In this document: positions 1-64,000 of the stretch, piece after piece
How positions within the stretch are numbered: position 1 is the first letter of the stretch
Layout: every line of letters starts with the position of its first letter
Assembly (NCBI RefSeq): GCF_000165485.1
Contig: NC_014623.1
Span: forward strand, 4,235,501 to 4,299,500
Direction: 5' to 3'
DNA length: 64,000 nt
From: Stigmatella aurantiaca DW4/3-1
Lineage (GTDB): Bacteria > Myxococcota > Myxococcia > Myxococcales > Myxococcaceae
The notes under the pieces: generated by a model
Seen by the model: only the letters and a program-made list of their open reading frames with translations
Database searches by the model: none
What the model was told of the DNA's origin: nothing
Made by a program: the position numbers and the translations under genes

Positions 1-1479
1 GAGCACCTCCTCCATGCGCACCGGGTAGGGCTCCCGCTCGTGGATGAGGCGCCCGGTGGGGTGGCCGAGGATGTTCAGCCCGGGGCGGTCCATGGCGTTC
101 AGCAGCCGCCGCGTCATCTGGTCCTCGTTCATGCTGTGGCGGATGTGGATGGAGCCGATGACCACCTCGAGCCGCTCGAGGAAGTGGTCGCTGTAGTCGA
201 GCGCGCCGGTTTCCAGGATGTCCACCTCGATGCCCTTGAGGAGCCGGAAGCCGGGGAGGGCCTCGTTCACGCGGTCGATCTCCTCCCACTGGCGCTTGAG
301 GTCATCCTCCTTGAGCCCGCCTGCGTAGACGGACGTCTGGCTGTGCTCGGTGACGGTGAGGTACTGGAGCCCCATCGCGTGGGCCGCGCGCGCCATCTCC
401 TCCAGGGAGTGCTTCCCGTCGGACCACGTGCTGTGGCAGTGGACCACGCCGAGCACGTCCTCCATCGACACCAGGTCCTCGGGCAGGTGCCCCTCCAGGG
501 CGGCTTCGATCTCGCCGGAGTCTTCGCGCAGCTCGGGGGGGATGTACTGCATGCCCAGCAGCCGGTAGAGCGCCGCCTCGTCGGGCACGGGCAGCTTGGT
601 GCCGTCCGCGCGGTGGACGCCCCACTCGGAGATCTTCAGCCCCTTCTCCTGTCCCAGCCCTCGCAAGCGCACATGGTGGGCCTTGGAGCCGGTGAAGTGG
701 TGCAGGGCGGTGGCGAAGTCCTCGTCCGGGAGCACGCGCAGGTCCACCTGGAGGTCCTCCTGGACCATTCGCACAGAGCACTTGCTCTCGCCCTTGCCCA
801 GCACCACGGCCACCCCGGGCGACGTGGCCAGGGCCTCGAGCACGGGCCCGGCCTGGGGCGCCGAGGCCAAGAGGTCCACATCTCCCACCGTCTCCGCGCG
901 GCGGCGCACGCTGCCGGCCGGGCTGACCCGCACCACGCCTGGGACGGCCTTCAGGCGCGTCAGCAGGTCCTCCACGGTGGGCAGGACATCCCCCAGAAGC
1001 TTGCGCTTGCCCTGCGCGCGCTGGTGAAGCGCAATGCCCTCCAGGATCTTCGCCTCGCTCTTGGCGCCAAAGCCTTTGAGTTCCCGCACGCGGCCCTGCC
1101 GGCAGGCCAGCTCCAGCTCGGCCACACTGCCCACCTTCAGCTCGTTCCAGAGGGCGATGACCTTCTTGGGGCCCACATCCGGCAACTGGAGCATCTCCAT
1201 CAGCCCGGGGGGGTACTCGGCCTTCAGCTCCTCGTAGAAGCCCAGCTTTCCGGTGGTCACCAGCTCGGTAATCTTCTCGGCGAGCCCTTGGCCGATCCCT
1301 GGGAGGTCTTGCAGGCGGCCTTCCTGGACGAGCGTGGCCAGGTCCTGGGGGGTGCCCGAGAGGCGATCCGCGGCGGTGTCATACGCACGGACCTTGAAAG
1401 CGTTCTCCCCCTTGAGTTGAAGGAGCAAGGAGAGGTTCCGGAGAACCTGGACGACGGTGTTTTTGTCGGGCGGAGTCAC
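1..1479 (-). CDS. polX: DNA polymerase/3'-5' exonuclease PolX (partial, C-terminus outside window)
   Basis: Family X DNA polymerase fused to a PHP phosphoesterase domain, a gap-filling repair enzyme of bacteria. The 493 visible residues show an N-terminal 8-kDa-like helical region, helix-hairpin-helix motifs around residues 58-110 (LPGIGQGLAEKI, LPDVGPKKV), the nucleotidyltransferase core G189-S190 followed by the D200-x-D202 metal pair, and the start of the PHP domain at H347-x-H349 followed by TWSDG and a TEHS motif. The family is usually about 570 residues, so roughly 80 are missing at the left edge. The GTG start at 1479 is chosen because no in-frame ATG lies upstream and the protein begins there with the usual family N-terminus; no clear ribosome-binding site is seen. 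It is divergent from the Rieske gene at 1631. Confidence 0.93.
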   Translation of the reverse strand, partial: MTPPDKNTVVQVLRNLSLLLQLKGENAFKVRAYDTAADRLSGTPQDLATLVQEGRLQDLPGIGQGLAEKITELVTTGKLGFYEELKAEYPPGLMEMLQLPDVGPKKVIALWNELKVGSVAELELACRQGRVRELKGFGAKSEAKILEGIALHQRAQGKRKLLGDVLPTVEDLLTRLKAVPGVVRVSPAGSVRRRAETVGDVDLLASAPQAGPVLEALATSPGVAVVLGKGESKCSVRMVQEDLQVDLRVLPDEDFATALHHFTGSKAHHVRLRGLGQEKGLKISEWGVHRADGTKLPVPDEAALYRLLGMQYIPPELREDSGEIEAALEGHLPEDLVSMEDVLGVVHCHSTWSDGKHSLEEMARAAHAMGLQYLTVTEHSQTSVYAGGLKEDDLKRQWEEIDRVNEALPGFRLLKGIEVDILETGALDYSDHFLERLEVVIGSIHIRHSMNEDQMTRRLLNAMDRPGLNILGHPTGRLIHEREPYPVRMEEVL

Positions 1480-1576
1480 GGGGGGAAAGGTAATCCGGAT
1501 GGGTCGGGGGCGCAGGGATGCATTGTGAAGAAAAGAGGGGCCTCCCCGGCCCGGCCCGGGCGGGGTAGAAGGTCAA

Positions 1577-1600
1577 CCCCCCTCCCGGGGAGGAGGGGGG
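1577..1600. repeat. GC-rich inverted repeat in the polX/Rieske intergenic region
   Basis: Perfect 9-bp inverted repeat: CCCCCCTCC at 1577-1585 pairs with GGAGGGGGG at 1592-1600 around a 6-base loop. It lies 30 bases upstream of the Rieske start codon at 1631, so it would sit in that gene's promoter or leader. There is no T-tract, so it does not look like a standard terminator. Function unknown. Confidence 0.5.
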
Positions 1601-1630
1601 GACTGATCGCGCGAAGGGAAAAAGAAGCCG

Positions 1631-1945
1631 ATGAAGATCAAGCTGGGGCCGGCGGACTTCTCCGAGAAGGAGATGCGAGGCTACGAGGTGGGCAACCGCA
1701 ACGTGTGCGTCGCCAAGATCAACGGGCGTTACAAAGGGCTCGATGACTGGTGCAACCACGCGGGGTGCCTGTTGTCGGGGGGCCGCCTCGAGAACAACCT
1801 GGTGATCTGTCCCTGCCACGAGGTTGGCTTCGACATGGACACGGGCAAGAACGTGACGTCTCCAGAGATCGCCGACGACCAGCCCGTGGTGGGCGTCGAG
1901 GTGCAGGACGGGCAGCTCGTCATTGACGACCCCTGGGCGAAGTAA
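1631..1945 (+). CDS. Rieske [2Fe-2S] ferredoxin-like protein
   Basis: A 104-residue soluble single-domain Rieske protein, presumably a small electron carrier. Both iron-sulfur ligand boxes are present: C41-x-H43 in CNHAGC and C60-x2-H63 in CPCHEVGFD, the usual spacing for this fold. There is no signal peptide or membrane segment, so it is probably a cytoplasmic ferredoxin of the kind that feeds dioxygenases or nitrite reductases rather than the bc1 complex subunit. No partner oxygenase is nearby. It heads a short co-directional run with the MoaB-like gene (26-base gap) and the TIGR02757 gene. The partner is unknown. Confidence 0.88.
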   Translation: MKIKLGPADFSEKEMRGYEVGNRNVCVAKINGRYKGLDDWCNHAGCLLSGGRLENNLVICPCHEVGFDMDTGKNVTSPEIADDQPVVGVEVQDGQLVIDDPWAK

Positions 1946-1971
1946 ATCACGGAAAGAAGGGAAGGCTGCCA

Positions 1972-2565
1972 ATGGGACACGAGGGCCATGACCACGACCA
2001 TGACCAAGGTCATGATCACCACCACCATCCTCCCGCCCACGGGGGTCATGGGCACGGACACTCGCACGCGGAGCGGGAGCACAAGGCACACGCCCCCGCG
2101 CACGTGAGCGCCTTCGTCGTGACGTGCTCGGACAGCCGGGACGCGGCGCGAGACGAAAGCGGGCAAGCGCTGCGAGGGGGGCTGGAGGCGGCCGGTCACA
2201 CGATCTGTGGCTACAAGGTGGTGAAGGACGAGCCGGAGGCGATCCGGGCCGCGTTGGCCGAGGCGGCGGGGGCAGGCGCGCGGGCGGTGCTCTTCAACGG
2301 TGGCACGGGCATTGGGCGGCGGGACTCGACGGTGGAGACGCTGCGCGGGCTGTTCGAGAAGGAGCTGCCAGGGTTCGGGGAGTTGTTCCGGGCGCTCTCG
2401 TTCCAGCAGATCGGCAGCGCGGCGATGATGTCGCGGGCGACGGCGGGGACGTACCAGGGGATGATCGTTTTCGTGATGCCGGGCTCGCCCCAGGCGGTGC
2501 GGTTGGCCCTGGAGGCGTTGATTCTCCCGGAGCTGGGACACGCGGCCCGCGAGCTGACGCGCTGA
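1972..2565 (+). CDS. MoaB/MogA-family molybdopterin-binding protein with His-rich N-terminus
   Basis: A 197-residue protein. Residues 50-190 match the MoCF (MoaB/MogA) fold: SAFVVTCSDSRD at the start, the FNGGTGIGRRDSTVE loop that binds molybdopterin, and VMPGSPQAVRLALE near the end. MoaB/MogA proteins adenylylate molybdopterin before molybdate insertion. The first 45 residues are an added low-complexity tail with about 17 histidines interleaved with Asp and Gly, typical of metal storage or metallochaperone segments and not part of the fold. AAGGGAAGG a few bases upstream is a good ribosome-binding site. No other molybdenum cofactor gene is in the window. The family call is firm; the role of the His tail is inference. 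Confidence 0.87.
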   Translation: MGHEGHDHDHDQGHDHHHHPPAHGGHGHGHSHAEREHKAHAPAHVSAFVVTCSDSRDAARDESGQALRGGLEAAGHTICGYKVVKDEPEAIRAALAEAAGAGARAVLFNGGTGIGRRDSTVETLRGLFEKELPGFGELFRALSFQQIGSAAMMSRATAGTYQGMIVFVMPGSPQAVRLALEALILPELGHAARELTR

Positions 2566-2572
2566 CGAGGGC

Positions 2573-3550
2573 ATGAAGCGGCGTGAGCAGGCGGTTGAGG
2601 AGGGAATGGGCGTTCAACGCGTGAGCAGGCGTTCCCGGGGCGAGGGGCTTTCGGTCCAGGCGGCCGGGCGCCTGCGCCCCCTCCTGGAGTCCTTCCTGGC
2701 CTCGACGGACACGGGGGCCCGGATGGGGTTTGATCCCGTGGAGTTCCCGCATCGCTATGCGCACCCCCGGGACATCGAGGTGAGCGCGCTGCTGGCGGCG
2801 TCGTTGGCCTATGGCCGGGCGGACTTGTTCCGCCCCAAGGTGGACGCGCTGCTGCGCCGCATGGGCGCCTCACCCGCGGCGTTCGTCCAGGAACTGAAGG
2901 TGGCGGGGGCGCGAGAGCTGCTCGAAGGCTTCGTGTACCGCTTCAACGTGGGAACGGACGTGGCGGTGTTGCTGCTGGGCATGGGCCAGGCGCTCCGGGA
3001 GCTGGGAAGTCTGGAGGCGCTCTTTGTCCGGGGCAGGGAAGCGCATGGGACGGTGCATGGCGCGCTGAGCCACTTCACGGCCACGCTCCGGGAGGTGCCG
3101 ATGGCGCCGTTGCGGCGCGCGTTGGGCCCGGAGCGGGGCCTGCACCACCTGCTGCCGTCTCCCTTGGGCGCGGGGGCGGCGAAGCGGCTCAACCTCTACC
3201 TGCGGTGGATGGTGCGAGGGCCGGACACGGTGGACTTTGGCATCTGGAAGCAGGTGCCCGCCTCGGCGCTGGTCATCCCATTGGACACCCACATCGGCAG
3301 GATTTCCCAGCACCTCGGCCTGACGCGGCGCACGGACCTGAGTTGGCGCACGGCGGAGGAGGTCACGGCCTCGCTGCGGCTGCTGGATGCAGCGGACCCC
3401 GTCCGGTACGACTTCGCGCTGTGCCACTACGGGATGAGCGGGGTGTGCCCGGCCCAGCCCGTGGTGGGGAACTGCGCGAAGTGCCTGTTGCTGCCGGCGT
3501 GTGCGGTGGGCCCCCGCTTGGTCCGCCGGTCTTCCTCTTCTCAGCCCTGA
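2573..3550 (+). CDS. TIGR02757 family protein (DUF2400)
   Basis: A 325-residue cytoplasmic protein of the TIGR02757/DUF2400 family, whose biochemical function is not established. Recognisable family features are the helical core with DIEVSALLAASLAYGR, the SALVIPLDTHIGRI segment and a cysteine-bearing C-terminal stretch (MSGVCPAQPVVGNCAKCLLLPAC) that could bind a metal or cluster. The preceding stop is 7 bases upstream, so it is probably cotranscribed with the Rieske and MoaB-like genes. The ATG at 2573 follows GAGGG; an alternative in-frame ATG at 2606 has an AGGAGG that lies too close to it. It converges on hmp. Confidence 0.8.
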   Translation: MKRREQAVEEGMGVQRVSRRSRGEGLSVQAAGRLRPLLESFLASTDTGARMGFDPVEFPHRYAHPRDIEVSALLAASLAYGRADLFRPKVDALLRRMGASPAAFVQELKVAGARELLEGFVYRFNVGTDVAVLLLGMGQALRELGSLEALFVRGREAHGTVHGALSHFTATLREVPMAPLRRALGPERGLHHLLPSPLGAGAAKRLNLYLRWMVRGPDTVDFGIWKQVPASALVIPLDTHIGRISQHLGLTRRTDLSWRTAEEVTASLRLLDAADPVRYDFALCHYGMSGVCPAQPVVGNCAKCLLLPACAVGPRLVRRSSSSQP

Positions 3551-3590
3551 AGCGCTTCAGGCCGCGGGTCCGCTCGTCGCGCGGGGTGAC

Positions 3591-4772
3591 TCACGCCAGC
3601 GCGGACGCTGGGCCGAAGAACTCGTGATGGCACTGGTTCTCGGGGATGCCCAGTTCCTTCAAGGATCGCTGGATGGCTGCCATGAAGGGCTTGGGGCCGA
3701 GGAAATAGACATCAATGTCCCGTTCCTGGGGCAGCCATTGCGCCAGCCGCTCACGATCCAGCAGGCCGACGGCGTCGGGCGCGGGCGTGCCCTCGACGTG
3801 CTCGGCGTAGCAGTAGAAGCGCCGCAGGTGGGGATGCTGTTTCACCTGGGCGTCGATCCACTCCCGGAAGGCATGGACTCCCGCGTTGCGTGCGCAATGG
3901 ATGAAGTGAATGGGCCGTCCTTGGGGCAGCGCGGCCGTCAGCATGGCCAGGGTCGGGGTGATGCCTACCCCGCCACTGATCAGCACCAAGGGCTTGCCGC
4001 CGGGCCGAAGGTTGAATTCCCCCGATGGGGGGAACAACTCCAGCGTATCGCCCACCCCCACGTGGTCGTGCAGGTGCGCGGAGGCCTTGCCGCTGGGCTC
4101 GCGCTTGACGCTGATCCGGTAATGCTCGCCATTGGGGGCCGCCGACAAAGAGTAGTTGCGGCGCGTCTCGACGCCATCGATGAAGAGCTGCATGCCAATG
4201 TATTGCCCTGGCACGAAGTCCATCAGCGGGCCTCCATCCACGGGCGCCAGGTAGAAGGAGGTGATTTCAGCGCTCTCCTGTTCCTTGCGGATGACGCGGA
4301 AGCTGCGCCCGCCTTGCCAGCCCCCCCGCGCTTGGGTCTTCTCATCGTACATCTTCGCCTCGCTGGCAATGAGCAGATCGGCCAGTTGCTGGTATGCGGC
4401 GCCCCAGGCGGCGATCACTTCATCGGTGGCCACCTCCGCGCCGAGAACCTCGCGGATGGCGCGCAGCAGGCACGTGCCCACGATGGGGTAATGCGCAGGT
4501 TGGATTTGCAGGGCCACATGCTTGTTGATGATTTGCACCACGAGTCCGCCGAGCTGTTCCAACTCGTCAATGTGGCGGGCATACCGGAGCACCGCGTTGG
4601 CCAGGGCACGGGGTTGCGCGCCACTGCTCTGGTGGGCCTGATTGAACAGGGGCCGCACCTCGGGATGCTCGCTCAGCATGATGCGGTAGAAATGCGTGGT
4701 CAGGGCCTCGCCGCCGCTCTCCAGCAGGGGCACGGTGGATTTGACGATGGCACGTTGATGGGCGCTGAGCAT
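3591..4772 (-). CDS. hmp: Flavohemoglobin, nitric oxide dioxygenase
   Basis: Converts nitric oxide and O2 to nitrate with NAD(P)H in the cytoplasm. The 393 residues give the full three-domain protein: a globin domain (1-145) with the distal pair Y29 and Q53, the proximal haem ligand H85 and Y95, all at the same numbers as in E. coli Hmp; an FAD domain (about 150-260) with the RRNYSLS motif; and an NAD domain (about 265-393) with LISGGVGITPTLAML and a YFLGPKPFM stretch. It is divergent from norR. The 181-base gap carries a sigma-54 promoter facing this gene and three NorR-type sites, so it is expected to be induced by NO through NorR. Confidence 0.97.
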   Translation of the reverse strand: MLSAHQRAIVKSTVPLLESGGEALTTHFYRIMLSEHPEVRPLFNQAHQSSGAQPRALANAVLRYARHIDELEQLGGLVVQIINKHVALQIQPAHYPIVGTCLLRAIREVLGAEVATDEVIAAWGAAYQQLADLLIASEAKMYDEKTQARGGWQGGRSFRVIRKEQESAEITSFYLAPVDGGPLMDFVPGQYIGMQLFIDGVETRRNYSLSAAPNGEHYRISVKREPSGKASAHLHDHVGVGDTLELFPPSGEFNLRPGGKPLVLISGGVGITPTLAMLTAALPQGRPIHFIHCARNAGVHAFREWIDAQVKQHPHLRRFYCYAEHVEGTPAPDAVGLLDRERLAQWLPQERDIDVYFLGPKPFMAAIQRSLKELGIPENQCHHEFFGPASALA

Positions 4773-4846
4773 GAGAGGGGCTCCGGTCGGGGGTTTGCGG
4801 CGGGGGCGGGGAGTCCACCCACCGCCCTGTTCCGTGCTTTGATGAA

Positions 4847-4862
4847 GCAGCTTCCATGCCGA
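4847..4862 (-). promoter_or_regulatory. Predicted sigma-54 promoter of hmp
   Basis: On the minus strand the sequence TCGGCATGGAAGCTGCTTC (4862 to 4844) carries the invariant GG at 4860-4859 and GC at 4848-4847 with exactly ten bases between them, the -24/-12 signature of sigma-54 promoters. Transcription would start near 4835, about 60 bases before the hmp ATG. The divergent NorR-type AAA+ activator and its sites at 4904-4958 support the assignment. Confidence 0.78.
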
Positions 4863-4903
4863 CTTTTGAACATTGGAAAATCAAAGGGTTGTGGCAAGGC
4901 CAG

Positions 4904-4958
4904 GTCCTTTTGACTCGGCAGGCGCGGAGTCGAATTGACCGCCGGCGGTCAAGATGAC
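4904..4958. promoter_or_regulatory. Three NorR enhancer sites (GT-N7-AC)
   Basis: Three 11-base elements match the NorR consensus GTCA-N3-TGAC: GTCCTTTTGAC (4904-4914), GTCGAATTGAC (4929-4939) and GTCAAGATGAC (4948-4958, perfect). All three keep the TGAC half. Counted from the predicted hmp start they centre near -74, -99 and -118, suitable for an enhancer-bound activator. Sites 2 and 3 face each other and together form an 18-bp perfect palindrome, TTGACCGCCGGCGGTCAA (4935-4952). Site 3 covers the norR start codon, so bound NorR could also repress its own gene. Confidence 0.8.
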
Positions 4959-6501
4959 TCCTCATCCGCTGCTCCATGCGTTGATTCCCCTGGTGGATGA
5001 TCTGTCGCGGGACCTGCCCGAGCAGGAGCGCTACCGGAGGTTGTTGCAAGCGCTACGCGTGCTCCTGCCATGTGATGCAGCCGCGTTGCTGCGCCTGGAA
5101 GGCGAGTGGCTGGTCCCGCTGTCGGTCAACGGTCTCTCCGGGGACACCCTGGGGCGGCGCTTCCGGGTGAGCGAGCATCCGCGCTTCCAGGTGTTGCTCG
5201 CGAGCGCGGCGCCGACCCGGTTTCCCGCGGACAGCCCCCTGCCGGATCCCTACGATGGCTTGGTGCAGGGGGCCAGTGGAGATCTCCAGGTGCATGACTG
5301 CTTGGGGTGTCCCCTGCTGGTGGATGATCAGGTGTGGGGGTTATTGACCCTGGACGCGCTGTCGCCCGGACAGCTGGCCCCCGTAAATCTGGCCTCCCTG
5401 CAAGCCTTCGCGAGTCTGGCGGCGGCCACCGTGCGCGTGACCCAGCGCATCGAGCGGCTCGTGCGGCGGGCCGAGGGTGAGTTCCAGCGGGCGGAGACCT
5501 ACCGTCTGGCCGCCGGGGAGCGCCCGCACACGTTGATTGGACAGAGCGCGCTCTTTCGCAAGCTCCTGGAGGACATCGCCCTGGTGGGCGCCAGTGCGCT
5601 GAGCGTGTTGATCAGCGGCGAGACAGGGGTGGGCAAGGAATTGGTGGCACAGGCCCTCCACTCGGCATCTCCCCGCGCCAACCGGCCGCTGATCAGCCTG
5701 AACTGCGCGGCCTTGCCCGAGAGTCTCGTGGAGAGCGAGCTCTTTGGCCATGTCATGGGGGCCTTCTCGGGGGCGGTGAGTGACCGGCGCGGCAAATTCG
5801 AGCTGGCCGATGGCGGCACGCTGCTGCTGGACGAGGTGGGGGAGCTGCCGCTGACGGTGCAGGCCAAGTTGCTGCGCGTGTTGCAGAGCGGGCAGTTGCA
5901 GCGCCTGGGCTCGGACCGGGAGCACCGCATCGACGTGCGGTTGATCACCGCCACCAACCGGGATCTGGCCGAGGAGGTCCGCCAGGGACGGTTTCGCGCC
6001 GACCTCTATCACCGGCTCAGCGTGTTTCCGTTGCATGTGCCGGCCTTGCGTGAGCGGGGCAGCGATGTGCTGCTGTTGACGGGATACTTCCTCGAGGAAA
6101 ACCGCTCGCGCCTGGGCTTGCACAGCCTGCGCCTGAGCGGTGATGCCGAGGCCGCGCTGCTCGCTTATGCGTGGCCTGGCAATGTGCGCGAGCTGGAGCA
6201 CCTGGTGGCCCGGAGCGCGCTCAAGGCCTACGGTCAGCGCCGCGATGGCAGCCGCATCCTCACCCTGTCGGCGGAAGACTTCGCGTTGCAAGGAGGACCG
6301 CCGGGCCTACCACGGGCGGAAGCGCCCCCCGCTCCGGTGGCCCCCGTGGGGGATCTCCGCGAAGCCGTGGAGCACTTCGAGCGCCGACAGATCCGCGCGA
6401 GCCTCGATCGGCATCAGGGCAACTGGGCGTCAGCGGCCCGCGAGCTGGGGATGGATCGCGCCAATCTCCGGCGGTTGGCCAGACGTCTGGGATTGGAGTG
6501 A
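4954..6501 (+). CDS. norR: NO-responsive sigma-54 activator NorR
   Basis: A 515-residue enhancer-binding protein. The GAF sensor (about 1-165) keeps the residues that match the iron-binding set proposed for E. coli NorR: PDPYD101, H114-D-C116 and the aspartate of LTLD134. The AAA+ domain (190-420) has Walker A GETGVGKE at 222-229, the sigma-54 contact loop GAFSGA at 269-274 (usually GAFTGA; Thr to Ser) and Walker B TLLLDEVGELP. A Fis-type helix-turn-helix ends the protein (NWASAARELGMDRANLRRLARRLG). It is divergent from hmp, its predicted target. The last 72 bases overlap the opposite-strand CHAT gene tail to tail. Confidence 0.94.
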   Translation: MTPHPLLHALIPLVDDLSRDLPEQERYRRLLQALRVLLPCDAAALLRLEGEWLVPLSVNGLSGDTLGRRFRVSEHPRFQVLLASAAPTRFPADSPLPDPYDGLVQGASGDLQVHDCLGCPLLVDDQVWGLLTLDALSPGQLAPVNLASLQAFASLAAATVRVTQRIERLVRRAEGEFQRAETYRLAAGERPHTLIGQSALFRKLLEDIALVGASALSVLISGETGVGKELVAQALHSASPRANRPLISLNCAALPESLVESELFGHVMGAFSGAVSDRRGKFELADGGTLLLDEVGELPLTVQAKLLRVLQSGQLQRLGSDREHRIDVRLITATNRDLAEEVRQGRFRADLYHRLSVFPLHVPALRERGSDVLLLTGYFLEENRSRLGLHSLRLSGDAEAALLAYAWPGNVRELEHLVARSALKAYGQRRDGSRILTLSAEDFALQGGPPGLPRAEAPPAPVAPVGDLREAVEHFERRQIRASLDRHQGNWASAARELGMDRANLRRLARRLGLE

Positions 6502-9213
6502 GCGCCCAGAGCCAGGGCTGTCTCGCGGCCGGGGAGCCGGTAGACGCAAGGGGGTATTCCGGCCCATGGCGATGAAAGGGGCCCAGTAGTGGGGGTGGGG
6601 TTGGGTCAGCCGCAGCTCGCGCATCGCCTCACGCAATGCCGTGGCGCGGCCCTGTCCGGCCAGCAGGGCGCGGTAGTAGGCCTCCATCAAGGTGCGTGTC
6701 GTCTCATCATTCACCGTCCAGAGGCTCATCACGACGGTCTCCGCCCCCGCCACGACGAACGCCCGGCGCAGTCCATACACGCCTTGTCCGAGCTTGACGT
6801 CGCCTCGGCCGGTGTCACAGGCGGAGAGCACGACCAGCTGTGTGCCCCAGAGATCCAGCCCTGCCAGTTCCAAGGCTGTCACCCAGGCGATGCCGAGAGG
6901 GGGCAACGGAGTGCCGGACGAGGGGGCGGCTTGCGTCTTCCTCTCCACGAGGAGGAGCCCGGAGCGAAGCAGGGGATCGGGAGCGTGGTGGGCGGGAGAG
7001 CGTTCGTCCAAGGCACCGAAGTGGCCCACGGCGCGGGAGTCCTCGGGGAGGGGCACATCCTCGAGGAAGAAGCCGTGGGTCGCGATGTGGAGGACCGCGG
7101 GGGTGGGCATGTGGAGCAGCCGCTGCTTGGTGGCCTCGGGGCCGAGAAAGACCTGCGCCGCGGGGAGCAGGCGCTGAATGGCCTGGGCCTCCTGGCGAGT
7201 TCCTGGCAGGGGCACCCAGGGGCGCTCCGCCAGTTCGGCGCGGGGCGTGTAGAAGAAACGCTCAGCGGCAAGGGAACGTGGGACCAACGGAAGCGCGTCC
7301 TCTGGGAAGGAGGGCAGCGTTGGGAAGGGAGCACGGAAATCCGGGTCCGCCAGGACGACCACCTCGCCGTGGGAAGTCTCCGCCTGGGAGCGTGGCAAGA
7401 GGTCCTTGCCGGACGTGAGATAGATGAAGTCGTAGGCGTCGATGAGGAATTGCCGGCCATCGTGAAGGGCGGCAAAGGGAACGAGACCGAGCTGCCCATC
7501 GGGCGAGAGGAAGAGCCGGTGGGGATCGCCGGGCAGCGGCAGCAGAGGCTGAAAGGCCAAGCGGTAGAGCGTCTGCGCGGAGGCAAGGAAGGCGGCATCG
7601 CGGCGAGCCAGGGCATCCCGTAGGCCCGAGGCGGCCCGGTCGATGGGCTCGGCGGGTCCGAGGTCGAGCGCGCGGATGTGGGCGTTGGGCAGGAGCACCA
7701 GCGCCAGGTAGCGCGGGTGAGGCGCGGTCTCTGGCCTGGGCGTGCCGGGCTTCACGAGCAGGGAGCGCTCTGTGTAGGCAATGAACTCAACGAGGGCGCC
7801 GTCCTGGGGGAGGGTCATGGCGACCTGATGGACAATCTTGGAGAGCGCGGGGAGTGCCGTGAGCGCGCGCAAGGGGGCGGAGCGCTGGGCGAGATCGGCT
7901 TCGAGGGCATCGTCCTGGACCGCGAGCGCGTCGAGGCGTTGTTGATAGTCCTCCACGGGGTACGCGCGGGGGCCTTGGAGGACCAGTGTGGCGAGCTGGC
8001 TGCGCAGTTCCCGGAGCTGCTCGAAGATGCGCCGGTCCAAGGGGCCCAGGCTGCGGTAGACGGCGTGAGAGGTATTGGCCAGCTCTCCGGCAGAGCGGCC
8101 TTTGAGCAGGAGCACGACGCTCAGGACCAGGCGCCGCACGTCTTCGTTTTCAGGGTAGGCCCGCAGGAGGGAATAGAGCAGTTCCTCGTCGGCGCGCAGT
8201 TGTTCCAGGAATCGGGTCAGGCGGGCCTCGGAGAAGGAAAGCGCCTCCTGCCGCAAACGCCGCTCGGAGATGGAGAAGGCCTGGGTGAAGAGGGATACGG
8301 CATCTGCGAGGCGGTGCTGGGCCACGTGGAATTGGGCGAGGTTGTTGAGGGTGGGGACCATGTTGGGATGGTTCTGGCTGAAGGCCGATTCCCAGATGGT
8401 GCGCGCGCGCTGGAGCAGCGGCTCGGCCCGGGTGTAGAACCCCTGCGCGTCATAGAGGCTGGCGAGGTTATTGAGCGAGGCGGCCACGTCGGGGTGGCCC
8501 TTGCCCAGCGCCGCTTCTCGAATCTTGAGCGCGCGCGCATAGAGCGGCTCGGCCCGGCGGTACAACCCTTGGGAGTAGTAGAGGTTGGCCAGGTTGTTGA
8601 GCGATTGGGCGACGTGGGGGTGGTTTTTCCCCAGGGCTTCTTCCCAGATCGCGAGCGCGCGTTGATGCAGCGATTCGGCTTGGGCTGGCACTCTCTGGGC
8701 GTAATAGAGGTTGGCCAGGTTGTTGAGCGAGGCGGCCACATCGGGATGGTGCTGGCCGAGAAGCCCCTCCCGGATCGCGAGCGCGCGCAGGTAGAGCGGC
8801 TCGGCCTGAGCATACGACGCCTGGGCGTAATAGAGGTTGGCGAGGTTGGTGAGTGACGCGGCGACGTCGGGATCACTCTGGCCCAGAACCTCCTCCCGGA
8901 GGGCAAGGGCACGCTGGTGCAACGGCTCCGCCTCGACGAACTCCCCTTGAAGGCCGTGAAGAATGCCCAGCAAGTCCAGCGAATTGGCAACGGCTGGATC
9001 GCCGCTGCCGTCGAGCACCGACTCCGCCAGCGCGAGGGCTTGTTCGCCTTGCGTCAAGGCGGCGCCATACTGTCCTGCCTCGTAGAGAGCGATCGCCTTG
9101 TCGTAGGCCGCTTGCGCTTCCATCAGTGGATGCTGGGGCTCTCTTTCACCCGAGACTGCTTCCGCCGTGTGGCAGAGGAGGGCGACCATCATCCATGTGA
9201 AGGCCTGTCTCAT
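6430..9213 (-). CDS. Secreted TPR-CHAT (caspase-like) protein
   Basis: A 927-residue protein with a cleavable signal peptide (MRQAFTWMMVALLCHTAEA), about six 42-residue Kinesin-light-chain-type TPR repeats (residues about 30-300; repeated ASLNNLANLYYAQ and AEPLYLRALAIRE units) and a C-terminal CHAT domain (about 560-905). The caspase-like dyad is intact: H713 in HIATHGFF and C799 in LSACDTG. CHAT proteins are clan CD peptidases; some act in bacterial defence (the gRAMP/Craspase partner), but most TPR-CHAT proteins have no known substrate. Here the signal peptide argues for an exported enzyme. The C-terminus runs 72 bases into norR. No obvious partner gene is adjacent. Confidence 0.88.
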   Translation of the reverse strand: MRQAFTWMMVALLCHTAEAVSGEREPQHPLMEAQAAYDKAIALYEAGQYGAALTQGEQALALAESVLDGSGDPAVANSLDLLGILHGLQGEFVEAEPLHQRALALREEVLGQSDPDVAASLTNLANLYYAQASYAQAEPLYLRALAIREGLLGQHHPDVAASLNNLANLYYAQRVPAQAESLHQRALAIWEEALGKNHPHVAQSLNNLANLYYSQGLYRRAEPLYARALKIREAALGKGHPDVAASLNNLASLYDAQGFYTRAEPLLQRARTIWESAFSQNHPNMVPTLNNLAQFHVAQHRLADAVSLFTQAFSISERRLRQEALSFSEARLTRFLEQLRADEELLYSLLRAYPENEDVRRLVLSVVLLLKGRSAGELANTSHAVYRSLGPLDRRIFEQLRELRSQLATLVLQGPRAYPVEDYQQRLDALAVQDDALEADLAQRSAPLRALTALPALSKIVHQVAMTLPQDGALVEFIAYTERSLLVKPGTPRPETAPHPRYLALVLLPNAHIRALDLGPAEPIDRAASGLRDALARRDAAFLASAQTLYRLAFQPLLPLPGDPHRLFLSPDGQLGLVPFAALHDGRQFLIDAYDFIYLTSGKDLLPRSQAETSHGEVVVLADPDFRAPFPTLPSFPEDALPLVPRSLAAERFFYTPRAELAERPWVPLPGTRQEAQAIQRLLPAAQVFLGPEATKQRLLHMPTPAVLHIATHGFFLEDVPLPEDSRAVGHFGALDERSPAHHAPDPLLRSGLLLVERKTQAAPSSGTPLPPLGIAWVTALELAGLDLWGTQLVVLSACDTGRGDVKLGQGVYGLRRAFVVAGAETVVMSLWTVNDETTRTLMEAYYRALLAGQGRATALREAMRELRLTQPHPHYWAPFIAMGRNTPLRLPAPRPRDSPGSGRSLQSQTSGQPPEIGAIHPQLAGR

Positions 9214-9379
9214 CTTGCCTCCCCCTTCGAAGCAGCAGTGCTCGATGGAGAGGGAGCCGGTGACTTGGAGATTGATGCAAAAAATCCGTGTGAGGCTGGA
9301 GGCAGGGAAGAGCGCTTCAAGGAAGAGCCGTCAATGAGGTAATCCACCTCTACATTCCGGCAGGAGGAGACACGGCGAC

Positions 9380-9908
9380 ATGATTACTGTGAGCGCGTTC
9401 AAGTGGGTGCCGCCGTCCTTCGGGCAGGTGCCGGTCTTCGAGGAGGAAGGCCTTGCCCTCTTCGAGTCGGGAGCGATCGTGCTCCACATTGCGTGCCCGG
9501 AGCGAGACGCTTCTCCCGGCCACCGAGGCCAGCCGGGCACGAGCAATCACGTGGGTCCTCGCGGCACTCAATTCGATCGAAATCCTGATCCAGCAGTTGG
9601 CCGAGATCGACCTCTTTCATGAGGGAGAGGCGTGGGCGAAGCTCCGTCGGCCCGGTGTGGAAGAGGCGGTCAAACACCGGCTGGCGGAACTCGTCGCCTG
9701 GCTGGGAAATCGTGAGTACTTGGAGGGCTCCTTCACCGCCGGCGACCTCATGATGACGACGGTGCTTCGCGTCCTCCGCCACACGGAAGCCGCGGGCCTG
9801 AGCCATCGAGTCCGCGGACAGCGTGTGGCCGCAAGCATAACCGAATGGTTGACGATCCCTCCTCCAGGCCCGTGTCGTGTAGGGGCAGGTAGCGATGGGA
9901 ACACCTGA
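9380..9908 (+). pseudogene. Glutathione S-transferase family pseudogene (internal deletion plus frameshift)
   Basis: The first frame (from ATG 9380) reads MITVSAFKWVPP and then jumps directly to FGQVPVFEEEGLALFESGAIVLHIA, so about 40 residues of the thioredoxin-like fold (the part holding the glutathione site) are missing. After HIA, near 9490, the homology continues in another frame: RSETLLPATEAS, then RARAITWVLAALNSIE and EIDLFHEGEAWAKL up to the FTAGDLMMTTVLRVLRHTE helix. The end (after about 9800) no longer resembles a GST C-terminus and the second frame closes at 9908. A good ribosome-binding site (GGAGGAG) still precedes the ATG. The loss looks recent because most codons are still recognisable. 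Confidence 0.82.
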
Positions 9909-9969
9909 GTACTCGCTGACGCTCGTGAGAACGGCCGTGGCTTCGAGGGCATGAGTCTTGAGGAAAGAA

Positions 9970-9987
9970 AGGCCGCAGAGGCGGCCT
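9970..9987. terminator. Hairpin downstream of the GST pseudogene
   Basis: Perfect 7-bp stem AGGCCGC-AGAG-GCGGCCT followed by GGTCGTTTT. This resembles a weak intrinsic terminator and lies about 60 bases after the end of the broken GST gene. It also falls within a 25-codon open frame (9951-10028) that is probably not a gene. Confidence 0.45.
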
Positions 9988-10024
9988 GGTCGTTTTGGCT
10001 CAGCCTCCTGGAGGGGTTCTACCC

Positions 10025-10098
10025 ATGAGTGCCCCCCGGACGCGAATCCACTGCGTCACGCTTCCCGTGGATGACCTGAAGAGGTCCATCGCCTTCTA
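10025..10098 (+). pseudogene. N-terminal remnant of a VOC/glyoxalase family gene
   Basis: A 24-codon open frame, ATG at 10025 to TAA at 10096, reading MSAPRTRIHCVTLPVDDLKR and ending SIAF. This is the classic first strand of vicinal-oxygen-chelate proteins (LPVDDLxRSxxFY), which are normally 120-150 residues long. The frame stops exactly where the conserved Tyr would follow, and no later VOC sequence is recognisable downstream. It is a truncated relic, not a functional small gene. Confidence 0.7.
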
Positions 10099-10179
10099 AA
10101 CGGTTGCTCCTGGAGGCCAGGCGGAACCCTTCGCGACCCTTCCTGGCCCTGAGACACATCCGCGCCGGGCGCCCCCTCT

Positions 10180-10701
10180 ACCAGCGGGTGCGTGAGTCAG
10201 CGGAGGAAGCCTCGGGTGGTGGGTCGCCCGTGGGCGTCCGTTGGCTCGAACCTGTAGGGCAAGCAGACAGGTTGGGACCCTTTGCCTCCGACACCCTCTG
10301 CGTGGCCTCCTCTTGCTCCGGGGTGGGGTGAGAGAGGGCTGTGTCTGCGCAGAGTGGGGGCCGTGATGACCCCCTTGGCTCCTGCAGGGATGGGAGGCTG
10401 GCGAGAAGGTGGGCATCGCTGGCCTGGAGCAAGGCGGGCAGTTCCCGGCGCAGGGGCTGCGCGTCCTTGGCTCCCAGGGCGTGCAGCACACAACGTGCCC
10501 ACTGGTGAGTGGCCTGCGCTCAATCAACGCTCTGGCGGCCAGGCGTTTCAGCGCTTCACGGACGGTGCTGCGTGAGAGGCCGTAGCGCTTGGCCAGAGTG
10601 TTTTCCGAGGGAAGCCATCCGTCCTGGGGCAGCAGGCCCTGCGAAATCATCTGCTCCAGGTATTACTGCTCCACGCGCCCGACGAGCCCCAACCCTTCCA
10701 T
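10180..10701 (-). pseudogene. GntR-family regulator pseudogene (internal stop and frameshift)
   Basis: An ATG at 10701 with a perfect ribosome-binding site (AAGGAGG) begins a GntR protein, but codon 13 is TAA (10665-10663). Beyond it the frame continues as YLEQMISQGLLPQDGWLPSE and STVREALKRLAARALI, the winged-helix DNA-binding domain of GntR/FadR regulators. Past about residue 60 the homology is lost in this frame; a nearby frame carries LHALGAKDAQPLRRELPALL, which may be the continuation. The ligand-binding domain is not recognisable and the end at about 10180 is approximate. An internal ATG at 10650 could allow a short helix-turn-helix peptide. Confidence 0.75.
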
Positions 10702-10790
10702 CTCCGTCCCCCCTCCTTGTTTCAGGCAGGGCCATGACACCACCTGGGGCTGACATCGGGGGAGGGGGCTCATCCTCTATGGCCGAGCGC

Positions 10791-11591
10791 TTAGAGGATG
10801 GCCCTCACCACGCCGCCGTCCACGCGCAGTGAGGCGCCGTTGGTGGCGGAGGCGTGCGGGCTGCACACGTAGACGATGAGGTTGGCCACTTCCTCGGGGA
10901 GGATGAAGCGCTTGAGGATGGAGGTGGGCCGGGCGTGGGTGAAGAAGTCGCGCTCGGCCTGCTTCGCGTCCACCCCCTGCGTCCTGCCCAACTCGGCGAC
11001 GAACTGCTCCACGCCTTCGGAGGAGGTCGGTCCCGGAAGCACCGTGTTCACCGTCACCCCGGTGCCCGTCGTCAGCTCCGCCAGCCCTCGCGCCACCGCC
11101 ACCTGCGCCGTCTTCGTCATCCCGTAGTGGATCATCTCCGAGGGGATCTGCACCGCGGACTCGCTCGACACGAAGACGATGCGCCCCCAGCCCTGGGCCT
11201 TCATCTTCGGGAAGTAGAAGCGGCTCAGGCGCACCCCGCTCATCACGTTCGTCTCGAAGAAGCGCAGCCAGTCCTCATCGGGGATCTGCTCGAAGGGCTT
11301 GGGCTCGAAGATGCCGACGTTGTTCACCAGCACGTCCACCTGGGGAAACGCGCTCGTCACGGCCGCGGCCCCCTTCGCGGACGAGAAGTCCGCGGCCACC
11401 CCCGACACCTGGGCCCCGGGAATGCTCTCGAGGACCTGCTCCCGGGCGCGCTTCACGCGCTCCTCCGTGCGCCCATTCAGGATGACATGCGCTCCCTCGC
11501 GTGCCAGTCCCACCGCCGCCGCCAGCCCAATGCCCGCGGTCGAACCCGTCACCAGCGCGGTCTTTCCCGAAAGACTCAGTTTCATGCCCAT
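10791..11591 (-). CDS. SDR family NAD(P)-dependent oxidoreductase
   Basis: A 266-residue classical short-chain dehydrogenase/reductase. The cofactor loop is TGSTAGIG (15-22), followed by NNVG at about 90-93, the catalytic S143, Y156-x3-K160 (HYGMTK), and the late LPGPT loop. The start at ATG 11591 is preceded by GGAG at a 7-base spacing; a second ATG lies at 11585. Members of this subgroup are often annotated as 3-oxoacyl-ACP reductase-like, but the substrate cannot be read from the sequence. The gene is divergent from the thioesterase at 11701, with a 109-base shared upstream region. Confidence 0.92.
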   Translation of the reverse strand: MGMKLSLSGKTALVTGSTAGIGLAAAVGLAREGAHVILNGRTEERVKRAREQVLESIPGAQVSGVAADFSSAKGAAAVTSAFPQVDVLVNNVGIFEPKPFEQIPDEDWLRFFETNVMSGVRLSRFYFPKMKAQGWGRIVFVSSESAVQIPSEMIHYGMTKTAQVAVARGLAELTTGTGVTVNTVLPGPTSSEGVEQFVAELGRTQGVDAKQAERDFFTHARPTSILKRFILPEEVANLIVYVCSPHASATNGASLRVDGGVVRAIL

Positions 11592-11700
11592 GGTTTTTCT
11601 CCGGATGGGGCGCCACATGCGCCCAGGGGCCGCCATCCTGTCCTCGAACCGGTGCGGGAGGGAGAGCATCGTGCCGGGGGGGCGATTATGGTGTGGCCAC

Positions 11701-12111
11701 ATGAACGATACGCTGAAGGAGCGCTTGGGGCTTTTTGGCCAGCATGGGTATGACCGGTCCCTGGTGGGGATGGAGGTGCTGGAGGCGGAGGGTGGGCGGG
11801 CCCGGGCGCGTCTGCCCGTGGGCGAGCCGGTGCAGAACCTCGGTGGGGCATTGCACGGTGGGGCGGTGGCGACCTTGGTGGATGTGGTGGGGACGCTGGC
11901 CATCATGACCGCGGACCGGGAGGGGCGTCCCGGGGTGTCCACGGATCTCAACGTGTCCTGGTTCTCTCCGGCGCCGGGGGACTCCACCGTGCTGGTGGAG
12001 GCCACGGTGCTCAAGTCGGGGCGCACCCTGGCCTTCGTTCAGGTGGACATCCGCCGCGAGAAGGATGGCGTGCTGGTGGCCCAGGGCCGGATGACGAAGT
12101 TCTTGAGCTGA
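11701..12111 (+). CDS. PaaI-family hotdog thioesterase
   Basis: A 136-residue hotdog-fold acyl-CoA thioesterase. The HGG motif at residues 52-54 (GALHGGAVATLVD) is the hallmark of the PaaI/YigI group, which hydrolyse aryl- or acyl-CoA esters, and the C-terminal strand LAFVQVDIRREKDGVLVAQG completes the fold. It ends 7 bases before the metallophosphoesterase gene, so the two are probably cotranscribed although no functional link is obvious. The acyl substrate is unknown. Confidence 0.9.
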   Translation: MNDTLKERLGLFGQHGYDRSLVGMEVLEAEGGRARARLPVGEPVQNLGGALHGGAVATLVDVVGTLAIMTADREGRPGVSTDLNVSWFSPAPGDSTVLVEATVLKSGRTLAFVQVDIRREKDGVLVAQGRMTKFLS

Positions 12112-12118
12112 GCGAGAG

Positions 12119-13303
12119 ATGCTCCTGGGAAGACTCGTTTTTGTCGCGGTGCTGAGCCTGTTGGGGTTCGTCCTCCTGCGCTGGTTGTGGCCAGGCCTGG
12201 TGAAGGGGGGACGCAAGTGGGTGTACCTCGCCCTGGTGGTGCTGTCCCTGGCGGCCTACCTCCTGCCGAGGGCCCTCGGGCTCGGCGCGCATGGGGAGAT
12301 TCCGTTCATCGGCGAGCCGCTGAAGCTCCTGTCCACCGTGTGGGGCGTCACGGTGCTCATCATGGTGGTGGCGGGACTGCCCGTCGTGTTTCTGCGCTGG
12401 GTGCGCGAGCGCCGCCGGGTGGATCCACCCGAGGGCGCCGACGTGAGCCTGGAGCGCAGGGATCTGCTGGTGAACGCAGGGCGCGCCGTGCCCCTGCTGG
12501 CCCTGGGGACGAGCGCCGCCGGGGTGGTGAACGGCATGTCGGGCTTCGTGGTTCGCGAAGTGGAAGTCCGGATGCGCAACTTGCCGCCGGCCCTGGAGGG
12601 CTTCCGCATCGGTCAAATCACGGATGTGCACGTGGGGCCCTTCATCACCCCGGAGTACCTGCGCGGGGCGGTGGAGGCAATGAACGCGGCGGGCGCTCAC
12701 GTGCAGGTGATGACGGGGGACTTGATCGATGATCTCACCCAGCTCGACGAGACGATGGAGGCGCTCGCGGGGTGCCGCGCGCCGCACGGCATGCTGGCGG
12801 TGCTTGGAAACCATGAGCACTTCCGGGGCCTGAACGCCGTTCTGAGGGGGTACGCGTCCCTCCAGAAGCGAGGTGCTCCGGTCCGGCTGCTCGTGGACTC
12901 GGCGCATGTGTTCGAGCACGAGGGGCAGCGGGTGCGGGTGGTGGGGGTGGACTACCCGCTGGGCCGGGGCATGGGGGCGCGCACCTCGCTCATGCAGGCC
13001 TCGGCGGAGAAGGCGTTCCAGGGCACGTCGCCGGAGGAGCTGGTGCTCTGCTTGACGCACCACCCGTCGTTCTTTCCCTACGCCGTCGAGCGGGGCGCCC
13101 GGCTCACGCTGGCGGGCCACACGCACGGCGGGCAGGTCGCCTTCTTTGGCATGCCATTGTTCTGGTTCGTCTTCGAGTTCATGTTCGGCGGATACCGGCG
13201 CAAGGACGGCTATCTGTACGTCTCGGGGGGAACGGGGCACTGGCTTCCGTTCCGGCTTGGGATTCCTCCGGAGGTGACGGTCCTCACGCTGCGGGGCACC
13301 TGA
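12119..13303 (+). CDS. Membrane-anchored metallophosphoesterase
   Basis: A 394-residue calcineurin-like phosphoesterase with three N-terminal membrane helices (about 3-22, 33-52, 73-93), a linker carrying an Arg-Arg motif (LERRDLLVNAGRA, 111-123) that resembles an internal Tat-type signal, and a catalytic domain from about 145. The metal-binding blocks are complete: D169-x-H171, GD at 200-201, GNHE at 230-233, an HH pair in LTHHPS and a late GHTHGG. This architecture matches the YkuE/YaeI group, proposed to act on lipids or phosphoesters at the outer face of the membrane. Substrate unknown. Confidence 0.88.
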   Translation: MLLGRLVFVAVLSLLGFVLLRWLWPGLVKGGRKWVYLALVVLSLAAYLLPRALGLGAHGEIPFIGEPLKLLSTVWGVTVLIMVVAGLPVVFLRWVRERRRVDPPEGADVSLERRDLLVNAGRAVPLLALGTSAAGVVNGMSGFVVREVEVRMRNLPPALEGFRIGQITDVHVGPFITPEYLRGAVEAMNAAGAHVQVMTGDLIDDLTQLDETMEALAGCRAPHGMLAVLGNHEHFRGLNAVLRGYASLQKRGAPVRLLVDSAHVFEHEGQRVRVVGVDYPLGRGMGARTSLMQASAEKAFQGTSPEELVLCLTHHPSFFPYAVERGARLTLAGHTHGGQVAFFGMPLFWFVFEFMFGGYRRKDGYLYVSGGTGHWLPFRLGIPPEVTVLTLRGT

Positions 13304-13379
13304 GCCCGGCGGTTCCTACATGCAGTCGTCGGACTTCTTCTTCCCCTGCTGGAGGAAGATGGGAGTGGACTGCAGTGCT

Positions 13380-13796
13380 TCAGCCAGGCACCAGGGGCAA
13401 GGGATCGCCTGCTTCGAGCCGAAGGGTCTCGGCGGCCCGCGCATCCCGTGGGACGCCAAAGCGCTGGCGAGAGCAGGCCAGGAGCTGACCCGCGTAGACG
13501 CTGTCCTCGAGCGCTGCGTGAAGCCGACCGTGGCTTGCGAACAGCCTCGCTTGCTCATCCACCAGGCGGGCGAGGATGCGCGCCTGTTCGGGGTGCGAAA
13601 AGAGACCGACCACCGAGGCCGCATCGAAGCGCGTGAGCGTGTCGAACTCCATGCCCAGCGTGGCCACACAGGCCTCGCGGATGGACTGGAGTCCCGTCTC
13701 CAGAGGGCTCCCCTCGCGCGCGCGGGAGAGCGCTGCCGTGAACCGGCCGAGCTCTCGTACGGCCTGTAGGACAAAGGCGTGACGCAGGACGGGCAT
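13380..13796 (-). CDS. Conserved hypothetical helical protein, DUF6483-like
   Basis: A 138-residue all-helical protein beginning MPVLRHAFVLQAVRELGRF. The first helix pattern (R-x-Y/F-x-L-x2-I/V-x2-L-x-R) resembles DUF6483, small proteins of unknown function; the assignment is tentative. The ATG at 13796 follows GGGGAC; an upstream GTG at 13835 would add 13 residues. Another frame of the same strand ends with CPWCLAEAL and a basic tail down to 13316, so a frameshift near 13390 that changed the C-terminus cannot be excluded. No signal peptide is present. Confidence 0.5.
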   Translation of the reverse strand: MPVLRHAFVLQAVRELGRFTAALSRAREGSPLETGLQSIREACVATLGMEFDTLTRFDAASVVGLFSHPEQARILARLVDEQARLFASHGRLHAALEDSVYAGQLLACSRQRFGVPRDARAAETLRLEAGDPLPLVPG

Positions 13797-13873
13797 GTCC
13801 CCAGAAATAGCATTTCCCGGTTCTGGAGAGTTCACTAGGGTGGGTCGCTCCCATTCTCTTGGAGGAGGCAGAC

Positions 13874-14098
13874 ATGCGGTGGATGGCTCTGGTGGGTCTG
13901 GTGGCGGTTCTGAGCGGCTGTGGCCCGGCGGCGGAGGGGGAGTCCACCGCGGCTCCCGTGGATTCGCAGGAGACGACGCAGATGCAGCCGCCCGAGTCGT
14001 GGTGCCGCAGCTACAAGACGAAGCAGTACTGCCCGTCTGTCTGTGCCTGGTACAGCACCCCGGCGCCTGGCTACTGTGGACTCAAGGCCACGGAGTAG
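13874..14098 (+). CDS. Small cysteine-rich lipoprotein
   Basis: A 74-residue lipoprotein. The signal peptide MRWMALVGLVAVLSGC has a good lipobox (LSGC), after which come a short acidic linker and a compact C-terminal block with four cysteines (WCRSYKTKQYCPSVCAWY and GYCG), likely two disulfide bonds. GGAGG sits 5 bases before the ATG at 13874. No family is recognised. It converges on the gene at 14105 with a 6-base gap. Confidence 0.7.
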   Translation: MRWMALVGLVAVLSGCGPAAEGESTAAPVDSQETTQMQPPESWCRSYKTKQYCPSVCAWYSTPAPGYCGLKATE

Positions 14099-14104
14099 CC
14101 TTCG

Positions 14105-14524
14105 TCAGCGGTTCTTGGCGCGCGACTCCTCCCAGATGGGGCGGTAGTCGTAGGTGGGGTAGAACTCGGTCCGGAATCCGCCCCACGCGCCTTTCTCGAT
14201 GGCGAGGTTCACCGCGCGCAGCTTGTCCGGCGGCAACCGCAGCGTGACGACCTGGCCCACGCCCATCATCACGTACCAGGAGACCACCTCCACGCCTTCG
14301 GGGGGGAAGCTCTTGCGGAAGCCGGTGCGCTCGAGGTGGGCGTTGATTTCGTCCACCGTCTTGCCCTGGTCGTGGCGCAAAAAGATGGTGAGCAGCAGCG
14401 TGTCTCCGGCCGGTGCCGCGGGCTTCGATGCGGGGGCCTGGGCGTGGCTGGGGAGCGCGAGAACCAGACAGGTGAGAGCGGTGACCACCGCTCGGCTGAC
14501 AGGAGAAGAGGGGGAGGGGTTCAT
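14105..14524 (-). CDS. Secreted protein of unknown function
   Basis: A 139-residue protein with a signal peptide (VVTALTCLVLALPSHAQA) and a mature part containing TIFLRHDQGKTVDEINAHLE, SWYVMMGVGQVVTLRLPP and a conserved-looking C-terminus (YPTYDYRPIWEESR). The pattern suggests a small alpha/beta periplasmic fold. No domain family is recognised with confidence. The gene is divergent from the TPR gene at 14598 with a 73-base gap. Confidence 0.72.
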   Translation of the reverse strand: MNPSPSSPVSRAVVTALTCLVLALPSHAQAPASKPAAPAGDTLLLTIFLRHDQGKTVDEINAHLERTGFRKSFPPEGVEVVSWYVMMGVGQVVTLRLPPDKLRAVNLAIEKGAWGGFRTEFYPTYDYRPIWEESRAKNR

Positions 14525-14597
14525 GCGAGGGCTCCTGGGTGGGTGATGGGGCTGTGGGGGTGTTTTAAGCAGTCAAACCACGCGGATAGAGTGAGGC

Positions 14598-15245
14598 ATG
14601 TTCGGCAAGAAAGAGCCTCCCTCCCGCTCGCAACTCGTCGCCCAGGCGGATCGTGCCCGGGCAAAAGGCAAGCTCAAGCAGGCCATCCAGGGTTACCGCA
14701 AGGCGCTGGAGTTGGAGCCGAAGGATCCCGCGGTCCTCGGCAAGCTGGCGCCCTTGCTGGCCCGGACGAAGGAGACCGAGGCCTCGCTCAAGAGCTTTCG
14801 CGAGGCGGCGCAAGGCCACTTGGACAAGGGCTTCGCGGACAAGGCGCTGGCCGTTTACACCCAGGCGGCGGAGACGTTTCCCACCCAGGTGGGCCTCTGG
14901 CAGCAGGTGTCACGGATGAACATGGAGCGCGGGCACCGCGCCGACGCGGTGCGGATCCTCTTGCGAGGCCGCTTCTCCTTGCGGCGCAAGAACGAGCGCG
15001 CCGAGGCCATCCTCCTGCTGAAGGACGCCCTGGCGCTGGATCCCACGCTCTTCGCGCCAAGGTTGGATCTGGCGCGGTTGCTGGCCCAGCAGCACCTTCG
15101 GGCCGAGGCCATGGCCCTGCTCGAGCCGATGGAGAAGTCTCTGGAGGGAGGCTCGCTCCGTCAGGTGCGCTGGACGATGCTGCGGGTCTCTCCAGGACTG
15201 GGCGCCGGGTGGCGGTGGCTCCGCGCCGCCGTTCTGGGCCGCTGA
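14598..15245 (+). CDS. TPR repeat protein, cytoplasmic
   Basis: A 215-residue protein made almost entirely of tetratricopeptide-like helix pairs: AIQGYRKALELEPKDPAVLGKLAPL (about 28-52), ALAVYTQAAETFPTQVGLWQQV (about 83-104), a stretch near AEAILLLKDALALDPTLFAPRLDLA (about 135-160) and a last pair near AEAMALLEP. The N-terminus MFGKKEPPSR is basic and lacks a signal peptide. TPRs mediate protein contacts; the partner is unknown. Confidence 0.82.
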   Translation: MFGKKEPPSRSQLVAQADRARAKGKLKQAIQGYRKALELEPKDPAVLGKLAPLLARTKETEASLKSFREAAQGHLDKGFADKALAVYTQAAETFPTQVGLWQQVSRMNMERGHRADAVRILLRGRFSLRRKNERAEAILLLKDALALDPTLFAPRLDLARLLAQQHLRAEAMALLEPMEKSLEGGSLRQVRWTMLRVSPGLGAGWRWLRAAVLGR

Positions 15246-15287
15246 AGGGGCAGGGGCCGCTGCCCTTCGCGGGGCGCCCGGCCCTTC

Positions 15288-16283
15288 TTAGAAGATGCTC
15301 TTGAAGGTGTCCTTGATGCTGTTGCCCACGTCCTTGATGCCCTCGCCGACGTCCTTGGCGATGTCCTTGACGCCCTCGGTGGCCTCCTTGGCCTTCTCGC
15401 CCACGTCCACGCCGGTGACGTTCTCGATCGTGTTGCCCAGCTTCTTGAAGTCGATGGTGGTGCTGCCTTCGAACCCGAGCCCGACCCCGAGCGCGCCCTT
15501 CACCTTGGCGCCGATGGTCAGCTTGCCGTCCTCCAGCGCGATCTTCCCGCCCGCCGCGCCACCCACGCCGGCGATCACCCCGCCGGTCACCTTGCCCTGA
15601 ACGGGGCCCACCTCGCCCTTGGCCGTCGCGCTCGCCTCCGCGCCCACCAGGGCTCCGGCGCTGCCCTCCACGCCGACGTCGCCGTTCTTGATGTCGTAGG
15701 CGACCTTGCCCTTGGCATCCGCGTTGGCTCCCACCAGCACCTCGCCGTGGACGCCGCCGTAGAGCTTGCCGTCCACCTTGTCCAGCCCCAACTCGCCCAG
15801 ATCCTTGCCGACCCCGGCGTCTCCGCGGAGGCTCACGAGGTTGGCCTCGGCGCCCGCCTGGCCCTTCACCCCGGTGGCCGGGTTCACGTAGTAGCCCGCG
15901 TCGCCCTGGGCCTCGAGCGCGCTGGCCTCGAACTGAGCGCCCGTGCCGTCCTTGCTGAAGCCCGTGCCCGTCTTGAACTCCGCCACGTCCTTCTCGATGC
16001 TGACGTAGTTGCGGCTCTCGTTGCCCTCCACCTGGCCCGAGGTGATGTTGGAGTCCGAGACCTGGCGCCCGTCCTTCTGATCGGCCTTCGACTGGGCCTT
16101 GCCGGGATCCTTCCCGTTCTTCCGGTTGTCCAGGAAGATGTCATCGCCGAACTGCTTGCTGGTCTTCGTCTCGGGCTGGGTCTTGTCGATGACGTTGCCC
16201 TTCGGGGGCGCGCCGTCGGTGGGCTTGCTTGACGGGGTAGAGGCGGTGGAGGGAAGGGGACGCGGAGAGGAGTCGACGCGCAT
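15288..16283 (-). CDS. Gly/Ala-repeat protein with amphipathic C-terminus, unknown function
   Basis: A 331-residue protein with no signal peptide. Residues 1-75 are polar and probably disordered. Residues about 75-280 form a Gly/Ala-rich series of short amphipathic strands (repeated G-x-V-G-x-x-G and A-x-A-K-G-x-V units, for example GVHGEVLVGANADAKGKV and KGEVGPVQGKVTGGVIAGVG), looking like a beta-solenoid or flattened beta repeat. Residues about 290-331 change to LEA-like helical repeats of EGVKDIAKDVGEGIKDVGNS type ending FKSIF. Similar Gly-rich beta segments precede toxin tips in some polymorphic toxins, but no toxin domain follows. No family is recognised. Confidence 0.6.
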   Translation of the reverse strand: MRVDSSPRPLPSTASTPSSKPTDGAPPKGNVIDKTQPETKTSKQFGDDIFLDNRKNGKDPGKAQSKADQKDGRQVSDSNITSGQVEGNESRNYVSIEKDVAEFKTGTGFSKDGTGAQFEASALEAQGDAGYYVNPATGVKGQAGAEANLVSLRGDAGVGKDLGELGLDKVDGKLYGGVHGEVLVGANADAKGKVAYDIKNGDVGVEGSAGALVGAEASATAKGEVGPVQGKVTGGVIAGVGGAAGGKIALEDGKLTIGAKVKGALGVGLGFEGSTTIDFKKLGNTIENVTGVDVGEKAKEATEGVKDIAKDVGEGIKDVGNSIKDTFKSIF

Positions 16284-16395
16284 GACAGACCTCGAAGGGG
16301 GCAGAAGGGGAGGATGACGACCGTGGATGACTCACCCTAGAGCAGGAGGTGTGCCAACCCCGTGCGGGCCGCCAAGTGCTTGAAAAGAGGTTCAA

Positions 16396-16429
16396 CCCCT
16401 TCCGGAGAGGGCCCTCAAGGGGCTTTTTT
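16396..16429 (+). terminator. Terminator-like hairpin upstream of the broken AraC gene
   Basis: CCCCTT (16396-16401) pairs with AAGGGG (16417-16422) with an inner self-complementary GAGGGCCCTC, followed by CTTTTTTC. This is a typical intrinsic terminator on the plus strand, but no plus-strand gene ends just before it. It may be an attenuator for the downstream regulator or a remnant. Confidence 0.5.
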
Positions 16430-16433
16430 CTGA

Positions 16434-16464
16434 TGACACAGGTCATCGCTGGTGACTTTGGTCA
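16434..16464. promoter_or_regulatory. Two tandem palindromes TGAC-N4-GTCA
   Basis: TGACACAGGTCA (16434-16445) and TGACTTTGGTCA (16453-16464) share the same half-sites with centres 19 bp apart. They lie 10 to 40 bases before the start of the broken AraC gene. This looks like a two-site operator for a dimeric repressor. The cognate protein is unknown. Confidence 0.5.
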
Positions 16465-16473
16465 CCACCCCGC

Positions 16474-17020
16474 ATGGCCTTTCCGCCAGTTCCCTCCCAA
16501 TTCACCCGGCAGATCCGCCATGCGCTGCAGGCCATGGACGCCTTGAAGCTGCCCGCGCTCGATACCGGGCGGCTCTGCCAGGAGTTTGGGACGTGCTGGA
16601 GGATCCCGAGCAGCGCGTTCCTTATGCCACGCTGGATGCTTGGCTGGAGCGGGCGGTGGAGTTCAGCGGGGCCGCCAACCTGGGGTTGCTCATGGCGGGG
16701 CTCCCGGTGGTGGATCCGGACGATGTGGGCTCGGCGGTCATCGCCACCAGCCCCACGCTGTTCGAGTCCCTGGAGCGCGGGGTGCGCTACCAGCGCGTCT
16801 GGGGAGATGGGGAGCGGCTCTCGTTGGAGCAGACGGAGCGGGGCTTTTGGAGGCCCTGAGGCGGGAGCGCGCCGCGGACTTTCTTCAGCGCCGGGTATCC
16901 ATCGCCGAAGTCTCCTTTCTCCTGGGCTATAGTGATCCCAGCGTTTTTCACCGCGCGTTCAAGCGGTGGTGGGGCATGAGCCCAGAGACCTTTCGCCAGC
17001 GGCACGCCCATACAAGGTAA
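16474..17020 (+). pseudogene. AraC-family regulator pseudogene (frameshift and large internal deletion)
   Basis: Three frames carry consecutive pieces of one AraC/XylS protein. Frame 1 from ATG 16474 gives MAFPPVPSQFTRQIRHALQA. From about 16590 a second frame gives VLEDPEQRVPYATLDAWLE and SAVIATSPTLFESLERGVRY of the arabinose-binding-like N-terminal domain. At about 16850 a third frame starts at GLLEALRRERAADFL and runs through VSIAEVSFLLGYSDPSVFHR and WGMSPETFRQRH, the second half of the AraC DNA-binding domain. About 130-150 residues between the second and third pieces are absent, including the first helix-turn-helix. Confidence 0.85.
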
Positions 17021-17024
17021 ACCC

Positions 17025-17477
17025 ATGCGTTACTTCGAGGATTTTCATGTAGGACAGGTGCACGAGGCGGGTCCTCACAAGGTGTCGCGCGAGGAGATCC
17101 TCGCCTTCGCCCAAAAGTTTGATCCGCAGTCTTTCCACCTGGACGACGAGGCGGGCCGCCGCACCATCTATGGCGGCATCATCGCCAGCGGGTGGCATAC
17201 CGCGGCAATCAGCCACCGCCTGCTGGTGGACTGTGTACTGAAGGACGCTGCGGGCCTGGGCTCGCCCGGGGTGGATGAGCTGCGCTGGTTGCGTCCGGTG
17301 CGGCCCGATGACTCGCTCTCCCTGAAGGTCGAGGTGATCGAACTCATCCCCTCTCGGAGCAAGCGGGACCGGGGCGCCATCAAGTACCGGATCGCGCTGC
17401 ACAACCAGCAGGGCGAGGTGGTGATGACCCTGAGCGCCATCTCCATGTTCGCGCGACGCGCCGCGTCCATTGAGTAG
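17025..17477 (+). CDS. MaoC-family (R)-hydratase-like protein
   Basis: A 150-residue hotdog-fold protein of the MaoC/PhaJ type, enoyl-CoA hydratases. It has YFEDFHVGQVHEAGPHKVS at the start, the hydratase signature region FDPQSFHLDDEAGRRTIYGGIIASGWH (the F-D-P-Q and H positions match the catalytic Asp and His region) and the RWLRPVRPDDSL strand. It starts 4 bases after the AraC relic ends. Substrate unknown. Confidence 0.9.
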   Translation: MRYFEDFHVGQVHEAGPHKVSREEILAFAQKFDPQSFHLDDEAGRRTIYGGIIASGWHTAAISHRLLVDCVLKDAAGLGSPGVDELRWLRPVRPDDSLSLKVEVIELIPSRSKRDRGAIKYRIALHNQQGEVVMTLSAISMFARRAASIE

Positions 17478-17525
17478 GGCCGTTGCCTCTTACTAGAGTG
17501 ACGCGTTGATCAACCCCAAGGAGCG

Positions 17526-18680
17526 ATGTGGATGCTGAACCTCAAGCCATTGGCTGTGGGTGTGGTGCTGGCTGCGGCGGGACATTCCCTGGCCGCCCCT
17601 CCGAAGCAGCTTGGCAAGCCGGAAGGCCGCCTCGATATCATCGCTTGGCCGGGATACGTGGAGCGCGGGGAGACCGACAAGCAGTACGACTGGGTCACCG
17701 CGTTCGAGAAGGACACGGGCTGCAAGGTCAACGTGAAGACGGCCGCCACCTCGGACGAGATGGTGAGCCTCATGAACCAGGGCGGCTATGACCTGGTCAC
17801 CGCCTCGGGCGATGCCAGCCTGCGCTTGGTGCACGGCAAGAAGGTGCAGGAGCTGAACATCGATCTCATCCCCTCGTGGAAGACGGTGGACGAGCGCCTG
17901 AAGAACGCCCCCTGGCACACGGTGGAGGGCAAGCACTTTGGCGTGCCCTATCAGTGGGGCCCCAACGTCCTGATGTACAACACCCAGGTCTTCAAGGAGG
18001 CGCCCACCTCCTGGTCCGTGGTGTTCGAGCCGCAGAACCTGCCGGACGGCAAGCCCAACAAGGGCCGGGTTCAGGCCTATGACGGCCCCATCTACATCGC
18101 TGACGCGGCGCTCTACCTGGCGAAGAAGAAGCCGGAGCTGGGCATCAAGGATCCGTACGAGCTCAACGCGAAGCAGTACGCCGAGGCGCTGGCGCTGCTG
18201 CGCGGGCAGAAGGCGCTCACCCACCGGTACTGGCACGACGTCACCGTGCAGATGAACGACTTCAAGAACGAGGGCGTTGCCGTCTCCAGCGCCTGGCCGT
18301 ACCAGGTCAACGCGCTCAAGGCGGAGAAGAAGCCCGTCGACTCGACCATCCCCTCCGAGGGCTCCACCGGGTGGGCGGACTCCACCATGATGCACACCGA
18401 TGCCCCGCACCCGGTGTGCGCGTACAAGTGGATGGAGTGGTCGCTCAACCTGAAGCTCCAGTCCGCGCTGGCCGAGTGGTTTGGCTCCAACCCGGTGGTG
18501 CCCGCGGCCTGTCAGACGGCGGCCCCCGGAGGAGCGGCGTTTTGTCAGAAGAACGGCTTCGAGCGCTTCGATCAGGTGAAGTTCTGGAAGACGCCCGTGG
18601 CCAAGTGCGCCAGCCAGGGCACGTGCGTGCCCTACAGCAAGTGGACGCAGGACTACATCGCCATCATGGGCGGGCGCTGA
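17526..18680 (+). CDS. ydcS: Putrescine-type ABC transporter substrate-binding protein (YdcS-like)
   Basis: A 384-residue periplasmic binding protein (bacterial solute-binding protein 1/PotD class) with a signal peptide (about 1-24, ending LAAAGHSLAAP). The polyamine-binding family pattern is clear: LDIIAWPGYVERG, YDLVTASGDASLR, GVPYQWGPNVLMYN and GSTGWADSTMM. Gene order with two permeases, an ATPase and gamma-aminobutyraldehyde dehydrogenase matches E. coli ydcSTUV-patD, which takes up putrescine. It is the first gene of the operon, with the ATPase gene starting 4 bases after its stop. The start at 17526 is taken; another in-frame ATG lies at 17532. Confidence 0.9.
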   Translation: MWMLNLKPLAVGVVLAAAGHSLAAPPKQLGKPEGRLDIIAWPGYVERGETDKQYDWVTAFEKDTGCKVNVKTAATSDEMVSLMNQGGYDLVTASGDASLRLVHGKKVQELNIDLIPSWKTVDERLKNAPWHTVEGKHFGVPYQWGPNVLMYNTQVFKEAPTSWSVVFEPQNLPDGKPNKGRVQAYDGPIYIADAALYLAKKKPELGIKDPYELNAKQYAEALALLRGQKALTHRYWHDVTVQMNDFKNEGVAVSSAWPYQVNALKAEKKPVDSTIPSEGSTGWADSTMMHTDAPHPVCAYKWMEWSLNLKLQSALAEWFGSNPVVPAACQTAAPGGAAFCQKNGFERFDQVKFWKTPVAKCASQGTCVPYSKWTQDYIAIMGGR

Positions 18681-18684
18681 GCGC

Positions 18685-19701
18685 GTGACGGCCGCCGTCG
18701 AACTCAGGGGCCTGCACCGGCACTACGGGGCCGTGCGGGCCGTGGATGATGTCTCCCTGGCCATCCAGGACGGGGAGTTCTTCTCCTTGCTGGGCCCCTC
18801 GGGCTCGGGCAAGACGACGTGCCTGCGCCTCATCGCCGGCTTCGAGCAGCCCACCTCGGGCAGCCTCCTGCTGCATGGGAAGGAGGCCGCGGGCATTCCG
18901 CCCTACGAGCGCGACGTCAACACCGTCTTCCAGGACTACGCGCTGTTTCCGCACATGAACGTGCGGGACAACGTGGCCTATGGGCTGATGGTGAAGGGCA
19001 TGGAGAAGAAGCGCCGGCACGCGGAGGCGGAAGGCGCGCTGGAGCTGGTGGCGCTCAAGGGCTATGGCTCGCGCCGTCCCGCGGAGCTGTCCGGAGGGCA
19101 GCGCCAGCGGGTGGCCCTGGCCCGCGCGCTCGTCAACAAGCCCCGGGTGCTGCTGTTGGACGAGCCGCTGGGGGCGCTGGATTTGCGGCTGCGCGAGCAG
19201 ATGCAGACGGAGCTGAAGTCCCTTCAGCGCCGGTTGGGCATCACCTTCATCTACGTCACCCATGATCAAGGCGAGGCCTTGTCCATGTCGGACCGGGTGG
19301 CGGTCTTCAGCCAGGGACGCATCGAGCAGGTGGACACCCCGAAGGGGCTCTACACGCGGCCGCGCACGGTGTTCGTCGCCCGCTTCGTCGGCACGTCCAA
19401 CGTCGTGGAGGGAGCGCTGGCGCACCGGCTCACGGGTTCACCGCAGCCCTTTTCGGTGCGGCCGGAGCACATCCGCTTTGCCCGCGAGGCGGCGGCAGAG
19501 AGCCTGAGCGTGGAGGGCAAGCTCGTGGATGTGCAGTACCACGGGGCCACCAGCCGCTACACCGTGGAGGTGGTGGAGGGGACAGTGCTCGCCATGAGCC
19601 TGCCCAACGCGGAGGAGGAGGCGGGAAGCCCCAAGCCGGGCGAGCCGGTGCGGCTGGCCTGGTCCCGCCAGGCCATGGTGCCCTTGGAGCCTGGGGCGTG
19701 A
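18685..19701 (+). CDS. ydcT: Putrescine-type ABC transporter ATP-binding protein (YdcT-like)
   Basis: A 338-residue ABC ATPase of the PotA/spermidine-putrescine group. It has Walker A GPSGSGKTT at 37-45, the Q-loop in FQDYALFPHMNVRDN, the signature LSGGQRQRVALARAL, Walker B VLLLDEPLGALD and the switch histidine in YVTHDQGEA, then a C-terminal TOBE domain (about 265-335). GTG start directly after the ydcS stop (4-base gap). It energises the two permeases that follow. Confidence 0.93.
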   Translation: MTAAVELRGLHRHYGAVRAVDDVSLAIQDGEFFSLLGPSGSGKTTCLRLIAGFEQPTSGSLLLHGKEAAGIPPYERDVNTVFQDYALFPHMNVRDNVAYGLMVKGMEKKRRHAEAEGALELVALKGYGSRRPAELSGGQRQRVALARALVNKPRVLLLDEPLGALDLRLREQMQTELKSLQRRLGITFIYVTHDQGEALSMSDRVAVFSQGRIEQVDTPKGLYTRPRTVFVARFVGTSNVVEGALAHRLTGSPQPFSVRPEHIRFAREAAAESLSVEGKLVDVQYHGATSRYTVEVVEGTVLAMSLPNAEEEAGSPKPGEPVRLAWSRQAMVPLEPGA

Positions 19702-20630
19702 GCGGGGGCGCTGCGCAGGCGGGGATCGGGCGGGTTCTCTCCAACGTGCTCTATCGGCGGAGCACCCTGCGCCTGATGCTGATGCTGACGCCGCCGCTGA
19801 TCTGGTTCGGCGCGGTGTACCTGGGCTCGCTGTTGGCCCTGCTCGCCCAGAGCTTCTACACCTTCGACGACTTCACCATGGCGGTGACGCCGGAGTTCAC
19901 CTGGGGGAACTACCAGGCGCTCCTGGAGGACGCCAACGCCGACATCGTCCTGCGCACGGTGGGCATGGCCTGCGCGGTGACGGTGGCGTCCGCGATGGTG
20001 GCCTTCCCCGTGGCCTACTACGGGGCGCGCTATGCGCAGGGCTGGCGCAAGGGCTTCTTCTACGTGGCGGTGATGCTGCCCATGTGGGCCAGCTACATCG
20101 TCAAGGCCTACGCCTGGACGGTCATCCTCACCCGGGGCGGCATCCTCTACTGGCTGGTGGGCCAACTGGGCCTGCTGCCCGCGCTGGAGTGGGTTTTGGA
20201 GCTTCCCTATGTGGGGGGCAGCTCCCTGTCCACCTCGCACCTGGGCCGCTTCCTGGTGTTCACCTATGTGTGGCTGCCGTTCATGATCCTCCCCGTGCAG
20301 GCGGCCATCGAGCGGGTGCCGCCCCAGCTTCTTCAGGCCTCGGCGGATCTGGGCGCGCGCCCGGTGCAGACCTTCCGCACCGTCCTCCTGCCGCTGGCGT
20401 TCCCGGGCGTGGTGGCGGGCTCCATCTTCACCTTCTCGCTCACGCTCGGGGACTTCATCATCCCGCAGCTCATCGGGCCCTCCGGGCTCTTCATTGGCAC
20501 CATGGTCAACACGATGCAGGGCTCGGTGGGGAACCTGCCGCTGGCGGCGGCCTTCACCGGGGTGCCCATTGCCATCATCGCCATCTACCTGACCTTGGCC
20601 CGGCGCTTGGGGGCCTTTGATGCGCTCTGA
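19698..20630 (+). CDS. ydcU: Putrescine-type ABC transporter permease (YdcU-like)
   Basis: A 310-residue inner-membrane permease of the PotB class with about six membrane helices. The ATPase-coupling EAA-type loop reads [29 protein letters not shown]. The GTG start overlaps the ydcT stop by 4 bases (GTGA), showing translational coupling. It pairs with the next gene to form the channel. Confidence 0.92.
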
Positions 20631-21447
20631 GGACACGGCTTCCGGCGCGCCGCGCGCCCCCCGGTGGTTGGCGGTGCTGGCCTGGGGCGGGCTGGTATTC
20701 CTGCACTTCCCCATCGTCGTGGTGTGCCTCTACGCCTTCAACACGGAGGAGAGCGCCTTCAGCTTTCCGCTCCAGGGCTTTACCCTGCGCTGGTTCCGGA
20801 TCGCGCTGGAGCGGGAGGACGTGCTGGCGGCCATCCTCCTGTCGCTCCGGGTGGCGGCGGCGGCCACCGTGCTGGCTTTGGTGCTGGGCTCGCTGGCGGC
20901 GCTGGTGCTCGCCCGCAGGCAGTTCTTCGGCCGCGAGGCGCTCACGCTGATGTTCGCGCTGCCCATCGCGCTGCCGGGCATCATCACCGGCATCGCCCTG
21001 CTGTCGGCGTTCCGGCTGGCGGGGACGTCCCTGGGCTTCTGGACCATCGCGGCTGGGCACGGCACGTTCTGCCTGGTGGTGGTCTACAACAACGTCGTCG
21101 CCCGGCTGCGGCGCATGCCGCACACGCTCGTCGAGGCCTCCATGGACCTGGGGGCGGACGGCCTGCAGACGTTCCGCTATGTGCTGCTGCCGCAGATGGC
21201 CACCGCGCTGCTCGCGGGCGGCATCCTCGCCTTCGCCTTGAGCTTCGATGAAATCATCGTCACCACCTTCACCGCGGGTCACGAGCGCACGCTGCCCATC
21301 TGGCTGCTCAACCAGCTTGGGCGTCCCCGGGATGTGCCGGTGACGAACGTGGTGGCGATGATCGTGATGTTCGTGACGGCCGTTCCCCTCTTGCTCGCCT
21401 GGCGCCTCACCCGGGGCACCGAGCAGGTGGCCGGCAGCGGCAAGTGA
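20620..21447 (+). CDS. ydcV: Putrescine-type ABC transporter permease (YdcV-like)
   Basis: A 275-residue PotC-class permease with about six membrane helices and the EAA loop [25 protein letters not shown], then [19 protein letters not shown] as is typical of PotC proteins. ATG at 20620 overlaps ydcU by 11 bases; a TTG one codon before is less likely. Coupled fourth gene of the importer operon. Confidence 0.92.
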
Positions 21448-21501
21448 CTTCAACCCCAACGGGCCCACGTGGCCCCTCTCGTGGCACTCAGGAGACCCCC
21501 C

Positions 21502-22941
21502 ATGGATGGCAAGCAATTCGATGGCAAGCAATTCATCGACGGGCAGTTCGTGGCGGGCGAGGGCTCGGTGGAGGACATCCTCGCCCCGGCCACCGGCGAG
21601 GTGATCGCCCGCGTGGCGGAGGCCTCGGCGGCGCAGATTCAGGCGGCGGTGAAGGCGGCGGAGAAGGCCTTCCCCACCTGGTCGCGCACGCCCCCGAAGG
21701 ATCGCGCCACGCTGCTGCTCAAGCTCGCCGATGCCATCGAGGCCCAGGGAGCGGACTTCGCCCGGCTGGAGTCGCGCAACTGCGGCAAGCCGTACACCGC
21801 GGCCCTCAACGATGAGATTCCGGCGGTGGCCGACGTGTTCCGCTTCTTCGCGGGCGCGGCGCGCTGCATGACGGGCCTGGCCACGGGGGAGTACGCCACG
21901 GGCTACACCAGCATGATTCGCCGGGATGCGGTGGGCGTGGTGGCCTCCATCGCCCCGTGGAACTACCCGCTGATGATGGCGGCATGGAAGCTGGGCCCCG
22001 CGGTGGCCGCGGGCAACACGGTGGTCATCAAGCCCTCGGAGCAGACACCGCTGACGCTGCTGAAGCTGGCCGAGCTCATCGCGGGCCTGTTTCCGCCCGG
22101 CGTCATCAACGTGGTGACGGGACGCGGGGAGACGGTGGGGGCGCCGCTCATCAGCCAGCCGCAGGTGCGCATGATTTCGCTCACCGGGGACGTGGCCACG
22201 GGCCAGAAGGTGCTCCAGGCCGCCTCGCAGAGCGTCAAGCGCACCCACCTGGAGCTGGGCGGCAAGGCCCCCGTCATCGTCTTCGACGACGCGGACCTGG
22301 CAAGCGTGGTGTCCGGGGTGCGCACCTTCGGCTTCTACAACGCGGGGCAGGACTGCACCGCCGCGTGCCGCATCTACGCGGGGCCCAAGGTGTATGACCG
22401 GCTCGTGGCGGACCTGACGAGCGCGGTCTCCTCCATTCAGGTGGGCGGCCCGGACGGGCAGGGGGTGGAGATGGGGCCGCTCATCTCCGAGAAGCAGCGC
22501 CAGCGCGTGGCGAGCTTCGTGGAGCGCGCCTCGCGGGAGAAGCACATCGAGGTCACCACGGGGGGCAAGGCGGGCGGTGGCGGCGGCTTCTTCTACGCGC
22601 CCACGGTGGTGGCGGGGGCGAAGCAGGAGGATGAGATCGTCCGCCGGGAGGTGTTTGGTCCGGTGGTGTCGGTGACGCGCTTCGAGGACCCGGCCCAGGC
22701 CATTGCGTGGGCGAACGACTCGGACTACGGCTTGGCCAGCTCGGTGTGGAGCCAGGACATCGGCAAGGCCATGAAGGTGGCCGCCGAACTCCAGTACGGT
22801 TGCACGTGGATCAACTCCCACTTCATGCTGGTGAGCGAGATGCCTCATGGGGGCATGAAGCGCTCCGGTTACGGCAAGGACTTGTCCATGTATGCGCTGG
22901 AGGACTACACGACCGTCCGCCACGTGATGGTGAAGTACTGA
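21502..22941 (+). CDS. patD: Gamma-aminobutyraldehyde dehydrogenase (PatD/YdcW-like)
   Basis: A 479-residue NAD-dependent aldehyde dehydrogenase that would oxidise 4-aminobutanal, the product of putrescine transamination, to GABA. Family motifs: [17 protein letters not shown], the general base E251 in LELGGKA, the nucleophile C285 in GQDCTA, and [12 protein letters not shown]. The E. coli homologue sits in the same position after ydcSTUV. ATG 21502 follows GGAGACCCCCC. The N-terminus carries a short tandem duplication (see 21505-21534). Confidence 0.92.
21505..21534 (+). repeat. 15-bp tandem duplication at the patD N-terminus
   Basis: GATGGCAAGCAATTC occurs twice in direct tandem (21505-21519 and 21520-21534), so the protein starts with [10 protein letters not shown]. 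The frame is preserved and the duplication lies before the conserved fold, so it should be harmless. It looks like a recent slippage event. Confidence 0.85.
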
Positions 22942-22974
22942 GGGCTTGGGTGAGGACCCACAAGGGGGTGCGAG

Positions 22975-24246
22975 ATGAGTGACAACAACGTCAACCTGCT
23001 GCGCCGCAAGGATGCCGCCACACCGCGAGGGGTGGGGGTGATGGCGCCTTTTTTCGTCTCCCGCGCGGAGAACAGTGAGTTGTGGGACGTGGAGGGCCGC
23101 CGCTTCATCGACTTCGCGGGCGGCATCGCGGTGCTCAACACGGGGCATCGCCACCCTCGGGTGGTCGAGGCGGTGAAGGCCCAGCTCGATGCCTTCACGC
23201 ACAGCGCCTACCAGATCGTCCCCTACGAGGCCTACGTGCGGCTGGCCGAGCGGCTCAACCGGTTGACGCCGGGGGCGTTCGCCAAGAAGACGACCTTCTT
23301 CTCCACGGGGGCCGAGGCCATCGAGAACGCGGTGAAGATCGCCCGTTCGGCCACGGGCCGCAGCGGCATCATCGCCTTCAGCGGGGGGTTCCACGGCCGG
23401 ACGATGATGGGCCTGGCGCTCACCGGAAAGGTGGTGCCGTACAAGGCAGGCTTCGGGCCTTTTCCGCCGGAGGTCTACCATGTGCCCTTTCCGATCGCCC
23501 TGCACGGCATCAGCGTGGAGGACACGCTCCGGGCGTTTCAGAACCTCTTCAAGGCGGACATCGAGCCCAAGCGGGTGGCGGCCATCCTCATCGAGCCGGT
23601 GCAGGGAGAGGGCGGCTTCTACGTGGCGCCCCCCGAGCTGATGCGGAGCCTGAGAAAGCTGTGCGACGAGCACGGCATCCTGCTCATTGCCGATGAGGTG
23701 CAGACCGGCTTCGCGCGCACGGGGAAGTGGTTCGCGATGGACCACCACGATGTGCATCCGGACCTGATCGTGACGGCCAAATCCCTGGCGGGAGGGTTCC
23801 CCCTGTCGGCGGTGACGGGCCGGGCGGAGGTGATGGATGCACCGGAGCCAGGTGGGCTCGGAGGCACCTACGCGGGCAACCCCCTGGCGATCGCGGCGGC
23901 GAACGCGGTGCTGGACATCATCGAGGACGAAGGCTTGGTGAAACGGGCCAACGAACTGGGGGACGTCCTGCGCATCAAGCTGGAGGGGTTGAAGGCGAAG
24001 GTGCCCCAGATGGCGGAAGTGCGGGGGCTGGGGGCCATGCTGGCGGTGGAGTTCTGCCAGCCGGGCGGCCATACGCCTGACACGGAGTTCACCAAGGTGG
24101 TGAAGGCCAGGGCCTTGGAGAAGGGGCTGATGCTGCTGACGTGCGGCGTCTACTCCAACGTCATCCGCTTCCTCTTCCCACTGACGGTGCCCGAGCCGGT
24201 GTTCAAGGAGGGGCTGTCCATCCTGGAGTCCGCGCTGACGGGGTAG
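22975..24246 (+). CDS. gabT: 4-aminobutyrate--2-oxoglutarate aminotransferase
   Basis: A 423-residue class III aminotransferase that turns GABA and 2-oxoglutarate into succinate semialdehyde and glutamate. The PLP lysine is K269 in TAKSLAGGFPLSAV; IADEVQTGFARTG and the GGTYAGNPLAIAAANA segment are typical of GabT. It lies 33 bases after patD and completes a putrescine-to-succinate semialdehyde route except for the first transaminase and the final dehydrogenase, neither of which is in the window. GabT homologues in some bacteria also accept putrescine, so it could serve both steps (inference). Confidence 0.92.
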   Translation: MSDNNVNLLRRKDAATPRGVGVMAPFFVSRAENSELWDVEGRRFIDFAGGIAVLNTGHRHPRVVEAVKAQLDAFTHSAYQIVPYEAYVRLAERLNRLTPGAFAKKTTFFSTGAEAIENAVKIARSATGRSGIIAFSGGFHGRTMMGLALTGKVVPYKAGFGPFPPEVYHVPFPIALHGISVEDTLRAFQNLFKADIEPKRVAAILIEPVQGEGGFYVAPPELMRSLRKLCDEHGILLIADEVQTGFARTGKWFAMDHHDVHPDLIVTAKSLAGGFPLSAVTGRAEVMDAPEPGGLGGTYAGNPLAIAAANAVLDIIEDEGLVKRANELGDVLRIKLEGLKAKVPQMAEVRGLGAMLAVEFCQPGGHTPDTEFTKVVKARALEKGLMLLTCGVYSNVIRFLFPLTVPEPVFKEGLSILESALTG

Positions 24247-24286
24247 CGCTGCTGCCGTCATACCGGCGCGCAGAGGAGGAGACCGA

Positions 24287-25690
24287 GTGAGGCGAATCGG
24301 TACGTGGAGGGCCCGTGGGGTTCTGGTGGTGGGCGTGCTCTGGGCCCTCGGGCTCGCGGGATGCTCCCGTGTGTTCTCCCGTCCCTCCGGGGAGGGGTTC
24401 GAGCCCGGCAGGGCGCACCTGGCCCCAGGGCCCCTCTTCGCTCCACGCACCTCCTTCCGCTTTGCCCTCTTCCTTCCATCGAAGGCCGGGGTCCCGCTTC
24501 CCCCGGCATTGCCGGAGTACGTCCGCCAACGGTTCCCTCCGCTCCAACTCGTGAATGTGGCCTCGGAGGGCGTTGCGCTGCCTACCGTGCGCATCTCGGA
24601 GTCCCCCGCATCCGAGTATCCTCTTCCCGATGGCGAGACGTTGGAGATGGGGGTGCGCCGGCTGACCCCTCACGAGCAGGCGCAGTTGGCCGCCGCCGAG
24701 CGGGTGCTGCTCTTGGAGTTCACCACCGAGCCCCCCGCCCTGGAGGCGGTCCGGCAGGCCCATGCGCTGGCGCTGGAGTTGGCCCGGGCGCATGGGGGAT
24801 TGGTGTGGGACGAAGTGGTGCGCGAGTTCTTTTCCGTGGAGGCCTGGCAGGCCCTTCGGCTGGACGGTTGGGAGCAGGGCGAGCCGCTCCTGGAGAATCA
24901 CTTCAACTCCTACCTGTTCTCGGAAGGAGAGGGCATCGCCCGGATACTCACCGTGGGGATGGGCAAGTTCGGACTGCCCGATCTCGAAGTGTCCCAGGTG
25001 CCCAGCGCGCTCACGTCCAAGGTGGGGACGCTCCTCAACCTCATCGCGCAGCTCATGCTTGAGGGCACACCGGTCCAGGCAAATGGCGGCTTCCTCGTGG
25101 CGCTCGATTCCCTGCGGTTCGAGCCCCTGCGCGAGCGCCTCCTCTCGCAGGTGCTGTCCGGAGCGCCTCGGAAGACCCTGGTGGAGTTGAGCCCCGTGGA
25201 GCCGCTGGAGGGCTCCCAGGACAACCGGATCGTCTCGCTCTTCTTTGCTTCCCACCCAGGAGACACGCCCTCCGAGCGCCCCTATGCGGCCCTGGCCGCG
25301 CTGTTTGGCGCGAAGGATGAGATCCGCTCGACCGACCACGATGACGAATTGCTGGCGGCCAGCCGCCGTGCCCGGGACGAACTGCTCTTTCGGATCAAGC
25401 CACTGTTTCAGGAAGGCATGGAGCCGGGGACCCGCCTGTTCGTGAAGGCTCCGTTCGGTACCCGCGCCGGGGGCACCGAGTGGATGTGGATCCTCGTCAC
25501 GGACTGGGAGGCCTCGGCCCTCGCCGGGATGCTGGACAGCGAGCCCGAGGATGTTCCGGGCTTGAAGGCGGGGGCTCCCGTCGAGGTGAACGAGGATGTG
25601 CTCTTCGACTTCCTCCTGGTCCGTCCGGATGGAACCACCGAGGGCAACCAGACGGAGCGCATCATCCTGGAGCGCTCAGGGGGCCGGTGA
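24287..25690 (+). CDS. Lipoprotein with C-terminal DUF2314-like domain
   Basis: A 467-residue lipoprotein: signal peptide with lipobox LAGC, then a long region of unknown fold (about 30-345) and a C-terminal block (about 350-460) with ASRRARDELL, RLFVKAPFG, GGTEWMWILVTDWEA and GLKAGAPVEVNEDVLFDFLL, which matches DUF2314 (a domain of unknown function often in immunity-like or stress proteins). The GTG at 24287 is the only start before the signal peptide. It may read through from the gabT operon (40-base gap). Its 3' end overlaps the opposite-strand gene by 15 bases. Confidence 0.75.
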   Translation: MRRIGTWRARGVLVVGVLWALGLAGCSRVFSRPSGEGFEPGRAHLAPGPLFAPRTSFRFALFLPSKAGVPLPPALPEYVRQRFPPLQLVNVASEGVALPTVRISESPASEYPLPDGETLEMGVRRLTPHEQAQLAAAERVLLLEFTTEPPALEAVRQAHALALELARAHGGLVWDEVVREFFSVEAWQALRLDGWEQGEPLLENHFNSYLFSEGEGIARILTVGMGKFGLPDLEVSQVPSALTSKVGTLLNLIAQLMLEGTPVQANGGFLVALDSLRFEPLRERLLSQVLSGAPRKTLVELSPVEPLEGSQDNRIVSLFFASHPGDTPSERPYAALAALFGAKDEIRSTDHDDELLAASRRARDELLFRIKPLFQEGMEPGTRLFVKAPFGTRAGGTEWMWILVTDWEASALAGMLDSEPEDVPGLKAGAPVEVNEDVLFDFLLVRPDGTTEGNQTERIILERSGGR

Positions 25691-26920
25691 CCGCTTTCGC
25701 CGCAGGCCCTCCACGTCCCGTTGCACCGTTTTCTGGGCCTCTTGCAGGGCCGCCTTGGGCGGGGAGGCCTTGCGCGCGATGGCGTTCATGGCGCTGGTCA
25801 TCGGGGACCAGACCATCGTCATCTCGGCCAGGTTGGGAAGCGGAACGGCGAACTCGGCCTGGGCGCGGAACGCCTTCAGGACGGGATCCTGGGCAATCGC
25901 GGGCTCGTCATAGGACTGCTGGAGGGCGGGGTTCTGGCGGCCCACGAGCGCCATGAGCCGCTCTCCCTCGGGGCCCGTGAGGAAGTTCACGAAGTCGAAG
26001 GCCTGCTCCTTGTGCTTCGACGGGGCGGCCACGGCGACGCCCTCCACCGTCATCCAGGGGCGCATCGGCTGGCCCCCGGCCTCGGTCACGGTGGGCAGCA
26101 AGGCCAGGCCGTAGTCGATCTGCGGAGACACCTCTCCCAGGAACCAGGGGCCCGAGAACACCATCGCCGCCTTGCCCGCGTTGAACAGCGAGGTGGTCAG
26201 CGCCGTGGAGGGCTCGGGCGGCAGGAGCCGATCCTTGTCCACCCAGCGCATCAGCAACTCCAGCGCCTTCACGTTCTCGGGGGCGTCCAGGCGGGGGGTG
26301 GGGCCGGGATCGAACACCCGGCCTCCGAAGGCGTTCATCAGGGCCGCGTGGTAGTAGAAGTCCGTGTACGGGTAGACGAGGCAGGCGGTGTCCTCGCGTT
26401 TCCCTGGCCGCTTGGCGCACCCCTCCACCATCTCCTGGGTGGTCCGGGGAGGCTTCGGCAGGAGCTTCTTGTTGTAGATGAGCGTGAGGACCTTGAAGTT
26501 CAGGGGCAGGGCGTAGACGGACCCCCGGTAGGTCATCGCCTCCAGGGTGGAGGGGATGAAGCGCTTCCGGATGGCCTCATCGAGGAAGAAATCGAGCGGC
26601 TCGATGATGTTGCCGCTCTCGACCCAACCCCCGAGCCGGTCCTGGGGAAAGATGAAGACATCAGGGCCCACGCCGCGCGGCACGGCGGCGCTGATCTTGT
26701 CCGTGAAGGCGTCCGAGGGGATGTTGCGCAGGGTCGCCTTCACCCCCGAGCCAGCCCGGGCCTTGTTGTAGGCGGCGACGGCCTGCTCGAGGGCTGTCCG
26801 CTCGGCGGCCCTGTAGCCGTGCCAGATCTGGAGGTCGACCCCGGAGGGGGCCTCGGCATGGCCGCGAACGGGCACCCAGAGCAGAAAAAGAAGGGACACG
26901 GCGAGGAAACAACGGTTCAT
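25676..26920 (-). CDS. Sugar ABC transporter substrate-binding protein, orphan (MalE-like)
   Basis: A 414-residue extracellular solute-binding protein family 1 member with a signal peptide (MNRCFLAVSLLFLLWVPVRGHA). Family marks: LQIWHGYRAAERTALEQAVA, PDVFIFPQDRLGGWVESG, FSGPWFLGEV and SKHKEQAFDFVNFLTGPEGE. The closest pattern is maltose/oligosaccharide-binding MalE. No permease or ATPase is nearby, so it must work with a system encoded elsewhere. It is divergent from the GH88 surface hydrolase (132-base gap), which suggests that it binds that enzyme's products (inference). A plausible promoter, TTCACG-N16-TAGACT, is on its strand just upstream. Confidence 0.87.
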   Translation of the reverse strand: MNRCFLAVSLLFLLWVPVRGHAEAPSGVDLQIWHGYRAAERTALEQAVAAYNKARAGSGVKATLRNIPSDAFTDKISAAVPRGVGPDVFIFPQDRLGGWVESGNIIEPLDFFLDEAIRKRFIPSTLEAMTYRGSVYALPLNFKVLTLIYNKKLLPKPPRTTQEMVEGCAKRPGKREDTACLVYPYTDFYYHAALMNAFGGRVFDPGPTPRLDAPENVKALELLMRWVDKDRLLPPEPSTALTTSLFNAGKAAMVFSGPWFLGEVSPQIDYGLALLPTVTEAGGQPMRPWMTVEGVAVAAPSKHKEQAFDFVNFLTGPEGERLMALVGRQNPALQQSYDEPAIAQDPVLKAFRAQAEFAVPLPNLAEMTMVWSPMTSAMNAIARKASPPKAALQEAQKTVQRDVEGLRRKRSPAP

Positions 26921-27052
26921 GGAGACACCTCGGAGGTTCCCAGTCTACAGGGGAGTATCCACTCGTGAACGTCAGCGCAGATCCGGGCGGGCGGGATGCT
27001 TATCTCCGCAGAGGCCCTCCCTCGCTCTGGATGTGGCCCAGGAGGGTGGGAC

Positions 27053-28441
27053 ATGGCGCGCGGAGTTCATGTGAGAGGAGGACCTGTGGGCTTGCTCCTC
27101 GGGCTGCTCGTGGCGGGCTCCGCCGCGGCGCTGGAAGAGGCCGCGGTGGATCGGGCGCTCCAGTTCTCCCAGCAGCAGCTGGCCCGGATGGCCGCGCAAC
27201 TGGAGGTAGGCCAGTACCCCAAGAGCACCCTCGCCGATGGGACGATCCGCACGACGCCCGCCACGGACATGACCGGTTGGACCCAGGGGTTCTTCCCCGG
27301 AGAGCTCTGGCTCCTGTACGGGCTGACGGGAGCCCCCTCCTGGAAGGCGCTCGCCGAGGACTGGACGCGCGCCCTGGAAGTCCAACGGGGAAACACCCAG
27401 ACGCACGATCTGGGCTTCAAGTTCATCCCCAGCTATGGCCACGCGTACCGGCTGACGGGCGATCCGTACTACCGGGACATCCTGTTGGAGGCCGCTGCTT
27501 CCCTGGCCACCCGCTATGACAAAAAGGTGGGGGTCATCAACACGTGTGATTGGAACTCGGACTGGCACCTGCCGACCGTCATCGACACGATGATGAACCT
27601 GGAGCTGCTCTTCTGGGCCGCGAACAACGGAGGGCCGGCCGAGTGGAAGGACATGGCGCTCCACCATGCGTTGCGCACCCTGGAGGATCTCGTCCGCCCG
27701 GATGGCAGCACCTTCCACGTCGTGGACTACGATCCAGTGTCAGGCGCCATTCTCTCGAAGGAGACGTACCAGGGGTATGCGGATGGCTCCACCTGGTCAC
27801 GAGGACAAGCGTGGGCCCTGTACGGCTTCACCATGACTTACCGGTACACCCTGGATCCGCGCATGCTGGCGGCCGCCCGGAAGGTGACCGATGCCTTTTT
27901 GAGCCGGTTGTCCGGGGACTTCGTGGCCAACTGGGACTTCGACGCGCCAGAGCAGCGCAAGGACTCGTCGTCGTCGGCCGCCGCGGCCGCCGCGCTGCTG
28001 GAGCTTCACCTCTACGAGACGGATCCCGTCCAGCGCGAGCGTTACCGGTCCGCCGCTGTCCGCATGCTGGAGAGCCTCACCTCCCCGGCGTATCTGGCCG
28101 CTGGGACGAGCAGTGCCGGCATCCTGCTGCACGGCGTTGGCCATCTGCCCGCGGGCCACGAGGTGGACGTGGGCCTTGTCTATGGGGACTACTACTTCAT
28201 CGAGGCGCTGACGCGGTACCGGCAGTTGCCGCGCGAGGGTGGAGGCGAGCCCACGCCCGAGGTGCCTCCGGAAGAAACGCCTCCCGAGGAAGAGGCGCCT
28301 CGGGAGCAGCAGCCTGGGGCGCTTGATCGCACCGCCGGAGGCTGCGGCGCGGCCCCAGGCGCGGCGGGGGCCGCCTGGGGAGTGCTGCTGCTGGCGGTGC
28401 TCCTGGGCGCACGCCGTGCCCAAGAAGGGCGAGGGGGATGA
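27053..28441 (+). CDS. GH88 unsaturated glucuronyl hydrolase with MYXO-CTERM tail
   Basis: A 462-residue exported glycoside hydrolase of family 88, which removes unsaturated uronic acid from oligosaccharides made by polysaccharide lyases. Signal peptide LLLGLLVAGSAAA; (alpha/alpha)6-barrel marks include GWTQGFFPGELWLLY, DLGFKFIPSYG, TCDWNSDWHLPTVIDTMMN (the conserved Asp), GSTWSRGQAWALYG and NWDFDAP. After a Pro/Glu-rich linker (about 405-425) the protein ends with a MYXO-CTERM type signal: a GGCGAAPG cysteine motif, a hydrophobic helix and an ARR basic end, so it should be surface anchored. ATG 27053 has GGAGG at 7 bases; upstream starts lack one. Confidence 0.87.
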   Translation: MARGVHVRGGPVGLLLGLLVAGSAAALEEAAVDRALQFSQQQLARMAAQLEVGQYPKSTLADGTIRTTPATDMTGWTQGFFPGELWLLYGLTGAPSWKALAEDWTRALEVQRGNTQTHDLGFKFIPSYGHAYRLTGDPYYRDILLEAAASLATRYDKKVGVINTCDWNSDWHLPTVIDTMMNLELLFWAANNGGPAEWKDMALHHALRTLEDLVRPDGSTFHVVDYDPVSGAILSKETYQGYADGSTWSRGQAWALYGFTMTYRYTLDPRMLAAARKVTDAFLSRLSGDFVANWDFDAPEQRKDSSSSAAAAAALLELHLYETDPVQRERYRSAAVRMLESLTSPAYLAAGTSSAGILLHGVGHLPAGHEVDVGLVYGDYYFIEALTRYRQLPREGGGEPTPEVPPEETPPEEEAPREQQPGALDRTAGGCGAAPGAAGAAWGVLLLAVLLGARRAQEGRGG

Positions 28442-28451
28442 CGCCGGTGCC

Positions 28452-31400
28452 TCAGTGGGAGCGCGTCTGAGGCGGTGAGACCCGGGCCGCGCCGAGCCCC
28501 GTGAGAGGGGACGCCTTCAGGTTCTCCACCTGGGTACACAGCACCTGAAGGATCTGCTCGGTGAGTTTCGCCAGGGCGCTCAGCTGCTCGCCATCGGCCG
28601 TGCGGCCATGCCAGAGCAGTTGGGCCTGCTCCGCGGACAGTCGGGCCTCCACACGCAGGGGGATGGCGCCTGTTCCAGGCCAGGGCCCGTCATCGAAAAT
28701 GGCCAGGGTGCGCAGCGTCCCTCGGCTGGACGGAGCGCCCTCGTCCTCCAGGTGCAGACCGAAGTCCGGCGCCGGCAGGGCGACGAGTGCATCGGCGAGC
28801 GAGCGGTCCTCTCCGTAGGTCCTCAGGCCTTCGTAGGCCAGTCCGGCCAGGGGGGCCTCCAGGAGCTGGAGGTGGATGCGGCGCGCCAGCTTCTCCGGGG
28901 CTGTGCCGGGCTCCAGGGACAAGAGGGCCGGGAACGCATAGTGGAGGTTGCCCAGCATGCGCGAGGTATCCACCCGGTAGAGGTTGGTTCCACGCGCGCT
29001 CTGCTCCAGGCTGACCCGGATCGAGGAGCGCTGGGCATGCGTGCCAAAGGCGAGCGCACACGCTGTCAGCAGCACTGCCTCCCGGGAGACGTCGAGCAGG
29101 GTGGCCGCCCGCTGGAGCGCGGACGCATCCACGGTGGCTTGTGCGCTGGGGGCGGGGGCTCCCGAGGCGCTGAGCGTGGGGGGCGCCGCCTCGTGCGGCG
29201 AGGAGGGCTCGAGCCAGTGCGCGCGAGCCTCCTGGACGGTCCGAGGGAGCCGGACCTCGGTGGTGAGCTGCTGGGCCCATCCCGCCAGGGAGCCGCTCTG
29301 GGGCGCCAGCCGCACGCGCCCTCGAAGCCGGGCCTGCTCGCAGGCATCCGCGAGGTCCGAGGCGAGGATCCGCCACGAAGACTCATCCATGAGGGAGGGG
29401 TGGCAGATCGCCATGAGCCACGGGGCCGCCCCGTCCCCCCGGGCGCAGAAGACGAACGTGGCCAGCGCTCCGCCACACCGGCCCACCTCGGCGCCCAGCT
29501 TCCGGGCCATGGCCTCCACGGTGGGCCAGCACTCCACGTCCGTCCGGGACGAGAGATCAATCCGCGTCAGGGGAACCGGCTCCTTCTCGGGAGCGATGAG
29601 GGCGGCCCACCCCGACTGCCCCTCGGGCCCCTGCCGTGTGTAGCGCAGGCGCAGCGGCTCGTGGGCGGCCCACACGGCGTGGAGCGCCTCTTCGGCGTGC
29701 AAGGCTTCGGTGCCAGCGGGAAGCTCGAAGACCCGGCAGGCGCCGGTACGGCCCTGAAGGCCGCGCGCGGGATCATGAACCGCGTACAGCGCGGGGGTCA
29801 GGGGCACCAGCCCCTGGGAGGCATTCCAGGCCGCCTCCCGCGGCGGGGTCTGGGTCTCGGACGGAGCGGTGCGGGGAGCCTCTTCGTCCTGAGCCTGGGT
29901 CAGCGGCTTGAGGCCGGAGGCCTGGTGGAGCGCGCGTGTGGCGGTGCGGGAGACACGGCCCGTGGAGGACCGGGGAAGGGAGTAGGCCCGCACCAGCACG
30001 ATGGCGTGGGGCGTCACCCCATGGCGCAGGTTCACGCGCCGGTGGATGGCCTCGGTGATGTCCTGAAGACGCTTTCGCGAGTCCGCGGGGGCCAGCTCCG
30101 GCTCGGAGGGGAGCACCTCGGCGATCAGCGTGAGCTCCTCGTTCCGCCCTTGCTTGGCGGCGACCGCCACGCAGCTGCCGGGGAGCAGCGCCGGGTGGCT
30201 GGACTCCACGTCGAACTCCAGATCCTGGAGCCGCAGATCCTGGCCCTGCCAGATGATGACATCCCGGAGCCGTCCCGTGACGTACAGGTCTCCGCCCACG
30301 CAAGCCCCGAGATCTCCCGTGCGCAGGAAGGCGCGTCCCGCGGAGGCCGAGCCCGTCAGCCGTCCCCGGAAGACCTCCTCCGTGGTGCCTACCCGGCCCC
30401 AGTACCCATCCGCCACACTCAGACCGGAGACCCAGATTTCGCCAATCTCCTGATCGCTGCGCACCGCGCGCGTGATGGGATCCACGATGAGCACCTGGAC
30501 GCTCGCCGCCGGACCGCTGCTGACCAGCTTCGTGGCCGCTCCCGGCCGCTCGGTGATGCGCTGCTGGGACAGCGCGTCCACGGCCACCCCGCGCACGGTG
30601 GGACCGGCGTCGGACTTGCAACTGGAGATCAGAAAAGTGGATTCCGCCAGGCCGTACAGCGGGCGGAAAGCCTTGGACTGGAACCCGCACGGGCCAAAGT
30701 GCTCCGCGAAGCGCTCCAGCGTCTCGGCCCGGATCTGCTCGGTCCCGGAGAAGGCCACGCGCCAGCGGCTCAGGTCCAGCTTGGCCCGGTCCGCCTCGCT
30801 CACCGTGCGGACACAGAGCTCATAGGCGAAGTTCGGGGCGCCGCTGACCGTCGCGCCATGGGTGGAGAGGGCCTCCAGCCATCGGCCCGGCCGCTGGAAG
30901 AAGAGCTGCGGCGGCATGAGGACGCAATGGACGCCCGCGTACAAGGGCTGGAGCACCCCCTCGAGCAGCCCCAGGCCCTGGTGGGTGGGCAGCCAAAGGA
31001 GGATTTTATCGGTGAAGGTATGCCCCAGCGAGCGGCGCAGCGCCTCGCAGTTGTCCAGGAGGTTGGCGTGCGTGACCCGCACCCCCTTGGGGGCGCCCAG
31101 GGTGCCCGCCGTGTACTGGAGAAACGCGATGGCGCGCGTGTCCACCACCGGGGGATGCCAGTCGGAGGGAGGATCGCCCTGGATGGCCTCGGCGGCGATC
31201 AGATCGATGTGGCCCGCAAGCCCTTCGATGGTGAGCCGTTGGCCTTCGGCGGGCCGCTGACCGGCGACGAGTGCGGCGGCGGCCCCGGAATCCATGGCCA
31301 GGGTGGCCATCTGCCCCGGCCCTGAGAGGGGGGGGCTGAACAGCGGCGAGGGAACGGGGACGGCGATCGCACCCGCATAGAGGCAGCCGAAGAAGCTGGC

Positions 31401-31670
31401 CACGGAGGCGGGGCCCGGGGGAAGGGAGACGAGGACGCGCTGGCCGGACAGCCCGCGCCCTCCCAGCTCCGCCGCGATGGCCCGGGCCCGCTGATCCAGC
31501 TCGGCGTACGTGAGGGTCGTGTCCTCGGAGGGCTGGGGGCCCAGGAAGGTGAACGCGGGGGCTTGGCCCTGGTCTGCTGCCCGGCGACGGAGGATGTCCG
31601 CGAAGGTTCGCGCCTCCTTCCAAACGAGGCGGGCCCCGCCGCTGGCCGGGGAGTGTGCGTGTTCTTTCAC
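28452..31670 (-). CDS. FAAL-like adenylation domain fused to a condensation-like domain, motifs degenerate
   Basis: A 1072-residue cytoplasmic protein. Residues about 15-600 align with fatty acyl-AMP ligases (RTFADILRRRA, WLPTHQGLGLLEGVLQPLYAG, FLRTGDLGACVGGDLYVTGR). Residues about 630-1060 resemble an NRPS condensation domain (TPALYAVHDPARG, SWRILASDLADA, MLGNLHYAFPALLSL). Key catalytic positions differ: the His-Asp of YHDMGL is Q231-G232; the core A3 motif is TAGTLGAPKG; the A10 lysine is R572 (SSTGRVSR); and HHxxxDG of the condensation half is H757-P758-SLM-D762-E763. No carrier domain is attached. The frame is intact, so a scaffolding, regulatory or divergent enzymatic role is possible. 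GTG start at 31670; no better start is seen. Confidence 0.8.
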   Translation of the reverse strand: MKEHAHSPASGGARLVWKEARTFADILRRRAADQGQAPAFTFLGPQPSEDTTLTYAELDQRARAIAAELGGRGLSGQRVLVSLPPGPASVASFFGCLYAGAIAVPVPSPLFSPPLSGPGQMATLAMDSGAAAALVAGQRPAEGQRLTIEGLAGHIDLIAAEAIQGDPPSDWHPPVVDTRAIAFLQYTAGTLGAPKGVRVTHANLLDNCEALRRSLGHTFTDKILLWLPTHQGLGLLEGVLQPLYAGVHCVLMPPQLFFQRPGRWLEALSTHGATVSGAPNFAYELCVRTVSEADRAKLDLSRWRVAFSGTEQIRAETLERFAEHFGPCGFQSKAFRPLYGLAESTFLISSCKSDAGPTVRGVAVDALSQQRITERPGAATKLVSSGPAASVQVLIVDPITRAVRSDQEIGEIWVSGLSVADGYWGRVGTTEEVFRGRLTGSASAGRAFLRTGDLGACVGGDLYVTGRLRDVIIWQGQDLRLQDLEFDVESSHPALLPGSCVAVAAKQGRNEELTLIAEVLPSEPELAPADSRKRLQDITEAIHRRVNLRHGVTPHAIVLVRAYSLPRSSTGRVSRTATRALHQASGLKPLTQAQDEEAPRTAPSETQTPPREAAWNASQGLVPLTPALYAVHDPARGLQGRTGACRVFELPAGTEALHAEEALHAVWAAHEPLRLRYTRQGPEGQSGWAALIAPEKEPVPLTRIDLSSRTDVECWPTVEAMARKLGAEVGRCGGALATFVFCARGDGAAPWLMAICHPSLMDESSWRILASDLADACEQARLRGRVRLAPQSGSLAGWAQQLTTEVRLPRTVQEARAHWLEPSSPHEAAPPTLSASGAPAPSAQATVDASALQRAATLLDVSREAVLLTACALAFGTHAQRSSIRVSLEQSARGTNLYRVDTSRMLGNLHYAFPALLSLEPGTAPEKLARRIHLQLLEAPLAGLAYEGLRTYGEDRSLADALVALPAPDFGLHLEDEGAPSSRGTLRTLAIFDDGPWPGTGAIPLRVEARLSAEQAQLLWHGRTADGEQLSALAKLTEQILQVLCTQVENLKASPLTGLGAARVSPPQTRSH

Positions 31671-32132
31671 GGCGTCCCGTCACCTAAATTCAAGAGGAGC
31701 CCGGAGCGCGAGAGCCCGGACCTGACATCCGAGGATCTATCGAAGAACGGGGACCTGTCCATCGCTTGGAAGTGCAACGGAAAAATCCAACAATGACGCC
31801 TCCTTAAGCATGAACGGCCTCACGCTCCGTGAATGCCTCCGGCGGGCGTTTAGGCCTTGCCGGTGCAGGAAAAGCCCCTCCTGCGCGTCACCCAGCGGTG
31901 TGTTGACGCTCCCAGGCCTTTCCCCTAGGGTGCGCGCCGCTCTTCGGGTGGGGTCTGGCATCCGGGAAGTCGCGGCCGTCCCCCCGCACCTTCCTCCTCT
32001 TGAGGCATTCGTTTTTCCAGGCTCGGTTGCCTGGGAAACGGCAAGGGGCTGGAGGCTCAGCGGTGCTTGCCTGCCCTGGTGACTCCGCGACGCTTACGGC
32101 CAGCCGGCCTTCTGGTGTAGGGATACTGCCGC
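31671..32132 (+). promoter_or_regulatory. 462-bp divergent intergenic region with a sigma-70-type promoter for wzm
   Basis: No coding sequence is supported here. TTGACG (31903-31908), a 17-base spacer and TAGGGT (31926-31931) form a good housekeeping-type promoter on the plus strand about 200 bases before wzm, leaving a long leader. The leader contains the inverted repeat CCAGGC (32018-32023)/GCCTGG (32029-32034) and no recognised riboswitch. The left part, upstream of the FAAL-like gene on the minus strand, shows no clear promoter. Confidence 0.55.
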
Positions 32133-32912
32133 ATGTTGCGTAACCTCCGAGAGCTTTACCAATACCGGGGCCTGCTGCTGAGCCTGACGCAGCGGGAACT
32201 GAAGGCACGGTACCGCGGGTCGGTCCTCGGGTTTCTGTGGACGTTCCTCAACCCGATGCTGCAGATGGTCGTCTACACGCTGCTGTTCTCGGTCTACATG
32301 CGTCAGCAGATCGAGCACTACCCGTACTTCATGTTCGTCGGCCTGCTGCCATGGATCTGGTTCTCCAGCTCCATCGGGGCGGGGGCCAGCGCGATCAGCG
32401 ACCGGAGGGATCTGCTCACCAAGGTGCGTTTTCCGGCCCAGGTGCTGCCGGCCACCGTGGTGGTCACCAACCTGTGCAACTTCCTGCTCTCGGTCCCGCT
32501 GCTCATCGTCTTCGGGCTCGTCCTGGGCCGCTGGCCCTCGTGGCACCTGCTCTTCTTCCCTGTGATTGTCCTCATCCAGTTTTGCGTGACGATGGGGCTC
32601 GCCTACCTCATCTCCGCCATCAACGTGACGTTCCGGGACCTGCAGCAGATCGTCGCCAACCTGCTGACGATGTGGTTCTTCGTCACGCCCATCTTCTACC
32701 GGACGTCGACCGTGCCGGATCAGTTCCGGGAGCTGGTGGTCCTCGCCAATCCCATGGCGGTGATGGTCACCTCGTACCAGGCCATCTTCTATGATCACCA
32801 GATGCCCGCCCCGGGGCCGCTGCTGCTGTGGATGGGGATCGCGATCGTGCTCATGGTCGTGGCGTCCAGCATCTTCGAACGGCGGCGCGAGGAGTTCGCG
32901 GAGGTCATTTGA
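32133..32912 (+). CDS. wzm: O-antigen/polysaccharide ABC transporter permease
   Basis: A 259-residue ABC-2 type permease with six membrane helices, the membrane half of the exporter that moves undecaprenyl-linked O-polysaccharide across the inner membrane. Characteristic Wzm features are the N-terminal RELKARYRGSVLGFLWTFLNPM amphipathic helix and the LLTKVRFPAQVLP loop. It overlaps or abuts wzt and matches the wzm-wzt-glycosyltransferase order of the Myxococcus sas O-antigen locus. Confidence 0.93.
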   Translation: MLRNLRELYQYRGLLLSLTQRELKARYRGSVLGFLWTFLNPMLQMVVYTLLFSVYMRQQIEHYPYFMFVGLLPWIWFSSSIGAGASAISDRRDLLTKVRFPAQVLPATVVVTNLCNFLLSVPLLIVFGLVLGRWPSWHLLFFPVIVLIQFCVTMGLAYLISAINVTFRDLQQIVANLLTMWFFVTPIFYRTSTVPDQFRELVVLANPMAVMVTSYQAIFYDHQMPAPGPLLLWMGIAIVLMVVASSIFERRREEFAEVI

Positions 32913-32917
32913 GCCCA

Positions 32918-34234
32918 ATGCGCACCATGGACGCCATCGTCATCCGCAATCTCGTCAAGAGCTTCCGAAAGAGCACCGTCCGGCGCGAATACACGACCAT
33001 CAAGTCGGAGCTGGTGCGGTGGTTGATGCGCCGGAAGGAGCGGGGCGAGAAGACCTCCATTGAGGCGCTGCGCGGAATCGATTTGGTCATCCCCCGGGGC
33101 AAGACGGTGGGAATCCTGGGGCGCAATGGCTCCGGCAAGAGCACGCTGCTCAAGCTGATGACGGGCATCTACGCGCCCACCTCGGGGAGCATCGAGATCA
33201 ACGGACGGGTCTCCGCGCTGCTGGATCTCGGGGCGGGGTTCCACCCGGACTTCTCGGGCCGGGAGAACATCCTCATCAACGGCATCATCCTGGGCATGTC
33301 CCGGGCCGAGGTCCGCGCGAGGATGGATGACATCATCGCCTTCAGCGAGCTGGGGGACTTCGTCGACGAGCCGGTGCGCACGTACTCGAGCGGCATGTAC
33401 ATGCGGCTGGCGTTCTCCGTGGCCACCCACGTGGATCCGGACATCCTCATCGTCGACGAGATTCTCGCCGTGGGGGACGAGCACTTCGGCAAGAAGAGCC
33501 TGGCGAAGATGATGGAGTTCAAGAAGGCCGGTAAGACCATCGTCCTCGTGACGCATGACATGGGGACCATCGAGCGGTGGTGTGACACGGCCGCGTGGCT
33601 CGATGCGGGGCGCATTCGCCGCGTCGGCACGCCGGAGGAAGTCGTTCAGGACTATCGCCGCGCCGTGGCCCTGGCCGAGGAGCAATCCAAGGTGATGGTC
33701 CCCGCCGCCATCGCCGCCGATGGCGGCGCCCTGCCCACGCTGGAGGCTTCGAAGGAAGCGGAGTCCTCCGCCGAGCCTGTGCTGAAGATCGCCGCCGTGC
33801 GCCTCACCGGCCGAGAAGGCGCGGAGGCGAAGCAGGTGGACACCGAAGAGGGGCTCTCGTTCCACGTGGACTTCACGGCATTCCGGCTCGTGGAGGACGT
33901 GGACTTCGTCGTCGCGCTCCGGCGGGCGGATGGCTTGCTCGTGTATCAGACGAGCACCGTGGCCGAGGCGCTTCACCTGCCCCTGCCGCTGGCCAAGAAG
34001 GGCTCGTTGGTGTTGCTCATCGAGCGGATGGGGTTGACGGCCGGCGACTACACCTTTGACGTCTCCGCGCGCTCCCGTTCGGGGGAGTGCTATGACGTGC
34101 GTCGCGGCGTCTGCCCGTTCACGGTGCGCTCGGCCATCTCGGATGAGGGCGTCGCGCGGCCGCTGCACCGCTGGCGTGTGGAGAGTGAGGGCGCCGCCAG
34201 GCTCGAGCTTTTGCCGAGGTGGGTTGGCTCGTGA
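32918..34234 (+). CDS. wzt: O-antigen ABC transporter ATP-binding protein with polysaccharide-recognition domain
   Basis: A 438-residue protein. The nucleotide-binding domain (about 5-250) has Walker A GRNGSGKST (68-76), the signature YSSGMYMRLAF and Walker B ILIVDEILAVGD. The C-terminal extension (about 280-430), with VLKIAAVRLTGREG and LSFHVDFTAFRLVEDVDFVVAL, matches the Wzt carbohydrate-binding beta-sandwich that recognises the finished chain end. ATG 32918 is used; a TTG at 32909 is possible. Works with Wzm. Confidence 0.93.
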   Translation: MRTMDAIVIRNLVKSFRKSTVRREYTTIKSELVRWLMRRKERGEKTSIEALRGIDLVIPRGKTVGILGRNGSGKSTLLKLMTGIYAPTSGSIEINGRVSALLDLGAGFHPDFSGRENILINGIILGMSRAEVRARMDDIIAFSELGDFVDEPVRTYSSGMYMRLAFSVATHVDPDILIVDEILAVGDEHFGKKSLAKMMEFKKAGKTIVLVTHDMGTIERWCDTAAWLDAGRIRRVGTPEEVVQDYRRAVALAEEQSKVMVPAAIAADGGALPTLEASKEAESSAEPVLKIAAVRLTGREGAEAKQVDTEEGLSFHVDFTAFRLVEDVDFVVALRRADGLLVYQTSTVAEALHLPLPLAKKGSLVLLIERMGLTAGDYTFDVSARSRSGECYDVRRGVCPFTVRSAISDEGVARPLHRWRVESEGAARLELLPRWVGS

Positions 34235-35076
34235 CGGCGGGAGGGCCTGGAAGGAGCGCCACGCTCTGGGTCGGTGTTGTTCTCTACGAAAATACGCCTC
34301 GCGAGCTGGAGCGGCTGTGCGCGGCATTGCAGCTGAACCGAGAGATGCCGGGCGCCCCCCTGTTCCGGACCGTCTGGTGGGACAACTCCCCGTCCGATGG
34401 GCTGCGCGCGGAGCTGGCGCGGCTTGCCCCGGAGGATGACTACCACTTTCAAGGTGAGAACCTCGGCTTTGGCGCGGCCCACAACCGATTGATGCGGGAA
34501 GCCTTCGCCGCTCCTTCGACGCGCTCCTACGTGTGCCTCAACCCGGATGGGATTCCGCACCCGCGCTGTCTCGCGGAGCTGGAGGCGGAGGCGGCCCGGC
34601 CCGGGAAGACGGGGCTCGTCGAGGCACGCCTGTTTCCGGATGAGCATCCCAAGCCCTATGGGCCGGTGACGCATGAGACGCCCTGGTGCTCGGGGTGCAT
34701 GTTGCTCGTGACCCGGCCGCTGTACCAAGAGGTGGGCGGCTTCGACGAGCGCTTCTTCATGTACTGCGAGGACGTGGACCTCTCCTGGCGTGCCCGTGCC
34801 GCGGGCTTCTCCATCCGCGTGGCCCCCCGGGCGCTCATCCACCACTACACCGTGGACCGGCCGCTGACGCCGGGGCGCGAGCGCAGCGTCCGCCGCAGCG
34901 CAGCGCTGCTGGGGGCCAAGTACGGGGACGCGGCGTTCACCCGGGACCGGGTCGCCGAGTATGTGGCCCTGGGCGGCGAGCCGTTCGCCTGGCCCACCGT
35001 GGCCCGGCCCGAGGCTCCCCTGGCGCGGATTTCCGACTTCCGGCACCTCTACACATTCGCGGAGTCACGATGGTGA
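34231..35076 (+). CDS. Glycosyltransferase family 2 protein
   Basis: A 281-residue GT-A glycosyltransferase of the rhamnosyltransferase-like GT2 group. VGVVLYENTPRELERL opens the fold, WWDNSP and GENLGFGAAHNRLM bind the nucleotide sugar, LNPDG replaces the usual NPD/DxD position, and CSGCMLLVTRPLYQEVGGFDERFFMYCEDVDLSWRAR is the acceptor-side motif shared by WbbL-type enzymes. The GTG start overlaps the wzt stop (GTGA). Probably adds one sugar of the O-antigen repeat. Confidence 0.9.
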   Translation: MTAGGPGRSATLWVGVVLYENTPRELERLCAALQLNREMPGAPLFRTVWWDNSPSDGLRAELARLAPEDDYHFQGENLGFGAAHNRLMREAFAAPSTRSYVCLNPDGIPHPRCLAELEAEAARPGKTGLVEARLFPDEHPKPYGPVTHETPWCSGCMLLVTRPLYQEVGGFDERFFMYCEDVDLSWRARAAGFSIRVAPRALIHHYTVDRPLTPGRERSVRRSAALLGAKYGDAAFTRDRVAEYVALGGEPFAWPTVARPEAPLARISDFRHLYTFAESRW

Positions 35077-36515
35077 ACACTCTTGGCAAGGCCCTGGAAG
35101 ACATGAAGGTGGTTGAGCCTCTGCGTGCCTTCGTGCTGGGGCGCGTGGTGCAGGGGAGCCGTGTCGCCCTGTTTGGGGGAGAAGGAGGATTGGCCCAGGC
35201 GCTGACCTCTGCGGGGTGCTCGGTCTGGGCCGGGGGCGCGTCCGAGCTGGAGGCGTTGCAGCGCTTTGCTCCGACGCATGTCGTCTTGACGGGAAACTCC
35301 CAGCAAGAGGGGCTTGAGTATCTGGCGAGCGCCATCCTGGCGGTGTTCCCGGCGGTGGAAGTGCTCCTGGGCTTCGCCAATGCCGGGGCCGCCAGTGCAC
35401 TGCTCGCCACCTTGCTGGAAGGGGTTCCTGGACGCACGGGGCCCTCCGAGGTGGGGTTCCGGCGCAGCCTCTCCACCTGCGGCCTGCGCGTGGTGCATCG
35501 GGAGGCGCACTCCTTGGATGCTCGAACGGGGACGCTCGCCCCGGCAACCGAGAAGGCCCTCCGCCAGCTCTTGAGTGAGCTCGAACCTGGGGCGGGTGAT
35601 GACGTGGTCCTGTATGCCCTGCGCCGCGCTCCCGTGGCCGCTGTGGCACCGGCCCGGACGCCTGACCTGCTGAGCGTGGTGCTCTGGTGTGGTCCCGGCC
35701 AGCGTCACCAACTCGACGAGGCCGTGCTTTCCCTCACGTGCCAGCGCTACCGGCCGTTCGAGATTCTCCTGGTGGAGCCCGAGGAGGCGGGGGCTGACGC
35801 GGAGGAAGCGGTGCGGACGCTGGAGCGGTACCGGCGCATCGAGGATTTCCCGTTCCAGCACGTGCGAGGCCCTCCAGGAGAGTTGATGGACAAGGCGGTC
35901 CATCAAGCCCGGGGGCAATACCTGGCCTTCTTCGAGGCCTCTGGGCTCGTTTATCCCGGGCATTTCGAGAACCTTGTGCAGGCGCTGCGGGGGAGCGAGG
36001 CCGCATGGGCAGTGTCGCGGGCTTTCCTGCGGGTGTCCCGCACCGTTCCCGCTCACGAGGACTACGTCGAGACGAAGATTCCGTTTCCCCTGGGAGACCA
36101 TCTGGAGCTGGCCCAGCTGCGTCAGCACCCGTGGTTGCTCAACGCGCTGCTGATCGACCGGAGCCGGATCGCGAACGTCTCCCTGCACGTCCCAGATCCC
36201 ACGCAGGGGCAGGCCGCGACGTTGCCTTGGCGGCTCATGGCGTTGTTCGAGCCCGTGTTCCTCAATGGTCTCGCCACGTGCGAGCAGCGCGTGCCCGAAG
36301 GGACGCCGTTGGCCCTGGAAGAGAGCGTGGGGCCGCTGGGGATCCTGCGGTCCATTGACGCCCTGGAGCAGATGGTGTCGCGAGCCCGGACCGCGGGCCA
36401 AAGCGCCAAGGATCTGCGGCATCGCGCGCTCGATGAACTCGATGCACGGCTGCGCAAGGGAGCCCCCTGGCTTCATGGAATGCTGCGGCGCACGGCCTCC
36501 AGGTTGCTGAAGTGA
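35070..36515 (+). CDS. GT2-like protein with altered active site
   Basis: A 481-residue protein overlapping its neighbours by 7 and 4 bases. Residues about 1-180 look like a Rossmann-type fold (SRVALFGGEGGLAQALTSAG). Residues about 195-400 resemble a GT2 domain (LLSVVLWCGPGQRHQLDEAV, SLTCQRYRPFEILLVEP, MDKAVHQARGQYLAFFEASG), but the metal-binding DxD found at that point in active enzymes (AFLDADD) reads FFEAS. It may be an inactive partner of the neighbouring glycosyltransferases. The ATG at 35070 starts before the previous stop; a GTG follows at 35073. Confidence 0.72.
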   Translation: MVNTLGKALEDMKVVEPLRAFVLGRVVQGSRVALFGGEGGLAQALTSAGCSVWAGGASELEALQRFAPTHVVLTGNSQQEGLEYLASAILAVFPAVEVLLGFANAGAASALLATLLEGVPGRTGPSEVGFRRSLSTCGLRVVHREAHSLDARTGTLAPATEKALRQLLSELEPGAGDDVVLYALRRAPVAAVAPARTPDLLSVVLWCGPGQRHQLDEAVLSLTCQRYRPFEILLVEPEEAGADAEEAVRTLERYRRIEDFPFQHVRGPPGELMDKAVHQARGQYLAFFEASGLVYPGHFENLVQALRGSEAAWAVSRAFLRVSRTVPAHEDYVETKIPFPLGDHLELAQLRQHPWLLNALLIDRSRIANVSLHVPDPTQGQAATLPWRLMALFEPVFLNGLATCEQRVPEGTPLALEESVGPLGILRSIDALEQMVSRARTAGQSAKDLRHRALDELDARLRKGAPWLHGMLRRTASRLLK

Positions 36516-38776
36516 GTTCCCGCCAGGGGGCGGAGGCGGGGCCCGCTGGGTATGAAGCATTGCGGAAGCTCGCGGACTCCCGGGGGTTGGACATTCCTTC
36601 CTCTCACCGGGGGGCCGTGGGGCAGGGGGTGACATGGGCCAAGCGGCGGTTGCTTCACCCCATCGAGCCTCTTCAGCACGCGTTGCTGGAGCGGCAGTCC
36701 CGGTTCAACGCCGCGCTCGTGAGCTGGCTGGCCCAACTTCCGCGAAACCCCGTGAAGGAGTCCCGCGAAGCGCTCTTCCCCCTCGTGGCCCCGGTCTTCA
36801 AGGGGGATGAGGCTTTAGGTTGGCGCCTCTCCGCGCTGTCCTGGCAGGGGGAAGCGCTTCTCGCGCGGCAGCAGGCTTGGAACCGGGCGGCCGTGGAGGC
36901 CCTGGTGGCGGCCGCCGAAGTCTGGCCTCGCTGGACGGACCCGGTCATTGCTCAGTGCACGGCGCTGGCCTCGGGCGCTGACGTCGTTGAAGCGGCCTGG
37001 GGCCGCCAGAAGGGCCGGATGGCCTCTGTGTTTTGGCGCGAGGCCTGGCGCAGGCAGATCGCCTTTCACCATGCCTTTGCCGAAGCGCTGAAACGGGCTC
37101 TGGGCGCCGCGAAACCGAAGATGCTCTTGCCCACGCCAGCGGAGTACGAGGCGTGGTGGACGGTTCATGAGCGCGCGTCCCGGGCTCCGGCGGAGACGGT
37201 GAAATCGACTCAGGGGCCGCGGTTTAGCCTCGCCGTGCCCGCCTACGAGACACCCGAACCCTACCTTCGGGCCTGCATCGAGTCCGTTCTCGCTCAGACC
37301 TATCCGGATTGGCAGCTCTGTATCGTCGACGATGGCTCGCGTGGCTCCGGAGTGGAGCACGTGGTCCGCGCTTATGCGCGGAGGGAGCCGCGCATCGTGT
37401 TCGAGCGGTTGGCTCGCAACGTGGGGATCGCCCGGGCCACCAATGCGGCCCTCGCACACGCGACAGGGGACTTCGTTGCCTTCCTGGATCACGACGATGT
37501 GCTCGCGCCGAGGGCGCTGGAGGTGGTTGCCCAGCACATGGCCGATGCTCCGGAGGGAGAGGTCTTTTATTCGGACGAGGACAAGATCGACGCGCACGGT
37601 GTGCGCCATGCTCCGTCCTTCAAGCCCGCGCTGTCTCCAGACCTGCTGCGCTCGGTCAATTACATCTGTCACTTCCTTGTGGTCCGGACGCGGCTCCTCC
37701 AAGAGGTGGGAGGCATCCGCCCCGGGTTCGAGGGCGCACAGGACCACGAGCTTCTCTTGAGGCTGGTGGAGCGCACGCAGCGCTTCCACCACATCCCCGA
37801 GGTGCTCTACCACTGGCGGGTGCATGCGGGCTCCACGTCGTCGGATGCGAGCGCGAAGCCCGCGGCGAGTGAGGCAGGACGGCGTGCCGTGGAGGAGCAC
37901 CTCCAGCGTCAGGCGGAAGCCGGCACCGTTGAGACCACGGAACCCGGGGTGTACCGCGTCCGCTACCCACTGGTGGAGGCTTCCCGCGTCTCCCTGCTGC
38001 TGCATGGCGGTCAGGAGGGCACGGAGGCCCGCGATACGCGGGAGCTGCTGGGGCGCATGGGTTACCCGGCCTTGGAGGTGAGGGCCGCCTGCACGGCCCC
38101 TGCGGCCGAGGCATTCAGCCTCCTGACCGCAGAAGACCCTCGGGTCCGAGGTGTCCTCATCCCGAGGGCAGGGGGGCACGCGGCGATGCTCAATGCCCTG
38201 GTGCGTGAGTCCTCGGGAGAGCTGCTGCTGTTCTTGGAACGGGGGTGCATCCCGGCGGAGCCAGGGGCCTTGGAAGAACTCGTGTCTCAGGTGCTCCGCC
38301 CGGGCTATGGCGCCATCGGTGGGACGCTGGTCCGCGAAGACGGGCTGCTCGACAGTGCGGGCTGGGTGCTCGGGGTGGGCAGCGGCGTCAGCCCCCTGTT
38401 CGCTGGGCTGCCGGATCCGGCTCTCACGGTGCTGGGAGGCTCTCGCTGGGTGCGAAACCTTTCGGCCGTTCCCAGCACCTGCTTGATGATCCGGCGCAGC
38501 CTCTTCGAGCAGGTGGGGGGCTTCGATGAGGAAGACTCGGAAGCAGGCTGTGCCGTGGCGCTTTGCGCGCGGGTGCGCCAGCGGGGGCTGCGAATCCTCG
38601 GGACTCCCCATGCCCGGTGGGTGCGGCGCGCCCGGAGCTTGTTACCCCCGCTTTCTCCCAAGGAGTGGGAGCGGCTGCGGCAGCAAGCCCTTCCCGGAAC
38701 AGCGGGTGCAGACCCTTTCTACCATCCAGGACTCTCCAAGGAGCAGGCGGATGGGCGTCTTCTCGGGAACGGATGA
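36512..38776 (+). CDS. Large GT2 glycosyltransferase with N-terminal helical module
   Basis: A 754-residue protein. The N-terminal helical segment (about 28-75) contains SHRGAVGQGVTWAKRRLLHP and RQSRFNAALVSWLAQL, a module also found in the gene at 38778. The GT2 domain (about 230-440) is complete: SLAVPAYETPEPYLRACIES, VDDGSRG, NVGIARATNAALAHATGDFV, LDHDDVLAP (the metal motif), SDEDKID and HWRVHAGSTS. The last third is a second, degenerate GT2-like region (GGTLVREDGLLDSAGWVLG, LMIRRSLFEQVGGFDEE). GTG start overlaps the preceding stop by 4 bases. Confidence 0.87.
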   Translation: MSSRQGAEAGPAGYEALRKLADSRGLDIPSSHRGAVGQGVTWAKRRLLHPIEPLQHALLERQSRFNAALVSWLAQLPRNPVKESREALFPLVAPVFKGDEALGWRLSALSWQGEALLARQQAWNRAAVEALVAAAEVWPRWTDPVIAQCTALASGADVVEAAWGRQKGRMASVFWREAWRRQIAFHHAFAEALKRALGAAKPKMLLPTPAEYEAWWTVHERASRAPAETVKSTQGPRFSLAVPAYETPEPYLRACIESVLAQTYPDWQLCIVDDGSRGSGVEHVVRAYARREPRIVFERLARNVGIARATNAALAHATGDFVAFLDHDDVLAPRALEVVAQHMADAPEGEVFYSDEDKIDAHGVRHAPSFKPALSPDLLRSVNYICHFLVVRTRLLQEVGGIRPGFEGAQDHELLLRLVERTQRFHHIPEVLYHWRVHAGSTSSDASAKPAASEAGRRAVEEHLQRQAEAGTVETTEPGVYRVRYPLVEASRVSLLLHGGQEGTEARDTRELLGRMGYPALEVRAACTAPAAEAFSLLTAEDPRVRGVLIPRAGGHAAMLNALVRESSGELLLFLERGCIPAEPGALEELVSQVLRPGYGAIGGTLVREDGLLDSAGWVLGVGSGVSPLFAGLPDPALTVLGGSRWVRNLSAVPSTCLMIRRSLFEQVGGFDEEDSEAGCAVALCARVRQRGLRILGTPHARWVRRARSLLPPLSPKEWERLRQQALPGTAGADPFYHPGLSKEQADGRLLGNG

Positions 38777-38794
38777 CTCAGCGCTCGCGCTGAG
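38777..38794. terminator. Hairpin between convergent genes
   Basis: Perfect stem CTCAGCG (38777-38783), loop CTCG, stem CGCTGAG (38788-38794). It spans the 1-base gap between two convergent genes and includes the stop codon of the minus-strand one. No T-tract follows in either direction, so its termination strength is uncertain. Confidence 0.45.
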
Positions 38795-39227
38795 GGGGCT
38801 GCGCTTGTTCAAGTTGCGCCAGACGTTCGCTGACGTCCTTCCTCCACGCGGCCTGGATGCGCGCGTTCTCACGCTGCTCGTCGTAGATGAGGGCGAGTGA
38901 ATCGAGAAGGGCCTCGTTGAACTCGACCTGACGGCGCATCACCTCGTTGATGAAGGGCTGGAAGATTCGCCGGAAGGAGCGTTTGGCGAAGACCAACACG
39001 GGGCCCACGACTGGGCGGTGGGACGTGGCGGGCTCGGCGTAGCGGGTGTCCTGCTTCTCGCGAGGCGCCTGGAGCACCTGTGGCCAGGCGGTGTCCAAAG
39101 GAGGCCTCTGCGAGGCTTCGAGTTGGTGGCGCAAGCGCTCTTGCGCGCTGGCCGGTGGAGCCGGGAGCCGTGCCGCTTCGTCCGCCAACTCCTGGGCCAG
39201 GGCGGGGTCCATCAGCAAATCATTCAT
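38778..39227 (-). CDS. Small helical protein carrying the SHR-AKR-RQ-FN module
   Basis: A 149-residue, probably coiled, cytoplasmic protein. Residues about 70-118, SHRPVVGPVLVFAKRSFRRI then RQVEFNEALLDSLALIYDEQ, align closely with the N-terminal module of the glycosyltransferase at 36512. The rest is polar and helical. It overlaps the start of its own strand neighbour's stop by 8 bases, so it is cotranscribed with the GT4 gene. A docking or oligomerisation role in the polysaccharide machine is possible; nothing is established. Confidence 0.68.
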   Translation of the reverse strand: MNDLLMDPALAQELADEAARLPAPPASAQERLRHQLEASQRPPLDTAWPQVLQAPREKQDTRYAEPATSHRPVVGPVLVFAKRSFRRIFQPFINEVMRRQVEFNEALLDSLALIYDEQRENARIQAAWRKDVSERLAQLEQAQPPQRER

Positions 39228-40839
39228 GATCAGGGTTTCTCCGGAAGGCGGCCAGCGCCTCGAGCAGGGGGACCACGGTGATTTCGGGGGCGGTGGGGTT
39301 CAGCGTCAGCAGCCGGGGCCCCAGCTGGGAGATGGGGCCTGGTGCGTCAGACGGCTCCCGGACGCCCCAGGCGCGGGAGACGACAGAGGGCAGGGCGGCT
39401 TGGGCCACCTGCGTGTCTGCCCCCAGAAAGACCACGGGGGCCCGGGAGCGCCGAAGGGCCATCTCCAAGGAGGAAGAGCCCGGCAAAGGTCCTGACGCAT
39501 GGGGGGGCAGGGGTTGGTCGGGCATGAACCGCCACATGCTCCCGTCGCCCTTGAGCTCGGAGGGACCGGAAGCCGGAGCGGGGTGCAGCGTGAGCAGGCG
39601 TGAGCCTGGAAGGCTCGATGCGAGGCGCAGGGCCAGGCGGGACAAAGGGGCTTCGGGCCACCGGGAGAGGGTGGGACAGACGAGTTCCACGGAGGCCGCG
39701 GGCAGATCAGGAGGGGGCGGGGGCTGTCCCTCCAAAAAGGGCCGGAGCCCTTCGCGGACCTGGGCGGCGACCTGCTCCTGGCCGAGGGCCCGAAGCCGCT
39801 CCTGTTGCCCCGCGATGAGCCGCTGGCGCAGATCCTTCCGGCGCTCGAGCACCGCGAGCACTTGGGCAATGGCCTCGGGCTCATGGGAGAGCGTGGTGAT
39901 GCCCGCGCCGCCCAGGGTCTCGGGGACGGCCGCGGCGCCATAGGCAACGACCGGGACGTTCCGGTGCATGGCCTCGAGCAGGGGCACCCCGAACCCCTCG
40001 TGTCTGCTCATGGACAGGTACACCGTGGCCGTCGCGTAGCACGCCGAGAGCTGGGCGGCGCTGATACGGCCGAGGAAGCGCACGCGCTCGGAGGCGAGCG
40101 TCTCTTTCACCCCCAGGAGGTGGGCGCCATAGGGGGTTTCGCGGTTGAGGTAGCCGGCGATGATCAATCGGCTGTGCGGCTGATACAGCCGCTGATAGGC
40201 GGCAAAGACGCGCATCACATCATCGATGCGCTTGCTGGGAACGGCGCGGCCCACGAAGAGGATGTTGACGCAGCCGTCTTCTTGCAGCCCGGCCTTCAGC
40301 GTCTCGTCCGGGGCCACGTCGAAAGCCCGCCAGTCCACCGCGAACGGGAGCACGGACACGGCGGGGTACTCGGCGGCCTGGAGCTCCTCGGCGCTGAAGT
40401 GAGAGTACGCATAGGCCCGCTCCATCAAGGGCTGGAGCGCCAGCAGCTCTTCCCGTGCCGCCGAGCAGGCAAGCGCCAGCTTGCGATCAAATCCCTCGAA
40501 GAGCCGCGAGGGGGTGATGTTGTGGTACACGAGCGCTTTGCGGCCAGGCGTCCGCCGCAGCAGGGGCACCAGCCGGGACTGGAAGCTGTGGTGCACCAGC
40601 AGCAAATCCCCGGGGCCCATCGCGCGGGGCAGCAGCGTGGCCGGCCGGGTTTGCTCCCGGCAGGCGTCGTCCCACTGGTCCGCGAAGATGTCCGAGGGGT
40701 GGCCCCAGGCCTGGAGCAGGGCTTGGAGGTACCGCACTTGATTGCCCACCGCATCGCCCCAGGCAAGCCGGGGAACGAGCTGGTGGACCGCGGGGGTTCG
40801 CGCTCCCCGGCTTGGACGCTTCCTCATGAGCCTGAACAC
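39220..40839 (-). CDS. Glycosyltransferase family 4 (GT-B fold)
   Basis: A 539-residue protein. The GT-B part (about 15-370) has HQLVPRLAWGDAVGNQVRYL, LLVHHSFQSRLV, NILFVGRAVPSKRIDDVMR and the C-terminal E-x7-E nucleotide-sugar block SRHEGFGVPLLEAMHRNVPVVAYG, as in GT4 retaining enzymes. The remaining 170 residues (from GQPPPPPDLPA onwards) look like a second, unrecognised alpha/beta domain. It lies on the strand opposite the wzm-wzt genes and is divergent from rfbB. Confidence 0.87.
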   Translation of the reverse strand: MFRLMRKRPSRGARTPAVHQLVPRLAWGDAVGNQVRYLQALLQAWGHPSDIFADQWDDACREQTRPATLLPRAMGPGDLLLVHHSFQSRLVPLLRRTPGRKALVYHNITPSRLFEGFDRKLALACSAAREELLALQPLMERAYAYSHFSAEELQAAEYPAVSVLPFAVDWRAFDVAPDETLKAGLQEDGCVNILFVGRAVPSKRIDDVMRVFAAYQRLYQPHSRLIIAGYLNRETPYGAHLLGVKETLASERVRFLGRISAAQLSACYATATVYLSMSRHEGFGVPLLEAMHRNVPVVAYGAAAVPETLGGAGITTLSHEPEAIAQVLAVLERRKDLRQRLIAGQQERLRALGQEQVAAQVREGLRPFLEGQPPPPPDLPAASVELVCPTLSRWPEAPLSRLALRLASSLPGSRLLTLHPAPASGPSELKGDGSMWRFMPDQPLPPHASGPLPGSSSLEMALRRSRAPVVFLGADTQVAQAALPSVVSRAWGVREPSDAPGPISQLGPRLLTLNPTAPEITVVPLLEALAAFRRNPDHE

Positions 40840-40896
40840 AATGGCTTCCCCTTAGCGTTCGCCCCCTGGGGTGCACAAGCCTTCCTCAGGTGCGCC

Positions 40897-40926
40897 TTGA
40901 CGCAGGGGAGTTCACTCCGATACGCA
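40897..40926 (+). promoter_or_regulatory. Candidate promoter of the rfb operon
   Basis: TTGACG (40897-40902) is followed after 18 bases by TACGCA (40921-40926). The distance to the rfbB ATG at 40959 leaves a leader of about 25 bases. The -35 box is good and the -10 box is weak. Confidence 0.4.
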
Positions 40927-40958
40927 GGGTGACTCCTTTTTTGGAATCCGGCGCGTTC

Positions 40959-41978
40959 ATGAATGTCCTCGTTACAGGTGGTTGCGGATTCATTGGCTCC
41001 AACCTCGTCAAGTACCTCCGGAAGCACCGGCCCGAGTGGAAGGTCGTCAACCTCGACAAGCTCACGTACGCGGGCAATCTCGAGAACCTGTCGGAGCTGG
41101 AGGGAGACCCCAAGCACGTCTTCGTCCGGGGCGACATCGGCAGCCAGGATCTCATCGAGCACCTGCTCGTTCAGCACTCCATCGATGCGGTGATGCACCT
41201 GGCCGCCGAGAGCCACGTGGACCGCTCCATCCTGGGGCCCGAGGTCTTCGTCACCACCAACGTGCTGGGCACCCAGCGCCTGCTGGAGGCCGCGCGTTCG
41301 CGGGGGCTCAAGCGTTTTCTCATGGTGTCCACGGACGAGGTGTATGGCTCGCTGGGCCCCACGGGGGCCTTCACCGAGCAGTCGCCGCTCCAGCCTTCCA
41401 GCCCGTACTCGTCCTCCAAGACGAGCTCGGATCTCATCTCCCTGGCCTACCACCACACCTTCGGTCTGGACGTGGTGGTGACGCGCTGCTCGAACAACTA
41501 CGGCCGTTACCAGTTCCCCGAGAAGCTCATCCCCCTGATGGTGGTCAACGCGCTGCATGACAAGCCGTTGCCCGTCTACGGCGATGGGGGCAACGTGCGC
41601 GACTGGCTCCACGTGGAGGACCACTGCTCCGCGCTCCTGCACGCGCTGGAGAAGGGCAAGGCCGGCGAGGTCTACAACATTGGCGGGGGCGCCGAGCGCA
41701 AGAACATCGACATCGTCAAGGCCGTCCTCGGCCTGCTCGGCAAGCCCGAGTCCCTCATCAAGTTCGTGAAGGACCGCCCGGGCCATGATCGCCGCTATGC
41801 GATTGATCCGTCGAAGATCAAGGCGGAGCTGGGGTGGACGCCCTCGCAGACCTTCGAGCAGGGGCTGGCCGAGACGGTCAAGTGGTACGTGGATCACCCT
41901 TCCTGGTGGGAGCGGGTGATGAGCGGGACCTACCGTCAGTACTTCGAGACCCAGTACCGCGCCCGTCTCAAGGGCTAG
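40959..41978 (+). CDS. rfbB: dTDP-glucose 4,6-dehydratase
   Basis: A 339-residue extended SDR enzyme that converts dTDP-glucose to dTDP-4-keto-6-deoxyglucose. NAD loop TGGCGFIGSN (6-15), HLAAESHVDRS, the catalytic STDEVYGS region, YSSSKTSSD (Tyr and Lys), RCSNNYGRYQFPEKLIPLM and VRDWLHVEDHCSAL are all diagnostic. ATG 40959 directly begins the Rossmann fold. First gene of rfbB-D-A-C for dTDP-L-rhamnose. Confidence 0.96.
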   Translation: MNVLVTGGCGFIGSNLVKYLRKHRPEWKVVNLDKLTYAGNLENLSELEGDPKHVFVRGDIGSQDLIEHLLVQHSIDAVMHLAAESHVDRSILGPEVFVTTNVLGTQRLLEAARSRGLKRFLMVSTDEVYGSLGPTGAFTEQSPLQPSSPYSSSKTSSDLISLAYHHTFGLDVVVTRCSNNYGRYQFPEKLIPLMVVNALHDKPLPVYGDGGNVRDWLHVEDHCSALLHALEKGKAGEVYNIGGGAERKNIDIVKAVLGLLGKPESLIKFVKDRPGHDRRYAIDPSKIKAELGWTPSQTFEQGLAETVKWYVDHPSWWERVMSGTYRQYFETQYRARLKG

Positions 41979-42002
41979 CCTCAGTTGCCGGAGCGAGCCG
42001 CC

Positions 42003-42914
42003 ATGCGTTTTGTCGTCACGGGTTCCAATGGTCTGGTGGGCAGCCGCGTCTGCGCGCTGCTGGAGAAGGCAGGCCATGAGGTGGTGGGGCTTGGGCGGGG
42101 CGCGCGGCGCACGGGCGGCGCCCACCGCTACATCCCGGTGGACCTCACCCTGGAAGCGGACGTTCTCACCGCCATCGAGTCCGCGGCCCCCGAGGCCATC
42201 ATCCATCCGGCGTCCATGACGGAGGTGGATGCCTGTGAGCGGGCCCCCGAATTGGCCTACGCCGCCAACGTCACCGCGGCCATGGCCGTGGCGAAGGGCG
42301 CGCGCAAGGTGGGAGCCCACCTGGTGCACGTCTCCACGGACTATGTCTTCGACGGGGACCAGGGGCCTTACGATGAGGAGGCCCGCGCCAACCCGAGGGG
42401 CGTCTATGCCCTCACCAAGCACATGGGCGAGCAGGCCGCGAAGTCGTTCGTGCCCGGATGCGCCATTGCCCGCACGGCCGTGGTGTACGGGTGGCCTCCC
42501 GCGGGCCGCCCCAACTTCGGCGCCTGGCTGGTGGGCGCCCTGGAGAAGCAGCAGACCGTCAAGCTCTTCGAGGACCAGTTCGTCTCGCCGAGCCTCGCCG
42601 ACAGCGTGGCGGCGATGCTGGTGGAACTGGGCGAGCGCAAGCTGGGCGGTCTCTGGAATACCTGTGGCGGCGAGGTGATGAACCGCGTCTCCTTTGGCCG
42701 TGCCCTGTGCGAGGTGTTCGGGTTTGATCAAAACCTTCTCGTGCCCTCGCGCATGGCGGATTTGAAGTTGCCCAGCCCTCGGCCGCTGCACAGCGGACTG
42801 AAGGCGGACAAGGCAAGGGCCCAGCTCGTGGCGAAGCCTCTTGCGCTCACCGAGTCATTGCAGCGGTTTCATGCGGCGTGGAAGGCCGGAACCACGCCTG
42901 TTCGAGGTGCATGA
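42003..42914 (+). CDS. rfbD: dTDP-4-dehydrorhamnose reductase-like protein
   Basis: A 303-residue RmlD-like reductase, proposed to make dTDP-L-rhamnose by the last NAD(P)H-dependent step. Features: [51 protein letters not shown] (the RmlD signature), [15 protein letters not shown] (YxxxK) and ARTAVVYGW. It is somewhat divergent from enterobacterial RfbD, so a related sugar-nucleotide reductase is possible, but the operon context supports rfbD. ATG 42003. Confidence 0.86.
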
Positions 42915-43795
42915 TGAAGGGGATTGTTCTCGCCGGCGGTTCAGGCACGCGCCTGTACCCGCTGACGCGCGTCGTCAGCAAACAGCTTCTGCCCGTCTAC
43001 GACAAGCCGATGATCTACTACCCGGTCACCACGCTGATGCTGGCGGGGATCCGGGAGATTCTCATCATCTCCACGCCCTCGGATCTGCCGCGCTTCCGGG
43101 AACTGCTGGGCACGGGAGAGCAGTGGGGGGTGCGCTTCGAGTACGCGGAGCAGCCTCGGCCGGATGGGTTGGCGCAGGCGTTCGTGATTGGCCGGCAGTT
43201 CGTGGGCAACGAGCCCGTGTGCCTCATCCTGGGAGACAACATCTTCTACGGCCACGGCTTCACCGACATGTTGCAGCGGGCGGGGAAGCGGGGCCAGGGC
43301 GCCACGGTGTTCGGCTACTACGTGAAGGATCCGGAGCGCTATGGCGTGGTGGAGCTGGATGCGGCCAACCGCGCGGTGAGCATCGAGGAGAAGCCGGCCA
43401 AGCCCAAGTCCAACTACGCCGTCACGGGCCTGTACTTCTACGACAACCAGGTGCTGGACATCGCCGCGCAGCTCAAGCCGTCCAAGCGCGGGGAGTATGA
43501 AATCACCGACGTGAACGCGGAGTACCTGCGGCGAGGCCAGCTCCAGGTGGAGCTGATGGGCCGCGGCTATGCGTGGTTGGACACGGGGACCCACGAGTCG
43601 CTGATGCAGGCCTCCAACTACATCGAGATCATCGAGCGCCGGCAGGGGCTCAAGGTGGCCTGCCCCGAGGAGATCGCCTACCGCATGGCCTACATCACCG
43701 CCGCGCAGGTGGCCGCGCTGGCGGAGCCCATGCGCAAGAACGAGTACGGCCAGTACCTGCTGGCGCTCCTGGACAACAAGGGGGCGGTGTCGTGA
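42911..43795 (+). CDS. rfbA: Glucose-1-phosphate thymidylyltransferase
   Basis: A 294-residue nucleotidyltransferase making dTDP-glucose from dTTP and glucose-1-phosphate. It begins [19 protein letters not shown], the nucleotide loop, followed by [32 protein letters not shown]-type [20 protein letters not shown] and [11 protein letters not shown], all standard for RmlA. ATG 42911 overlaps the rfbD stop (ATGATGA); 42914 is the alternative. Confidence 0.97.
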
Positions 43796-44346
43796 AGGTC
43801 CTAGAGACGGCCATTCCCGGGGTGCTCCTCATCGAGCCCAAGGTCTTTGGAGATGACCGGGGCTTCTTCCTGGAGACGTTCCACGCGAAGCGCTACGCGG
43901 ACGCGGGCATTCCCGGCCCCTTCGTGCAGGACAACTACTCGCGCTCGGCCAGGGGGACGTTGCGAGGGCTTCACTTTCAGGAGCCCCAGGCCCAGGGCAA
44001 GTTGGTCCAGGTGGTGGCCGGGGCGGTGTACGACGTGGCGGTGGATGTCCGCCGGGGGTCTCCCACATTTGGCAAGTGGGTGGGCGTGGAGCTGTCCGCG
44101 GAGAACCGGCGCCAGCTCTGGGTTCCTCCGGGCTTCGCCCATGGCTTCTGCGTCACCTCGGAGTTTGCGGACTTCCAGTACAAGTGCACCGCCCTCTATG
44201 CGCCAGAGAACGAGCGGTCCATCCTTTGGAATGATCCGGAGCTGGCCATTCCCTGGCCGCTCTCTGGAGCGCCGAAGCTGTCCGCCAAGGATGCCGCGGC
44301 GCCGCGTCTGAAGGACGCGCCCCTGCTCCCCGCCTACGAGGGGTAA
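43792..44346 (+). CDS. rfbC: dTDP-4-dehydrorhamnose 3,5-epimerase
   Basis: A 184-residue RmlC cupin-fold epimerase. The conserved parts are [38 protein letters not shown] (catalytic His), [35 protein letters not shown] and [20 protein letters not shown]. The GTG start overlaps the rfbA stop by 4 bases. Closes the dTDP-L-rhamnose operon. Confidence 0.96.
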
Positions 44347-44465
44347 GCCGAGCCCCTGGTTGCCTGCCTGCTCCACGTGCGCCCAGGCGCGCGCTGGAGT
44401 TCAAGGGGCCGCCAGCCCCCCGTCCCGTGCGCATTGTTCCAACGCACACGGTCGAGGAGGCGGGA

Positions 44466-45524
44466 ATGGTTTTCCCAGGCAAGGGGATGAGCTGGAAAGA
44501 GTTCTTCAAGTCCCTGAAGGACGAATACACGCGGGACAAGGTGGGGGACGTCGCTGGGGCGCTGACGTTCTCGGCGATTCTGGCCATCTTTCCGTTCCTT
44601 CTCTTCCTCGTCTCGCTGGCCAGCGTCATCATCGACCCTGCCCAGGCGGAACAGCTGATCCAAGAACTGGCGCGGGTGGCGCCCAAGGAAGTGGTGACCA
44701 TCCTCGGGGATCGTCTCCACGCGTTGGCGGCCAGCAACAACGTGGGGCTGCTGACATTGGGTGGCGTGGGCGCCGTCTGGGCCGCTTCGGGCGGCATGGT
44801 GGCGCTGATGACCGCGCTCAACACGGCCTACGGCGTGGAGGAGTCGCGCCCCTTCTGGAAGGTTCGCGGCGTGGCCCTGCTGGTGACGCTGGTGACGGCG
44901 GCCATCTCCATTCTCGCCGCGGCGGCGGCGGTGGTGACACCGGCCTTGGCCGAGAAGGTCGGAGGGCCGTTCCCAACGCTCGTCACCTGGCTGCGCCTGC
45001 CCGTCGCGGGGGTGATGATGATGTTCGTCTGGGCGTTGCTCTACTACGCCCTGCCGGACGTCCAGCAGCGCTTCCGTTTCATCACCCCTGGCTCCGTGGC
45101 GGGTGTCCTCATCTGGTTGCTCGCCTCGTGGGGGTTCTCCCAGTACGTGGCGAACTTCGGCAGCTACGATGCGAACTATGGGGCCATCGGCGGCGTCATC
45201 GTGTTGCTGATGTGGATGTGGATCTCCTCGCAGGTCATCCTGGTTGGCGCCGAGATCAACGCCATCCTCGAGCACCGCTCTCCGGAGGGAAAATCCCCGG
45301 GCCAGAAGGAACTCGGCGAGGCAGGGCCCACGGTGACGAAGACCGAGGCGGAGGATCAGGGGACCGAGCTGCCCGGCTCCACCGAGTTCCGCCCCAAGGC
45401 CGAGCCTCCGTCGGCCCTGGGGCCCATGGCCCTCAAGGACACCCCCCTGGTGGCCGCGGTCAAGTGGGCGGCGGGCTTGGGGCTGGGCCTCTTCCTGTTG
45501 CGCCGGGGAACCCGCTCCAGTTGA
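44466..45524 (+). CDS. YihY/BrkB family membrane protein
   Basis: A 352-residue inner-membrane protein with about six helices of the YihY/UPF0761 family (once linked to RNase BN, which is no longer accepted; transport or envelope functions are proposed). Family pattern: VGDVAGALTFSAILAIFPFLLFL, MTALNTAYGVEE, the GSVAGVLIWLLASWGFSQYV helix and FGSYDANYGAIGGVIVLLMWMW. A soluble C-terminal tail and a last hydrophobic helix follow. ATG 44466 has GAGGAGG upstream. Confidence 0.9.
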   Translation: MVFPGKGMSWKEFFKSLKDEYTRDKVGDVAGALTFSAILAIFPFLLFLVSLASVIIDPAQAEQLIQELARVAPKEVVTILGDRLHALAASNNVGLLTLGGVGAVWAASGGMVALMTALNTAYGVEESRPFWKVRGVALLVTLVTAAISILAAAAAVVTPALAEKVGGPFPTLVTWLRLPVAGVMMMFVWALLYYALPDVQQRFRFITPGSVAGVLIWLLASWGFSQYVANFGSYDANYGAIGGVIVLLMWMWISSQVILVGAEINAILEHRSPEGKSPGQKELGEAGPTVTKTEAEDQGTELPGSTEFRPKAEPPSALGPMALKDTPLVAAVKWAAGLGLGLFLLRRGTRSS

Positions 45525-45618
45525 AAAAAAGGGAGGCTTAGACCCTCCAGGGGGCTTGCCCGTTACAGGGAAGCACGCGCGCGACACGTCCTTCTCTTCC
45601 GCCCCCCTGGAGTCTTCC

Positions 45619-46830
45619 ATGTCCTTGAAGTTCCTCGCGCGGCCTGCCCTGGCCGCCGCGCTCGCCGCCGCTGCGTTTTCCTCCCCCCTGGCCCTGGCCG
45701 AAGCGCCTGCGCCGCAGGCCGCGCCCATGCAGAAGCAGCCGGTGGAGGCCAAGCCCCCGGTGGACTCCCAGCAGAAGACGGCTCAGCCGCAAATCGAGGT
45801 GGTCTTCGTGCTGGACACGACGGGCTCGATGAGCAGCCTGCTCGAGGGGGCCAAGCAGAAGATCTTCTCCATCGCCTCGCGCATCGCCACGGGGAAGCCA
45901 ACGCCGCGCCTGAAGATAGGGCTGGTGGCGTACCGCGATGTGGGCGACGAGTACGTGACGAAGCGCTTTGACCTCAGCGAGGACCTGGACACGGTCTTCA
46001 CCCACTTGCGCCAGTTCCGTGCGGACGGGGGCGGGGACTCGCCGGAGCACGTGGGCCGTGGCCTGGGGGAGGCGGTGTCGAAGATGTCCTGGAGCGCGCA
46101 GCGGGAGACGATGAAGGTCATCTTCCTGGTGGGCGATGCCCCCCCGGCGAGCCGGGAGGAGGCGTGGAACTTCAAGCAGTGGTCGAAGCGGGCCCAGGAG
46201 CGGCACATCGTGGTGAACACGGTGCGCTGTGGCGGGGACAACGAGACGGCGACGGCCTGGAAGTACGTGTCGAAGCTGACGGATGGGACCTTCGACACGA
46301 TCGACTCCTCGGGCGGGATGCTGGCGGTGGCCACGCCGTATGACGCCGAGCTGGCGGAGGTGAACAGGCAGATCGCCGAGAAGACGCTCTACACGGGAAC
46401 GGCGGCGGTGCAGTCCGAGAACAAGGTGCGTGCCGAGCAGATGGCCGCGCTGCCGGCGGAGGCCGCGGCCGAGCGCATCAGTTACATGAAGAAGGCGCGG
46501 GGCAAGGGCGGCTCGGGCGCCGCGGCGGCGAGCAGCGCCCCCCTGGCGATCGGCGGTGCCGTGGACCTGGTGGAGAAGCCGGAGATGCTGGCCACCGTGC
46601 CGGAGGCGGAGCTGCCCGCGCCGTTGAAGGGCATGAACAAGGACGAGCAGGCGGTGAAGGTGAAGGAGCTCTCGGCGGACCGGAAGGCGCTGGAGACCAA
46701 GGCGGCGAAGCTCGCGGCGGATCGCGACACGTGGCGCCAGAAGAACGTGGAGGAGACCGCGTCCAGCTTCGATGACAACGTGATGAAGAGCGTGAGGAAG
46801 CAGGCGGCTGGGTACGGCGTGGCCTACTGA
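45619..46830 (+). CDS. Exported VWA domain protein
   Basis: A 403-residue protein with a signal peptide (LAAALAAAAFSSPLALA) and a von Willebrand factor A domain (about 58-245). The MIDAS motif is D-T-T-G-S-M in VVFVLDTTGSMSSLLEGAK, with the later Thr/Asp sites in DGGGDSPEHVG and FLVGDAPP. A helical C-terminal part (about 300-395; KVKELSADRKALETKAAKLA) may be a coiled coil. VWA proteins of this exported type bind proteins in a metal-dependent way; the partner is unknown. Confidence 0.85.
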   Translation: MSLKFLARPALAAALAAAAFSSPLALAEAPAPQAAPMQKQPVEAKPPVDSQQKTAQPQIEVVFVLDTTGSMSSLLEGAKQKIFSIASRIATGKPTPRLKIGLVAYRDVGDEYVTKRFDLSEDLDTVFTHLRQFRADGGGDSPEHVGRGLGEAVSKMSWSAQRETMKVIFLVGDAPPASREEAWNFKQWSKRAQERHIVVNTVRCGGDNETATAWKYVSKLTDGTFDTIDSSGGMLAVATPYDAELAEVNRQIAEKTLYTGTAAVQSENKVRAEQMAALPAEAAAERISYMKKARGKGGSGAAAASSAPLAIGGAVDLVEKPEMLATVPEAELPAPLKGMNKDEQAVKVKELSADRKALETKAAKLAADRDTWRQKNVEETASSFDDNVMKSVRKQAAGYGVAY

Positions 46831-46836
46831 GTGCGC

Positions 46837-46862
46837 TCCCCGGGGCGCATGCGCCCCGGGGA
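46837..46862. terminator. 26-bp perfect palindrome between convergent genes
   Basis: The half-site TCCCCGGGGCGCA (46837-46849) is followed without a spacer by its exact reverse complement (46850-46862). It fills nearly all of the 34-base gap between the VWA gene stop (46830) and the stop of the opposite-strand lipoprotein gene (46865). It could fold as a strong bidirectional terminator, although no T-tract is present. Confidence 0.6.
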
Positions 46863-46864
46863 AG

Positions 46865-48838
46865 TCAGGGCTCCAGTTGCAGGACGGTGGAGTTCCATTT
46901 CGCCGTGCCGGCCGCGAAGCCACGGTAGGCGGCGAACTCCGAGGGCTCGTAAATCTCGAACCAGCCCAGCGACGCTCCGGGGATGTCATCGCCCGCATAG
47001 GAGCTCTCTCCCCCCGCCTGGCCGGACATTCCCTGGCCGCTGGCGAATATCAGCGAGCGAGTCATGTCCACCGGGTTGATGATGAAGTCGTCGCCCTCGG
47101 AGGACGGGTTCAACGTCACCAGGGTGTGTTGCGCCTGCGCGAGCGGCCCGAAGTCGATGCGCTCCCAGGAGATGGCATCGATGGAGGCGGTCGTACAGGA
47201 CGTTGAGCCCGCGCCGCGCGAGAAGGTGATGCTGGTGGGAGAAGTGAGTTCGCCCCGAAGCACCCGGTCACAGAGAACCGGGGCGTCCGTGTTGGACACC
47301 CGGTAGGTGAAGAGCAGCGCGCTCGAGGAGAGCGTGACGGGCGGCAGGCCGGAGACGACGAGCTGGTTTCCCACCATTTTCTCCGTGGTGCTTCGGGTGA
47401 CGGTGGCGCCCTCGGCTTCCACCACCTGCACGGAGGCTTTCCACCCGCTGTTGCAGTTGGTGGAGAAGGCGAGTTCCACCTGAGCCTCCGAGGTGAGCCT
47501 GGCGGTGAAGAAGTCATCATCTCCCAGGGTGGTGCCTCCTTGTTCGGAACTCACGAGCAGAAAGGTATTCTGGAGGTTCGAGACGGGTTTCAAGGGGATC
47601 GTGGTGACCCGGCTGGCGTCCTTGCAAGCGGTGGACAGATGCTGAACCCTGAGTCCTGACGGCTTCTCTGCGGTCTGCCACAGGATTTCGATCTCGCTCC
47701 CGTCGTCGTTCCGGGAGCACGTGATGGCATTCTTGGATGTCAACGCACACCGCACGCTCGCGGAGCTGGGATCGTTTTCGTCGGAGCTGGCCTGGAAGAA
47801 CAGCATCGTCTTCGACGTGTCGAGCTGCGGGGGCGCGGAGTCGAAGGAGCACGTTTCGGAGATGCGGTTGGCCGCCAACGAGCAGAAGCCCATGCGCACC
47901 ATGGGCAGGATCGTTTCTCGCTGAGTGATCTGGGCCAGTCCCGAAACCGTGGTGGCGAGGGTGACCTGGCCGCCGGTCCGTCCCTTGAAGTAGAAGAAGG
48001 CGCGAGGCTCGCCCGCGGGCAGCACCAGCTCGGAGAGAGGGGTCTTGCACTCCGGATCGGTGAAGAAAGTGATCCCCGAGCCATTCTGCGTCTTGAGCCC
48101 CACGGTCCGTGCGGAGGTGAAGGAAGCGGGGTTGGTGAAGGTGTCCCGTGCCTCGATTTCCACCCGTGCGGAGCAGCCTCCCGCGGGCAGGGTTTGCGCA
48201 GAGGTGACGAAGGAGAGGCTTGCGGGGGGACCGGCGCGGAAGGTCACCGCTTGATTGGCGTTGGAGAACCCTTGGGCCACCAGGCCGAGATGGACCTCCC
48301 GGGCCACGGTGCCTTTGACATAGAAGGCGGCGCGGCTGCTTCCGGCTTCCACCGTCACGAGGGCGGTGGGCGTCTGGCAATTCGAATCCCGGTAGAAGGC
48401 AATGCCGGTGTTGGGGTTGGCGCTCAGGGTGATGATCGTCGCGGCCGTCACGGGGGCGGCGGCGCCCTTCTCGGTCCGGGTTTCCACCTCCACGGCTTTC
48501 GAGCACTGCCCGGCCACGAGGGGCGGCTGCGAGTTGGCGAAGGCAAGCACGGTGGGGACAAGGGTGTCCCCGCCATCTGGAGTGCCCGAATCCGGCCCGC
48601 CGTCCGTTCCGCCATCGGGTGCTCCGCCATCCGGTGTACCGGAATCTGGCCTCCCTCCAGGCTCTTCTTCGGGGAGACACTCCGCCGCGCGGCAGACGAA
48701 GCCCGTTGCGCACTCGCTGTCCTCAGTACAGGGGAAGCGCCGCGTCTCCACGCCGGTAGGGCCGCTGTTGCATCCTGTCAGCACGGCCAGAAGCATGAGC
48801 ACCAGGCGGGTGGCCCTTCGCGAGGAAGTCCGGCTCAT
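46865..48838 (-). CDS. Large lipoprotein with Asp-Gly-Gly linker, unknown function
   Basis: A 657-residue lipoprotein. Signal peptide with lipobox LTGC, a Cys-rich segment of EB-module type (CTEDSECATGFVCRAAECL), a myxobacterial linker rich in Pro-Asp-Gly-Gly (about 65-95), and then a long mostly beta region (about 100-657) with repeated elements such as TGIAFYRDSNCQTPTALVTV and SGITFFTDPECKTPLSELVL, each about 100 residues apart, which look like two Ig-like or filamin-type repeats. The end resembles a secreted beta sandwich. It overlaps its upstream neighbour by 4 bases, so the two form an operon divergent from the kinase. Confidence 0.77.
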   Translation of the reverse strand: MSRTSSRRATRLVLMLLAVLTGCNSGPTGVETRRFPCTEDSECATGFVCRAAECLPEEEPGGRPDSGTPDGGAPDGGTDGGPDSGTPDGGDTLVPTVLAFANSQPPLVAGQCSKAVEVETRTEKGAAAPVTAATIITLSANPNTGIAFYRDSNCQTPTALVTVEAGSSRAAFYVKGTVAREVHLGLVAQGFSNANQAVTFRAGPPASLSFVTSAQTLPAGGCSARVEIEARDTFTNPASFTSARTVGLKTQNGSGITFFTDPECKTPLSELVLPAGEPRAFFYFKGRTGGQVTLATTVSGLAQITQRETILPMVRMGFCSLAANRISETCSFDSAPPQLDTSKTMLFFQASSDENDPSSASVRCALTSKNAITCSRNDDGSEIEILWQTAEKPSGLRVQHLSTACKDASRVTTIPLKPVSNLQNTFLLVSSEQGGTTLGDDDFFTARLTSEAQVELAFSTNCNSGWKASVQVVEAEGATVTRSTTEKMVGNQLVVSGLPPVTLSSSALLFTYRVSNTDAPVLCDRVLRGELTSPTSITFSRGAGSTSCTTASIDAISWERIDFGPLAQAQHTLVTLNPSSEGDDFIINPVDMTRSLIFASGQGMSGQAGGESSYAGDDIPGASLGWFEIYEPSEFAAYRGFAAGTAKWNSTVLQLEP

Positions 48839-49878
48839 GGGAGTTCACCTTGGAGCACCACGCCGGCTGGGGTGGCTGAAACCTTCACGGGGGCGCCAAG
48901 CACCCAGAAGGTTCCTCCCGCGAGGGTGGCGGCCCCCGCGACGCCCAGGAGGATGTTCGCCAGCCGTGCACTTGAGCGGGCCCGGTCATCGAGCGCATAG
49001 GCCTCCTTCTGGGTGAGACCGGTGGTCTGGCCTTGCTCGTTCACGGCGGCCCCCTCCACATCGGCCCGGGCGCTGCGAGAGCGAAGTCCGAAGTATCCCC
49101 CCGCGGCCCCGCTTCCCACGGCCACCCCCAGGCAGACATAGGCTGCGCGGCGCCAAGGGGAACTGGGGGCCGTGTTCACTGCCGAGTCCTCGGGGGCAGA
49201 GGTGAGGGCTGGCATCAACGCTTGTGACAGGGGCGCGTTCGCCGTCTGGGGGGCTGTGGCGCTGCCCACCGTGGTGAGCACGGCCTGGCGCTCATCGAGC
49301 AGCTCTGCCCACCACTGTACCCGCCGCCCCTTGACCGCCACGGCCGACTGGCCTCCCGAGAGCGGACTCTCCTGCTGTCTCCACGGCGCCCCGTCCTCGC
49401 TCAGGTGAAAGCGCACGGCCCGGCCCAGTTTCAGAAGATCCGCCGTGGTTCGGACCGTGATGCGCTCAAGCGAGGTGTCATGGAGACCGGTGGGCACTGC
49501 CTCCAGCCGGAGGGCCGCTTGTTGATCGGTTACCCAGGCCTTGGCCTCGAAGAAGGGGGTGACCACCCGGGGCGCATAATCCCCCTTGAGCTGGCGGTCC
49601 GGAGCGAGCACCAGCAGCGTCTGGAACTCCGCGCGAGCCTTCGCTGGCTGCTGGAGCATGGCAGCCACCACCCCTTGGAGTTCGAGGATCTCCAGCAGGG
49701 TGTCCTGGTCATTGCCGGGGCGTGCCCGCGCGGCCTCCAGTGCCCGTGCGGCCTCGGTGTAGCGCAGCGATTCGAGAAGCCGCCTCGCCCGGGGCAGCTC
49801 GGTGTTGGGCGCCTCGCCCCAGGCCAGGGGGGTCAGCACCATGGCGGTCAGCACGGCGAGCAGGCGGGAAGATGGCAC
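48835..49878 (-). CDS. Exported TPR-like protein with two transmembrane segments
   Basis: A 347-residue protein with a signal peptide (LLAVLTAMVLTPLAWG), a helical TPR-like region (about 28-105; RARRLLESLRYTEAARALEAA), a beta part (about 115-225) and a C-terminus with two membrane helices (about 248-266 and 308-326) around a soluble loop. Such architecture occurs in myxobacterial genes beside PEGA-domain kinases. It is the first gene of the pair with the lipoprotein (ATG/stop overlap of 4 bases) and is divergent from the kinase at 49955. Confidence 0.72.
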   Translation of the reverse strand: MPSSRLLAVLTAMVLTPLAWGEAPNTELPRARRLLESLRYTEAARALEAARARPGNDQDTLLEILELQGVVAAMLQQPAKARAEFQTLLVLAPDRQLKGDYAPRVVTPFFEAKAWVTDQQAALRLEAVPTGLHDTSLERITVRTTADLLKLGRAVRFHLSEDGAPWRQQESPLSGGQSAVAVKGRRVQWWAELLDERQAVLTTVGSATAPQTANAPLSQALMPALTSAPEDSAVNTAPSSPWRRAAYVCLGVAVGSGAAGGYFGLRSRSARADVEGAAVNEQGQTTGLTQKEAYALDDRARSSARLANILLGVAGAATLAGGTFWVLGAPVKVSATPAGVVLQGELP

Positions 49879-49954
49879 AATATGGCGATATTAATCAGGT
49901 ATTAACGAAAATCGAGAATTGACAGGGGGCGGAAGGGATGGAGAAAATTTCGAC

Positions 49955-51709
49955 GTGAGCGACATGCCCTCTCCCTCCGTCGAGCCAGAGGCCCTCGCCG
50001 TGTGGCAGCAGGGGCTGACGGTGGGCCGCTACAGCCTGCTGACGCGGCTGGCAGTGGGCGGCATGGCGGAGATCTGGCTCGCACGCCAGGTGGGGCCCAA
50101 GGGGTTCGAGAAGTTCATCGTCATCAAGCGCATCCTGGATGGGCTGGGCACGGAGCCCGAGTTCGTGGGGATGTTCCTCGACGAGGCGAGGCTGGCCGCG
50201 CAGCTCAACCACCCGAACATCGTTCAGATCTTCGATCTGGGAGAAGAAGCGGGGGCCTTCTACATCGCCATGGAGTACCTGCCGGGTGAGAACCTGGCCT
50301 CCCTGGTGAGGACCGGCATGCGCCAGGGCCGGCCGCTGCCCATCCCTTTCGCGGTCCGCATCATCGCGAGCGCTGCCGAGGGGCTGGCCTACGCGCACGC
50401 CAAGACGGGACCGGATGGCGCGTTGCTCGGCATCGTCCACCGGGATGTGTCCCCTCAGAACCTCCTGGTGACGTACGACGGGGTGGTGAAGGTCCTGGAC
50501 TTTGGCATCGCCAAGGCCGCCACGCGGGAGAGTCAGACCCTGGCGGGCCAGGTCAAGGGCAAGGCGTCCTACATGTCGCCCGAGCAGGCGCGTGGGCAGT
50601 CCCTGGATGCGCGCAGCGACATCTTCTCCTTGGGGGTCATCCTCTTCGAGATGGTGACGCAATCGCGGCTCTTCAAGTTCGCCGAGCCGCTGGCCGCACT
50701 GCAAGCGGTGGCCAGCGAGGAGCCGCTCCCGCTGGCGCACGAGCGCAACCCCGAGGTTCCCGAGGCCTTGGGCCTCATCATTGCCCAAGCGCTCACGCGT
50801 CAACCCGGCCAGCGCTATCCCTCGGCGCGCCACTTCCAGAGTGCGTTGGAAGAATGGCTGCGGGGCCAGAGCGAGGCGACAGGCTCCGCCGAACTCGCCA
50901 GCTACATGTCGCAGGTCTTTGGCGAGCGCATCCAGGAGCGCGCCCGCTTGCTCGATGCCGCCCGCTCCGGAGAGATGACCGCATCGTCGGCCCGGAGGGT
51001 GGCCGCGCGCAACTCCTCGGTGAACACGCTCCCGGAATCCGCGCCACAGGCCGAGGAAGAGACCACGTTGGAGCAGCCGTGGCTCCAGCGCCGCCGGCTG
51101 CACCTCGTCGGCGCCGCGGCGGTGGTGCTCGCCGTGGGAGCCGGAGGCGGGGTGGCCCTGCTGACGGCGCGTCAGATGCCTCCCGAGCCCGTGGCCGCTC
51201 CCACGCCGCCGTCCCCACCGGTGCTCACCATCGAGACGGACCCCCCCGGGGCTCGGCTCATGGTGGATGGCAAGGACGTGGGTCGCGCGCCCTTGCGTCT
51301 CGACACACTCCCTCTGGGCGAGCACAAGGTGGCGGCCTCGCTGGAGGGCAGGGTGACCACGGAGCGCCAGGTGAAGCTGGCTCACCCGGGAGAGCGGGCC
51401 ATGGTGGTGCTGTCGCTGGCCGCCGTGCCGGTCCCTCCGGCCGCGGAGCCAACGGCCCCGCAGAAGGAGGAGCCCGCCGCTCCGCCCCGGGCGTCGAAGC
51501 GTGCCCCGGGCCGGTTGACCTTGGACACCACGCCTTGGACCCATGTCTTTCTGCGAGGGCGAAAGCTGGGGGATACACCGCTCATTGATCAGTCCCTGCC
51601 CGTGGGGCGGCACCAGCTCAAGCTCGTCAACGAGTCGAAGAACATCTCCACCGTCATCGAAGTGGAGATCCGCTCCGGCCAGAGCACGGTGAAGAAGCTT
51701 CGGCTCTGA
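49955..51709 (+). CDS. Hanks-type Ser/Thr protein kinase with PEGA repeats
   Basis: A 584-residue kinase. Catalytic residues are all present: K58 in FIVIKRI, E78, HRD at 162-164 in VHRDVSPQNLL, DFG at 182-184 and the APE-like MSPEQARG. A single membrane helix (about 385-405; HLVGAAAVVLAVGAGGGVALL) precedes two PEGA carbohydrate-binding-like repeats (PVLTIETDPPGARLMVDGKD and GRLTLDTTPWTHVFLRGRKL) at the C-terminus, so the kinase is inside and the PEGA part outside. The GTG at 49955 is chosen; ATG 49964 and TTG 49919 are alternatives. Its stop overlaps the next start (TGATG type), coupling it to the LpxR-like gene. Confidence 0.9.
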   Translation: MSDMPSPSVEPEALAVWQQGLTVGRYSLLTRLAVGGMAEIWLARQVGPKGFEKFIVIKRILDGLGTEPEFVGMFLDEARLAAQLNHPNIVQIFDLGEEAGAFYIAMEYLPGENLASLVRTGMRQGRPLPIPFAVRIIASAAEGLAYAHAKTGPDGALLGIVHRDVSPQNLLVTYDGVVKVLDFGIAKAATRESQTLAGQVKGKASYMSPEQARGQSLDARSDIFSLGVILFEMVTQSRLFKFAEPLAALQAVASEEPLPLAHERNPEVPEALGLIIAQALTRQPGQRYPSARHFQSALEEWLRGQSEATGSAELASYMSQVFGERIQERARLLDAARSGEMTASSARRVAARNSSVNTLPESAPQAEEETTLEQPWLQRRRLHLVGAAAVVLAVGAGGGVALLTARQMPPEPVAAPTPPSPPVLTIETDPPGARLMVDGKDVGRAPLRLDTLPLGEHKVAASLEGRVTTERQVKLAHPGERAMVVLSLAAVPVPPAAEPTAPQKEEPAAPPRASKRAPGRLTLDTTPWTHVFLRGRKLGDTPLIDQSLPVGRHQLKLVNESKNISTVIEVEIRSGQSTVKKLRL

Positions 51710-52674
51710 TGCGACAGTGGCTTCTGTGGGTCATGGTGTTGGCGCATGCCCCGGCGGAGGCGTCGCTGGGCACGTGGACCCTTCAAACAGACAATGATCT
51801 CTACGTCTCGAGCCGGGACCGGCACTACACCAACGGCCTTCAACTGGCCTGGACCTCGGCGGCGGATGCGGCGCCCGGCTGGATGATGCGGCTGGCCCGC
51901 CTCTCGGGCAATGAGCCGGACTCGTGGGTGCACTGGACACTGGCGCTCGGGCAGAACATCTACACGCCCGCTGGGGTGGCGCTGCGTGCGCGCCGCTACC
52001 GGGACCGTCCCTACGGCGGGTGGCTGTATGGCTCCTGGGGGCTGGTTCGCGCTTCGCCCGAGGGGTTCGATGCCGCCACGCTTCACCTCGGAATGGTGGG
52101 GCAGGCTTCCCTGGCGGAGCCCTCTCAGCAACTGCTCCACCGCGTCCTGGGCATGAGGCCGCCCCGGGGATGGGACAAGCAACTGCGAAACGAGCCGGGA
52201 GTGGCCTTGCTGCTCACCCGTCAGCTCCGCCTGGTGCGCCCCCCGGCCGAGGACCGGGCGGGGTTCGAGCTGGCCGTGCATGGCACCGCGTGCCTGGGCA
52301 ACGTGTTCACGTACGGAGGGGGCGGCGTGGGGGTTCGCTGGGGAAAGGGGCTGGCGCGCGACCTCGGTCATGCGCGCATCTCCCCCGGCCTGCCGGGGGC
52401 CAGCACCTTCGAGCGCCGTGAGGGGTGGGCCTGGTCCCTCTTCGTGGGAAGCGAGGCCCGCCTGGTGGCGCGCAACCTCTTCCTGGATGGCAATACCTTC
52501 TCCGACAGCGCCAGCGTGCCCCGGAAGGTGTTGGTGGCGGACGTCGAGGCGGGCGCGAGCCTCACGTACCAGAACGTCCGGCTGACCTACGCCTATGTGG
52601 TTCGCAGCGAGGAATTCACCGGCCAGAAAGGGGCGGATATCTTCGGCTCCATCCGTCTGGCGTTCATCCCCTGA
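51709..52674 (+). CDS. LpxR-family outer-membrane lipid A deacylase
   Basis: A 321-residue outer-membrane beta-barrel of the LpxR/DUF2219 family with a signal peptide (MRQWLLWVMVLAHAPAEA). The opening TLQTDNDLYVSSRDRHYTNGL is the family signature: the N-D pair (N29-D30) and the Y-T-N-G motif. LpxR enzymes remove the 3'-acyloxyacyl chain from lipid A at the outer leaflet. The strong alternation and the final aromatic-poor strand (GSIRLAFIP) fit a barrel, although the last residue is Pro rather than Phe. The ATG overlaps the kinase stop, so the two are cotranslated. Confidence 0.85.
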   Translation: MRQWLLWVMVLAHAPAEASLGTWTLQTDNDLYVSSRDRHYTNGLQLAWTSAADAAPGWMMRLARLSGNEPDSWVHWTLALGQNIYTPAGVALRARRYRDRPYGGWLYGSWGLVRASPEGFDAATLHLGMVGQASLAEPSQQLLHRVLGMRPPRGWDKQLRNEPGVALLLTRQLRLVRPPAEDRAGFELAVHGTACLGNVFTYGGGGVGVRWGKGLARDLGHARISPGLPGASTFERREGWAWSLFVGSEARLVARNLFLDGNTFSDSASVPRKVLVADVEAGASLTYQNVRLTYAYVVRSEEFTGQKGADIFGSIRLAFIP

Positions 52675-53709
52675 TCAGGGATTGTTCGTTCGCAGGAACG
52701 AGGCCTCCATCAGCGCCACGCTTGCGAGCGCGGCGAGCGCCAGCCCGGGGCCTCCGAGCAGGGGCGCCGCCAGTCCGAGCATGGCCAGGAACGAGGCGGG
52801 GACCGCCAGGCGGTAGCCACGCAGCGCGGCCTCGTCCGTGCCCTTCAGGAGCGAGGGGAGCACGGAGAGCCCGCCCAGCACCGCGGCCACGGTGAGCGTC
52901 ACCGTGCCGGGCAGATCCGGAGGGGCGTCGAGCTGGAGGATGCAGAAGGCCAGGAGGGGCAGCGACACGGCGCGCACGAGGGCGCTGGCGCGGACGCCAA
53001 CGAGCAGGGGAAGGGTCTTGTAGCCCGCGGCCCGGTCTCCCAGGCGATCCTTCTCATAATTGGCCAGGACGAACCAGGCGTTGATGCCCAGGATGAGGCC
53101 CAGCATGGGCAGGGCCTCCGCGAGCGCGGCGAGCGCCGAGGGCAGGGCCTCTTCTTGGCGCGGCAGCCTTCCCAGAACACCGAGGCCTCCCGCGATGGCG
53201 TTGATGGACCCAAAGACGAGGTTGCCGATGACCGGGATGCCCTTGGCCTTGTTGTAGCCCATGAGCAACACCACCGCGGCGGGGCCGAGTGTCCAGGCGG
53301 CCGGGTGGACTGCCAGAAGCGCCGCGAGCAACACCAGCCCCAGCAGGAGGGCGGCCGCCAGCGCGGGCCCCGCGGGCAGCCGTCCATCCGCCAGCGGACG
53401 CCCGGGCGCATTGATCGCGTCCGTGTCCCGGTCGAGCAAGTCATTGACGAGCTGACCCACCCCCCAGCCCATGCCCGCGACGAAGGCCGCGATCGCCACG
53501 CGGGAGCTGCCCGCGGGCGCCCGCACGGCCGCGGCTCCCGCGAGTGCCGCCCCCACCCCAAAGGCAAAGTAGTGCGGACGCATCGCCTCGATGAGCAAGC
53601 CGACGAAGCGGCCCCAGGCAATGCCAGGAAGCAGGGGCTCGCCCCGTCCAATGCCGCTGAGCCACTGTTGCCCCTCCGCGATGAGCTCTCTGTAATTCCC
53701 GCTCTTCAT
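52675..53709 (-). CDS. UbiA-family prenyltransferase
   Basis: A 344-residue membrane protein with about nine helices. The first aspartate-rich motif N89-D90-LL-D93-RDT-D97 (NDLLDRDTDAIN) and a second motif NYEKDRLGDRAAGYKTLP, in the position of the usual DxxxD, bind the prenyl diphosphate through Mg2+. Enzymes of this group attach isoprenoid chains to aromatics (ubiquinone, menaquinone, haem O, chlorophyll). The acceptor is unknown. ATG 53709 begins MKSGNYREL; longer versions would start without a ribosome-binding site. It shares a 255-base upstream region with a second UbiA gene. Confidence 0.85.
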   Translation of the reverse strand: MKSGNYRELIAEGQQWLSGIGRGEPLLPGIAWGRFVGLLIEAMRPHYFAFGVGAALAGAAAVRAPAGSSRVAIAAFVAGMGWGVGQLVNDLLDRDTDAINAPGRPLADGRLPAGPALAAALLLGLVLLAALLAVHPAAWTLGPAAVVLLMGYNKAKGIPVIGNLVFGSINAIAGGLGVLGRLPRQEEALPSALAALAEALPMLGLILGINAWFVLANYEKDRLGDRAAGYKTLPLLVGVRASALVRAVSLPLLAFCILQLDAPPDLPGTVTLTVAAVLGGLSVLPSLLKGTDEAALRGYRLAVPASFLAMLGLAAPLLGGPGLALAALASVALMEASFLRTNNP

Positions 53710-53964
53710 GGGCCCAGGAGCCTGACGCGAAAGAGTGGATGGCGCGCGGTGCTCATCGTGTGCGTGGAGAAGCCCTTTTTCAGCCGCAGGGCGCACATGA
53801 AAAAAAGCGGGCGAGTCCAGCGCCAAATGTCTTCTTGTGTCAGCTGGTTCAAGAAATGCCCCGGGCCTTGCTTCTCAGTGTGAACCCCTCGCCCTACCTC
53901 AGCGCTGGAAAAGGAGAATGGGTTCAACGTCGGATACCGCCGGTGCGGTGACACCCAGCAGCTC

Positions 53965-54984
53965 ATGACAGTCAATGCGCTCACCCAGCGACTCTTGGAG
54001 CTCGGCCGCGTCAAGTTTCTGTTGTACAGCCCCATCTTGTACACCGTGGGGGCCATCATCCCCACCCTCGATGGCGGCTCGCTCGATGCTTTGAGCTTCA
54101 TTCACGGCGTGGCCTTCACGTGGATCACGCACCTGATGACGCATTACTGCAACGAGTACTACGACCTGGAGCCAGACCGGGCCAACAAGACACCCTCGCC
54201 CTGGACAGGGGGCAGCCGGGTGCTGGTCAAAGGGCTGCTGGAGCCCAAGCTCTCGTTGCACATCGCCTATGCGCTGGCCGGGGTTTCCCTCGTGCTTGCG
54301 TTGCTCATGCCCACGCTCAGCGCCCGGATTTTGTGCCTGTTGGCCATCTTCTTCTCGTGGGAGTACAGCGCCCCTCCGCTCAGGCTGGAGGCGTTGGGCC
54401 TGGGCGAGTTCACGGTCACGCTGGTGCTCAACACGCTGGTGCCGCTGCTCGGCTATTGCCTCCAGAGTGGTGGCTTGCAGCCCCATCCGTTGCTCCTGGT
54501 GCTCATCCCGCTGGGCATCATCGAGTACATCCGGATGATGGTGATGAACATGGCGGATTGGGAGAGCGATGCGACGACCTGGAAGAAGACCCTGGTGGTG
54601 CGCATCGGCATCGAGAACGCCGTGAAGGTTCACGGTGTCGGCATGGTCCTGGCGTACCTGTCGCTGATTCCGCTCTCCCTGTGGGGGGTGCCGCTGCTCG
54701 TGATTCTCGCCCTGGCGTCCACCGCGTACATGGGACTGCGCTATGCCTACCGACTCCAGCAGGGGGCCTGGAGGCAAAAGGGGACGATGTGGCGCATCCC
54801 CTATGTGGCGTCTACCCATAATGGGCTCGGAGGCTCGGCCGCGCTCATCGGGATGATTCTCCTCAAGCCGGGCTTCTCGCCCGCCGCGCTCGAGTTCTTC
54901 CCGCTGTATCTCTACCTGGGGGGCTTTCTCCTCCTGAAGCTCATGGCGCGCCTGAAACAGCCGCCGCCAGCGGTGGCGGCGTAG
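53965..54984 (+). CDS. UbiA-family prenyltransferase, MenA-like
   Basis: A 339-residue membrane protein with about eight or nine helices. First motif N63-EYY-D67-LEP-D71 and a second motif NMADWESDATTWKKTLVVRIG, the two Asp-rich sites of UbiA enzymes. The opening LGRVKFLLYSPILYTVGA and the N-E-Y-Y-D version of motif 1 are closer to MenA/1,4-dihydroxy-2-naphthoate prenyltransferase. It is divergent from the first UbiA gene and only distantly similar to it, so the pair is not a recent duplication. Confidence 0.85.
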   Translation: MTVNALTQRLLELGRVKFLLYSPILYTVGAIIPTLDGGSLDALSFIHGVAFTWITHLMTHYCNEYYDLEPDRANKTPSPWTGGSRVLVKGLLEPKLSLHIAYALAGVSLVLALLMPTLSARILCLLAIFFSWEYSAPPLRLEALGLGEFTVTLVLNTLVPLLGYCLQSGGLQPHPLLLVLIPLGIIEYIRMMVMNMADWESDATTWKKTLVVRIGIENAVKVHGVGMVLAYLSLIPLSLWGVPLLVILALASTAYMGLRYAYRLQQGAWRQKGTMWRIPYVASTHNGLGGSAALIGMILLKPGFSPAALEFFPLYLYLGGFLLLKLMARLKQPPPAVAA

Positions 54985-54991
54985 GCGTCCA

Positions 54992-55021
54992 GGGAGCGCC
55001 CCGTTGGACAGGGGCCCTCCC
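54992..55021. terminator. Hairpin between the MenA-like gene and the ABC-F gene
   Basis: GGGAG-C-GCCCC (54992-55002) pairs with GGGGC-C-CTCCC (55011-55021) with one internal C-C mismatch and an 8-base loop. It fills the 42-base gap between two convergent genes and is likely to end both transcripts, although no long T-tract follows. Confidence 0.5.
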
Positions 55022-55026
55022 GGTTC

Positions 55027-56628
55027 TTACCGGCGGCGCACGTCCATATCCGTGGCGTGCTTCTCCATGAACTCCGAGTAGGGCCCGTTGTAGTCGAGCA
55101 CCTCCTGGCCCTCCTTCAGCGACCAGATGCGCGTGGCCACCTCGGAGATGAGCTCCTGGTCGTGGGTCACGACGATGACCGTGCCCTCGAACTTCTTGAG
55201 GCCCTCGGCCAGGGCGCTGATGGACTCGAGGTCCAGGTGGTTGGTGGGCTCGTCGAACACGAGCACGTTGTCCTGCGTCAGCATCAGCTTGGACAGGAGC
55301 AGCCGCACCGTCTCACCTCCGGACAGCGTGTCCGTGGGCTTCATGCGCTCCTCACCCGAGAAGAGCATCCGCCCGAGCACCCCGGAGATCTCCTCGTTGG
55401 TGAGCTTGGTGTTGATGTCGCGCATCCACTCGAAGGCGGTGGTGCCCTTGCGGATGGTGCCGTGGTGGTCCTGCGGGAGGTAGCCCAGGGTGGCCTGGTG
55501 GCCCCACTTGACGGAACCCCCGTCCGGCTCCAACTGCCCGGCGATCATCCGCACCAGCGTGGACTTGCCCACGCCGTTGCGGCCGATGACGCAGATCTTC
55601 TCGCCCTTGACCACCAGCGAGGTGAAGGGCTTCACCACCTGCACCCCGTCGAAGGACTTGTGGATGCCTTCGATCATCAGCGTCTGCTTGCCGCTGACCA
55701 GCTTCTGGTCGAAGCGGATGAACGGCCGGGCGATGTTGGAGCGCTTCAGGTCCTCGCTGCGCAGCTTCTCGATCTGCTTCTTGCGGCTCTGCACCTGGGA
55801 GGCGCGCGTGCCGGCGCTGAAGCGGGCGACGAAGTCCTGGAGCTGGGCGATCTTCTTCTTCTTCTCCTCGGTCTCGGACTCCACGCGGCTGCGGATCTGC
55901 GCCTTCTGCATCACCATGTCGTCATAGCCGCCCGTGTACGAGATGATCGTCTCGTAATCGATGTCGGCGATGTGGGTGCAGATGACGTTGAGGAAGTGCC
56001 GGTCGTGGCTGATGGTGATGAGGACGCCCTCGTACTCCGTCAGGAAGTTCTGCAGCCAGCGGATGGACTCGATGTCCAGGTTGTTCGTGGGCTCGTCGAG
56101 CAGCAGGCCCTGGGGCTTGCCGAAGAGCGCCTGCGCGAGCAGCACGCGCAGCTTGAGGCCGCCGGTGAGCTGCCGCATCGGGCCCTCGTGGAAGTTCTCC
56201 GCGATGCCCAAACCCACCAGCAGGGTGGACGCGTCGCTCTCGGCCACATAGCCGTCCTCCTCGGCGATGACGCCTTCCAGCTCGCCCAGCCGGTTGCCGT
56301 CCTCCTCGGTGATGTCGGCCTTGGCCAGCAGCGCGTTCTTTTCCTGCATGGCCTGCCACAGGGGCTTGTTGCCCATGAGCACCACGTCCAGGACGCGGTC
56401 CTGCTCATAGCGGAAGTGGTCCTGCCGCAGGATGCCCAGGCGCTGGGGCCGGGAGATGGTGCCCATGTCCGCTTCCTCGTCCCCGGCGAGGATCTTCATG
56501 AACGTGGACTTGCCCGCCCCGTTGGGGCCGGTGAGGCCGTAGCGGCGGCCCGGCGAGAACGAGACGTTCACGTCCTCGAAAAGCTTCTTGGGCCCGAAAG
56601 CCTTGGAGACGTTGATGATGTTGAACAT
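55027..56628 (-). CDS. ybiT: ABC-F family ATPase, YbiT type
   Basis: A 533-residue soluble protein with two ABC ATPase domains and no membrane segment, acting on translating ribosomes. Domain 1 (1-245): GPNGAGKST Walker A, LTGGLKLRVLLAQALF in place of the LSGGQ signature, LLLDEPTNNLDIES. Linker (about 245-310; KIAQLQDFVARFSAG, basic). Domain 2 (320-520): GRNGVGKSTL, TLSGGETVRLLL, VFDEPTNHLDLES. The altered first signature and domain lengths match YbiT among the four E. coli paralogues. It is divergent from tgt. Confidence 0.9.
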   Translation of the reverse strand: MFNIINVSKAFGPKKLFEDVNVSFSPGRRYGLTGPNGAGKSTFMKILAGDEEADMGTISRPQRLGILRQDHFRYEQDRVLDVVLMGNKPLWQAMQEKNALLAKADITEEDGNRLGELEGVIAEEDGYVAESDASTLLVGLGIAENFHEGPMRQLTGGLKLRVLLAQALFGKPQGLLLDEPTNNLDIESIRWLQNFLTEYEGVLITISHDRHFLNVICTHIADIDYETIISYTGGYDDMVMQKAQIRSRVESETEEKKKKIAQLQDFVARFSAGTRASQVQSRKKQIEKLRSEDLKRSNIARPFIRFDQKLVSGKQTLMIEGIHKSFDGVQVVKPFTSLVVKGEKICVIGRNGVGKSTLVRMIAGQLEPDGGSVKWGHQATLGYLPQDHHGTIRKGTTAFEWMRDINTKLTNEEISGVLGRMLFSGEERMKPTDTLSGGETVRLLLSKLMLTQDNVLVFDEPTNHLDLESISALAEGLKKFEGTVIVVTHDQELISEVATRIWSLKEGQEVLDYNGPYSEFMEKHATDMDVRRR

Positions 56629-56857
56629 GGCGATGCTCTTAGCGAGAAGGGGGCTGCGGCCAGACGCGCTGCGGCATTACCACTGCGGGGAGGCCGGAGG
56701 GAATCCTTGTAACGCGCGGCAGGCGGCATTCATGCCAGCCGCCCCTGCTCCCGGCCGCCAGGCCATGTAGGCCCAGGTCGCCTTCCTGGCGGACGAGGGA
56801 ACGGCTCCCACATCCCCCAGGTGCAGCAGACGGAAGGGCAGGTATAACGCCCGGCCC

Positions 56858-58027
56858 ATGGCTGTCCGCTTCGAACTCGTCACCACGGACCCCACCGGGG
56901 CCCGTGCCGGGGTGCTCCACACGCGCCGCGGCTCCTTTCTCACCCCCATGTTCATGCCGGTGGCCACCCACGCCGCTTTCCGCCACCTGGGTACGGAGGA
57001 GGTGTGGGACACGGGGAGCCGCATCCTGCTGGCCAACACCTACCACCTGATGCTTCGGCCTGGGGCGGAGGTGTTTCGCAAGTTCGGCGGCATCCACCCC
57101 TTCATGCGGTGGGATGGGGCCATTCTGACGGACTCGGGGGGGTTTCAGATCTTCTCGCTGCCGGAGGACCGGCTCATCACCGAGAAGGGGGCGCAGTTCC
57201 GCAGCTTCTACGACAACAGCCGTCAGATGCTCAGCCCCGAGTCGAGCATCGCCATGCAACAGGCGATCAACTCGGAGATCATGATGGTGCTGGATGTGTG
57301 CATCGACTCGCGCACGGACGAGGCGGGCACGCGCGAGGCGATGGAGCGCACCCACCGGTGGGCCGTGCGCAGCCTGGCGGCCAAGGACAAGGTGGCCACG
57401 GGCCAGGCGCTGTTCGGCATCGTCCAGGGCGGTGTCCACCCGCGCCTGCGCGACGAGAGCGCGGAGTTCCTCACGCGGCTGCCGTTCGATGGCTTCGCCA
57501 TTGGCGGGCTGGCGGTGGGGGAGACCAAGGAGGAGCGCGAGACGATGACCGCCCGGGCCACGGCCTCGCTGCCCACGGACAAGCCGCGCTACCTGATGGG
57601 GGTGGGCACGCCCACGGACCTGCTGGAAGCGGTGATGCGGGGCGTGGACATGTTCGACTGCATCATCCCCACGAAGATGGCGCAGCAGGGCTATGCGTAC
57701 ACCTTCGACGGCTTGGTGCGGATTACCCGCATGGTCTACCGGCTGGACGACACCCCGTTGGATCCGGCGTGTGACTGTCCGGTGTGCACGCGCTACACGC
57801 GCGGCTATTTGCAGCACCTGATGCGGGGCAAGCACCACCTGGGCTCGCGGATGCTGTCCGTCCACAACGTGCGCCACTACCAGAAATTGATGGGGAAGCT
57901 GCGCGAGGCGATCCTTCAGGGCAGCTACGCGCAGACGTACCGGGAACTGAAGGCGTCCATCGCCCCACCGAAGGATCTGCGCGGCGAGAGTTCTCCCGAG
58001 GCGGTGACACTCAAAGACGTGGGCTGA
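56858..58027 (+). CDS. tgt: Queuine tRNA-ribosyltransferase
   Basis: A 389-residue tRNA-guanine transglycosylase that swaps G34 of Asp/Asn/His/Tyr tRNAs for preQ1. The general acid/base D92 (TDSGGFQIFS) and nucleophile D267 (MFDCIIPTK) are present, as are the Zn ligands C305-x-C307-x2-C310 and a His about 26 residues later (SVHNVRHY). The substrate pocket reads DVCID where many bacterial enzymes have DECTP, a modest variation. The ATG at 56858 begins the fold. No queuosine synthesis gene is nearby. Confidence 0.95.
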   Translation: MAVRFELVTTDPTGARAGVLHTRRGSFLTPMFMPVATHAAFRHLGTEEVWDTGSRILLANTYHLMLRPGAEVFRKFGGIHPFMRWDGAILTDSGGFQIFSLPEDRLITEKGAQFRSFYDNSRQMLSPESSIAMQQAINSEIMMVLDVCIDSRTDEAGTREAMERTHRWAVRSLAAKDKVATGQALFGIVQGGVHPRLRDESAEFLTRLPFDGFAIGGLAVGETKEERETMTARATASLPTDKPRYLMGVGTPTDLLEAVMRGVDMFDCIIPTKMAQQGYAYTFDGLVRITRMVYRLDDTPLDPACDCPVCTRYTRGYLQHLMRGKHHLGSRMLSVHNVRHYQKLMGKLREAILQGSYAQTYRELKASIAPPKDLRGESSPEAVTLKDVG

Positions 58028-58085
58028 GCCGCAGGGCCTCGCGGACGTGCCGGGGCCTTCGCGAAGGGTCTGCGCATTCAAAGTT

Positions 58086-58104
58086 GAAAATGAGAATCGT
58101 TATT
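58086..58104. promoter_or_regulatory. Fur box upstream of the HmuY-like gene
   Basis: GAAAATGAGAATCGTTATT matches 15 of 19 positions of the Fur consensus GATAATGATAATCATTATC. It overlaps a TTGAAA-type -35 (58084-58089) and the AT-rich stretch TTATTATCTAT, which would hold the -10, so iron-loaded Fur would block the promoter. Confidence 0.75.
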
Positions 58105-58121
58105 ATCTATGGTGGGCGGCC

Positions 58122-59048
58122 ATGTACTCCTCTCCCAACGATTCGATGCGGAAGCGCGGACAGTCCCGGTTCCTACCGGCGTTCGCCGTTCTGGTGATGT
58201 CCCTGGCGCTGGTGAATTGCAGCGACGATCCCGAGGAAACCCCTCCGGTCAGTGACGCCGGGACCGGGGGAGATAATCCGGACGGAGGCGGAGGACAGGA
58301 CGGAGGCGGAGGACAGGACGGAGGCGGAGGACAGGACGGAGGCGGGGAGCAGGACGGTGGCACTCCCGACGCAGGGGACGATGGGCGGGATGAGCCGCAG
58401 TGTGCTCCGTCCGCGGTGCGCTGCACCGAGGAGAGCATTGATGATCTCGATCTGCTGACCACTGTGTCGACGGGCCTGATTCGAGAGGACAGCACCACGG
58501 CGGGCGAGTTCCACACCTACGTGGACGCGCGGGCCGGCGGCTCTCCGCAGACGCAGTCCTATACGTATGTCCGCTTTACCCAGCAGGGCCTGACCCAGGT
58601 GAAGATCGATGACCAGGCGGCGCTGGCGTCGATGGACTGGGACATCTCCTTCCGGCGCTTCATCATCCGGGTGAACAGCGGCGTCTCCGGCCCCTCGTGC
58701 ACCCTCGTGGCGCGGACCCCCGACGGAACCACCTTCGAGTCGGTGACCGCGGTGGATTCGTCCTGGGAGTTCAAAGCCGAGGGCTACTACACGGAGACCT
58801 GTGAAATGATCATCCATGAGGCGGGTCTGGGGCCCGCGACGGAGATGGGAAGCTTCTGGGCGTACCAGGCCTGTCTCGCCATGAGTGGAAACGTCTTCGT
58901 GGTGCGCCTGGCGGACGGGCGCCACGTGAAGTTCCAGGTGACGCACTACTATGATCCGGAGCCGCAGGAGGTCTGCAACCGGACGGGCAGCGTGCCTGCA
59001 CCCACCGGCGCGGCGCAGTTCCGCGTCAAGTGGGCCTTCCTGCCATGA
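58122..59048 (+). CDS. HmuY-family haem/iron-uptake lipoprotein
   Basis: A 308-residue lipoprotein: signal peptide ending in lipobox LVNC (Cys33), a Gly/Gln/Asp repeat linker, and a C-terminal HmuY-type domain (about 110-300) with TYVDARAGGSPQTQSYTYVRF, DWDISFRRFIIRVNSGVSGP and the late FQVTHYYDPEPQEVC strand. In Bacteroidota HmuY binds haem at the cell surface; myxobacterial homologues usually lie beside TonB receptors, but none is seen here. A Fur box lies directly upstream. ATG 58122 is used, but 58146 is possible because the promoter is so close. Its stop overlaps the next start (ATGA). Confidence 0.82.
   Translation: MYSSPNDSMRKRGQSRFLPAFAVLVMSLALVNCSDDPEETPPVSDAGTGGDNPDGGGGQDGGGGQDGGGGQDGGGEQDGGTPDAGDDGRDEPQCAPSAVRCTEESIDDLDLLTTVSTGLIREDSTTAGEFHTYVDARAGGSPQTQSYTYVRFTQQGLTQVKIDDQAALASMDWDISFRRFIIRVNSGVSGPSCTLVARTPDGTTFESVTAVDSSWEFKAEGYYTETCEMIIHEAGLGPATEMGSFWAYQACLAMSGNVFVVRLADGRHVKFQVTHYYDPEPQEVCNRTGSVPAPTGAAQFRVKWAFLP
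58281..58352 (+). repeat. 18-bp tandem repeat encoding the Gly-rich linker
   Basis: Three identical units GACGGAGGCGGAGGACAG and a fourth variant one in tandem, encoding DGGGGQ repeats behind the lipobox of the HmuY-like protein. Such repeats slip easily, so linker length probably varies between strains. Confidence 0.9.
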
Positions 59049-60640
59049 GTGCCCTGGCGCTGATGCTGCTCCTGGGCGCCGGAGGCAGTCCTGTCCGGCC
59101 CCTGCACGAGGTGCCCGAGTCGGTGTCTGGGCAGCGCGTGGCGGGGGAACGTCCCACGGATCCGTCAGCGCCCCTGCCGCGGTTCGAGCCTGGAGAGAGC
59201 GTGGAGTCCCTGGTCTCTCCGGGCGGGCGTTTCCGCCTCCATTTCTCCCGCAGTGGGCCCAACGCGGTGGCCGCGGCGGACTCGGATGGCAACGGGGTGC
59301 CGGACTCGGTCGAGACCGCGGCGCGGATGTACGACCGCGTCGCGGTGTTCTACGAGGGGTTGGGCTATCGCTTGCCGCCCGAGGACACCGCGTTGCCGGG
59401 AGGCAACAACGGCGGGGATGAGAAGTTCGATGTGTACCTGGTGGATTTCGCCCTGCGCGCGGATGGCGCCTATCGCATGGACGGGTGCCTCGGGGAGGGC
59501 ACGAACTGCGCGGGGCACATCCTTCAGGAGAACGACTTCGCGGGCTATTCCTACCGCTCCTACGAGGAAGCGGTGGCCACCCTGGCGAGCCACGAGTTCT
59601 TCCACGCGGTGCAGGCGGTCTACCACGCGGGGCTGGGAAGCGTGGCGGGAGAGGGCACCGCGGTCTGGGCCACCGAGCGCTTCGAGCCCGCCTTGGACGA
59701 TCTGGAGCACTTCTCCTCCTCCTATATGACGCGTCCAGATCGCACCCTGGTGGTGGATCCGGACGGTCCAGCGCAGTCGTTCAGCTATGGCTCCTCCCTC
59801 TTCTTCCAGTTCCTGGGGGAGCGTTTCGGTGAGGGGCTCATCCGCTCGCTCTGGGAGGAGAGTGTCCGCTCGCCCTCGGCGCCTTGGCCAGCGCTGCTGG
59901 AAACCTGTCTGCGCCGTGACTGGAGCACGGACTTCGACCGTGCCTTCACCGAGTTCGCTCAGTGGAACCTGTCCACGGGCTCGCACTGGCAGGCAGGGCA
60001 AGGGGGCTATGCGCGCGGCGCGGGCTACGCGGAGCTGGTTGTCGCACCCAAGGAACTCCCGCTGGACGAGCCCTCGGTGCGGGTGGCGCCCGCCGCGACC
60101 CGTTACTTCGAGGTGGCGGGTGGGGCCGAGACGGTGTCGGTGGTCTTCCAGCCCCGGCAAGGGGACGAGACGGGCGCGCTCCACCTGATGGTCGCGGCGC
60201 AGACCCCTCAGGCGGTGCTGCGGGTGGTTCGGGCGGAAGGGCCGGGTCCTTTGACCCTTCAACTTCCCGCCCAGGACGCCACCCGTGTGACCGTGGCGGT
60301 GGTGGATGGACGCCTGCAGGGCACGGGACGGTATGGAAGGCTCTGCGTGGCGCACTCGGCCACGGCCACGCCCTGCGGAGCACTCAATCCGGACGGGGGT
60401 GTCCCCGAGGGTGGAACTCCAGATGCGGGCACACCTGACGGAGGAGGGACTCCTGGAGAACCTCAGGAGCCGGAGGAGCCGCAAGCGCCCGACACCTCCA
60501 AGGGGTGCCAGGCCGCGCCGGGGGCATGGTGGGCGGGGTTGCTCCTGGCCGGAGGGCTGTGGCGCCTGAGGCGGCGCGCCCCCTCAAGGCTTCTCGCGGG
60601 CCCCTCCCCGAGGGCGGGACATCGAGCGGACGAACGCTGA
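59045..60640 (+). CDS. Surface zinc metalloprotease, MXAN_6640 family, with MYXO-CTERM-like tail
   Basis: A 531-residue exported protein: short signal peptide (MSALALMLLLGAGGSPV), a calcium-like DSDGNGVPD loop (about 80), the zinc site H183-E184-FF-H187 (SHEFFHAVQAVYH) and a beta-rich second half. After a linker of Pro-Asp-Gly-Gly repeats (about 460-485) it ends in a TSKGCQAAPG cysteine motif, a hydrophobic stretch and RLRRR, a MYXO-CTERM sorting signal. The ATG overlaps the HmuY gene stop, so both are expressed under the same Fur-regulated promoter. It may release haem or iron from host or prey proteins (inference). Confidence 0.83.
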   Translation: MSALALMLLLGAGGSPVRPLHEVPESVSGQRVAGERPTDPSAPLPRFEPGESVESLVSPGGRFRLHFSRSGPNAVAAADSDGNGVPDSVETAARMYDRVAVFYEGLGYRLPPEDTALPGGNNGGDEKFDVYLVDFALRADGAYRMDGCLGEGTNCAGHILQENDFAGYSYRSYEEAVATLASHEFFHAVQAVYHAGLGSVAGEGTAVWATERFEPALDDLEHFSSSYMTRPDRTLVVDPDGPAQSFSYGSSLFFQFLGERFGEGLIRSLWEESVRSPSAPWPALLETCLRRDWSTDFDRAFTEFAQWNLSTGSHWQAGQGGYARGAGYAELVVAPKELPLDEPSVRVAPAATRYFEVAGGAETVSVVFQPRQGDETGALHLMVAAQTPQAVLRVVRAEGPGPLTLQLPAQDATRVTVAVVDGRLQGTGRYGRLCVAHSATATPCGALNPDGGVPEGGTPDAGTPDGGGTPGEPQEPEEPQAPDTSKGCQAAPGAWWAGLLLAGGLWRLRRRAPSRLLAGPSPRAGHRADER

Positions 60641-61213
60641 GTCGATGCCGTGGATGCGCAGCTGGATGAGATCCTGGAGGCCCATGCTCTCATCGACCAC
60701 CGCGCGCATCTCCCGGACGAAGGCGGGAGTGACCCGGAAGATCCCCACCTGGATGAGTTCTGGGAGGGGGAGGTTCTTGTAGCCGAGGGACGCCAACTCC
60801 TGGATCCAGGACGAGGTGATGTCGAAGAGGGCCAAGTGGTAGTGCTCGTCCGGGGTCAGCGGGGCGTAGCCCCATCCGGCCAGGGTCTTGGCGAAAGCCT
60901 GGGAGGGCTCGAACTGGAAGTGGCCGGCCCCTTGCGCATGGGAGAAGCGGCCCTCGAAGGAGAAGGTGCCCGCCTCGCGCACCAGCCGGAAGGGTGCGGT
61001 GCTTCCTTCTTCGGTGGACAACCCTTGAAAGGCGCTGAGCGGCACTGAGAACCCTGTCTGGGATGAGGGGTTCTCTTGGGTCCGCAGGAAGAGCTGGCAC
61101 TGGCCTTTGTCGAGCGATGCCGCCCACGTGCCTCCCCGGGAAGAGGCCGCGAGGGTGGGGAACGCTCCCAGGACAACGGCCGCGATGAGGGCAAGCGGGA
61201 TCCGCGAGGGCAT
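60584..61213 (-). CDS. Secreted protein of the BlaR1-associated type, unknown function
   Basis: A 209-residue protein with a signal peptide (LALIAAVVLGAFPTLAA), a beta region (REAGTFSFEGRFSHAQGAGHFQFEPS) and C-terminal helical repeats of the type LASLGYKNLPLPELIQVGIFRVT then MGLQDLIQLRIHGIDSAFVR. Similar repeats occur in secreted or M56-peptidase proteins encoded beside BlaI/BlaR1-type regulators in other phyla. Two palindromes in its promoter fit a repressor of that kind (inference). AAGGAG lies 8 bases before ATG 61213. It overlaps the metalloprotease gene tail to tail by 57 bases. Confidence 0.72.
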   Translation of the reverse strand: MPSRIPLALIAAVVLGAFPTLAASSRGGTWAASLDKGQCQLFLRTQENPSSQTGFSVPLSAFQGLSTEEGSTAPFRLVREAGTFSFEGRFSHAQGAGHFQFEPSQAFAKTLAGWGYAPLTPDEHYHLALFDITSSWIQELASLGYKNLPLPELIQVGIFRVTPAFVREMRAVVDESMGLQDLIQLRIHGIDSAFVRSMSRPRGGAREKP

Positions 61214-61244
61214 GGCTCTGGCTCCTTGAAGGGAATGGGCCAGA

Positions 61245-61285
61245 GATATACGAATGGATTCGTAGATGTCAACGAAGGTGTTCGT
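61245..61285 (-). promoter_or_regulatory. Promoter with two tandem operator palindromes
   Basis: On the minus strand TTGACA (61272-61267), a 16-base spacer and TATATC (61250-61245) form an almost ideal promoter for the gene at 61213. Between the boxes lies the palindrome TACGAATGGATTCGTA (61249-61264). A second copy ACGAA-GGTG-TTCGT (61272-61285) covers the -35 end. Centres are 22 bp apart, two helical turns. A repressor dimer pair could block polymerase completely. Confidence 0.72.
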
Positions 61286-62567
61286 AGTTCAACCGCATCG
61301 GCTGGGCCTTGCCGTAGGTCAGCGAGCGCCACAGCCACTCGGCGGGGCCGAAGCGGAAGTGGGCCAGCCACAGGTGGCTCACCAGGAGCTGAATCCAGAA
61401 AATGCCGAAGATGATCGTCAAGCACGCCAGGGTGCCCAGCTTGCCCCCCAACCCCAGTCCGAAGCCCCGGAACAGGAGGAGGTAGATGACACTCTGGCTC
61501 AGGTAGTTCGTCAGTGCCATCTGCCCGGGGGGCGCCAGGACGGAGAGCCACTTCTTCCCACGGGGCCGCTGGAAGAGCAGGGCGAGGCCCGCCATGTAGA
61601 AGGCGGCGAGGCCCAGGGAGCCCAGCTCGGACACCGTGGGCAGGAAGAACATCCACGGCGCGCCCTGGGGGATGTGTCCGGCGTTGGTCAGCTGCCCCAC
61701 GAGAAAGGTGGCGCCGTTGCTCACCCCGCCCACCAGCAGTCCCCACCCGAGCAGTCGGCGCAGCAGCGGTTGATGCCGCTCAGGCTCTTGAAGGAGCCGG
61801 TGCCGTCCCGCCACGAATCCCAGCAGGAACCTGCCCAGGGCGATCAACACGAAGGAGATGAAGATCGGCCGGAAGAGACGGGTCAGGTAGATGGTGGCGT
61901 TGGGCCGCAACGTGTCCAGGTAGGAGCCATGGGCGAAGACCGCCCGCGACTGTTTGCGCAACGCTTCGGCGCGGACCTGTTCCTCTTGGGCCACGGTTTG
62001 AATGACTTCGGGTGAGCTGGCGAGCAGTGGCACGAGCCGATGGACGGCCGCGAGGACCAAGGGAGTGCCGAGGATGAACAGCAAGCTCCAAAAGATCAGC
62101 CGCTTGCTGGGGAATGGCCGGAACAGCAGCAGCAAGAACCCCGTCACGGCATACAAGGACAGAACATCGCCATACCAGAGCACGAAGATGTGGGTCAGCC
62201 CCAGAAGGAGCAACACCGTCAGGCGGCGCACGTACAGGGGGAGGAAGGGCGTGCCCCGCTCCTGAGCCCGGCCCATTTGCAGGGCGAAGCCAAGGCCGAA
62301 AAGGAACGAGAAGAGGGTCATCGCCTTGCCGGCGAGCAGGAACTCGAAGGCGTGGTGGGCGGCATGATCCATTGGCGTGGCCAGCAGGGGGGCAGCCCCT
62401 CCCTTGGGCGAGGAATTCCTCCCGTTAAAATGCATATAGGCGTTCGAGACGAAGACGCCGCACAGGGCGAAGCCGCGAAGGACATCGAGGAAGAGCACCC
62501 GCTCGCTGGAGTCAGCCGGGCGAATCTCCGCGGCACCGTGCGAAGTCAGGGAAGGCAGGAGGGCCAT
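61269..62567 (-). CDS. DUF418 domain membrane protein (YeiB-like)
   Basis: A 432-residue protein with about ten membrane helices of the DUF418/YeiB family. Family marks are SERVLFLDVLRGFALCGVFV near the N-terminus, SFLFGLGFALQM, and the C-terminal DUF418 block with LAPPGQMALTNYLSQSVIY and WIQLLVSHLWLAHFRFGPAEWLWRSLTYG. The function of the family is not established; an acyl transfer or transport role is sometimes proposed. The last codons carry the second operator palindrome of the downstream gene. Confidence 0.9.
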   Translation of the reverse strand: MALLPSLTSHGAAEIRPADSSERVLFLDVLRGFALCGVFVSNAYMHFNGRNSSPKGGAAPLLATPMDHAAHHAFEFLLAGKAMTLFSFLFGLGFALQMGRAQERGTPFLPLYVRRLTVLLLLGLTHIFVLWYGDVLSLYAVTGFLLLLFRPFPSKRLIFWSLLFILGTPLVLAAVHRLVPLLASSPEVIQTVAQEEQVRAEALRKQSRAVFAHGSYLDTLRPNATIYLTRLFRPIFISFVLIALGRFLLGFVAGRHRLLQEPERHQPLLRRLLGWGLLVGGVSNGATFLVGQLTNAGHIPQGAPWMFFLPTVSELGSLGLAAFYMAGLALLFQRPRGKKWLSVLAPPGQMALTNYLSQSVIYLLLFRGFGLGLGGKLGTLACLTIIFGIFWIQLLVSHLWLAHFRFGPAEWLWRSLTYGKAQPMRLNYEHLR

Positions 62568-62716
62568 GGGCCCAGCAGATGCGGCCCGCTTCTGGGCGTC
62601 AAGGCGAGGGCGGACCGGTCTCCGCCCCGAGTGCTTCCCGCCGGATGAGGGGACAGGACCGCCGAAGTTTCATACGCTGATGCTTCCTCCCAGCCACCCG
62701 ACAGGAGCCCCTCCTT

Positions 62717-63526
62717 ATGAATGAACCCCTGCGCCTGCCCGTGGAGACGGATGGCCAAGGGCGTCTGCTGGATGTCATCGAGCTGAGGGACTTCACGGTG
62801 AAGTGCTTCCTGGGCGCCTCTTTGCTGGGGGGCGAGGCGGCCCAGCGGGTGAGCCTGGATGTGGCCATGTTTCTCGACACGCGGCGGGCCGCGATGGATG
62901 GGCACCTGGCGCACACCGTCCACTACGGACGGCTGGCCGGAGAGCTGCGCTTCCTGCTGGAGTCCTGCCGCTTCGAGACACTGGAGCCGGTGGCGGAAGC
63001 GGTGGCCAGCTACGTGCTGCTGCCGCCCTCGCCGGATGCGCCCCATGTGCAGGTGCGGGCAGTCACTGTGCGTGTGGTCTGGGCAGACGCCCCTCAGGGG
63101 CAGGCCGTGCCCGCGGTGCAGGTGCACCGCCGCCACGGGAGCATCGTCTACGGGGTGGAGGCCAAGCCCTTTGGTCGCGTGGACATCGTCTGCGAGAGGC
63201 CCCGCTATGGCATCTACCGCCTGCGCATCAAGCCGGGAGGTTTCATTCCCACGCACATGCATCAGCAAATGGAGGAGAGCGAGCTGGTGCTGGGCAGTGG
63301 CTTGCTCTTGCAGGGCAGGGCGGTGCTCCAGGGCATGGTCTTCCACTGGCCGAAGGGCTTTGCCCACCGCTATGACAACCCCACGGAGATTGAGCAGTCG
63401 GTGCTGTGCGTGGACCGGCCCGGCTTCATCCCCGCGGACGAGGTGGAGTTGGAAGAGCCGCAGGGAGGATTGCAACCGGTGCAGGGGCACTCCTACTACC
63501 CTGCGGAAGATCCCCACCTGACTTGA
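62717..63526 (+). CDS. FolB-like domain fused to a cupin domain
   Basis: A 269-residue cytoplasmic protein. Residues 15-145 match dihydroneopterin aldolase (FolB): VIELRDFTVKCFLGASLLGG, QRVSLDVAMFLDTR, HTVHYGRLAGELRFLLES and LEPVAEAVASYVLL. The catalytic Lys-Pro near the end of FolB is replaced by Trp-Ala (VRVVWADAP). Residues 165-255 form a cupin with both metal motifs: PTHMHQQMEESE and WPKGFAHRYDN (P-x-G-x2-H-x3-N). The gene stands alone. It may be a metal-dependent enzyme or sensor acting on pterin-like ligands (inference). Confidence 0.8.
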   Translation: MNEPLRLPVETDGQGRLLDVIELRDFTVKCFLGASLLGGEAAQRVSLDVAMFLDTRRAAMDGHLAHTVHYGRLAGELRFLLESCRFETLEPVAEAVASYVLLPPSPDAPHVQVRAVTVRVVWADAPQGQAVPAVQVHRRHGSIVYGVEAKPFGRVDIVCERPRYGIYRLRIKPGGFIPTHMHQQMEESELVLGSGLLLQGRAVLQGMVFHWPKGFAHRYDNPTEIEQSVLCVDRPGFIPADEVELEEPQGGLQPVQGHSYYPAEDPHLT

Positions 63527-63540
63527 GACACAGGGGGCGC

Positions 63541-64000
63541 TCAGTCGAGGAAGCGGCGCTCCCAGTGCTGCACGTCCTCCTCACGGAGGCAGGGCATCAG
63601 CCTGCTCGGTTCATGGAAGAGCCATGACTCCAACACGCGATAGGCGGGGAGGTTATCTCCGCGAGTGGTGTCACCGGCTTCAGGCCATGAACCGAGCGTT
63701 ATCAGAGCCCTGTCGCCTTCTATTTCCTGAACGGTGGTTCCCGGTGAGTGGAGGCGGGAGCGTAGGGCAGTGGCACCTCCGAGTTCTCCGAGGAGGGGCT
63801 GGCCGAGAAAAGTCAGCCAAGCCGGACCTCTGAAGCGTGTGCCGAGCTTCCAGCCGAGCGATTCTGGGCATGGAACATCGATGCCTGGATGGCGGAAACA
63901 GTGCGGGGCAATTTTCTGCTCGATACCTGCCAGATCCAGTTCGCCGTTGAAGGACAATCCGGCGTAGCCAGAGCAATAGGGGAGGGGCTGGGCCATCTCC
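63541..64000 (-). CDS. DUF3396-like type VI immunity-family protein (partial)
   Basis: The last 151 or so residues of a protein whose N-terminus is beyond the right edge. YCSGYAGLSFNGELDLAG, GPAWLTFLGQPLLGELGG and RGDNLPAYRVLESWLF resemble DUF3396, a family containing immunity proteins of type VI effectors (TsiV-like), commonly clustered in myxobacteria. The family is about 250-370 residues. The visible ATG at 63996 is probably internal. It converges on the FolB-cupin gene with a 14-base gap. Confidence 0.6.
   Translation of the reverse strand, partial: EMAQPLPYCSGYAGLSFNGELDLAGIEQKIAPHCFRHPGIDVPCPESLGWKLGTRFRGPAWLTFLGQPLLGELGGATALRSRLHSPGTTVQEIEGDRALITLGSWPEAGDTTRGDNLPAYRVLESWLFHEPSRLMPCLREEDVQHWERRFLD

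Follow-up and report, generated by a model that had tools for sequence, protein, structure and literature searches.

A single gene of Stigmatella aurantiaca DW4/3-1 joins a FAAL half to an NRPS epimerization-type (E-type) half, and the catalytic residues of both halves are lost across its orthologues under purifying selection on the sequence, the combination by which a pseudoenzyme is recognised. We consider it fairly probable that the product is a lineage-specific, neofunctionalised double pseudoenzyme, acting by binding as an adaptor or a ligand-responsive regulator. A preliminary description of the locus had argued for selected retention and not decay, which is supported here by the shared substitutions, the low dN/dS and a conserved upstream element.

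The gene was analysed within a 64,000-nucleotide stretch of DNA (the window) from a host genome that consists of one contig of 10,260,756 bases. As had been described, its reading frame of 1072 codons is intact in the window, with no frameshift. AGGTGA precedes the GTG start codon, and the same GTG is the alignment start in seven of the eight orthologues. All residues cited in the preliminary description were found at the positions given there (T187-A-G-T-L-G192, H230-Q231-G232-L-G, R572 and H757-P758-S-L-M-D762-E763). Pfam assigned AMP-binding to residues 27-424 (2.1e-57) and Condensation to residues 659-953 of the fusion protein. No carrier protein was found within the protein or among the ~55 window ORFs scanned against Pfam, and for the same ORFs the reported absence of carrier, PKS and NRPS genes from the window holds. 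The gene and its main parts are as follows.

28452..31670, (-) strand: FAAL-E fusion gene, 1072 aa, GTG start at 31670, TGA stop
30273..31613, (-) strand: FAAL N-terminal core, residues 20-466 (Pfam AMP-binding, 2.1e-57; 7r7g, 5e-116; Foldseek)
29931..30272, (-) strand: FAAL C-terminal (lid) subdomain, residues 467-580, diverging somewhat faster than the core
29805..29915, (-) strand: variable linker, residues 586-622, with no carrier protein
28512..29804, (-) strand: E-type (epimerization) C-superfamily domain by sequence, residues 623-1053; Pfam Condensation in 8/8 orthologues

The FAAL half aligned end to end with solved FAALs, the top match being the Synechococcus olefin-synthase FAAL 7r7g, and its best PDB matches were all FAALs, as expected of an ANL fold with FAAL-type sequence. 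Its best NCBIfam matches were FAAL models, at scores below the cut-offs of those models, and a Foldseek search with a predicted model of medium confidence likewise returned FAALs as best matches. Identity was 36% to 7r7g (Foldseek) and about 42-43% to the nearest myxobacterial FAALs. The HMMER alignment to 7r7g placed Q231-G232 opposite the His-Asp of YHDMGL, as the preliminary description had claimed, and R572 opposite the A10 lysine, with the aligned pairs YHDMGL/HQGLGL, TSGSTG/TAGTLG and, for A10, SGKIRR/TGRVSR. The motifs of this half are listed here.

31083..31115, (-) strand: A3 (P-loop), YTAGTLGAPKG, residues 186-196, from the orthologue alignment
30957..30995, (-) strand: A4 motif WLPTHQGLGLLEG, residues 226-238, from orthologue and FAAL alignments
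30633..30659, (-) strand: A5 motif LYGLAESTF, residues 338-346; Glu343 kept, the remainder relaxed
30516..30608, (-) strand: FAAL-specific insertion position, residues 355-385, placed by its position after A5 and not by structure
30309..30326, (-) strand: A7, LRTGDL, residues 449-454, kept
30216..30275, (-) strand: A8, GRLRDVIIWQGQDLRLQDLE, residues 466-485; Arg467 and Asp470 kept, RGxN lost
29940..29981, (-) strand: A10, SLPRSSTGRVSRTA, residues 564-577; Lys replaced by Arg572 (His in one orthologue)

The QG pair of A4 is present in all eight orthologues, in which HQGLG is invariant. The serine of A3 is Ala188 in 8/8 and positions 190-193 vary; the TAGTLG noted earlier is present in this protein as a local state that is not fixed among orthologues, the distant ones reading TAGSTG, TAGNNG or TAGSTA, and Ala188 is the sole constant deviation from TSGSTG. 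At A10 the reported replacement of lysine by R572 stands, with arginine in seven orthologues and histidine in the remaining one. A further loss, absent from the preliminary description, is that of RGxN in A8, which reads QGQD/E in the orthologues (EGMD in one) and is missing from all eight. The nucleotide-site framework residues A5 Glu343, A7 Asp453 and A8 Arg467/Asp470 are kept, which makes binding of a nucleotide or an acyl-adenylate conceivable, and A3 Lys195 is kept as well.

For comparison, 31 other FAALs were inspected, nine of them paralogues in the same genome and 22 from elsewhere in the order. HDMG, RGxN and the A10 lysine were retained in 31/31 of these versus 0/8 orthologues, indicating that the losses exceed chance. 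The nearest multidomain FAALs run from FAAL through an ACP/carrier (GLDSL) to a C domain; the fusion has no carrier in cis, nor is there an adjacent one among the window genes scanned.

The second half had been labelled a condensation domain, and this label was not upheld. An LCL/DCL condensation identity was rejected, as both the profile and the motifs place the domain nearest to E domains. A profile built from the eight second halves and searched against the PDB was led by the E-type chains of bacitracin synthase 3, TycA, TycB and GrsA, and the best solved-structure matches were mostly E domains (9rde, 2xhg, 6ta8, 9bfg and 5isw). The second half contains a SWRIL block and a VDxSRMLGNxxYxFP block, the latter matching VDLSRTVGWFTSLYP. 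HHLVVDxVSWRILLEDL and VDLSRTVGWFTSLYP are marks of epimerization domains, and both occur in the NRPSs of the order that matched best. The E-subtype assignment is one of sequence, as the predicted fold of this half had no confidence. Three motifs were located.

29364..29402, (-) strand: His motif HPSLMDESSWRIL, residues 757-769; Pro758 (for the second His) and Glu763 invariant in the eight orthologues
28992..29006, (-) strand: EQSAR, the counterpart of E-domain EGHGR, residues 889-893; Glu889 kept in 7/8
28929..28973, (-) strand: VDTSRMLGNLHYAFP, residues 900-914, the counterpart of the E motif VDLSRTVGWFTSLYP

The residues H757-P758-SLM-D762-E763, described earlier as standing in place of HHxxxDG, were found as reported, and across the orthologues the motif reads HPxLxDE(S/T)SW, that is, HPxxxDE for the HHxxxD of E domains (8/8). 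Together with the second His, the E half has lost the Gly-His-Gly of EGHGR, which reads EQSAR (RQSAR in one orthologue) and had gone unremarked in the preliminary description, and the Trp-Phe of GWF, which has become GNL. The first His757, Asp762, Arg904 and Gly907 are kept. In C domains the second His of the motif is held to be essential (PMC1894796). From the motifs of both halves, the fusion protein is predicted neither to form acyl-AMP nor to catalyse epimerisation.

When the whole protein was searched against 96 genomes of its family, eight full-length matches were returned, at 100, 94, 88, 88, 68, 68, 67 and 67% identity; seven come from its genus, in which every genome searched has one, and the eighth from the single genome of a second genus. 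When the second half served alone as query, the next match reached only 31% and lay in large NRPS frames. Across the order (145 genomes), the FAALs that ranked next were at ~43% with E-values near 1e-132, versus effectively 0 for the orthologues, and among 195 genomes of the phylum the same eight alone reached 1e-35 with the second half. As far as sampled, the fusion appears to be confined to two genera of soil myxobacteria. HQGLG, HPxxxDE and the losses of the A10 lysine and RGxN are common to all eight orthologues in both genera. The case in which orthologues are intact and this copy alone is mutated was checked and not seen; decay of a single copy was rejected on the shared substitutions and on dN/dS well below 1 in both halves.

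No FAAL-E fusion with intact motifs that could serve as an ancestor was present among the best matches from the 145 order and 195 phylum genomes; the nearest FAALs inspected were FAAL-ACP-C or shorter, and viral contigs yielded FAALs and no E half. In trees, each half of the orthologues formed a single clade with full support on a long stem (1.28 changes per column for the FAAL half, at least 2.02 for the E half). Because of these stems, the trees point to no parent gene, including the parent NRPS of the E half. Two NRPSs in this genome start with a FAAL and have an E domain at their opposite end, and internal deletion of such a FAAL-to-E NRPS gene is one possible origin of the fusion. In the part of the literature covered, no report was found that deals with this gene, with a FAAL-E fusion or with the joint retirement of two such domains.

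Pairwise dN/dS among the orthologues (Nei-Gojobori) spanned 0.08-0.33 for the FAAL core, 0.14-0.72 for the lid region and 0.10-0.47 for the second half, and rose to 1.8 in the fast-evolving linker of about 37 residues between the two halves. Purifying selection acts on both halves, and the frame is open in 8/8 genomes at identities down to 67%. The median ratio of lid to core divergence was 1.53 in the orthologues versus 1.09 in active FAALs of similar divergence, but in phylogenetically independent pairs the ranges overlapped (1.08-1.61 versus 0.74-1.50), so that a faster divergence of the lid relative to the core is at most suggested and would be modest. Compared with active FAALs, A3 and A5 are relaxed, the substituted A4 (HQGLG) is constrained and A7 is nearly invariant. 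The largest gain in conservation was at residues ~355-385 (0.96 versus 0.49 in active FAALs), where the ratio of divergence to that of the core was 0.27-0.84 for the orthologues and, for active FAALs, mostly exceeded 1. The FAAL-specific insertion has been described as having no sequence conservation in FAALs (PMC8460268). In the fusion protein, residues ~355-385 may form a new interface, and the conservation patterns lean towards a protein that probably serves in binding or as a scaffold.

Upstream of the gene lies a conserved noncoding element.

31757..31788, (-) strand: conserved noncoding block GGATTTTTCCGTTGnnnTTCCAAGnGATGGAC, 32 bp, ~87 bp upstream of the fusion gene

The block was found exactly and once per genome in 8/8 genomes with the fusion gene, and in 0/88 family genomes without it when searched at up to three mismatches. 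It is a probable promoter or operator of the fusion gene. Searches for an Rfam family and for a sigma-70 site in it found neither, and a candidate sigma-54 site was dropped as its GG-GC spacing was off by one and its GC was not conserved.

On the other side of this element are two export genes.

32133..32912, (+) strand: wzm, O-antigen ABC export permease, the divergent neighbour in 8/8 genomes
32927..34234, (+) strand: wzt, O-antigen ABC export ATPase with Wzt_C, start inferred, adjoining wzm in 7/8 genomes

The fusion gene had been described as divergent from an O-antigen export locus; this is borne out as linkage only, wzm being adjacent in all eight genomes across 206-462 bp of intergenic DNA, with an opposite flank that differs. 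The fixed linkage may reflect no more than an inherited gene order. In the second genus wzm is present twice: a lone copy adjoins the fusion gene and the other lies elsewhere with wzt (loci L064 (G042:C8), 11843-12622, and L071 (G042:C28)); an inverted RND efflux operon follows the lone copy. No FAAL-related gene was found at the wzm locus of other genera in the loci read, and in most of these genera a PgsA-like gene occupies the corresponding place.

Other genes of the window were recorded. Beside the fusion gene, at 26996-28441 (+), is a gene for a GH88-like protein whose C-terminal end has a proline/glutamate-rich stretch and a hydrophobic, anchor-like tail; its presence there is conserved in close relatives only. 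The genes rmlD, rmlA and rmlC (dTDP-rhamnose) lie downstream in the O-antigen region (41985-44346, (+)), and the same window holds an LpxR family gene at 51709-52674 (+) (Pfam 4.7e-92), a family whose characterised members are lipid A 3'-O-deacylases. A 927-aa TPR-CHAT protein (caspase-like family) is encoded at 6430-9213 (-), adjoined by the gene for a sigma-54 activator with a GAF domain at 4954-6501 (+).

In the pseudoenzyme model that we favour, the fusion would have brought together an ordinary FAAL with an epimerization-type domain of the NRPS kind and no carrier protein, and the residues of the two active sites would have been replaced before the eight sampled species diverged, with the two domains and some of the nucleotide-site framework retained. 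The working surface would include the segment after A5 (residues ~355-385, the FAAL-specific insertion position) together with the E half, and the beneficiary would be either the cell envelope/polysaccharide export of the neighbouring genes or carrier proteins of other pathways. A narrower proposal, in which the FAAL-E double pseudoenzyme has an acyl-adenylate, a lipid or a carrier protein as its ligand and serves ABC-dependent O-antigen export as a regulator or scaffold, is rather improbable in our estimation; if true, it would amount to an envelope regulator made from assembly-line domains.

A specific version of the binding model, for which we see some room while doubting it, would make the protein a docking factor for the carrier proteins of NRPS/PKS lines encoded at other loci of the genome, in which the dead domains keep their surfaces for binding carriers or tailoring enzymes. 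Both parent domain types naturally recognise carrier proteins, and there are many FAAL/NRPS genes in this genome. The X domain of glycopeptide NRPSs, which has Arg for the second His and is thought to be inactive (PMC1894796), would be the precedent for such a role. However, the window holds no NRPS/PKS or carrier gene, and in 8/8 genomes the fusion gene is linked to wzm and not to a biosynthetic cluster.

It is unlikely, in our view, that the protein has remained an enzyme and changed its chemistry. In such a case Arg572 would take the place of the A10 lysine, and either Glu889 or His230, which directly precedes the canonical His position, would act in a new reaction, for instance the transfer of an acyl group to an O-antigen pathway glycan or lipid. 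Arginine can sometimes substitute partly for lysine, and residual or altered adenylation is possible given the A5, A7 and A8 nucleotide residues that are kept along with A3 Lys195; the strict invariance of HQGLG is as expected of a new active site, and glycan export genes adjoin. These points are countered by the histidine at A10 in one orthologue, a P-loop that varies (TLG/STG/NNG/STA), the relaxed lid subdomain and A5 motif, the change of Glu889 to Arg in one orthologue, and the lack of a carrier in cis. Slow pseudogene decay of an NRPS fragment, which would account for the lost catalytic residues, some motif relaxation and the fast linker, is hardly credible given that the eight genomes, diverged to 67% identity, show no stop or frameshift, that dN/dS is far below 1, that the substituted motifs are invariant and that the upstream element is conserved.

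Each half of the double pseudoenzyme has precedents, as single dead FAAL-like or C-type domains are already known. A dead fusion of two domains, long kept, would show that assembly-line domains can be converted wholesale into a binding protein, and with eight orthologues, defined substitutions and one gene it would be a clean test case for the conversion of ANL and C-superfamily domains into regulators. Its distinguishing traits are the missing carrier, the restriction to one bacterial clade, an upstream element of its own and a fixed envelope-export neighbour.

Compared with bacterial FAALs (the olefin-synthase FAAL 7r7g, LpFAAL 3kxw, and FadD32 and relatives), the FAAL half is similar over its full length and keeps the A5, A7 and A8 framework residues, but differs in the change of A4 HD to QG, the loss of A8 RGxN and the A10 lysine, the change of the A3 serine to alanine, and the absence of an ACP or other carrier after it. 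Similarly, the E half shares SWRIL, VDxSR-G--FP, D762 and R904 with the NRPS epimerization domains of TycA (2xhg), TycB (6ta8) and GrsA (5isw), whereas its second His is Pro, EGHGR is EQSAR, GWF is GNL, and no carrier protein precedes it. Like the X domain (PMC1894796), it is a C-superfamily domain with the second His replaced; the X domain, however, is part of an NRPS and groups with the LCL condensation domains, while the E half is E-type, outside an NRPS and fused to a FAAL. Another parallel to the FAAL half is FLD2 of eukaryotic DIP2, a FAAL-like domain with degenerate adenylation motifs for which a new function is presumed (PMC9342972). In FLD2 the A5 and A7 motifs are degenerate, whereas the fusion protein keeps the key residues of A5 and A7 and has lost those of A4, A8 and A10; and FLD2 is fused to an active FLD1, whereas the partner domain in the fusion protein is itself without its catalytic residues.
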